This document shows positions 1 to 64,000 of a DNA stretch of 64,000 nt, one piece after another. Where the stretch lies: NCBI RefSeq assembly GCF_021917145.1, contig NC_061073.1, forward strand, positions 16,513,942-16,577,941, written 5' to 3'. The notes beneath the pieces were generated by a model. It saw only the letters and a list, made by a program, of their open reading frames with translations, made no database searches and had not been told where the DNA came from. Numbering within the stretch: the stretch's first letter is position 1; every line of letters starts with the position of its first letter. Made by a program: the position numbers and the translations under genes. Source of the DNA: Hypomesus transpacificus (lineage: Eukaryota > Chordata > Actinopteri > Osmeriformes > Osmeridae).

Positions 1-3000
1 CTTTTTTTGAGCCATATTCGCCTTGCCCTTTTGCAAGGCCCATAACTCTGCCTAGGAAGGCCCTAGAGGCCCCAAAGTTGGCCTGGCCTGTTCATCAGGG
101 TCCCCCCTACGGTCATATTTTCCATTGGATTTGGACTTTTTTTGAGCCATATTCGCCTTGCCCTTTTGCAAGGCCCATAACTCTGCCTAGGAAGGCCCTA
201 GAGGCCCCAAAGTTGGCCTGGCCTGTTCATCAGGGTCCCCCCTACGGTCACATTTTCCATTGGATTTGGACTTTTTTTGAGCCATATTCGCCTTGCCCTT
301 TTGCAAGGCCCATAACTCTGCCTAGGAAGGCCCTAGAGGCCCCAAAGTTGGCCTGGCCTGTTCATCAGGGTCCCCCCTACGGTCATATTTTCCATTGGAT
401 TTGGACTTTTTTTGAGCCATATTCGCCTTGCCCTTTTGCAAGGCCCATAACTCTGCCTAGGAAGGCCCTAGAGGCCCCAAAGTTGGCCTGGCCTGTTCAT
501 CAGGGTCCCCCCTACGGTCATATTTTCCATTGGATTTGGACTTTTTTTGAGCCATATTCGCCTTGCCCTTTTGCAAGGCCCATAACTCTGCCTAGGAAGG
601 CCCTAGAGGCCCCAAAGTTGGCCTGGCCTGTTCATCAGGGTCCCCCCTACGGTCATATTTTCCATTGGATTTGGACTTTTTTTGAGCCATATTCGCCTTG
701 CCCTCTTGCAAGGCCCATAACTCTGCCTAGGAAGGCCCTAGAGGCCCCAAAGTTGGCCTGGCCTGTTCATCAGGGTCCCCCCTACGGTCATATTTTCCAT
801 TGGATTTGGACTTTTTTTGAGCCATATTCGCCTTGCCCTTTTGCAAGGCCCATAACTCTGCCTAGGAAGGCCCTAGAGGCCCCAAAGTTGGCCTGGCCTG
901 TTCATCAGGGTCCCCCCTACGGTCATATTTTCCATTGGATTTGGACTTTTTTTGAGCCATATTCGCCTTGCCCTTTTGCAAGGCCCATAACTCTGCCTAG
1001 GAAGGCCCTAGAGGCCCCAAAGTTGGCCTGGCCTGTTCATCAGGGTCCCCCCTACGGTCATATTTTCCATTGGATTTGGACTTTTTTTGAGCCATATTCG
1101 CCTTGCCCTTTTGCAAGGCCCATAACTCTGCCTAGGAAGGCCCTAGAGGCCCCAAAGTTGGCCTGGCCTGTTCATCAGGGTCCCCCCTACGGTCATATTT
1201 TCCATTGGATTTGGACTTTTTTTGAGCCATATTCGCCTTGCCCTTTTGCAAGGCCCATAACTCTGCCTAGGAAGGCCCTAGAGGCCCCAAAGTTGGCCTG
1301 GCCTGTTCATCAGGGTCCCCCCTACGGTCATATTTTCCATTGGATTTGGACTTTTTTTGAGCCATATTCGCCTTGCCCTTTTGCAAGGCCCATAACTCTG
1401 CCTAGGAAGGCCCTAGAGGCCCCAAAGTTGGCCTGGCCTGTTCATCAGGGTCCCCCCTACGGTCATATTTTCCATTGGATTTGGACTTTTTTTGAGCCAT
1501 ATTCGCCTTGCCCTTTTGCAAGGCCCATAACTCTGCCTAGGAAGGCCCTAGAGGCCCCAAAGTTGGCCTGGCCTGTTCATCAGGGTCCCCCCTACGGTCA
1601 TATTTTCCATTGGATTTGGACTTTTTTTGAGCCATATTCGCCTTGCCCTTTTGCAAGGCCCATAACTCTGCCTAGGAAGGCCCTAGAGGCCCCAAAGTTG
1701 GCCTGGCCTGTTCATCAGGGTCCCCCCTACGGTCATATTTTCCATTGGATTTGGACTTTTTTTGAGCCATATTCGCCTTGCCCTTTTGCAAGGCCCATAA
1801 CTCTGCCTAGGAAGGCCCTAGAGGCCCCAAAGTTGGCCTGGCCTGTTCATCAGGGTCCCCCCTACGGTCATATTTTCCATTGGATTTGGACTTTTTTTGA
1901 GCCATATTCGCCTTGCCCTTTTGCAAGGCCCATAACTCTGCCTAGGAAGGCCCTAGAGGCCCCAAAGTTGGCCTGGCCTGTTCATCAGGGTCCCCCCTAC
2001 GGTCATATTTTCCATTGGATTTGGACTTTTTTTGAGCCATATTCGCCTTGCCCTTTTGCAAGGCCCATAACTCTGCCTAGGAAGGCCCTAGAGGCCCCAA
2101 AGTTGGCCTGGCCTGTTCATCAGGGTCCCCCCTACGGTCATATTTTCCATTGGATTTGGACTTTTTTTGAGCCATATTCGCCTTGCCCTTTTGCAAGGCC
2201 CATAACTCTGCCTAGGAAGGCCCTAGAGGCCCCAAAGTTGGCCTGGCCTGTTCATCAGGGTCCCCCCTACGGTCATATTTTCCATTGGATTTGGACTTTT
2301 TTTGAGCCATATTCGCCTTGCCCTTTTGCAAGGCCCATAACTCTGCCTAGGAAGGCCCTAGAGGCCCCAAAGTTGGCCTGGCCTGTTCATCAGGGTCCCC
2401 CCTACGGTCACATTTTCCATTGGATTTGGACTTTTTTTGAGCCATATTCGCCTTGCCCTTTTGCAAGGCCCATAACTCTGCCTAGGAAGGCCCTAGAGGC
2501 CCCAAAGTTGGCCTGGCCTGTTCATCAGGGTCCCCCCTACGGTCATATTTTCCATTGGATTTGGACTTTTTTTGAGCCATATTCGCCTTGCCCTTTTGCA
2601 AGGCCCATAACTCTGCCTAGGAAGGCCCTAGAGGCCCCAAAGTTGGCCTGGCCTGTTCATCAGGGTCCCCCCTACGGTCATATTTTCCATTGGATTTGGA
2701 CTTTTTTTGAGCCATATTCGCCTTGCCCTTTTGCAAGGCCCATAACTCTGCCTAGGAAGGCCCTAGAGGCCCCAAAGTTGGCCTGGCCTGTTCATCAGGG
2801 TCCCCCCTACGGTCATATTTTCCATTGGATTTGGACTTTTTTTGAGCCATATTCGCCTTGCCCTTTTGCAAGGCCCATAACTCTGCCTAGGAAGGCCCTA
2901 GAGGCCCCAAAGTTGGCCTGGCCTGTTCATCAGGGTCCCCCCTACGGTCATATTTTCCATTGGATTTGGACTTTTTTTGAGCCATATTCGCCTTGCCCTT

Positions 3001-6000
3001 TTGCAAGGCCCATAACTCTGCCTAGGAAGGCCCTAGAGGCCCCAAAGTTGGCCTGGCCTGTTCATCAGGGTCCCCCCTACGGTCATATTTTCCATTGGAT
3101 TTGGACTTTTTTTGAGCCATATTCGCCTTGCCCTTTTGCAAGGCCCATAACTCTGCCTAGGAAGGCCCTAGAGGCCCCAAAGTTGGCCTGGCCTGTTCAT
3201 CAGGGTCCCCCCTACGGTCCATTTTCCATTGGATTTGGACTTTTTTTGAGCCATATTCGCCTTGCCCTTTTGCAAGGCCCATAACTCTGCCTAGGAAGGC
3301 CCTAGAGGCCCCAAAGTTGGCCTGGCCTGTTCATCAGGGTCCCCCCTACGGTCATATTTTCCATTGGATTTGGACTTTTTTTGAGCCATATTCGCCTTGC
3401 CCTTTTGCAAGGCCCATAACTCTGCCTAGGAAGGCCCTAGAGGCCCCAAAGTTGGCCTGGCCTGTTCATCAGGGTCCCCCCTACGGTCATATTTTCCATT
3501 GGATTTGGACTTTTTTTGAGCCATATTCGCCTTGCCCTTTTGCAAGGCCCATAACTCTGCCTAGGAAGGCCCTAGAGGCCCCAAAGTTGGCCTGGCCTGT
3601 TCATCAGGGTCCCCCCTACGGTCATATTTTCCATTGGATTTGGACTTTTTTTGAGCCATATTCGCCTTGCCCTTTTGCAAGGCCCATAACTCTGCCTAGG
3701 AAGGCCCTAGAGGCCCCAAAGTTGGCCTGGCCTGTTCATCAGGGTCCCCCCTACGGTCATATTTTCCATTGGATTTGGACTTTTTTTGAGCCATATTCGC
3801 CTTGCCCTTTTGCAAGGCCCATAACTCTGCCTAGGAAGGCCCTAGAGGCCCCAAAGTTGGCCTGGCCTGTTCATCAGGGTCCCCCCTACGGTCATATTTT
3901 CCATTGGATTTGGACTTTTTTTGAGCCATATTCGCCTTGCCCTTTTGCAAGGCCCATAACTCTGCCTAGGAAGGCCCTAGAGGCCCCAAAGTTGGCCTGG
4001 CCTGTTCATCAGGGTCCCCCCTACGGTCATATTTTCCATTGGATTTGGACTTTTTTTGAGCCATATTCGCCTTGCCCTTTTGCAAGGCCCATAACTCTGC
4101 CTAGGAAGGCCCTAGAGGCCCCAAAGTTGGCCTGGCCTGTTCATCAGGGTCCCCCCTACGGTCATATTTTCCATTGGATTTGGACTTTTTTTGAGCCATA
4201 TTCGCCTTGCCCTTTTGCAAGGCCCATAACTCTGCCTAGGAAGGCCCTAGAGGCCCCAAAGTTGGCCTGGCCTGTTCATCAGGGTCCCCCCTACGGTCAT
4301 ATTTTCCATTGGATTTGGACTTTTTTTGAGCCATATTCGCCTTGCCCTTTTGCAAGGCCCATAACTCTGCCTAGGAAGGCCCTAGAGGCCCCAAAGTTGG
4401 CCTGGCCTGTTCATCAGGGTCCCCCCTACGGTCATATTTTCCATTGGATTTGGACTTTTTTTGAGCCATATTCGCCTTGCCCTCTTGCAAGGCCCATAAC
4501 TCTGCCTAGGAAGGCCCTAGAGGCCCCAAAGTTGGCCTGGCCTGATCATCAGAGTCCCCCCTACGGTCATATTTTCCATTGGATTTGGACTTTTTTTGAG
4601 CCATATTCGCCTTGCCCTTTTGCAAGGCCCATAACTCTGCCTAGGAAGGCCCTAGAGGCCCCAAAGTTGGCCTGGCCTGTTCATCAGGGTCCCCCCTACG
4701 GTCATATTTTCCATTGGATTTGGACTTTTTTTGAGCCATATTCGCCTTGCCCTTTTGCAAGGCCCATAACTCTGCCTAGGAAGGCCCTAGAGGCCCCAAA
4801 GTTGGCCTGGCCTGTTCATCAGGGTCCCCCCTACGGTCATATTTTCCATTGGATTTGGACTTTTTTTGAGCCATATTCGCCTTGCCCTTTTGCAAGGCCC
4901 ATAACTCTGCCTAGGAAGGCCCTAGAGGCCCCAAAGTTGGCCTGGCCTGTTCATCAGGGTCCCCCCTACGGTCATATTTTCCATTGGATTTGGACTTTTT
5001 TTGAGCCATATTCGCCTTGCCCTTTTGCAAGGCCCATAACTCTGCCTAGGAAGGCCCTAGAGGCCCCAAAGTTGGCCTGGCCTGTTCATCAGGGTCCCCC
5101 CTACGGTCATATTTTCCATTGGATTTGGACTTTTTTTGAGCCATATTCGCCTTGCCCTTTTGCAAGGCCCATAACTCTGCCTAGGAAGGCCCTAGAGGCC
5201 CCAAAGTTGGCCTGGCCTGTTCATCAGGGTCCCCCCTACGGTCATATTTTCCATTGGATTTGGACTTTTTTTGAGCCATATTCGCCTTGCCCTTTTGCAA
5301 GGCCCATAACTCTGCCTAGGAAGGCCCTAGAGGCCCCAAAGTTGGCCTGGCCTGTTCATCAGGGTCCCCCCTACGGTCATATTTTCCATTGGATTTGGAC
5401 TTTTTTTGAGCCATATTCGCCTTGCCCTTTTGCAAGGCCCATAACTCTGCCTAGGAAGGCCCTAGAGGCCCCAAAGTTGGCCTGGCCTGTTCATCAGGGT
5501 CCCCCCTACGGTCATATTTTCCATTGGATTTGGACTTTTTTTGAGCCATATTCGCCTTGCCCTCTTGCAAGGCCCATAACTCTGCCTAGGAAGGCCCTAG
5601 AGGCCCCAAAGTTGGCCTGGCCTGTTCATCAGGGTCCCCCCTACGGTCATATTTTCCATTGGATTTGGACTTTTTTTGAGCCATATTCGCCTTGCCCTTT
5701 TGCAAGGCCCATAACTCTGCCTAGGAAGGCCCTAGAGGCCCCAAAGTTGGCCTGGCCTGTTCATCAGGGTCCCCCCTACGGTCATATTTTCCATTGGATT
5801 TGGACTTTTTTTGAGCCATATTCGCCTTGCCCTTTTGCAAGGCCCATAACTCTGCCTAGGAAGGCCCTAGAGGCCCCAAAGTTGGCCTGGCCTGTTCATC
5901 AGGGTCCCCCCTACGGTCACATTTTCCATTGGATTTGGACTTTTTTTGAGCCATATTCGCCTTGCCCTTTTGCAAGGCCCATAACTCTGCCTAGGAAGGC

Positions 6001-9000
6001 CCTAGAGGCCCCAAAGTTGGCCTGGCCTGTTCATCAGGGTCCCCCCTACGGTCATATTTTCCATTGGATTTGGACTTTTTTTGAGCCATATTCGCCTTGC
6101 CCTTTTGCAAGGCCCATAACTCTGCCTAGGAAGGCCCTAGAGGCCCCAAAGTTGGCCTGGCCTGTTCATCAGGGTCCCCCCTACGGTCACATTTTCCATT
6201 GGATTTGGACTTTTTTTGAGCCATATTCGCCTTGCCCTTTTGCAAGGCCCATAACTCTGCCTAGGAAGGCCCTAGAGGCCCCAAAGTTGGCCTGGCCTGT
6301 TCATCAGGGTCCCCCCTACGGTCATATTTTCCATTGGATTTGGACTTTTTTTGAGCCATATTCGCCTTGCCCTTTTGCAAGGCCCATAACTCTGCCTAGG
6401 AAGGCCCTAGAGGCCCCAAAGTTGGCCTGGCCTGTTCATCAGGGTCCCCCCTACGGTCATATTTTCCATTGGATTTGGACTTTTTTTGAGCCATATTCGC
6501 CTTGCCCTCTTGCAAGGCCCATAACTCTGCCTAGGAAGGCCCTAGAGGCCCCAAAGTTGGCCTGGCCTGTTCATCAGGGTCCCCCCTACGGTCATATTTT
6601 CCATTGGATTTGGACTTTTTTTGAGCCATATTCGCCTTGCCCTCTTGCAAGGCCCATAACTCTGCCTAGGAAGGCCCTAGAGGCCCCAAAGTTGGCCTGG
6701 CCTGTTCATCAGAGTCCCCCCTACGGTCATATTTTCCATTGGATTTGGACTTTTTTTGAGCCATATTCGCCTTGCCCTTTTGCAAGGCCCATAACTCTGC
6801 CTAGGAAGGCCCTAGAGGCCCCAAAGTTGGCCTGGCCTGTTCATCAGGGTCCCCCCTACGGTCATATTTTCCATTGGATTTGGACTTTTTTTGAGCCATA
6901 TTCGCCTTGCCCTTTTGCAAGGCCCATAACTCTGCCTAGGAAGGCCCTAGAGGCCCCAAAGTTGGCCTGGCCTGATCATCAGAGTCCCCCCTACGGTCAT
7001 ATTTTCCATTGGATTTGGACTTTTTTTGAGCCATATTCGCCTTGCCCTTTTGCAAGGCCCATAACTCTGCCTAGGAAGGCCCTAGAGGCCCCAAAGTTGG
7101 CCTGGCCTGTTCATCAGGGTCCCCCCTACGGTCATATTTTCCATTGGATTTGGACTTTTTTTGAGCCATATTCGCCTTGCCCTTTTGCAAGGCCCATAAC
7201 TCTGCCTAGGAAGGCCCTAGAGGCCCCAAAGTTGGCCTGGCCTGTTCATCAGGGTCCCCCCTACGGTCACATTTTCCATTGGATTTGGACTTTTTTTGAG
7301 CCATATTCGCCTTGCCCTTTTGCAAGGCCCATAACTCTGCCTAGGAAGGCCCTAGAGGCCCCAAAGTTGGCCTGGCCTGTTCATCAGGGTCCCCCCTACG
7401 GTCATATTTTCCATTGGATTTGGACTTTTTTTGAGCCATATTCGCCTTGCCCTTTTGCAAGGCCCATAACTCTGCCTAGGAAGGCCCTAGAGGCCCCAAA
7501 GTTGGCCTGGCCTGTTCATCAGGGTCCCCCCTACGGTCATATTTTCCATTGGATTTGGACTTTTTTTGAGCCATATTCGCCTTGCCCTCTTGCAAGGCCC
7601 ATAACTCTGCCTAGGAAGGCCCTAGAGGCCCCAAAGTTGGCCTGGCCTGTTCATCAGGGTCCCCCCTACGGTCATATTTTCCATTGGATTTGGACTTTTT
7701 TTGAGCCATATTCGCCTTGCCCTTTTGCAAGGCCCATAACTCTGCCTAGGAAGGCCCTAGAGGCCCCAAAGTTGGCCTGGCCTGTTCATCAGGGTCCCCC
7801 CTACGGTCATATTTTCCATTGGATTTGGACTTTTTTTGAGCCATATTCGCCTTGCCCTTTTGCAAGGCCCATAACTCTGCCTAGGAAGGCCCTAGAGGCC
7901 CCAAAGTTGGCCTGGCCTGTTCATCAGGGTCCCCCCTACGGTCACATTTTCCATTGGATTTGGACTTTTTTTGAGCCATATTCGCCTTGCCCTCTTGCAA
8001 GGCCCATAACTCTGCCTAGGAAGGCCCTAGAGGCCCCAAAGTTGGCCTGGCCTGATCATCAGAGTCCCCCCTACGGTCATATTTTCCATTGGATTTGGAC
8101 TTTTTTTGAGCCATATTCGCCTTGCCCTTTTGCAAGGCCCATAACTCTGCCTAGGAAGGCCCTAGAGGCCCCAAAGTTGGCCTGGCCTGTTCATCAGGGT
8201 CCCCCCTACGGTCATATTTTCCATTGGATTTGGACTTTTTTTAGCCATATTCGCCTTGCCCTCTTGCAAGGCCCATAACTCTGCCTAGGAAGGCCCTAGA
8301 GGCCCCAAAGTTGGCCTGGCCTGTTCATCAGGGTCCCCACTACGGTCATATTTTCCATTGGATTTGGACTTTTTTTGAGCCATATTCGCCTTGCCCTTTT
8401 GCAAGGCCCATAACTCTGCCTAGGAAGGCCCTAGAGGCCCCAAAGTTGGCCTGGCCTGTTCATCAGAGTCCCCCCTACGGTCATATTTTCCATTGGATTT
8501 GGACTTTTTTTTAGCCATATTCGCCTTGCCCTTTTGCAAGGCCCATAACTCTGCCTAGGAAGGCCCTAGAGGCCCCAAAGTTGGCCTGGCCTGTTCATCA
8601 GAGTCCCCCCTACGGTCATATTTTCCATTGGATTTGGACTTTTTTTGAGCCATATTCGCCTTGCCCTCTTGCAAGGCCCATAACTCTGCCTAGGAAGGCC
8701 CTAGAGGCCCCAAAGTTGGCCTGGCCTGTTCATCAGAGTCCCCCCTACGGTCACATTTTCCATTGGATTTGGACTTTTTTTGACCCATATTCGCCTTGCC
8801 CTTTTGCAAGGCCCATAACTCTTTCTAGGAAGGCCCTAGAGGCCCCAAAGTTGGCCTGGCCTGTTCATCAGAGTCCCCTCTACGGTCATATTTTCCATTG
8901 GATTTGGACTTTTTTTGACCCATATTCGCCTTGCCCTTTTGCAAAGCCCATAACTCTGCCTAGGAAGGCCCTAGAGGCCTCAAAGTTAGCCTGGCCTGTT

Positions 9001-9189
9001 CATCAGAGTCCCCTCTACGGTCATATTTTCCATTGGATTTGGACTTTTTTTGACCCATATTCGCCTTGCCCTCTTGCAAGGCCCATAACTCTGCCTAGGA
9101 AGGCCCTAGAGGCCCCAAAGTTGGCCTGGCCTGTTCATCAGAGTCCCCTCTACGGTCATATTTTCCATTGGATTTGGACTTTTTTTGAC
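1..9189. repeat. Satellite array, 135-bp monomer, about 68 copies
   Basis: A motif such as GGACTTTTTTTGAGCC recurs every 135 bp (positions 136, 271, 406, 541 and onward) from the left edge to about 9189. Monomers are nearly identical. Recurrent variants are C/T in the GGTCAYATTTTCC segment, CCCTCTT for CCCTTTT, and TGATCATCAGAG for TGTTCATCAGGG. Single-base deletions near 3219 and 8242 and a G-to-T change near 8512 break the long open frames. The last four or five monomers differ more (GACCCATATT, CTCTTTCTAGG). Because 135 is divisible by 3, frames of over 1,000 codons appear, but the same 45 residues simply repeat. I regard this as non-coding satellite DNA, perhaps pericentromeric or subtelomeric. 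The array continues beyond the left edge. Confidence 0.97.
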
Positions 9190-9829
9190 CATGCCATTGG
9201 ATGCCAAGTCAAATCTACTTTTAACCGTTTCACTCGTAAAATCATGGCACAAACCCTGTACTTCAAAAGCATACAAAGCTTAAACAGAAGGCAATTTAAT
9301 TCTCTGATCCTCCAGCATTCTTGGGGTTGGTGCTGCTGTGGTTTGATGGTTGATTCACAATTGGATTCACAAGTAGGGTGTTTTTTTGCTAACCTAGCAA
9401 CTATGCCTTGAGTTTGGAGGGATTCAAACCAAAATATCTTCAATGCGTTGCCTCTCTACTGCAAGGCTGTGGTCGGTAGACAGGAAAGTAGCCCATCCAA
9501 TCATTGCATTCGATCCAAATGCTGTCTAATCATTTTGTTCGGTCCAAACAAAATAATTGGTCGTGTTTTTAACAGTCCTGCAATGCCCACAGATATCGAA
9601 TGTGTATAATTTTACTGTCAAACCTTTAGATTTATTGGCTACTAATCAAGATGTGTTCATTTCAGAAAGATCTCAGAAGTTTATTTCAAAAAATATGACA
9701 AAATGCTGCACCAACACATTACATACTCATGCCTGTAAGGGGTTATTTAAGTTAAATGTTACAATGCGGAGGAGACGTTTGGTGTGATGATGTCACAGAG
9801 TCTGAGGAAAGTGACGGAGCTTGAGAAGG
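9190..9829. other. Unique spacer between satellite and tpcn2 stop codon
   Basis: No gene is recognised here. The stretch holds the 3' UTR of tpcn2 on the minus strand, with a candidate poly(A) signal at 9680-9685. The rest, up to the satellite edge, is unremarkable AT-rich sequence. A minus-strand frame over 9156-9443 lacks any recognisable domain. Confidence 0.6.
9680..9685 (-). terminator. Candidate poly(A) signal of tpcn2
   Basis: AATAAA on the minus strand (TTTATT on plus), about 145 nt downstream of the tpcn2 stop codon at 9830-9832. The spacing suits a short 3' UTR. Confidence 0.5.
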
Positions 9830-25637
<15,808 letters not shown>

Positions 25638-26875
25638 TGTCAGGATCTAAGCTTTCTTTTGGTTTAGGACTGGCCAGAGGTCAGTGTGTAGGCCTAACTG
25701 TTGACTGGTTACAAAAAATGTACTTGACGTAATGAATGAGTCGGTTTCATTCACAATGCTCAACTTCTCTGCCTGAGACAGTCACAATCTTATTTATTAG
25801 CTGTGTAGTTATGAAGGATTTTACGTCTAAACATGTCGAGAACGGACCAACAAAGCACACAACATCAGTGCATACTTCTTAATGAACTCTACTATAAACT
25901 ACCAAGTGACGTCGATTTCAAAGCCTACCGCGAGGTGATGTTATCTTCAAAAGCCGTTCCAAATTTAGGAAAATCCTATGTAGGATAGTGTAGCAAGGCT
26001 AAACCTTCTCCAATTCAACGGCCAGACAGAGTATTGCCAATTGGCCATCGCGCGCTGCATGAGGTGACAAAGTTATGTCAAGTATTTCCCATGTACGTCG
26101 TAAAAACGGCTTTCTCTGCTAGGTCATATTAATTATACGCTAGCCCTTGCTATTGCATACAATCCATGACTCAGTCAAGTCAGTAAATTGTCCGCACAAA
26201 TAATATCAGCTCTCTTTCATCACAGCGGAAAGATATGAGTGAAAAATTTAAGCAGAATTAGTAGACTGGAAAAAAATGCTAAATTTGAAAGCTGTAAAGT
26301 CAAGGCAAATACAAAAATATATATAATGATTCCTCCAGTATTGATGCGCGAAAGCCTTCTGAAGTAGCCTAATCATGAGTTAAACTCCTCATTTACCCTG
26401 TCACCGCCGACGGTAGCCTCTACCGTAATTAGGCAACGATCAGTTTTACTCTAGATATTCTCACGAGAATGCATGCACAGTGTGTGCAAAGATAGCCAAC
26501 CCGTCCTGTAGACAATATAGAATGATTTGTTAAAAAAAGGCATTATACCTCAAATGCCAGAGTTGTTATAGTTGACAGTGTTGGTTAAAGTAAAATGGAC
26601 GGCATATGTCTCATTGTAATTCATACGGATAAAAACGGTTTGAGAAGATTGTGCACGTAGCCTGTGTAAGGCTGGAAACTACAAATCCCATGATCCTATG
26701 CTATTAACTCTTAATCTTCCACTAATCTGATCATCCCGGGTTTTCGAATCCCAGGCATCAGAACCTAGGAGTGCGGATTACAGACCAACTCATGAATATT
26801 GACTTCGGAAGAGATCGTACATGATTCAAGGCGAGACGGGTAACATTCGGGTGCACTTGGAATACAGCAGTGAAA
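25638..26875. promoter_or_regulatory. Shared divergent promoter region of tpcn2 and ric8a
   Basis: The start codons of tpcn2 (25637, minus) and ric8a (26876, plus) point away from each other across 1,238 bp. No other gene or clear transposon is seen here. I find no well-placed TATA box. Both 5' UTRs and any bidirectional promoter must lie within it. Confidence 0.55.
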
Positions 26876-29800
26876 ATGGATTTAAATGCCATCATAGAAA
26901 ACATGGAAACAGGGGATCAAAATGCCGCATTAATGGCACTACAGACGTATAATAAAGAGGTAAACAAATCTGACTACCATTACCAAGTATAAAACCTGCG
27001 ACTTTTTACCCTTCTTTGATGATTGCACTTGTAAAGAATATCCTATTGATTTTAAGATGATCTCTTTCCCGTCATCAATCATACCATTTTGTTATGAAGT
27101 GCAACACTAACAAGCCGTCATGCCTCCTCAAAACAACAACATATTGTAGTTATTATAGTGATCTGAGAAGTGGCTAGTAGCTTCAGCGATTAGCAATGGC
27201 TCCAAAAAAAATAACGCTCATCAAATGACACAGTAGCCTACCATTACCAAGTATAAAACCTGCGACAGATGTCCAAGCCTGTATCGTATGCGATTCATTT
27301 TAGGCGCACACTGTAAAAAAATTCAGATTAAATTACAGTACTATTTTTGTAGATTATACGTGTTTTTTTCTGTATTTCTGAATGACAGGAAATACAGATA
27401 GAAAGACAATGGCCAAATGTAAATTTATATATTTACATTAAAATTACAGCAAAAATATTGTTACTTAAAAATACACTGAAAAACATTTCATTTAAAGTAA
27501 ATATTAAAAGTAGTATTTACTGGTAAAGAACAGCCTGTAATGTAATATCACAGATATATCTTGTAAATTTGGTACTGGAACGTGTCATAACATGCGTTTA
27601 TAATGTGAACATACACAATGTACATATGTTTCTACAATTACAAATCTTTTTTCCCCCACAAATCTGGTTTATTCAGGATAATAGTACAAATTTTAAATTA
27701 GAAATGCGTTTGTTTTACAGAAAAAGTCATTTTTACCGGCAAAGACCAAATAAATAGAATAAATACAATTATTTTACAGTTAATTGTAATTTTCCTGTAC
27801 CAAATTTACAAGACATATCTGTGATTTTACATTACAGGCTGTTATTAACCGGTAAATGCTACTGTTAATAATTAAACTTTGATGTAAAAATACAGCATTT
27901 TCAATTACATAAAAATATTCAAGAAAGCCAAAACACGATATCACAATTGACATGTTTATTCAAAACAAGTTGTGTGCACAACATACAGCATCCAGATCCT
28001 GTTATCAGCATCCAGATATTTACAACTATAGCTTTATATGATATATACATATATTATATATATTATATATATATATTGCTTACATAATGTATGTCTTTGA
28101 AGACACGTTAGACCGCTATCTAATTGGACAACATTCACACTCAGGGTGAACACGTAATTTATCCAAACTACAGTCCATCACATTACACATATCAAAACAG
28201 AACAAATACAACCACAAAACTCCAAACAATGCTTATCTAACTAAGTTTAAACCTTTAACTCTGTAGCTTTTCAGCTTGCCGCGGGGCATTCTGGGTAACA
28301 GAAGCGTTGCCGCTACACAACTATCTAATCAACTCTCCTTGGTCCTACTCTGGAGTTTTTACATATATTCATTTAGCAGACGCTTTTATCCAAAGCGACT
28401 TCCAAGAAAGGGTGTAACCGGTGTGAATCGGTGAAACTCACTCCTCAGGTATGTACTAGGCCACCTGCATCAACGACTAGCTAGCTATTCTTTGGCGTAG
28501 CTGGTAGTAGGTGCACTCGACATGGACTGCATGAAACATTTACATTTTACATTTTAGTCACTTAGCAGACGCTCTTATCCAGAGCGACTTACAGTAAGTA
28601 CAGGGACATTCCCCTCGAGGGAAGTAGGGTGAAGTGCCTTGCCCAAGGACACAACATCATGTGGCACGGGGGGAATCGATCCGGCAACCTTCGATTACTA
28701 GCCCGACTCCCTCACCGCTCAGCTATCTGACTCCCGAAAGGCGGCGAGAGTAGCCGCTTGCAGTCGGTGAGGAGTTGAAAACAGCTGCAGCGCTGCATGA
28801 AGTCAGTCAAACGTAGTGGTCGCGCTTGTCAAGTCAGAGGTCGTGAGTTCGAGCCCAGTGAGTGGCGAACGACACCTTGTTGTGACGCAGCGTGGCTATG
28901 TCTGTTACATACTGTCACAAGAGCTTTACTAAAAGTGCATTGGTCAATGATCATAAACAACTAGATAGCTCCAAAAAGGTTTTTGCAGGCTTTTGTAGTC
29001 CGATGTTGACTGGTTCATGCTGGGATTGCATGAAGTCAATTACCCAAGCTCAGTTCACAATTCAAGGTTCTTATGTCTAAACCAAAGAACTTATTAAGAA
29101 GTTATTTGTCCGTGGGATGAAAGTAAATATCTGCAAAATAACTGTTAAAATAGCTAGTTTTGATCAAGTGAAGTTATATGTTTTAACAGAACATTTTGGT
29201 GAAAATGTTATTAATATAAAAAAAAAATGTATTTCTAAGTAACAATATTTTGCTGTAATTTTAATGTAAATATATACATTTAAATTTTGCCATTGTATTT
29301 CTATCTGTATTTCCTGTTATTCAGAAATACAGAAAAAAACATGTATAATCTACAGAAAAATACTTTAATTTAATCTTTTTATTTTTACATTGTAACAGCG
29401 CCTCCACTGGCACATCAGAATCAGAATTAGAAGGATTTTATTCGCCATGAATGTTTGCACAAACAAGGAATTTACTTTGGCAGGGAGGTGCATACATTAA
29501 ACATATAGGAATATTGAAACTTAAATATGTGGACTAACTATATAAAAGGAGCAAAGTCTAGCTAATACTAAGGGTGGTCTAGCTAATACTAAGGGGAATA
29601 AAAAATAAGATATAAAATATAAGTAGCCCTAATTAACAATCTAGATACAATTGTGCAAATTGAAATGTGCAGGGTGTCATTGTGCAGATTGTGATTTAAA
29701 GTCAGTCTGAGTCCTTGGCCTTGTTAAAGAGGACAACAGCGGATGGGAAGAAACAGTTTTTGTGGCGTGAGGTTTTGGTCTTGATGGACCGCAGCCTTCT

Positions 29801-32800
29801 GCCGGAGGTGAGTAGCTGGAACAGGGAGTGTCCAGGGTGGGAGGGGTCGGCCACAATCTTCCTCGCTCGCCTCAGGGACCTCGAGGTGTGCAGATCCTCG
29901 AGGGAAGGCAGATTGCAGTCGATCACCTTCTCAGCAGTGCGGATGATACGCTGCAGTCTGCTCTTGTCCTTGGCAGTGGCAGCAGCGTACCAGATGGTGA
30001 TAGAAGAAGTGAGGATGGACTCAATGATGGCTGTGTAGAAGTGCACCATCATTGTCTTTGGCAGGTTGAATTTCTTCAGCTGCCGTAGGAAGTACATCCT
30101 CTGTTGTGCTTTTTTGGTGAGGGAGCTGATGTTCAGTTCCCACTTGAGGTCCTGGGAGAGGATGGTGCCCAGGAAGCGGAAGGACTCCACAGTGCTGACT
30201 GGGGAGTCACTCAGGGTGATGGTGGTGAGTGGGGCTGTGTTCTTCCTGAAGTCCACAACCATCTCCACTGTCTTAAGAGCATTGAGCTCTAAGTTGTTCT
30301 GGCTACACCAGGTCACCAGGTTGTCCGCTTCCCACCTGTAGTCAGACTCGTCCCCGTCAAAGATGAGTCCAATAAGGGTGGTGTCGTCCGCAAACTTCAA
30401 GAGTTTGACAGACGGATGACTCGAGGTGCAGCTGTTGGTGTACAGGGAGAAGAGCAGAGGAGAAAGGACGCAGCCCTGAGGAGATCCGGTGATGATGGAC
30501 CGGGAGTCAGAGACTTGTGTTCCCAGCTTAACGCACTGCTTCCTGTCAGACAGGAAGTCTGTGATCCACCTGCAGGTGGAGTCGGGCACGTTCAGCTGGG
30601 AGAGCTTGTCCTGGAGCAGGGCTGGGATGATGGTATTGAAGGCAGAACTGAAGTCCACAAACAGGATCCTGGCGTAGGATGCTGGGGAGTCCAGATGCTG
30701 TAGGGTGAAGTGGAGGGCCATGTTAACGGCATCATCCACCGACCTGTTGGCTCTGTAGGCAAACTGCAGTGGGTCCAGGAAGGGGTCTGTGATGGATTTG
30801 AGGTGTGCCAGCACAAGGCGATCAAAAGACTTCATTACCACAAAGGTCAGGGCGACGGGTCTGTAGTCATGAAGTCCTGTTGGCCTTGGCTTTTTGGGCA
30901 CAGGGATGATGGTGGAGGACTTGAGACAGGCTGGCACATGGCATGTCTCCAGGGAGGTGTTAAAGATGTTTGTAAACACAGGAGACAGCTGGTCAGCACA
31001 GTGCTTGAGGGTGGCAGGAGAGACAAAGTCTATTTCTCTATGTCTGAGTGTTATGTCTCTCTCTATGTCTGAGTGTTATGTCTCTCTCTCTCTATGTCTG
31101 AGTGTTATGTCTCTTTCTCTATGTCTGAGTGTTATGTCTCTCTCTCTCTCTATGTCTGAGTGTTATGTCGCTTTCTCTATGTCAGAGTGTTATGTCTCTC
31201 TCTCTGTCTGACTGTTATGTCTCTGTCTCTCTGTCTGAGTGTTATGTTTCTCTATGTCTAAGTGTTACGTCTCTCTCTCTCTATGTCTGAGTGTTATGTG
31301 TAGTATCAACATTAATTCCTGCCGTTTTGTATGGTAGAGAACACAGCCGAGAGACTAGACTCTGTGCCTCACAGAGGAACTGTTAGCATCTGTATTTTGT
31401 TTTTTACTCACACAAACACTCGCACCTCCCTATTGACAGTGAACCAGCCCTGAAGTCAGTTGTCCAGGTAACACATCTTAGGTGATCTACTGTCAACAAT
31501 CTTTACTTCTCTGCCTTCAAATGCAACATTGATGTGGTTTGTTTTTATTTAGTATAATTGCCTGTCTACAGGTGTGTATTACCTGTAATATAAATGTAAA
31601 TCAGCAGTTACATAATTTGTAACAAAACAAGTGAGATCTGGAGCTGGAAAGTAACCTTTGCCAACAGAATATTGGATCGGGAAAATAAATATTTTTTGGA
31701 TAATCTGAATTGGTGTTCTCCTGTGTCATCTGCGCAAGTGTAGTGACGCGCCACCTGGAACTATCCAATAGGACTATCAATTAAATTAGAAGCTTAGTGT
31801 GAAATTCAGAATATAGTTTTACCTCCACGTTATCTCACAGGTGCAGGTCTCCAACATGGAGCCCTGCTCAAAGCTGGTTGGGATTACTCAGAGCAGGCTG
31901 TCAAGACACAAATAGCAGGCCTGTCAAATCCTGCCCATCAAACCGGCTCCCACCTGATCTGAGCTTAGAACTAGGTGCTTGGCAGACTTTGGAAGTGTAC
32001 GTTACTCTCAGAAAACCAATTGCTCACCTAATGTTCCAAATTGACCAGAGAAATAAAGACAGAAAGATGACTTGTACTTGGACAAAAATAGATGGCTTCT
32101 CTTTCACATTTCGTTAACAAAGGTTCGAATGTTACTCTGAGAAACCTGCTGTTTCTCCTTTAATCTTCTCTGTGACCTAACAGCAATACAGAGTTAATCT
32201 CCCTTACTCTTCAGATTTTCAGTTCAACCAAGGTTTGGGAATCTGACTGAGGCTGACTTTTGTATTTTTCAGAGGGAAGGTGGGGCAGGAGGTGCTGTGC
32301 AGGGGGACAGACTGGAGGTAGAGGGACAGAGCAGAGTGAAAATATAACATTTGAAGGCAATATGCTGCGCAGCATCTTTGGTCATAAAAATGCATCCAAC
32401 TCAAATGACAAAGTAAAATCATGTTCTGTCAACTTCTTTCCTTCAGCCAAGGAGTTTAGCCAAGGAGTTTAGCCTTTCTCCTGCTCTCAAGGCACCTCAG
32501 CACAGAGCACAATGTTCTAAAGCCACATCACATGAGCTGATCTGACATGTTATTGATTCTTCCTTTTGTATCTCTTCTGCTTGCAGAAGGCTCATTGCTT
32601 CAAATTTAATACAGAGGATGAGGCGGAAAGAGAGGTACTTAATTTTGTTTCTTAAATTTGACTATATACTGTCTATATACAGTTTTCTTTTGCTGCTTGC
32701 AACTATAATGTATATTTATAAAATCGACATAATACTTTTACTAAAGGAACAGTGCTATTCAGAAGTGTCATTTTGCATTTCATTTGTACATGTAAATTAC

Positions 32801-35800
32801 TGTGAAGTGATTGTCATTTGTATACTTAGTTTTACAGTTAAGTGCTGAAACATCAACTCATCCAATCTTCCTTTAACACTGTCTTTGTCATCTACCTGTC
32901 TCCTGCATGCCTGGGTGTTAGGATGGGAAGTTACAAGAGGTATCATTCTAAAGATGGCAGTTGCATTTGAGAGAAACTTAATCCAAAGTTTATTTCTATA
33001 GCAAGTTATTGTGACATGAAATTAATTTGGGATTAATGTGATTAGAGAGAACTTGTTGTTTTCATGAGGGCTAGCTGTCATTGGTCGAGGATACACTCCC
33101 AATGTGTTTCACCAATTAAAAGCACCATCCGTGTTTCTAGCTCCCACCCCCTCCCTCCATTGCAATGACAACACCCAACATAGAACATTTGTTAAATTTG
33201 CCATGTTTCTTCACACATTTAATTATTAAAATGTGGGTTAGCCCTAACCCTAGTTTTGTTAGTGAAGCTATTTTGTGTCTTTTTGTCCTTAGTTTACTCT
33301 GTAATCCTTTCCATCTGGCCACCAGTATCTATATTCAGTCCTACAATCAGAATGTCAGGCTTCTTTCTGTTCCACACTAGACTGTAGTATTGCTCTGCTG
33401 ACCCTAACAGTTACTGGAAGGAGTTATGCTAGGCAACTTAGCGGACCCTGCCTGGAATTCATACCTGTGGTACACCTGGCTCTGGTAGCTTCTCCTCTGC
33501 ACTCAGAAGGCACTTCTCCTACTCAGAGCCATAGAGATATAGATGGCTTACCTAGGCACCATTGTTTGCCAGGATGCACTTCTACTCAGGTACCGTTGTT
33601 ACCCAGGAACCACTGGGAGTCATTGGCTGAATAAGAAGAAAGAGTGGAGAGCAACTTTGTGAAGTCCTTTATCCCAGTGACTACAAGAAAGGGAAAACAT
33701 ATTTAATTTATGGTAATAAAAAGTTGCCATTTTACCTGGTGTGAAAATGGTATGATAGTTGTTTCTGTTTTATAGTTTTACGGGAATGAGGTCGGCAAGT
33801 AAACATCTGATAAATAATGTTGAGTGCTTCTTATTTATGGCTTTGCTGAGACACTAGCACGTAACAAAAAAAATTCCGCTCTCAATATATCTCTATCTCT
33901 CACACACCCTCTCTCCCACACAATTTCTGTTTCTGTCTCATGCACACACACTCTGTCTATATCTCCTCACACGCGCTCTTCTCCTCTGGCACAGGGCTTG
34001 GCTGGGTCTTGTTGGTATAGGTTTGTATACTATATACTATAGCTTCAAAATATCCTGAACACAGACATACACACACTTTAGGTCTGAGGTACATAATGTC
34101 TTAATGTCATAATGTAGATACACCTAATTATGTAAATAGCTCATCAAGGAGCACATTAAATTATTTCATATTCTGATCTTCCGGAAGAAAAACATAGATG
34201 AACAACAAATTTATGTTTTGTCAGAACCTGAAAACGTATGTATTTATATGTATGTATTTATCTGGACCTCATGGAAACAAACTCTCTGTCTTAGTCATCT
34301 CTGTGCTGGGCTGTCCTGTTGGGTTTGGCGACATTAAGACTCATTGTGGTTGGTCAGTCTGTGAGGGAGTTATTTATTGACCAAAATGGATTAATCCCAA
34401 TGTAGGGCAAGGTGTTAGACCAAGCAATCATGCACTGTGTCTCTGGCACATCCTAGCGTCTGGGAGAGCTGGTGATGGGTTTCCTGGAGCGAGGCCTCCA
34501 GCCTTCCTGCCAACTGGCCTGCCTGGAGACCATCCGCATCCTGTCCCGCGACAAGAACAACCTAGCGCCCTTTGTCACATGCCGTTCCCTCGCAGTCCTC
34601 AGCCACCACGCGGGAATCATCCCAGGCAATGGGGAGGCTGTTTCAGGCGACGCCCCCGAGAACCTGGATTTGGAGGTGATCGTGGAGGCACTGAAGTGTA
34701 TCTGCAACCTCATACTGCACAGCCCCACTGCCCAGGAGCTCGGCCAAGAAATGGACTTGATGACCGGCATCGCCGAGCGCCTTAAGCAGTGCCACGACAA
34801 TCAGTGGAACCACGAGGTGCGCTTCTTTGACCTGCGCCTCACCTTCCTCCTGACCGCGCTGCGTGTTGATGTTCGGAGCAAGCTGGCCCGCGAGTTGCAT
34901 GGGGTCAGCCTCCTGGGAAACGTGCTCGATGCCACGCTGGGTCTGTGCTGGCCCGACACCCTCGAGGTGGCGAGGGAGGGCGTGGTGGAGGACGCCAAAG
35001 AGCTGCCGCAGCTAAGCCGTGAGCAGATTGAGCGGGCCATGGAAATCCTTAAGATCCTCTTCAACATCACCTTCGACTGCTCACGCCGCACAGTGGATGA
35101 GGTGAGGACGTGTTCTTTTTTATTTTATTTTTATCTAGCCAGTTATTTTTTAAGATATTATATTGTTTAATATTGTGTAACTGCTACTGTCAAACTTTAT
35201 GTTGTGTTGTGTTATGGGTTATGTTAAGACATAAAAAGCACAGCATCAGCTGTCCTGCCACATTACTGATGTGCCTTGCTCAAGGGCATCAACAGTCTCC
35301 CAGCTGCCAGCTCGCTCTGTCTAAATGGAGAGACAAAACTTGGCTACAAGCAAAGGATAATTTGATATTAGATGTGCGCACAGACACACACACACATAGA
35401 CATCTCCTTTTGATGGTTCTCTATGCTGTTGGGAGCGGAGTAAAGGAACAATACTTCGGATAAGAACCGGTGGTGAGGTTTGTTTAACTCTGGATGTGTG
35501 TGACTGTGCGTGTGTGATCTTCAGGAGGAAGCGGCCACCTACAGACACCTCGGAGCCATACTCAGACACTGCCTCTTGAGCAGTGCAGATGGAGAGGAGC
35601 GCACAGAGGAGTTCCATAGGTGACAACACACTAGTGGAGATGTCTTTAAGACTGCAAGGGAAGCAAATGTCCCAAAAAGATGATGGTCAAATATTGACTA
35701 TTATGTTAACATTTTAAATGCGTTATAACACGTTCATCTCGAAGACTAGTTCGTTCAGAATCAGCTACATATAGCAGGTTGACTGACTCGATTTCCTTCT

Positions 35801-38800
35801 CATACTTTCAGAATCAGAATCAGAATCAGAAGGATTTTGTTTGCCATTAATGTTTGCACAAACAAGGAATTTACTTTGGCAGGGAGGTGCATACATTAAA
35901 CATATAGGAATATTGAAACTTAAATATGTGGACTAACTATACAAAAGGAGCAAAGTCTAGCTAATACAAAGGGGGGTCTGGCTAATACTAGGGGGAATAA
36001 AATATAAAATATGAAAAATAAGTAGCCCTAATTTACAATCTAACCAAAAAATACAGCGTGTAGCGTTACAGTGCATTTCCCTGTTGAAGCCTGGCGTCCA
36101 TATTCTTCAATGGGGTTGCTTTGAACAGTTTTTTTCAGTGCTTTGAAACTACACGGTCATTGGATAAATGCTGCGAGAATGCCCCTGGACGCTCTGGACG
36201 CTCAGCGTCTCTGGGGGTGAATGGAGGAGTGGGCTGGCCTGGACGCCGGGCTTCTGCGTGATGATTGGAGGGTCTGTCGAAAGACTGCATCTCCTTTTGA
36301 TTGACAGCGATTTAGTACTATAAAAAGTCACCAAAGCTATTCGAGCTCAGTCCCATCGTGGATTTTGCAAGGGTAGTCGAAAGACAAAATGTTGCAAACA
36401 ATTTATTGGTATTTGCTTGGCAAAATTACTTGCCAATTTTCATCATACATTTTAAACAATTATAAAGCACATTACTTGTGTCAGTTTAACCTAATTCACA
36501 CATTTCCTCCTTCAAGTTTAATATCATTTTGTTAGATTGTTCATTCATTCATTTATTCATTCATACAGAAGGCTAGGCTAGTGTTGTAGGGGTGAACTAG
36601 CCAGTGAACTAGCCTAATAAATGGACAATCCAGAGCGACTTACAATAAGTACAGGGACATTCCCCCGAGGCAAATGGGGTGAAGTGCCTTGCTCAAGGAC
36701 ACAACGTCATTTGACACAGCTGGGAATCAAACCGGCAACTTTTTGATTAAAAGCCCGATTCCCTAACCGCTCAGCGGTCTGACCCCGAAAATAAGCTTCC
36801 CGTCTTTGAAAGACCAGCAGACGCCACTGCAACACACTGCAACACACACATATGTTCTTCCCTTTGGGACTTCTTTGGTTTCACAATGTATGCTTCATGT
36901 TTGGCTACCCGCAATGTTTGGGGCTATCTCATTGTTATGATCAGTGACCTATGCACTTTTGTAAAACTCTCTCTTGGAAGTCGCTTTGGATAAAAGCGTC
37001 TGCTAAATGAATAAATGTTAATGTAATGTAATATATATTTACACACCGACACACATTGACACACATAGACACATACTGTACAAAGACAGAGAGTCACAGA
37101 TAGACACACAGTCATACACACACCTAAAAACACATACAACAAACACACAAAAAAGGTCACTTTCACTGTTCCATAGTGTTAACTTGCCTGTCTCTATGTG
37201 TGTGTCTCTGTGTGTGTGTGCGTGCTCATGCTTGTGCGTGTGTTTTATCCAGCCATGCAGTGAACCTGCTGGGGAACCTGCCTCTGACCTGTTTGGACGT
37301 CCTTCTAGCACCCAAGGTTCAGCAGGGCTCCATCGAGCACATGGGACTGAACATGGATGCTGTCAACATGCTCCTGGAGTTCATGGAGAAGAGGCTCGAC
37401 AGGGTGAGCTTCCTGCCTGCCCAACCTCCTGCATAGAGAGCACACCCTAACATACCAAACATTCACGTTACATGCTCTCTCATACTCCCTCTGTTGGGTG
37501 GGCTAGTGTGTACCAGTCCCCGTCGTTCTCTCACCAAGCTCAATATCCAGTCTAGCATCAGACCAGCTGCTCCCCCCTCCAGACCAGATGGTAGTGTCTG
37601 AGGGACGAAGCCCTTCACCTCTCAACGGCTGCTGTCTCTGCCCAGTGCGGGTCACTGGTATTGTGCTTGTTCATCCAGCAGGGGGTGCTAGCGTGACCTG
37701 AGGTCATTACTGGGTAGGGATGAGCTGTTGGGTTAACAATGACCTGGGGTCAGCTGATACTGGCCACAACACATGTGCAGAACATATACGGTTGTTATGG
37801 ATGTGAAGACAGATGAAAAAAAACAACGTTCAAGAGTAGGACTGGGTGTGTGTGTCCGTTTCCAGGGAAACAAGCTAAAGGAGACACTCCTTCCTTCCCT
37901 GAATCTGCTCACGGAGAGTTCCCGTGTCCACAGAGAGACCCGCAAGTTTCTCAGGATGAAGGTCGGTGACTGCTTTGGGACATTTCCTTATTCAAATTGC
38001 CCAAGCAAATCATTTAAACAAGTGTACGTACGTGTGTGGGTCTGCATGTGTGTGTGTGTGTAGGTGCTTCCACCACTGCGAGATGTGAAGAACAAGCCGG
38101 AGATGGGGAACGCTCTTCGTAACAAGCTTGTCCGCTTAATGACTCACATCGATACGGACGTCAAAAACTGCTCCTCCGAGTTCCTGTTTGTTCTCTGTAA
38201 AGAAAGCGGTGAGACTGCTAATGGCAATTAGGGTCAATTTAGTTGTATTGTTTTAATTTATAAATCATTCATTGAATTCTTATTTATTAATTGAAAATAT
38301 ATTGACATGCAAGATCCTTTACATGTATGTTTTTTAGTGGTGGGCATAGATTATGTTTTTAAATCTAGATTAATCTCACTGTAATCTTGGAAGTAATGTA
38401 GATTAATCTAGATTAAAATGGCTAATTTCAATTCCGCCGAAGTTACATTTAGTCATTTTTAGCAGGCGACTGATCCAGAGCGACTTACAGTAAGTACAGG
38501 GACATTCTCCCCGAGGCAAGTAGGGTGAAGTGCCTTGCCCAAGGACACAACGTCATGTTCACTTCAGATTACTAGCCCGATGCTCTACCCGCTCAGCCAC
38601 CTGACTCCTCAAGTTTCTTGAGTTTCCTCAAGAAGTTTGACGACGACTCTTCCCCTGCGCTACATCAGTGCTTGGCCCGGCATCTTCCGCATTAGCTAAG
38701 GGATGCTTTGTGTTTAGGTGGTATTTTAGACTGGAAGAACTCCTACAGTAAACTAATTCTGTAAAACAACCTTAGTCTTGTCGAGGTTTCCATTGGGAAG

Positions 38801-40297
38801 CTTCTAAAAAAAAGAAATTCCCTGAAGCAAACCCGGCGGCTTCATAGCTGCATCCATATTTTGTGTGGTAATTTTATACACAAGGTTTGATGTGGTAATT
38901 TTATACACAAGGTTTCGAAGACTCGTTCTCGCCCCCTACAGTGCAATTTGGCTAGGTATACATCCGCGCTAAAATATCAAAGTGTAAGTCATCATAGCTT
39001 GCGTAGTATAGACCCAACTCCCAACCCAACTTTGAGAATAGATTAACGGCAATGTTATCGCCCGATAAGAGTCTCACGTTAATGCAGCATGTTAACGCCG
39101 ATAACGGCTCACCACTAATGTTTCTATTACATAGTTCATAACGGATTTTCAAAACACCATTCCTGTTGAAAAGTTCTCCTCATCCTCCTCTTCCTCTCTG
39201 CAGTTTCCCGGTTCATCAAATACACTGGTTATGGGAACGCGGCAGGGCTTCTTGCTGCCCGGGGTCTGATGCGTGGAGGAAGCGACCCTGGCACATACTC
39301 AGAGGATGAGGACAGTGAGACGGAGGAGTATCGGGAGGCCAAGAGCCAGTGAGTCCTCCCACCCCCTACCTCCACAAACACCTCCTACCTCCACACAATA
39401 CCCCTACCATCTCCTCACACCCCCTACCTCCACATCAAATTCATTCACAACCTTTGCTACTAACCTCCACCTCAAACCACCTACCTCCATCTAAAACCAC
39501 CTAACTAGGATGTACTGTAAATTGGAAAAGACTGGCCATGGTTGTGGCTGGAGGGTCTGGCCATGTTGGTGCGTTTCTGTCTGTGTACATTTGTGTGAGT
39601 GTGTCTATTGTTCTATGTGTTCTGTGCAGGATCAACCCAGTGACAGGTATCGTTGAGGATGAGCAACCAAACCCCATGGAGGGGATGACGGAGGAGCAGA
39701 AAGAGATGGAGGCCATGAAGCTGGTCAACATGTTTGATAAGCTCTCCAGGTAAAACAGCAATGTATTCACACTAAGCAATGAAGGCTGAACCGAGTGTCA
39801 CTTACGCAGACACATCTGTATGTCCACCAGATGGGTTAGGGTTAATCAGATGTCCAGTTTCCCTCAGCAATGGTATTGTGATGTGGGCACCAACATGTTT
39901 TGATGCGTCTATAAACAATTACATTTACATTTACAAATGCCCTTTCTGCATTTTCATCATTCAACTGTATTAACCCTGTAGTCATCAGATGAGCTTTAAC
40001 GAATGTTTAGCTTTAACGTATTGTAGCCATACCCCATCTACACATCAGACTGTTCTGCACAGCAGCATGTTATGAAAAGTCTTCACAAGCTGTGTGTGGA
40101 TAGATTGACATCAGTCTTTCCTTTTTGTCATCCTGACATCTGACGTCTGTCCGTCCAGGAACCATGTGATCCAGCCGATGCAGTTGGGAAGTGATGGGAT
40201 GATGAGGGAGATGAACGTGTCTGACCTGAAGAGGTTGACCCAGCAGGTTGCCCCCAACCAGCCACATGCCTCTGACAGCGAGGAAGATCTGGAGTAA
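26876..40297 (+). CDS. ric8a: Ric-8A, cytosolic G-alpha chaperone and guanine exchange factor, 10 exons, 555 aa
   Basis: Exons: 26876-26959, 32587-32634, 34457-35101, 35525-35619, 37253-37403, 37866-37961, 38064-38208, 39204-39348, 39630-39749, 40159-40297 (stop TAA). They total 1668 nt with all phases consistent. Ric-8A folds nascent G-alpha i/q/12/13 subunits and acts as a non-receptor exchange factor in the cytosol. The product opens [15 protein letters not shown], as family members do. It then has the armadillo/HEAT-repeat core, with the large exon 3 carrying [24 protein letters not shown] and [10 protein letters not shown]. Conserved blocks follow: [49 protein letters not shown], then [12 protein letters not shown] and NHVIQPM. 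The acidic stretch [11 protein letters not shown] resembles the CK2-phosphorylated region of mammalian Ric-8A. SRFIKY, NPMEGM and VIQPM separate it from Ric-8B. The first intron (5.6 kb) is loaded with nested transposons. Confidence 0.94.
28362..28404 (-). mobile_element. SINE tail fragment
   Basis: The sequence TTTAGCAGACGCTTTTATCC-AAAGCGACTT is the 3' tail of the tRNA-derived SINE also seen at 49085-49281. The rest of the element is absent. Confidence 0.5.
28509..28812. mobile_element. MITE inserted in the solo LTR
   Basis: It begins AGGTGCACTCGACATG and is flanked by GTAGT on both sides (28504-28508 and 28813-28817). A related copy at 56071-56175 shares GAGAGTAGCCGCTTGCAGTC and shows the state without the inner SINE. 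Confidence 0.65.
28538..28735 (-). mobile_element. tRNA-derived SINE nested in the MITE
   Basis: Minus-strand orientation. On plus it starts with the (ACATTTT) tail, then CAGACGCTCTTATCCAGAGC, GTACAGGGACATTCC and GCCCAAGGACACAAC. It ends with the tRNA-like head (AGCTATCTGACTCCC), read in reverse. Same family as 36628-36786, 38447-38612 and 49085-49281. Confidence 0.8.
29413..31022 (-). mobile_element. 5'-truncated LINE (L2/CR1-like) with open reverse transcriptase frame
   Basis: The minus frame 30979-29702 gives 425 residues uninterrupted. It has reverse transcriptase motifs in order: [32 protein letters not shown], and FADD (the catalytic YADD box with F for Y). A C-terminal region with SITIWYAA and IIRTAEKVI follows. 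Similarity continues upstream of the first methionine to about 31022, so the endonuclease and start are lost by 5' truncation. The 3' end carries short TCAGAAT repeats (29413-29430), typical of L2-like elements. It sits antisense in ric8a intron 1. Confidence 0.85.
31022..31310. repeat. Minisatellite, TATGTCTGAGTGT with TC-rich spacer
   Basis: About ten units of (TATGTCTGAGTGT)TATGTCTCTCTC with varying CT number, abutting the 5'-truncated end of the LINE. Confidence 0.85.
31311..32586. other. ric8a intron 1, distal part, no recognised features
   Basis: I see no repeats with clear ends and no exon-like reading here up to the acceptor before 32587. Intron 2 (32635-34456) likewise shows only ordinary sequence and a short CT/CA-rich stretch around 33890-33970. 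Confidence 0.45.
35810..36048 (-). mobile_element. LINE 3'-end fragment, same family as 29413-31022
   Basis: Starts with TCAGAATCAGAATCAG and then matches 29430-29650 almost base for base (AGGAATTTACTTTGGCAGGG, GAAACTTAAATATGTGGAC). It is a strongly 5'-truncated copy in ric8a intron 4. Confidence 0.85.
36628..36786 (-). mobile_element. tRNA-derived SINE copy
   Basis: Read on minus it opens with the tRNA-like head (TCAGACCGCTGAGCGGTTAG, CCGGTTTGATTCCC as B box) and continues to TAAGTCGCTCTGG. Tail partly lost. In ric8a intron 4. Confidence 0.75.
36972..37032 (+). mobile_element. SINE tail fragment
   Basis: GAAGTCGCTTTGGATAAAAG, CGTCTGCTAAATGAATAAATG and a TAATG-rich tail: the 3' end of the SINE family without the tRNA-like head. 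Confidence 0.6.
38335..39117. mobile_element. Non-autonomous hAT element in ric8a intron 7
   Basis: Left end TAGTGGTGGGC and inverted right end TAGTGGTGAGCC. The flanks ATGTTTTT (38327-38334) and ATGTTTCT (39118-39125) match 7 of 8. The interior contains TCTAGATTAATCT motifs typical of a common fish hAT family. A SINE is nested at 38447-38612. Confidence 0.78.
38447..38612 (-). mobile_element. tRNA-derived SINE nested in the hAT element
   Basis: Shares GACTTACAGTAAGTACAGGG, AGTGCCTTGCCCAAGGAC and CGCTCAGCCACCTGACTCC with the other copies. Head-to-tail orientation is on the minus strand. Confidence 0.75.
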
Positions 40298-42383
40298 GCC
40301 CCCAATGCGGTATGGGTGTGGCCCAATATGGCTAGGTTGGGGAGGGGGGGATAGGTTGGGGGGGGCTAAGTGGGAATTGGTGCGGGGATGTGGCTAGCTG
40401 CGGTGGAGCGTAGCTTGATGTAGCTCAGCTCCACAGTTTTACAGATTTAAACTGGTGTGTTTTTCAGTCTAACAGTCTAACAGTGGTTGATCAGAATGTG
40501 ATTACAGAAGAACATGCTCACAATGTCTGTTCACCCTAACCCAACACTAGGAGCACTATTGCTTTGTTCAATGCCTAGTATCACCTCTCGGAACACATTT
40601 AAATTCATTTTGTGTAATCCTGACTCAACAATCAGGAGGACACCAGCTATGTGAGAAACTGACCAGCCTCTTTGCAACATGGGAAGCTTCTTCCTCTACA
40701 AGTTATTCTTTTCTGTAGTAGATGTCAGGTCTAAAGTATTTCTGCTTTTTGAAGGTAAAAATCTGATCAGGGCACTCAAAATATACCATTTTGTCACATT
40801 ATTTCAGTGTGATCCTAAATACAGGTACAGGTTACACTACTAGTTGTAAAAAATCCACAGCAATATCTATGGTCTTTGACAATATCTTGATGAGTTCACT
40901 GCAAATGTGATTAAGATGTGCAATCTCTTCAAAGTTGCAATGATAGTACAATACATTCTTCTGATATTGAGATTGTTTCCACATGAACCCTACATGTCCT
41001 ACTGGATGAAAAGACAATTAAAAGTATCCTCTATTTTAGTTGGTAAGAATGATGATTGTAATGTGGTATGCAAAGATTCAGATTATATATTTCCTGTATC
41101 CTAATTTATATTGTGTATATATTTGCTCTAATGTGAGGTTCAGTAAATACGTTTCAAAATCATTTTTTCTTTCTGGGGTTGTTTTTGTTAACCATACAGC
41201 AAGATAATTAAGTGGAGCTGAAAATGTGATTAAATTATTCTTCAGAGCGTACAGTAGTAACAGTATACAAGTTCTTGTTCAACGACAGAAACACACAATA
41301 GAAAATCAAAAGGGGATTTCCATGTCACAAGAGAGGGTGGTTGTGGGTAATATTTGGCAGTCAGCCAGATCTTATCAAGTCTATAGTTTACTGGTCACAA
41401 ACACATAACAGTTGTTCTCATGGCATCGCGGGACCAGTATATTATGAGAACTCTGTTACTATAACAACATCTCAGACTGATCAGTGTCTAGTTGTTCCGC
41501 ATTATTGCATTTAGCATTTTGTGTGAAGACAGGAATTAAAGGGGAAAGAGAAAGGGGATGAAATGCTTGGACTGGGGCTCTCTCCTTTAGTGTTGTTTTG
41601 ACACTCCAGAGATTTTGTATAAATACACAGCTACATAGAGATAAGAAGGGCCATTCAAATTATATTTTAAATACAATTAAAGTTACTTCACCTTATTATG
41701 GAAATTATTCTGAAGCCTGCTATTAAAATGTGACATGACTCATGAGTCATGTTTTTATGCTGAGCACATTGCTTTACCTTCTCACACAACCTTTCAATGT
41801 GTCCTCTCCCTAGACCCTTTCTCACCAGGTCTGGGACAGTCCATTTCCTATCTAGTTTTGTAAGGGAAGTTAACCATAAGAAAGAAGCATATTATGGCTA
41901 CATAGGTATCTCAGAACCACATTTGTTTTCTCACACAACTGGGGCTTTACATTGCTGAGAGCATGCCACACCATTCTCATAATTCATATAATCGGAGACT
42001 GCTTCTCAGATCTGTGTTAATCTACAATGAGATTAAGAGATGTAATGATTCATCTAGAGATACTGTGTCGGCACTAGTGAAGACAAACCTCGGATCACAC
42101 CCCTCGGTAAGTACTTGCTCCCCACCTTCAGGTTGTTAGGCTGGCGTTCTATATTTGTTGCTAATCCACTTCGGAGACCGGTGGCAGCCCAGATACAACA
42201 CTAGTGTTGTTGACGTCCAAATGTAGACGGGAGAACTGGGGATATTAGGGGATGCTCACTGTACTTAGGAGGATATTTTGGGTGTCGTCTGAACAAGATC
42301 CTCTAACTATATTTTCTCTGTACAGGACTGGTAGCATTCATTCAGCATTCGATTCCAGTGTAAATATATATTTAATTAAAAGA
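40298..42383. other. Intergenic, ric8a to cox8b
   Basis: The two genes converge here. The stretch holds both 3' UTRs and otherwise nothing I recognise: no inverted ends, arrays or exon-like frames. A G-rich run (about 40338-40368) lies just after the ric8a stop. Confidence 0.5.
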
Positions 42384-42389
42384 TTTATT
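42384..42389 (-). terminator. Candidate poly(A) signal of cox8b
   Basis: AATAAA on the minus strand, about 230 nt beyond the cox8b stop codon. Confidence 0.45.
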
Positions 42390-42617
42390 ACAGTAACTAT
42401 TCTTCATCCCAAAAGAATACATGTGGGACTTGTGGTATGATGGACACAGAAACAGATACATTTGCAATCCCGAGTGCTGGAGTTTTTGTTTGGTATATTT
42501 ATTTAGTAGTCAGCAGACTGATACAAATAGTGTAGGTGAAGAGGAGGCAGGAATTAGTGAGATACAGCTGTCCTCGAATCTTGGTCTCCTCTCTTTTTCT
42601 TCCTCCATCTCTCTTTT

Positions 42618-43444
42618 TTAGTGCTTCTTGTAGTCTTCAATGTGTGATAAAATCCAACCGGATGGACCCAGGATGGCTACGAACATGGAGATCAAGGCAA
42701 TGCATTGCTCCTGTAGAAACCACACACAACAAAATAACATGGCATATTGAACATCAGCAACAAAACTGAGGCATTTCTAAATCTCTAAATCTATCTATTG
42801 TAAATATCTCCCTTGTCAGACTGTGTCAAGAGTTGCAATTCGATTATCTCTCTTGATAAACAAGTAAACTCTCCAAATTAAAAGAATGCCCAATGCTCGT
42901 AAAAAAAACTGCATTGGGCACAACCTGACTATATTTGGTTGTTGCCTACCACCATAACAAGGTCAAATGTTTGGCAAACTGTCAAGCCCTAAGTCACAAT
43001 GGCATAATCACGAGACAGAAAGCATAACTAATAGTTATCAGTGACTGGAAATCCATTCCTCTTAAGGTTAAACTATTGTTGAAGTGAAAAATGTAATCGT
43101 AAAAAAGCAAGAATCTTGGTACGAGAAGGAATTGGGCGGAACAATGGCGATCCAGCGTGTGCCTTAAATGGTATCGCTCAAAAACCATTCAATCAGTGAT
43201 ACCTAATTATTATTATCATTATCCGTAAGCACATTTACAAAATTAAAGCAAAAACTATTAGTAAAAACAACTCAAACTTTTACGCGCGCGCAGCACTCTA
43301 GGAGAGTGCGACACAACCTGCCGCATTACTTACGCCCGCTGATATGTGATTCTTGGCAGGCTTTGTAGAAATACTGCTTCTGGGGATGATCTGACACCTT
43401 ACTGCGCCACGCAGCAAATTCACTGAGGCATTAAGCGCAGACAT
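42618..43444 (-). CDS. cox8b: Cytochrome c oxidase subunit 8 (8B type), 2 exons, 67 aa
   Basis: Exon 1 is 43444-43334 (37 codons, donor GTAAGT). Exon 2 is 42710-42618 (30 codons plus TAA, acceptor TTTCTACAG). COX8 is the small single-helix subunit on the rim of complex IV in the inner mitochondrial membrane. Residues 1-25 form a basic, hydroxylated, acid-poor presequence ([13 protein letters not shown]). Then comes STKPAK, matching the ITAKPAK segment of heart-type COX8B, and EQCIAL. A hydrophobic helix ends in [16 protein letters not shown], the family signature GWxLxHLxxYKK. Length matches the family (about 70 aa precursor). STKPAK and the YKK ending suggest 8B rather than 8A. In mouse, as I recall it, Cox8b lies close to Ric8a, which fits this position. 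Confidence 0.88.
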
Positions 43445-43728
43445 TATGCTTAAGAATTGAATCCAAAGTGGTCAATATGATATCAGTTGTGTTCCGTCCC
43501 GTTGAGCACTGGTTGTATGTCCTTCAGGGGTATCCGTTGGTTTCAGTCTACCTGCCAAGAGTAATGAGGTCAAGCAAATAAAAAGTGAGCTAGCCTGGGA
43601 GTGGAGTGGCGCTCCGCCTCGCGGAATGTAATTGGCTAGCTTGTCAACGTTGCGCCACGACACAGCAGTGTCCTCAGCTCACCCCGCCTGTCTTCTATCG
43701 ATAGATGTGTCAGCTGCTTTGGAAAACG

Positions 43729-44276
<548 letters not shown>

Positions 44277-44282
44277 TTTATT
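44277..44282 (-). terminator. Candidate poly(A) signal of the small peptide gene
   Basis: AATAAA on minus, about 380 nt into the proposed last exon (from 44660). It supports the transcript model. Confidence 0.35.
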
Positions 44283-44367
44283 CACAGTTCAGCACTGGGT
44301 GTAGGCTGCAACACATTGTAAGACCGGTCTTTTTACACAACAAAGATGAAACATTTCAACAAACAGC

Positions 44368-44370
<3 letters not shown>

Positions 44371-44409
<39 letters not shown>
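44371..44409. repeat. (AT)n microsatellite
   Basis: About 19 AT units (ATATATAT run), in the proposed 3' UTR of the small peptide gene. Confidence 0.95.
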
Positions 44410-44410
<1 letters not shown>

Positions 44411-44851
44411 CATAACAATACCTAAAACTGATGAGAAATGGAAGAACTACAGTTCTTTACAAAAGATAGATTTAGGTCAAATGAAAAATATGGATTAACT
44501 ACAAACACACGCTCTTGGTTTCTCTCTCTCTCTGTTACTTTACAATAACTGTTTCAGATTAGCTCCACATGAATCATCTTTTAACCAAGAGGTGCAGTTT
44601 CTGGTCCTGTCAGAAATATCCTGGGGTTTCTGAATTCCACTGATCTCAACCTCTGGAAACCTGGAACAAAATGCAACGTGACCAATGAACAAAAAAAGGC
44701 TTACTCAGTTTCAATAAAATTTCACATTTGAACTGTAAAACCTGTCAATTATTGTTACTGATGATTGTATGGTATGTTTTAGCATGGCAAGTCTATATAT
44801 AGTCATAGAATGAAGACATACCTTTGATTGCTGTAAACCAGCCATTTAAAC

Positions 44852-45369
44852 CTAATTTGACAGTGCTTTGAGCGTCAGGTAAATATCTTCTGCCATCTGA
44901 AATAAATGAAATTGGATACTTTTTAGGTTATTGATGGAATTTTTATTGAGAAGCTACGAAAATGTTTATATGTACATTAATGTAGATGGACAGACAGACA
45001 GATAGACGGATCGATTGATGGATCTAAGGCGCACATTTTCCCTTCAGGTACATCATAGACTGGGGCCCCCAGTGATGTGGATTTAGTTTAACCTGTTTGG
45101 GAGACACAAGGATTTAACATAACTGCAGTGAAGCTTATTTTCCTGTTTCCTTACTTTTTGGGTAAAGCCTTCATGACAATGAGAAGGAATGAGAAAATGC
45201 AGCACCTCACCTGTTGCGTGTGGTGTGACTCCACAATCAGAGAGATCACTAGTAAAGTACACGTCCACTGAACCGACACTCTCGCTCTCTGTAAAGCCAG
45301 GGATGCATTTTTTAACAGGAATAAATACAAATAAAAAACTCTTTATGAGTTACTTACAATAGCAGCCAT
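44852..45369 (-). CDS. Putative 44-aa secreted or membrane peptide
   Basis: I do not recognise this gene. The model has coding exons 45369-45358 (MAAI, donor ATT|GTAAGT), 45288-45211 (26 codons, acceptor TTTACAG, donor CAG|GTGAGG) and 44896-44852 (14 codons plus TAG, acceptor ATTTCAG). The transcript would continue to a donor after 44822 and a further exon from 44660 to a poly(A) signal at 44277. The stop lies about 30 nt before the last junction, so the transcript would escape decay. After a basic start (IRARVS) the peptide has the hydrophobic stretch TCTLLVISLIV, which reads as a signal peptide or single membrane helix. The remainder is HHTQQMAEDIYLTLKALSN, likely helical. Six splice signals agree with consensus, but no homology is known to me. 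A longer open frame through exons 2-4 is blocked by a stop at the first junction. Confidence 0.35.
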
Positions 45370-45399
45370 CGAAAGAGTTGGTAGTCTTCAGCCAAGCCA

Positions 45400-45907
45400 C
45401 ACCATCAGTGATTAAACGAATGTCCTAGTCTCCTTTTATCCCTGACGGTAACAACAACAACCGAGCTGGGGTTCGATATGCCCCCTGCTGCCCCCTGTGT
45501 TGAGCACTTCCCCAGGTGCTTCTTCTCCTAGCTCAACATGTACTGTCGGAGCCTGCAAATACAGGCCTACGTCACAAACAGGACAGCCCTAATGAAAGTC
45601 AATACCTCAAAAGCAGTCAGGTGTGCTTTGGACTATACCATCTATCTAGTGCTATTTTGTTTAAACCACCTACCTAATACCAGTTTGTTTATACCAGCTA
45701 TCTATTCCCAGTCTGTATATTTTTCAGCTATGTAATAGCAGTTTGTATAGGCCAGATATAATACCAGCTATCTAATATGAACCAGGTATCTAGTAGTAGT
45801 AATAGTTTTATACCAATTACTTAATTGTGAGGAAAAAACACTGTATAACATGAAATTAAAGACTTCAGTAGAGTGATAACAGTTAGAAGTGAAACATTTG
45901 TAAATGT
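45400..45907. other. Intergenic, peptide gene to tesmin
   Basis: Contains the 5' flank of the putative peptide gene and the end of the tesmin 3' UTR. A loose, degenerate repetition of phrases like ATACCAGCTATCTA is visible at 45640-45800. Confidence 0.4.
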
Positions 45908-45913
45908 TTTATT
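45908..45913 (-). terminator. Candidate poly(A) signal of tesmin
   Basis: AATAAA on the minus strand about 395 nt beyond the tesmin stop codon. Confidence 0.45.
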
Positions 45914-46307
45914 GTAGCTTTTTACAACAGGACAGGAACTTGAACAAGTAAATGGTAGAACGACTAGTGATATCGTTATATCAACACGTGGTGATACGAA
46001 GGGGACAACACCAATGAACTACTTAACCTGAACATCTGAAATAGCTATAAATTCACCCGGTTCACCCCTCACTCAATGAGTGAGTAAATGAATATGTTAA
46101 AATGTATAAATAGATAAATCATAAATAAATAACAAAAATGCGAGTGTAAAAACAAAATAAACTCTATGAGAAATCTTTTTGCCATCTACAAATGCTTTAA
46201 AATAATTAAAAAGGACAAGCATTCAAAACAGAGGACATCTAAAGCATAAGCAACATTTAGGAATTAGTTATGACAGCCACACATGTGGTCTTTGATCCAG
46301 TTTTCTC

Positions 46308-49300
46308 CTACAAGCTGGTGGATTTAAATATTGAGCGGACTATTTGCGTCAAACACTGGCCAAACTCTTCCAGGATGATTCTCTCAGCTTGAGTCAGAGA
46401 GTACAACTCCTTCTCTGCCTCCTCAGCCTGGGCCAACAAACAGCCGCATGTGGCTTCCACAACATCGAGCGTGATGCACGACAGAGGACACCTATCAACA
46501 CACACACAAACACATATAAAGACACCACATACAAACACACACAAGCACACAAACACACACAGCCAAGAAAACGCATCTATTAGCAATTGTTGTTTTGCTG
46601 GAGTTTGATTATGTCTGTAGTAGTAAAAGCACACTATCTTTAATGCAATACTTTTCCCTACTCTGCATCCAACCGGGTTTAACTAACAGTACAGTAGCTC
46701 ACTTGTTTTTCTGGCAGTTGGCCTTCTTGTAGAAGGTGGTGTCAGGACTATCCCAGACGACAGTCCGTCTCGCTGGGCTGTCCTCGTAGTTCCTGCAGCC
46801 CACACACTTACAGGTCGAAGAGCACATGATCTTGGCCTGTGTGAAGGATCAAGGGTCACCAAGGGGTCAGGACACATTCTGGTACCTCTCGGTAGTGTGA
46901 ACGTAGTGTTGAACAGACCAGCCCATCAGAGACATGTTAGCTTGGAATAGCTTCACCCTTAAAATTATTGTTTTGTATTTTCTGATCCACTGTTAAGTTG
47001 ATAGTTAACCAGCTATATTCCACTCATGTAGTGTTTTTTTTAGAGTTCCCTGTGAAATCGTTGTCTCATGTCTATCCACACATGTAATCCTTGTGCCAGA
47101 TCTATATTCCACTCATATGGTCAGGTCTACAGGAAGGGCATCATATGGTCAGGTCTACAGGAAGGGCATCCTATGGTCAGGTCTACAGGAAGGGCATCCT
47201 ATGGTCAGGTCTACAGGAAGGGTTAGGGTCAGGTCTACAGGAAGGGCATCCTATGGTCAGGTCTACAGGAAGGGCATCCTATGGTCAGGTCTACAGGAAG
47301 GGTTAGGGTCAGGTCTACGGGAAGGGCATCCTATGGTCAGGTCTACAGGAAGGGTTAGGGTCAGGTCTACAGGAAGGGCATCCTACGGTCAGGTCTACAG
47401 GAAGGGCATCCTATGGTCAGGTCTACAGGAAGGGTTAGGGTCAGGTCTACAGGAAGGGCATCCTATGGTCAGGTCTACAGGAAGGGCATCCTATGGTCAG
47501 GTCTACAGGAAGGGCATCCTATGGTCAGGTCTACAGGAAGGGTATCCTATGGTCAGGTCTACAGGAAGGGCATCATATGGTCAGGTCTACAGGAAGGGTT
47601 AGGATCAGGCTACGGCCTGATGATGAGGAGCTGCAGTACCTCATAGCACTCGCAGTAGTTCTTCAAACAGCCTGATCGTTTACAGTTGCAGCCTTTGTTG
47701 TGACGACCTTTGACCTCTCCTGATTTACCCTGGCCAATCTTGGGCCTGAACGCCTCTGGGTTCCTGTCCAGGCAGATCTTCAAACACACACAGTTTAACA
47801 TCTGTCACAGCTCTCTCACTTTGTGGCATCACAAACATACAGCTCAGGCCTTGTTAGGGTTAGGGTCATGCTTTCACCTCTCCTGCTTCACTGCATTTGA
47901 ACTCCAAATACATTTGATTGACTTGGAGCATCCCTCACAAAAGAAATCTTTCATCTTTCACCCTTCATAATTTTTTTAATAAATAATACAAATCTAAATA
48001 AAAGGATTTCAAATAAAGCAAAACTATTCTTAGAGTTCCACTTGGATACAAAAGGAGCAGAGTGTGTGCAAATACCCTAGCAGGGAATGAAGCTGGTCGA
48101 CAGTCCACTGAGATACGGAGACACAGTAATTGTGTGACCTGCTCACTTCAGTGGAACACTACTCTATCAGCTCAATAACAGGTTTGCCTGGTTAATTCAG
48201 GTGTCAAGGAGTCAGTCAGGCAGAACAGCAGGGAGTCAGTCAGGCAGGACAGCAGGGACATACAGAGGGATCCCCAGGACTTCTGCTTCCTGCGTCCTGA
48301 TCTGCGTCAAGCTACAGGTGTTATGTCCTGATCTGCATCAAGCTACAGGTGTTATGTCCTGATCTGCGTCAAGCTACAGGTGTTATGTCCTGATCTGCGT
48401 CAAGCTACAGGTGTTATGTCCTGATCTGCGTCAAGCTACAGGTGTTATGTCCTGATCTGCGTCAAGCTACAGGTGTTATGTCCTGATCTGCGTCAAGCTA
48501 CAGGTGTTATGTCCTGATCTGCATCAAGCTACAGGTGTTATGTCCTGATCTGCGTCAAGCTACAGGTGTTATGTCCTGATCTGCGTCAAGCTACAGGTGT
48601 TATGTCCTGATCTGCGTCAAGCTACAGGTGTTATGTCCTGATCTGCGTCAAGCTACAGGTGTTATGTCCTGATCTGCGTCAAGCTACAGGTGTTATGTCC
48701 TGATCTGCATCAGGCTACAGGTGTTATTTCCCTTCACAATTCTGAAAACAACTGAAACCTGCCTGGTCTTTTACTGGACTTTTTTTTTACCTTAATGACA
48801 CTATACTAGCTGTCTGTATTTCGACAAATATTTGTAATATAATTTGACAGTTAATTCCAGACTTTCCAAATGCACTATTTGTACAGTATGTCACGTGACT
48901 CAGATTCAGGCTTTCATGGGGGCAGGTGCCTACCTTGATGGCCTTGTATCTCTCAGACTCATGATCTTCATTGTTGAAACAGTTGACACAGTTACAGTTG
49001 CTGCACACATCACCATTGGCAAAGCAGTCACAGTATCTGGAATAGACAGATTCACAGCTCATATGGAGTGTTAAGAACTAATATGGGGAGTCAGATGGCT
49101 GAGCAGTGAGGGAGTCGGGCAGGTCGCCGGATCGATTCCCGGATCGATTCCCCGCCGTGCCAAATGACGTTGTGTCCTTGGGCAAGGCACTTCACCCTAC
49201 TTGCCTCGGGGGAATGTCCCTGTACTTACTGTAAGTCGCTCTGGATAAGAGCGTCTGCTAAATGACTAAATGTAAATGTAATATGTGGAGATGTGTCTAG

Positions 49301-52300
49301 ATGAAGACCCTTGACAGTGTGTGACCTTCCTACAGACAGATGCTTAGTCATGCTGTACACAGGCCACACAGGATGAATGGCAAGGCTTGCCGGACATTTT
49401 ATTGTATAACAAAATAAACGATACAGAATATAAAGGACAGATAAAGATGAGGTCCTGTATTCTCCAAGACTCACAGTTTCAGACACTGAGACTTGGTACA
49501 GTTACAAGGCTTCTTTGATTTGGAATCCCACGCTAATTCAAGCTTTCTAGAGACAGATCAGAAAGATAAGTTAGCAGATAACTATCAACACATCTTCATT
49601 ACAAAAGAAAACGTTTTTTCATTAATTGAATCAAATGTTTCTAGTGGCATGTGTGTGTATAATTATGAGAAGAGCTCCAGATGTGTGTGGCCTACGGTGG
49701 GTCTGGAGCAACACGCTGGGAGTCAGGGGCCAGAGGCTGGACATCCGAGTACAGAGGGCACAAGGCCTGGTGGCACACGGCCTGGTGGTACTGCAGGAGG
49801 AAAAGAGAAGACAGGAGAAGAGAAGAAATGAGAAATGGAAAAAAGTAGAACAGAAGTCTTAGATTAGCAAAGAAAAATATCCCCGGGTTAGCAAGCACCA
49901 TGCTCGGTGGTGTGTGTGTACAGTAGACAGCACCCCTGAGCTGAGAGCAGGCCACAGGGCCTCAGTGACGATGTACTCTGACTGGACTGAGAGGATGTTG
50001 GCTGACCTGTGAGTAATTGTGACCAGGCAGGTGGCCATAGCCGTAGGCCGGGCTGATCTGCCCGTGGGGCAGTGGTGTGTGTGTGCCCACAGGCGAGGGC
50101 TGGAGGCCCAGATAGGAAGGCGCCCCTGGGGCGGGGGCCTGCCCCACCACGGCAGCCCCCAGCTGGCCGGAGCTTACTCGGACCCCCATGTCTGAGGACC
50201 ACACAGAAATGAAAGCCAGAGGGGAGGATTCACTACGTGCCTCACAAAGGGATCTAGGTGTTTCACTTAAAACCATTACATTTGACATTGTATTTAGCAG
50301 ACGCTTATCCAAAGTGAAAAAGCGCATATGTCTGCATTTGTATGCAGGGCTCGAAATTAACTTTTTGGCTTACCAGCCAAAATGGCTGGTAGATTAAAAA
50401 ATTACCAGCCAATAATATTTTTTACAAGCCAAAATTAAACCTGGCAAACCTTCTTTAGCTGTTATAAAGGCTATCTTCCCTGTTTTCTGCCACCTACACG
50501 CGCACACAACTGTTTGTGTTGGCTTTGCAAGCTTTTTTTAACCATGACAGCGCGGTAGTCGGGAGCTGTACTCCGCAATTTCACTCGCCAAATGGCGGAG
50601 CATCGGACGAATTTAGACGCCAGCCCAAAAATCTACACGCCATTGGCGCTTGGCAGGTGCCAATTTCGAGCCCTGTTTGTATGCCAACCATATTCATTCC
50701 TGGTAGATTCAAACAGATCAATATAGGTCTATATACTTATATAACAACAGATATTATTGTACTTTAAAGAAATACTGCAACATGGACAAAACAATAGACA
50801 GTAGAACTTAACTATATTCTCATCAGATATTCAGTTGGCATCATCTCCAGAGCAGTTCTCACCCAGAGAGAGGCGGTGATCTAGGGGTCGTCTGGAGGTT
50901 GGGCTTTCATAGAGGGGCTCAGGGCTGGGCTGGTGACCTGCTGCTGGTGCCAAGGAGTGGAACATCTGACCTGGGCTACAGTTGTTCAGCAGCACCACCT
51001 GTCCTCCTCCATTCATACTACACACCACCTAGACAGACGTAGGACCCATCTCAAAACATCAGAGTACTGTTATGTAGTAGTACTGTACTGTGACATGACT
51101 ACTGTACTGTGACATTACTAATCTGTGACATGTTTACTGTACTGTGACGTGACTGTGGTATAGTAGTATTATATTGTAGACACACTGTAGACACCACAGG
51201 GTTGACACCAGGTGTTTTAACATTTTAGTAACTTAGTAAAAAGTTGTATCCAAGCAACTACTACACCCCAGTCATAATGTATTTATTGTAATTAGTGACT
51301 TGAGTGTAAATAAATACAATGGCTGAGGCATCTAAATAGATGAGACTCCAAATCCAGAAAATGGCAGTATGGTGAATAAACTGTTCTGACTTTGGTTTCC
51401 ACATCTGGAAAACCACCTCTACAGTATGCAGGGGCGTGTTCAAGGAGTGGCCTAGGGTGGCACGGGCCACCCCTGAAATCTGATTGGCCACCCCAATATA
51501 TGATTGGCTATATGCCCAGTCAGAGGCGGGCCACCCCTGGTGCCACCCCTATCAAAAATGTCTGGACACACCGCTGACAGTATGACACTTACAGACTGGC
51601 CGATGTCCATGTGGTTTTGAGAGATGACGTCTGCCATCTTGTCTGGTTGGGGGACGATCTCTCGGGCATGGTCACCCAAACTATCCGGACAAATACTGGC
51701 CACGGCATCATATAACTCGCCCTTGCCCAATGTAATAAATAAAAATGACTTTCAAAAGCAATGCCTAATGACTCATGAACACAATACACAGGGGATCCAC
51801 TTCTTAAACATCTGTAACATGTAATACCGTTTATAGTTTTTCGTTCAAACGAAAACACAGCTGATATACTGTATTAACTATTTTTTATCCATTTTGAATG
51901 TGTCACAGCAATTTTGAAATAAGCAACAATCTCTGCGATCGACTTGTCATTTCAAGATGCACTTACTGAGGTCATATCGCAAAGCACTGCCCCTTCCGTT
52001 TCCCAGGAGCCCGAACGGGAGCAGTTGGGGTGAGCGCTGCTAGCCAGACCGGTCATGGGGTTGAGTAAAGGATACGGTCCAGACTGGGTTCCCAGTGAAT
52101 GAAACACTGGATGGGTAAGTCGCTGTGGGAGAGACCCCTCGGGGTCATGGTGGGGTGGTAGAGAGCAGTAGAATATGTAGTTGGTGCACGGGTGTTCCCC
52201 CACCCTGCTTTGGCCAGGCCACCCTCCATCACCTCCGCCGACAAGATGAGGCAGCACAACGGGATCGATTAAATCGGAGGGGTCGCCCGGGCCATCGATG

Positions 52301-52404
52301 CTGGGTTCGTAGGCCCGGCCTGCATGGAGGCTGTAGCAGTCCGAAGATTCACCTGTGCTCTCCAACCGACTCGTACTGTGGTTTTGCTCTTTAAAGCAAC
52401 TCAT
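46308..52404 (-). CDS. tesmin: Tesmin, CXC-domain DNA-binding protein, 10 coding exons, 547 aa
   Basis: Exons (5' to 3'): 52404-51967, 51721-51593, 51028-50863, 50191-50007, 49790-49696, 49546-49475, 49036-48934, 47777-47640, 46836-46703, 46491-46308. They total 1644 nt, with phases consistent. Tesmin (MTL5) is a nuclear testis/ovary-type protein of the TSO1/LIN54 family; family members bind CHR-like DNA through paired cysteine-rich CXC domains. CXC1 begins at about residue 352 ([16 protein letters not shown]), split between two exons. The conserved linker [10 protein letters not shown] follows, then CXC2 from about 426 ([25 protein letters not shown]). The C-terminal block [18 protein letters not shown] is tesmin-specific. 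The first 300 residues are Pro/Gly/Ser-rich and look disordered. A non-coding first exon with donor near 52761 is likely, since an acceptor (TTTTTCAG) precedes the start codon. The acceptor before 51721 (GGGCAAG) is weak. Confidence 0.9.
47104..47606. repeat. Minisatellite, 28/24-bp units, in tesmin intron
   Basis: About 19 units built on GGTCAGGTCTACAGGAAGGG are joined by either GCATCCTAT (28-bp unit) or GTTAGGGTC (24-bp unit) in irregular order. It ends about 35 bp from the donor of the exon at 47640. Confidence 0.95.
48290..48728. repeat. Minisatellite, 31-bp unit x 14, in tesmin intron
   Basis: Fourteen near-identical 31-bp units contain CTGATCTGCGTCAAGCTAC-AGGTGTTATGTC. The only common variant is GCATCA for GCGTCA. 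Homogeneity implies recent expansion. No spacers, so it is not a CRISPR-like array. Confidence 0.96.
49085..49281 (+). mobile_element. tRNA-derived SINE, complete copy
   Basis: The head GGGGAGTCAGATGGCTGAGC contains an A-box-like GTCAGATGGCTGAGC; the B-box-like GGATCGATTCC is duplicated. The body is CCTTGGGCAAGGCACTTCAC and GTCGCTCTGGATAAGAGCG; the tail is CTAAATGACTAAATGTAAATG. TAATATG flanks both ends. It defines the head and orientation of the family. Confidence 0.85.
50278..50330 (-). mobile_element. SINE tail fragment
   Basis: ACATTTGACATTGTATTTAG and CAGACGCTTATCCAAAG match the SINE 3' tail in reverse. Next to a hAT insertion. Confidence 0.45.
50345..50675. mobile_element. Non-autonomous hAT element, 331 bp, perfect 8-bp TSD
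   Basis: CAGGGCTCGAAATT at the left end and its exact complement AATTTCGAGCCCTG at the right end. TTTGTATG is duplicated immediately outside (50337-50344 and 50676-50683). It lies in a tesmin intron and has no coding frame. Confidence 0.95.
51429..51576. mobile_element. hAT MITE, 148 bp, beside a tesmin splice donor
   Basis: Ends CAGGGGCGTGTTCA and, complemented, CAGCGGTGTGTCCA. ACAGTATG flanks both sides exactly (51421-51428 and 51577-51584). The duplicated target begins 9 nt inside the intron that follows the tesmin exon ending at 51593. CCACCCC-rich interior. Confidence 0.92.
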
Positions 52405-53014
52405 TCTCGGAGCGATAATCGTCCCTGACTGAAAAATATGAAATTAAATAATATTTATCGTGTCACATTACTATTTTTTACAGCCATTTTAACTCTGGAG
52501 TTATCCTATGATCGTCCATCTCGGTTTATTTGAATTTGAGTACGATAGATCAACATAGACACGGTAGATCGATGTTGTGTGGCTACACTACTGTACTGTA
52601 CGGTAGTGCTAGCTATAATCTAACTCGTCTAACGCGATGTCTTAAGCAAAACTTTAGTTAGCTAGCGTAGCTAGCCTAGCTACATAAAAATAATGATAAT
52701 TTGCTGGTTAGCACTAGTACATAGAGCTAGCTAGCTTACAAGTTGGGAGCGTTAGGCTACCTGATTGTCGGGGATTTGACGATGGATTGAGGTGAACTAT
52801 TACTGGTAGTACACGCCCACACTGATTCGCGCTAAACGTGTGACAGTGCGTGTCCACGACAGCGACGCGATGCGAACGACGCTTTCCATTCATTTTCCAT
52901 GGATCCAGGGGAAGAGCGATTTTCGCGAGCGATGGCTTGTTTTTGTGTTTCTTGTAACGTAGCAACCGTTGATCATGGTCAACATACTAGCTTTCTAGCT
53001 TTCACAGTTTCAAG

Positions 53015-54235
53015 ATGGACAAACTGATCGTATGTGTGGCTACATACCCAACCCTGTTTGATACGTCTCTGTCAGGGTCGGACTGGCCATCGGGAGACTC
53101 GGGAGATTTCCCGAACGGCCGGTCAAACAAACGGCCGCTACGGCCACGGCACTATTCAAGAAAAAAATCTTAGTAGTTTACGCTAACTTTGAGGACGGCC
53201 TACCATTCAACTGTTTAACTGGAGCGATCCAAAATCCAAAGGGTGGGGCTGGGCATTTCCCCCGTGTAAACTTGAACGGTGCACTTGTCCGTCCATTTTA
53301 CAGATCACGATTGGTCAAAAATCAATCGTTTTCCGGGTACAGCCAATTCGTTGGAGCTATTTTAGCTAACGTCGTTGTCTCTTTAGCAAAGAAATGGAAA
53401 GGAAAAGAAAATGAGAAAAACAACGGGTACAGCAAGCAAATTCTGCAGAATGTACAAGGATAGAACACATGTTTACGCCATCAAAAGACGGAGAGAGTTT
53501 GCAGCCCGAAGATGCAGCTGTGCCAGACTCGCGCCAGTTGCAAGTAGCCTAACTGTAAGCTGCTGTAATTTCGACAGTTAGAAAATTCAAATCATTCCAA
53601 ACCATATCGTTTTAATTTTTCTTATAACATTATACATTTGGTATTACTGTTAGCCAATATATAGGCTATACATTTTTTATTAAGTAATAGATATGGCCAA
53701 GAGAGAAAAAGGCACTCATCTAAATATGCACAACATGTTTTTTGGCTTCAAATAATACATGTGCTATGTGGCTCAAATGCAATTGTCTCGATTTTTTGTT
53801 CTGTGTATTAAAGCAGGCACAGTTGACATAGGGAAAGAGATGGAGGCTGCTGTGGTGACAGGGTCCAGTGGAGAGACTATGACAGGTGCAGCACTAAAAC
53901 TGTACACAAGACTCAGTCTATTAACAGGGTTGTTATATGGAAATTAGTCTTGTTGAATTGATTGTCATCATTGAATATAGGTAACTTATTATTGTTCTTT
54001 TGCAACATCAAATAACAGATGCAGAAATAGAGACAAGTATAGAAAAAAAAAGTGAGGGAGTAAGGGGTGGGGGGGGGGGGGAGGGGGGGAGGGAGGGGGC
54101 GGGCCGGTCTGTGTTTCAAAGTCCCGGGCTGTTTTTCAGTCCCAGTCTGACCCTGGTCTCTGTATTCGTACAGAGATGTTAGGTCTAACAAAAACTGGGC
54201 ATGGCGCAGGGTCATCGATGTTGTTGGTGCTCCTG
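53015..54235 (+). pseudogene. MADF-domain (Harbinger Myb-like) ORF remnant split by hAT
   Basis: From ATG at 53015 the frame reads DKLIVCVATYPTLFDTS. It resumes past the insertion at 54156 as SYRDVRSNKNWAWRR-VIDVVGAPG, the signature of a MADF DNA-binding domain. These occur in the accessory protein of Harbinger transposons. A second partial copy of the same start (EEQLIVCVSSYP) is inside the element at 54345-55344. Confidence 0.6.
53073..54155. mobile_element. Non-autonomous hAT element, 1,083 bp
   Basis: Ends CAGGGTCGGACTGG and, complemented, CAGGGTCAGACTGG. GTCTCTGT is duplicated exactly (53065-53072 and 54156-54163). It splits the MADF remnant. A G-homopolymer region lies near its right end (54069-54095). 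Confidence 0.93.
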
Positions 54236-54306
54236 GTGGGGTTTATCAATTTTTTAATTCAGTCTCTCAGGGCTCTCAAGTTTTGAATACAGGCAAGAGT
54301 GACACC

Positions 54307-55570
54307 CAGGGGCGAATCTAGGTTCCCACTTTTGGGGGGGCTAACGGTGCGTTCACACTGCAGCGGGGCGGGCAGAGCGGGGCGTCGGCTTCCAATTCAT
54401 TTTCAATGAAACCAGGCGTTGACGCCCGCGTAGGTTATTGTGGGAAGGCGAGCGGGGCGTAGACGCCCTTGTAGGGCATTGTGGGAAGGCGAGCGGGGCG
54501 GCGAAAGTTGGATTTTCTCAACTTTATGTAAATGAGGAGCGTGAAAACGCCAGCGATGGCCAATCAGGTTGGTTTCTTGTTTCTTGTAACGTAGCAACTG
54601 TTGGTCATGGTAAACATTTCTAGGTTTGACAATTTCAAGATGGAAGAGCAACTCATCGTATGTGTGTCTTCATACCCAGTATTGTATGATACGTCTATGT
54701 TCAATTACAGAGACGTAAACTAAAAAAATTATGCCTGGCGCAGGGTTGCTGAGGTTGTCGGCGTCCCTGGTGTGTTGTATTTTGTACTTTAATTTAGTTT
54801 CTTTACATTACGTAACTTTCTTCTGTGATAGCTGCATAGTCTAGCTAGCTCACCCGGCACACGGATTGACATTCAACGCTGAAATGCTGGCTGGCAGCCA
54901 CTCGTTATCCATACAGTGAATGTGTAGTGGCAAGTCATAATCTAGTGATTGATTTGCAGAGATTTCGAGTAATATAATAAAAGGTTACACATGTCAACGT
55001 TTATGTCTGATGCATCTTTTTTTCCAGCCGGAACAAGACCCGTTCCATAGAGTGCGGATGGCATTTAATCTTTCACTCGGCCTAAAAAAAGTGTGGAAAA
55101 AGATAACCGATTGTGTGCTGTAGATAACATCATGTCGGATATAGAATGCGTATCGGATTTTTGCTTAATGTGTGTAAAAGTTGTAATTTGTCTGCACATT
55201 TGCCATGACATTATACGAACTACAACAGTGATTTAAGAGAACTACAGCTCTGAATTAATCTGTCTGAAACGCCCCCGAGCGTGGTGCACTGTGGGAAGGC
55301 CGGCGGTGAAGAGCGGTAAAAAACGCTGCAGTGTGAACGCACCGTAAGCCCCTAGACCTTTTTTCCTGTGACCCAGCAAAACTAGGGGGGTCTGGGGGCA
55401 TGTTCCCCCAGAATACATTTTTTAAAATATCCTTTTAAATAGTGTCCTCTAGTGGGTTTTAGAAAGAGAAATTAACACATTCGATATATTTAAAATAGGA
55501 TAAATAAAAGATTATTATTTTTTATTATTTTTTATTTGGGGGGGGGGGGGCGGCTAAGGATACGCCCATG
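54307..55570. mobile_element. Possible hAT element around the Harbinger MITE
   Basis: The left end CAGGGGCGAATCTAGG and complemented right end CATGGGCGTATCCTTAG are similar. The flanks GTGACACC and GTGTCAGG match only 5 of 8. Poly-G tracts occur near the right end. Weak case. Confidence 0.3.
54345..55344. mobile_element. Harbinger-like element, 1,000 bp, TAA target duplication
   Basis: CGGTGCGTTCACACTGCAGC at the left is exactly complemented at the right. TAA lies outside both ends (54342-54344 and 55345-55347). The interior keeps the start of a MADF-like frame but no intact transposase. Confidence 0.9.
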
Positions 55571-56070
55571 GTGTCAGGGGGTCAAAGGGGGGGTGTTTCA
55601 TTAATTATATTATTATTAGTGTTTTTGTTGTTGTTATTAATAATTGCTCTGACTTGCATAAGAAAATATTTGACACATGGCACTGACTATTCAACCAAAT
55701 ACAAAGTATCTATTCAATTTCTCTGTGTGTGTGTGTGTGTGTGTGTTGGGGGGGGGGGGTGTAAGAGAGAGAGAAAGAGTCTGTGTTTGAGCGTGTAACA
55801 TTTACTCATTTTGTAGACATATGCTTACCATATATGCTGTCCAGATGTTTAATCTCTTACCGGTCTGTTAAACTACAGCCATCCCATAAGGTAAACACAC
55901 ACCGTAGGAACTGGATCCATGGTTATCAGTTACAGTTTGTTGTTTGTGTCAAACAAGTTGTGAATCAGTTGTAACATTAAAACAGGAGATCATGACTTAC
56001 TCGGTGCTCAAAGTGATGCTTGAGCTCCAGTGGGTTGCTCTGTGGATGAACGAAACTTTCTGAAAACGTT

Positions 56071-56175
56071 AGGTGCGTTCGACATGTACTACGGCTGCAT
56101 GAGACGACCGGCGAGAGTAGCCGCTTGCAGTCGGGGAGGAGTTGAAACGGCCCTGTGAAGTCGGACATTCCAGCT
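56071..56175. mobile_element. MITE fragment related to 28509-28812
   Basis: Shares GCGTTCGACATG, GCATGAGACGACCGGCGAGAG and TAGCCGCTTGCAGTCGG with the element at 28509, here without a SINE. It therefore represents the unoccupied site. Confidence 0.6.
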
Positions 56176-56518
56176 TCTTGTGGTTTGCTGCGTTGACGTC
56201 AGTCATGGCTGATCAATCGCTGTTTGCTTACTTTACTTTAATAATAATTAAACGTAGTCTTTCCGTTAGTGAAGAGGCGGACTAAAACCTTTTCTTCAAC
56301 ACATTTTATTTCACAATTTTTTTCACAATTTCTAACGAACTACAATAATGACTTTAGAGGAACTACAACTCTGCATTCATCTGTCTGAGCGTGGTGCACT
56401 GTGGGAAGGCAAGCGATGGCAAGCGATTTGCGTGGCTGTAGTGGACACGCACCTGATGGCAGTAGACGACGGGATTTACTTGCATAGTTCCCTGTAAATA
56501 ACAGACGCTGATACAGAA

Positions 56519-59500
56519 ATGTCTACCTCGTCTTCCAACACACGTTTTTCGACAGACAAAGAAAGTAGAAGACGGAGAGTAGTAGCCGACAACCCGGGTG
56601 AGTCACATGATGTAGCCTATTGGTGAAATAAAAACACCACTGATACTAATACTTGCTTTGTAAACAGAAAACACGTTGTTGGTGTCTCTCAGGGGAATCA
56701 GTGGTATATGTCATCAACCGTAACCTCTTAACAGGTTTAAAAAAACATACAGTGTATAAACTATCAGTGTTGCAGGAGTCCAGACCCCACATCCCTAAAT
56801 TCTGGTCGGCATCCTGAAGCATAATATGATTATGTGTCTCTAAGTTCATGTAGCGTTAGGTCAGCCACCCACCCCTGCCATCTGTCTCTGTGTGTCATAG
56901 GCATGCCATACACTCCTCTTTCCTATATATAACATAACATGTCCACAGTGACTGGTCTATAGTAACAGTCCCTCATACATTGTAACAATAGTTAAAACAT
57001 GTTTTACATACCAGTCTCTCACATCTGTCAGCACACCTCTGGGTCTGTGACCCCCAGGGCCCACCACAAGAGCCTGCCTGTGAGCGCCTGCCCAGACACA
57101 CCCCAGACCTAGTGGAGACACACAACCCCACATCCAGCACCCTGCACCCTGGACTCTGCCCCTCCAAATGCCTGGGGTCTACACACCTACGTGAGTACAG
57201 AGGCCTCCTCTAACCTTCAGCTCCTTGGGTCATTCCCTGAGCTGTGCACCTTTAAATGCCTGATGTCGTTGCTGTTTGTGGATGTGTGTCGCCTCTTAGG
57301 ACCTGGCCAGCTCTCCTCTCAGGACATGTGTGAGGAGGTCAGCAGCCGAACCACCCTCAGAGCAGAGAATGAAGTGGAAGCTAATAAGTTAGCCAACAAC
57401 TACAGGGTAGGAGAGACAGTCCTGAGCAGCAAACAGACTTGCATTCTTCCAAACCCCAAATATATAATTGTCCCCTTTTTTTACAATCCATGCTTTGCGT
57501 GTGCATCTAATTGTGTTCTCAGTTTGGCTTCAGAAAGTGGAAGAGTCATGTGACAGAACGACCATTTGAAGTCAGGTCTGATGTCGTAAAGGAACTGTAC
57601 TCCGAGCTCACCGTCATTAAACCACACACAGGTGAGGATGTCAGAGTCGTACAGTCCAAATCAAGACAACGTGAGATGAATCATGCTTTAAAGTAGATGG
57701 TACGTCTTTGTAGCTTAGTTGGTCCTAATCATGTAACTCCTATCTGTCTCCCTCTATACTTTCTTTCTTTCTGTCCTTCTCCATTCAGGGTTCTTGATTA
57801 CCTGTGGAAATGTGGTGTATGTGTTTCTGTTTGGCTGGTGGCTGTCTCTGACCTACCTCGTGGCCAGCACCCTCATGTTCCTCAGCATCATCGGAGCGCC
57901 CTATGGTATGACTGTGGAACCCAGTGGAAGTAGATAAACTCACTTCCTAGAGGACCTAAGATGGCACACTAGGGAAGACCCACTTTCACGTTTGGTACAG
58001 ACCTCTATGTGTTACCATAGCGGCCATGTTGGATGGAAGATGATTCCAGTGACTCAGCAGCACACCTTCTTCTCATTACAGGTCAGCTCTGCTGGAATTT
58101 GTCATGCTACTTCCTGTGGCCTTTTGGGAAATTCATTCAGGAGGTACTCTACCCCCCCACTTCCCACCCTTCATTCAGGAGGTACTCTACCCCCCCACTT
58201 CCCACCCTTCATTCAGGAGGTACTCTACCCCCCCACTCCCCACCCTTCATTCAGGAGGTACTCTACCCCCCCACTCCCCACCCTTCATTCAGGAGGTACT
58301 CTACCCCCCCCACTTCCCACCCTTCATTCAGGAGGTACTCTACCCCCCCCCCCCCACTTCCCACCCTTCATTCAGGAGGTACTCTACCCCCCCACTTCCC
58401 ACCCTTCATTCAGGAGGTACTCTACCCCCCCCCCCCCACTTCCCACCCTTCATTCAGGAGGTACTCTACCCCCCCACTTCCCACCCTTCATTCAGGAGGT
58501 ACTCTACCCCCCCCCCACTTCCCACCCTTCATTCAGGAGGTACTCTACCCCCCCCCCCCCCACTTCCCACCCTTCATTCAGGAGGTACTCTACCCCCCCC
58601 CCCCCCCACTTCCCACCCTTCATTCAGGAGGTACTCTACCCCCCCCACTTCCCACCCTTCATTCAGGAGGTACTCTACCCCCCCACTCCCCACCCTTCAT
58701 TCAGGAGGTACTCTACCCCCCCCACTTCCCACCCTTCATTCAGGAGGTACTCTACCCCCCCCCCCCCCACTTCCCACCCTTCATTCAGGAGGTACTCTAC
58801 CCCCCCACTTCCCACCCTTCATTCAGGAGGTACTCTACCCCCCCCCCACTTCCCACCCTTCATTCAGGAGGTACTCTACCCCCCCCCCCCCACTTCCCAC
58901 CCTTCATTCAGGAGGTACTCTACCCCCCCCCCCCCCCCCCACTTCCCACCCTTCATTCAGGAGGTACTCTACCCCCCCCCCCCCCACTTCCCACCCTTCA
59001 TTCAGGAGGTACTCTACCCCCTCCCCACTTCCCACCCTTCATTCAGGAGGTACTCTACCCCCCCCCCCACTTCCCACCCTTCATTCAGGAGGTACAGATC
59101 TGATGTCTCTGATCTCCTTCCCCACCCCCCAACACCACAACCATCTGTGTGTTTCTTTCTACCTGTCCTTCCTCCCTCTCACTGTCTGTTTCCCTTTATC
59201 TGTCCCTCTCCGTTTTCTATTTGCCTGTCTATTCCTCCAAATCTCCTGTCTATTGTTACAATTAGGGTTAGGGCATCTATACTGACCCTGGCCTCTCCTA
59301 TCTTCTATTACCATTGATCTTTTTTCAAAGTCAAACATAGCTAGCTATTTGTTCAAGGCCTCTACTCTCATTTCCTCATGAACTGACAGTTTTGTGACCG
59401 AAAGCAGAAGTCTGTATTTCCTTTTATCGCAACAAGTCTTTTCAACAAACAGCCAAAGAGTGTCTTAATGCCCACCCCAACCAACAATTTGTCTTTATGT

Positions 59501-62418
59501 TATATAGATCAAGAAAAAGGTTAAAAAGTTATACGGTATTGATATGCACTGGGTTGTGTTCCGTTCCGGGTTGGGATTGAACTAGGTGCCAAACTCCACC
59601 TCTCTTCCTCTCCTGCTCCAGGTTGGAGGTGGGGTGGGGAGGGACCCAGGCTGTGAGGATGTCCCAGTGGAGGTGGATGAAAACAAGGACAGCTCCCCCA
59701 TTCTTCTGCCCTCACCCACAGAGGGGCCCTGTGCAGACCCGCCCCCTACAGACCTGCCCAGGCCCTATTGGGTAAGAGCTGCCACTCAGTTGGATACTAG
59801 GGGTATGCCATTCTGATGCAACACATCGTGGGTTGCTTGTTGAAAAGGTACTTGTTGACATGACTTTGCATCATGTTTTTCCTATAAATATCTGTTAAAA
59901 TATATAAATAGAGAAAATCAAGTACTGATAAAACATAAGGTACTGTACATATACAACAGTTAGTTCTGACCAAGTCATTTGATTGGACAAGAGACCAAGA
60001 AGATATTTGACAAAAACAGCACTGGGACTTTTAATTTATGTGTGTGCCTCCGCTTACATTAATGACCATTATCTATCAATACAAAGTTTGTGTTTTTTGG
60101 AAACAGTCCAGTGGAGTTGCAGAACAATTTTGTGTTGTCAGAGCCAAATAAATGATTAAATAATCAAAAAATTATAGTCGCTTTGTTTACTAATTATTTG
60201 CGCTTGTAGAACTGTTATATTAAGGAAAAATATGAGTTAATTATACGACACACCTGTAAATTCATGTCATGTGTGTAACATGTAGCTACGTGCAAGCACC
60301 TATGCGTGGCTGCTGCTGGCATACCCTATTCTGGCCCTGGCCCACAGTCTGGCCTGCCTCCTGGCCTGGACCCTGGTCTTCACCATCCCTGTGGCCAAGA
60401 TGAATGCCCGCACCCTGCGTGTCATCCTCCTCATGCCCCCAGAGGCCGTCGCTGTCTCCAGCTGCTTCCCGAGGAAGGTGAGCAGACTAAAGTGAAAGGT
60501 CAACATTGAAGGTGAGGCGTGCATTCTAACCAGTCCTCTGTGTTCAGCATCCGACCAGTGAGAGCCGGGCGCTCCTGTGCTGTTACCATGCTGTCAACTG
60601 GTACTACTACAAGTACACCGTGGATGGAATTAATGTGTTTGCTGCCAGTATCCTTTAATCCCCAAAGTGTGTGTGTAACCGTGGCCATTTTGATGAATTC
60701 AAATCCTTAAACTGCCATCCAGACCTCCTTCCTCTGGTGATTGTTGCCCTGGTGATTGGCTATGTTGACAAGGACAACCAGTTCGCCAGCTCCGAGGCCA
60801 AGTTTGCTATGACCATCTGCTCCATCATCCCACTGTCTTACTACATTGGGATGGGCATTGCCAGGTGAGCTCACACAAAGACACTCAGTGCTATTAATAC
60901 ATTTAAAAAGCATCCAATCACAACAATCCCGTTGGCCAGGCAAATAGTGCAGTGATGCCGTGTTTGCAGTATCTCAGCCCAGAGTAACTTTGCTGTGGGC
61001 GCATTGGTGAACGCCACCTTTGGGTCCATCACGGAGATGACCTTCTATATCACTGCCCTGCTCCGCGGCCACAGGGAGGGGAACACCTGCCTGCAGGAGA
61101 TGGTGAAGGCTGCCCTGACTGGAACCTTGCTGGGCTGCATCCTCTTCCTTCCTGTGAGTTGGACGCACACACAAGCCTGGGGCAATTACAGAGTTCAATG
61201 ATGAAATGTTCTCAGTTGTTCCAAGTGAAACTATGTGTCTCGTGGTTGCATTCGCATTTGATTTGTTCACGGTTGTCTGGTAGAGGACTAATCTGGTGGC
61301 TGTCTCTACCAGGGCATCTGCATGATCATAGGAGGACTGAAGCACCCAGAGCAGAGGTTCAACAGCCGCTCTGCTGGCGTGAGCTCTGCCCTGCTCTTCA
61401 TCTCTGTGGGAGGTGAGGTGACTTTGGACCAGTGGCCCCAATACTAGCCCTGACACTACCACAAATCTAGATCAACACAACCCCAACACCACACCAACAC
61501 TGCTGCAAAACCACCACAAAACTCTGGCTCATCCTTCCTGCCCCTCTTCTTTATCCTGTTGTGACCTCCTGCCCCCCCCCCCAGGCGTGTTTGCCCCCAC
61601 ATTGTTCTCCAAGGCATATGGACACCTGCTGTGTGAGGGCTGCACCAACGCCACGGGAAACACCAGCGGACCCTTTGTCTGCCGTAACTGCCACTACGAC
61701 CTGGTGGGCAACGCTAACCTGCATGGAGCACTAATTCACACACGCCAAACCTCCATCCCAATCTCATAACACACATAACACCCCCACCAGCCCTCACCAT
61801 ACACACATCACAGAGCAGCAAAGTATTGTGCAACATACATATACTGCATGCCTTTCTTTCTTATGTTTCCATTTTATTTGTGTTTTATTCAGAGTGAGAA
61901 CAACGACACACTGTTCCACAACCACATTGAGTAAGTCTGACAGCTGAGAACAGAGGTTTGTACACAGTCAATCTTGATAGTGTGATCAATCTGTGTGTGT
62001 GTGTTTTGTGTTCTCATTGCAGGCCACTGGTATACTCCGTCTCTGTCCTTCTGCCTGCTGCCTACATTATTGGCCTCATCTTCACTCTAAAGACACATTC
62101 CTACATTTATGATATTCATGTTGGTGAGGGACAGGGTGAGAGGGGCACACACACACCACATGCACAAAGACAACCCTCATCATGAATACTAATGTGCAAC
62201 CATATGTCTACCACAAAAATCAAGTGTGTTTTGAGTGTTTGAGTTGTTCCATCATGTTGTCTGTTGTAGCTGTGTCCAGCCACCAGGGGGCGGTGGTGCA
62301 CTGGTCCCGCTGGCGGTCCTTCCTCATCCTTATTGTGGCCACCCTCCTGATGTCTGCCTGTGCTGACCTTCTAACAGAGCACATCCAGCCCATACTGAGC
62401 CAACCTAATATCTCCCAG
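56519..62418 (+). CDS. cax1: CAX-type cation/H+ exchanger, 3' end outside window
   Basis: Exons: 56519-56597, 57032-57190, 57300-57406, 57523-57631, 57789-57905, 58082-58143, 59622-59771, 60286-60477, 60548-60647, 60723-60864, 60970-61153, 61313-61412, 61585-61703, 61893-61930, 62023-62123, 62270-62418, then donor GTAAAC. That is 636 codons in phase, so the gene is partial. CAX proteins swap Ca2+ or other cations for protons across vacuolar or endolysosomal membranes. Residues 1-150 are hydrophilic and may be regulatory. Helices start at about 153 (FLITCGNVVYVFLFGWWLSL). The exchanger core holds GALVNATFGSITE (416-428), a form of the cation-binding alpha motif with E428, and later SACADLLTEHIQPI, the second repeat's counterpart. 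A cysteine-rich loop (CEGC, CRNCHYD) lies between. The donors after exons 9 (GTATCC) and 13 (GTGGGC) are non-ideal. The symbol follows the zebrafish gene. The donor of exon 6 is repeated 24 times. Confidence 0.88.
58132..59095 (+). repeat. VNTR made of 24 copies of the cax exon 6/intron 6 junction
   Basis: The sequence TTCATTCAGGAGGTACTCTA followed by a C run and ACTTCCCACCC repeats with a period of about 37-48 bp, set by C-tract length (about 7 to 18). The first TTCATTCAGGAG is the coding end of exon 6 (58143) and GTACTC its donor; 22 identical internal copies follow. The last copy (near 59084-59095) leads into unique sequence (GTACAGATC). Frames of 350-440 codons through it are artefacts. 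Confidence 0.96.
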
Positions 62419-62454
62419 GTAAACACACACACAAATATGAGTTTCAAGCATATA

Positions 62455-64000
62455 CAGTGCCCTCCAAAAGTATTGGAACAGTGAGGCGAATTCCTTTATT
62501 TTTGCTGTAGACTGAAAACATTTGGGCTTGACATCAAATAATGAACGTGAGACCAGAGATCAACGTTTCAGCTTTTATTTCCAGGTATTTACATCAGGAT
62601 CTGATGCACAACTAAGAAAATATCACATTTTGTTTGAATCCACCCATTTGTCATGTGAGCAAAAGTATTGGAACAGATATACTTAAAACATATTTAAGTG
62701 AATAAGACTTAATATTTAGTTGCAAATCCTTTGCTTTCAATAACTGCAGCAAGTCTGTGACCCATTGACGTCACCAAACTTTTGCATTCTTCCTTTTTGA
62801 TGCTTTCCCAGGCTTTCACTGCAGCCTCTTTCAGTTGTTGTTTGTTTTGTGGGGTTCCTCCCTTCAGTCTCCTCTTAAGCAGGTAAAATGCATGCTCTAT
62901 AGGGTTTAAGTCTGGAGATTGACTTGGCCAGTCTAATACCTTCCATTTCTTGCCCCTGATGAACTCCTTTGTTGTTTTGGCAGTGTGTTTTGGGTCGTTA
63001 TCTTGCTGCATGATGAAGGCTCTGCCAATCAGTTTGGTTGCATCTTTCCTTAAATTGGCAGACAAAATGTTTCTGTAGACTTCCGAGTTCATTTTGCTGC
63101 TGCCATAATGTGTTACATCCTCAATGAAGATTAATGAGCCCGTCCTAGAAGAAGCCATGCAAGCCCAAGCCATGACATTACCTCCACCGTGTTTCACAGA
63201 TGAGCTTGTGTGTTTGGGATCATGAGCAGTTCCTTTCTTTCTCCAAACTTTAGCCTTTCCATCACTTTGGTAAAAGTTAATCTTTGTCTCATCAGTCCAT
63301 AAAACTTTGTCCCAGAATTTTTGAGGTTCATCTCTGTACTTTTTGGCAAATTCCAGCCTGGCCTTCCTATTCTTCTTGCTAATGAGTGGTTTGCATCTTC
63401 TGGTGTAGCCCTTGTACTTTTGTTCATGAAGTCTTCTGCGAACAGTAGATAGTGATACCTTCACTCCTGCCATCTGGAGGTTGTTGCTGATCTCACTAAC
63501 AGTTGTTTTAGGGTCTTTCTTTACAGCTCTCACAATGTTTCTGTCATCAACTGCTGATGTTTTCCTTGGTCTACCTGTTCGACGTCTGTTACTTAGTACA
63601 CCAGTAGTTTTCTTTTTCTTCAGGACATTCCAAATGGTTGTACTGGCTATGGCCAATGTTTCTGCAATGGCTCTGATTGATTTTCCATCTTCTCTAAGAC
63701 TCACAATTGCTTGTTTTTCACCCAAAGACAGCGCTCCGGTTTTCATGTTGTTTTCACCTCTGAATACAGTCTGCATAGACAAAACCTATCTTACCCAATC
63801 TGAACCTGAGTGTAGACATTCAGTGGTATTTATTGATTGAATAATGTATGTAATAGGACACACCTGGGCAACAAAACACACCTGTCAGTCATATGTTCCA
63901 ATACTTTTGCTCACGTGACAAATGGGTGGGTTCGAACAAAAAGGTGATATTTTCTAATTTGTGCATCAGATCCTGATGTAAATACCTGGAAATAAAATAT
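62455..64000 (-). mobile_element. Tc1/mariner transposon with intact transposase, right end cut
   Basis: The left end CAGTGCCCTCCAAAAGTATT follows a TA at 62453-62454. An inner TIR repeat (GTGAGCAAAAGTATTGGAAC) lies near 62657. The inverted right arm begins at about 63895 (GTTCCAATACTTTTGCTCAC) and runs off the window. By symmetry with the left arm about 140-200 bp are missing. It sits in the last visible cax intron, antisense to the gene. Confidence 0.95.
62709..63782 (-). CDS. Tc1-like transposase, uninterrupted, 357 aa (DD34E)
   Basis: This is the cut-and-paste transposase of the surrounding element, acting in the nucleus on the element's terminal repeats. The first part has paired helix-turn-helix segments (SIRAIAETLAIASTTIWNVL, then NLQMAGVKVSLSTVRRRL) joined by the AT-hook-like GRPRK. 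The catalytic domain shows the D of LWTDETKINF, the D of QQDNDPKHTA and the E of DLNPIEHAFY, spaced as DD34E. No stop or frameshift is present. The usual start is probably the internal MKTGALSL, 12 residues after the first methionine, giving about 345 aa, normal for the family. Confidence 0.93.
   Translation of the reverse strand: MSMQTVFRGENNMKTGALSLGEKQAIVSLREDGKSIRAIAETLAIASTTIWNVLKKKKTTGVLSNRRRTGRPRKTSAVDDRNIVRAVKKDPKTTVSEISNNLQMAGVKVSLSTVRRRLHEQKYKGYTRRCKPLISKKNRKARLEFAKKYRDEPQKFWDKVLWTDETKINFYQSDGKAKVWRKKGTAHDPKHTSSSVKHGGGNVMAWACMASSRTGSLIFIEDVTHYGSSKMNSEVYRNILSANLRKDATKLIGRAFIMQQDNDPKHTAKTTKEFIRGKKWKVLDWPSQSPDLNPIEHAFYLLKRRLKGGTPQNKQQLKEAAVKAWESIKKEECKSLVTSMGHRLAAVIESKGFATKY

Follow-up and report, generated by a model that had tools for sequence, protein, structure and literature searches.

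What becomes of a splice site when the end of a coding exon, together with its donor, is turned into the unit of a long tandem repeat: is one copy used and the rest discarded, or does the array itself act on the transcript? This question is raised by an array at the end of exon 6 of a CAX-like gene in the 64-kb window (the whole stretch of DNA analysed here). An initial annotation had described a series of identical 5' splice sites and offered three roles for it: modulation of cax splicing, a decoy for U1 snRNP, or simple tolerance because the first site wins. Judged by its sequence the host gene is a CAX-like cation exchanger, with YccF and Na_Ca_ex domains in one conceptual protein. Its exon borders come from a hand model made without cDNA, in which all splice sites are predicted; the 15 modelled exons (2-16) join in phase with no stop. 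The modelled product matched the Pfam families YccF (PF03733, 64.1 bits, E 1.8e-17) and Na_Ca_ex (PF01699, 31.9 bits, E 1.5e-7), both above cut-off. Na_Ca_ex was matched over one stretch only, a second stretch giving no Pfam match in a model that ends before the 3' end of the gene. Four relatives were found in the PDB: YfkE, a vacuolar calcium ion transporter and two vacuolar cation/proton exchanger 1 chains. Residue 172 (WPFGK) is the last of the YccF match, FIQE begins at 173, and exon 7 starts in phase 0. The coordinates are collected in the table.

Table. Position of the repeat, its splice-site-like elements and the modelled exons around it (window coordinates)
Feature	Position	Strand	Remarks
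Junction minisatellite (exon 6 / intron 6)	58132..59095	+	23 full units of 38-49 bp and a 16-bp final copy
First 5' splice site GTACTC (presumed authentic)	58144..58149	+	phase-0 join to exon 7; weak score
First of 23 acceptor-like sequences acttcccacccttcattcag|GAG	58159..58178	+	before GAG of copies 2-24, each 3 nt upstream of donor
Last copy, donor GAG|GTACAG and TGA (59101-59103)	59080..59103	+	
CAX-like gene, modelled exons 2-16, 601 codons	57058..62418	+	exon 1 and 3' end outside model
Modelled exon 6, 62 nt; end of YccF domain, then FIQE	58082..58143	+	AG/GT borders, phase 1-to-0 joins
Modelled exon 7, Gly/Pro/acid-rich linker after YccF; presumed splice partner	59622..59771	+	

TRF reported the array with a period of 38 and 23.4 copies (score 1375). 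An exact scan found the 16-mer TTCATTCAGGAGGTAC 24 times in the window, every copy within the array and spaced 38-49 bp from the next; with 24 exact 16-mers in register a chance model is unnecessary. These results confirm the 24-copy array that had been annotated. It was also correctly recognized that the exon 6 end and its donor are the repeat unit itself: copy 1 consists of the final 12 nt of modelled exon 6 plus the donor GTACTC, and 23 copies follow after this predicted border. The 23 full units fall into ten distinct types and measure 38 bp (eight units), 39 bp (three), 41 bp (three), 42 bp (one), 44 bp (three), 45 bp (three), 46 bp (one) and 49 bp (one). They differ only in the length of the C-run (7-18), at one T/C site (C in 3 of the 23 full units, otherwise T) and by one T within a C-run. 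A block of 136 nt (58425-58560) recurs exactly at 58756-58891, the expected outcome when several units duplicate together. Both the C-run variation and the duplicated block are seen inside one array, on a single haplotype, and suggest turnover. As a possible source of the intronic part of the unit we considered the intron after the array. This was rejected: the best ungapped match (15/22) was equalled by 204 of 2000 shuffles and is not significant.

Are the repeated donors good donors? Identity from -3 to +6 (GAG|GTACTC) holds for 23 of the 24 copies and breaks down at the last, which reads GAG|GTACAG, so that the annotated series of identical donors is one site shorter than proposed. The repeat donors scored weakly (-0.93 and -0.59) with a general donor matrix. 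With a matrix from the same gene the exon 6 donor obtained a leave-one-out score of -1.8, ranking 14th of 15 modelled donors; one of the 14 others scored below it, and 68% of the 3405 other GTs in the window scored as high as the copy-1 donor. The gene-specific matrices come from the 15 modelled junctions of the gene, a small set; true sites were scored leave-one-out, array copies against a matrix built on all 15 acceptors and the background with full matrices. Agreement of the repeat donor with U1 is limited to AG|GTA, positions +4 to +6 being off consensus. Given this weakness, nothing in the sequence of copy 1 favours it over the other copies. The modelled exon 9 donor (CCA|GTATCC at 60647) scores lower still than that of the repeat; its border may be misplaced or its intron unusual. 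We also considered a self-hiding donor hairpin (GGUA-CUC-UACC, -4.7 kcal/mol for a 19-nt piece) that would leave the last donor alone open. It was rejected on local accessibility: the predicted value for the donor 9-mer is at most 0.0004 for every one of the 24 copies, the last among them. Among the 14 other modelled donors six are as low as the array copies and eight are higher, and 9.4% of other positions are less accessible than copy 1.

A different signal arises where the C-rich end of one unit meets the exonic start of the next. Here acttcccacccttcattcag|GAG is formed, giving the internal units the layout acceptor, 3 nt, donor (TTCAG|GAG|GTACTC). With the gene's own matrix copies 2-24 scored 8.57-8.76 as acceptors, above 12 of the 15 modelled acceptors (leave-one-out) and at a level attained by 1.25-1.37% of the remaining 3430 AGs of the window, in a matrix that contained the exon 5 acceptor (ccattcag|GG), which resembles the repeat. 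Copy 1 has no C-rich lead and scored 3.7. Exon 6 and the array together contain 24 matches to the branch-point pattern yUnAy, in the form of the TTCAT that opens every copy. Taken together, weak donor scores and high acceptor scores make the array, on paper, better as an acceptor array than as a donor array. The acceptor-like AG sits 3 nt before the AG that touches GT. The latter, which would make a strict recursive site (AG|GT, zero-length exon), scored at background (-0.83 at copy 2, a value reached by 32% of 3430 AGs). According to passages of PMC5829739, PCBPs are able to activate acceptors with C-rich tracts. The acceptor of exon 13 (61565-61584, cctcctgcccccccccccag) also has a long C-run; a C-rich acceptor is thus present elsewhere in the CAX-like gene.

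No stop interrupts the array in the three forward frames (71 stop triplets lie on the reverse strand), and read-through in the exon 6 frame would terminate at the TGA in the table. Copy 24 follows copy 1 at a distance of 948 nt (316 codons) and hence shares its frame. As a sign of coding, the open frames were rejected: when the 38-bp unit was randomized 20,000 times by mononucleotide and 20,000 times by dinucleotide shuffling, 46% and 47% of the sequences, respectively, were stop-free in all forward frames as well, and the agreement of copy 24 is a 1-in-3 event by chance. The frame to exon 7 is kept by 11 of the 24 donors (copies 1, 4, 8, 11, 12, 15, 16, 17, 20, 23 and 24), and the other 13 lead to early stops; the 23 later donors hence divide into ten in frame and 13 with a premature stop. 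C-run lengths are the least reliable part of any read. Since C-runs are hard to sequence, the frame of distant copies is unreliable.

In our judgement the locus is quite probably a recently expanded, neutral minisatellite of the kind published as a "mirage", with copy 1 as the main donor and copies 2-24 silently removed in the intron. A segment across the exon 6 / intron 6 border would have been duplicated, and slippage or unequal exchange would then have multiplied it up to its present 24 copies. Duplication of several units at once would have left the recurring block, while the C-runs drifted. Copies 2-24 would now lie within a lengthened intron 6 and leave with it, presumably in an array of polymorphic length. 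That the copy-1 donor is the main site we infer from the exon it closes, which at 62 nt is of normal size; use of a later copy would lengthen this exon and, at copies 2 and 3, disrupt the reading frame, so copy 1 is expected to be used. Minor isoforms are also to be expected: with a frameshift from donor 2 or 3, with 38 Pro-rich residues inserted from donor 4, and with one added Glu codon from an internal acceptor-donor pair. Three points speak against this neutral reading. The copy-1 donor is weak and has no better sequence than the later ones. The acceptor-like sequence of copies 2-24 could interfere with splicing, and by analogy downstream copies might be used, as passages of PMC4526556 describe two downstream repeat units serving as donors in human IFI6. 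With regard to the initial annotation, its view that splicing from a later copy would add Pro-rich junk or shift the frame agrees with the frame counts above. Tolerance because the first site wins is the best supported of its three roles, by analogy to lancelet genes, whereas those of U1 decoy and regulator found no support, and the donor is weak. Its picture of mainly a donor array was right in anatomy but incomplete, as the donor is weak and copies 2-24 are acceptor-like; it had also overlooked the open forward frames with copy 24 in frame, the differing last donor and the fact that the phenomenon is a published one.

How surprising is a repeat at such a place? Three other minisatellites in the window have a TRF score > 300 (27 bp at 31028, 28 bp at 47116 and 31 bp at 48294), so arrays of this type are common in it. 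The 14 modelled introns provide 28 borders in 5361 bp, and a 38-bp segment placed at random would span a border in ∼19% of cases (28 x 37 / 5361); at such odds it is not unlikely in itself that a repeat should sit on a splice border. The noteworthy parts are the copy number and the acceptor-donor form.

Two other readings would give the array an active part in splicing. Several copies might serve as alternative donors at meaningful levels, as in IFI6, producing Pro-rich CAX insertions between YccF and the exon 7 linker together with frameshifted transcripts. The donors identical from -3 to +6 in all but the last copy, the ten later donors in frame (copy 24 among them), the lack of forward-frame stops and the human precedent (passages of PMC4526556) are in line with this, and so is the insertion point, which lies four residues (FIQE) beyond the YccF match and ahead of the Gly/Pro/acid-rich linker. 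However, from the two copies closest to exon 6 the frame runs into premature stops, shuffled units have open frames almost as often as not, the phase of copy 24 is a one-in-three chance, the frame of distant copies depends on C-runs that are hard to sequence, and donor 24 would require a 1010-nt exon; we regard this use as unlikely. Alternatively, copies 2-24 might act as TTCAG|GAG|GTACTC modules. Splicing of copy 1 to an internal acceptor rebuilds the same donor 3 bases on, so intron 6 could be removed stepwise with one Glu codon gained per step, whatever the C-run length. The high acceptor scores of copies 2-24 (set against copy 1), the repeated branch-point pattern and the activation of C-rich acceptors by PCBPs (in passages of PMC5829739) all point in this direction. 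But the exon junction complex represses donors near a fresh junction, as stated in passages of PMC6224609, the strict recursive AG|GT is at background, and the acceptor scores derive from only 15 acceptors, that of exon 5 with its likeness to the repeat among them. The process would moreover need a 3-nt exon and one-unit introns of ∼35-46 nt. Exons and introns of these sizes fall under the usual vertebrate limits, and steps of at least two units would be required. Hence we hold stepwise removal to be very unlikely, and yet more doubtful the version in which allele length determines the mix of CAX isoforms that differ in the Glu run following YccF. If it were true, repeat polymorphism would diversify the protein while most of the repeat stays untranslated.

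Possibly the copy number, or the array itself, is an assembly or sequencing artefact. No platform copes easily with C-runs of up to 18 nt or with near-identical units repeated 24 times, but an ordered map of ten unit types with a recurring block is unlike a simple assembly loop; we therefore think an artefact highly improbable, the exact C-run lengths being the doubtful part. As for an array that binds U1 snRNP as a decoy, or otherwise tunes splicing or expression by allele length, many identical GT sites do lie beside the presumed authentic donor. Against such a role stand the U1 match confined to AG|GTA, the low predicted accessibility that all 24 copies share with 6 of the 14 other modelled donors, and the Rfam search, which returned no match at gathering score in 56000-64000. 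We scarcely credit it.

Further elements were noted elsewhere in the window. The start (1-9192) is filled by a 135-bp satellite of 68 copies with 99% matches (TRF). Minisatellites at 47116-47598 (28 bp x 17.8) and 48294-48731 (31 bp x 14.1; both TRF) lie in the region of a reverse-strand frame (48790-49077) matching the tesmin/TSO1 CXC domain (PF03638), and the first of them is, by eye, ∼45 nt into the intron from a putative reverse-strand donor. One end of the 27-bp minisatellite (31028-31299) is overlapped by a LINE-like reverse transcriptase frame (29705-31075, reverse strand, PF00078). An open frame at 34457-35167 matches Ric8 (PF10165, E 3.6e-34), and a Tc1-like transposase frame of 358 aa (62709-63785, reverse strand, PF01498 and PF13358) lies beyond the last modelled CAX-like exon; Tc1-like elements, like CAX genes, are well known in fish.

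Minisatellites across splice junctions are a rare but named and published phenomenon. In IFI6 (6-16), Turri et al. (1995) reportedly described a minisatellite supplying multiple splice donor sites. The array presented here likewise repeats a splice donor in its units (GAG|GTACTC in 23 of 24, GAG|GTACAG in one). In human IFI6 two downstream units are used as donors and three mRNA species result, according to passages of PMC4526556. A model of intron gain by Rogers (Hellsten 2011, as cited in the passages of PMC3443670) has tandem genomic duplication of AGGT create new potential donors and acceptors. Duplicated AG..GT sequence has this potential here as well, but in the model an exonic segment is duplicated and a new intron arises between the duplicates; in the CAX-like gene an existing border was duplicated, the unit consisting, by the hand model, of 12 nt of exon and at least 26 nt of existing intron. 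Like RS-exons, for which passages of PMC6224609 describe an acceptor closely followed by a donor that could be rebuilt, our units show both sites in close succession; unlike strict recursive sites they have 3 nt between AG and GT. In human paralogues variable tandem repeats at exon-intron boundaries may form new introns (passages of PMC2812944). Intronic minisatellite polymorphism is known in fish genes from PMC3045353, the passages of which on this topic hold no splice-junction case. Nor was a fish case of a splice-junction minisatellite among the matches listed, where coverage of teleosts is limited, and absence from print is not implied.

If the first site simply wins, the array is an ordinary tolerated minisatellite. 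Long mirage arrays are nevertheless natural experiments on splice-site choice: near-identical donors compete in them, and here acceptor-like sites too, with little besides position to distinguish one from another, and cDNA would reveal directly if place in the array is enough to settle the choice. A case with 24 copies in a vertebrate would extend a phenomenon published, in the passages cited, for IFI6 and some paralogues in humans and for genes of lancelets, and would illustrate a step that could precede the gain of an intron or exon. The closest counterparts are the mirages of lancelets, described in passages of PMC3087553 as minisatellite-like duplications of intron-exon borders in BflGb6, BflGb9 and, by citation, Adh3. 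Many of their copies bear AG/GT signals, splicing is apparently regular, and the copy number of BflGb6 differs between two haplotypes. Imperfect mirages in PGBD5 were added in PMC3902484, which also cites TnC and whose passages report undisturbed splicing. As in these genes, tandem copies extend across an exon-intron border in the CAX-like gene and carry AG/GT signals (CAGGAG|GT in 24 of 24 copies). Lancelet mirages affect both 5' and 3' borders. Our array differs from them in belonging to a CAX-like gene in fish, in its copy number (24 versus three and six in BflGb6) and in the length of its units (38-49 bp versus 150-160 bp in BflGb6 and BflGb9 and 10-72 bp in Adh3), and it is unlike them in that each unit places an acceptor-like site 3 nt ahead of a donor-like one.
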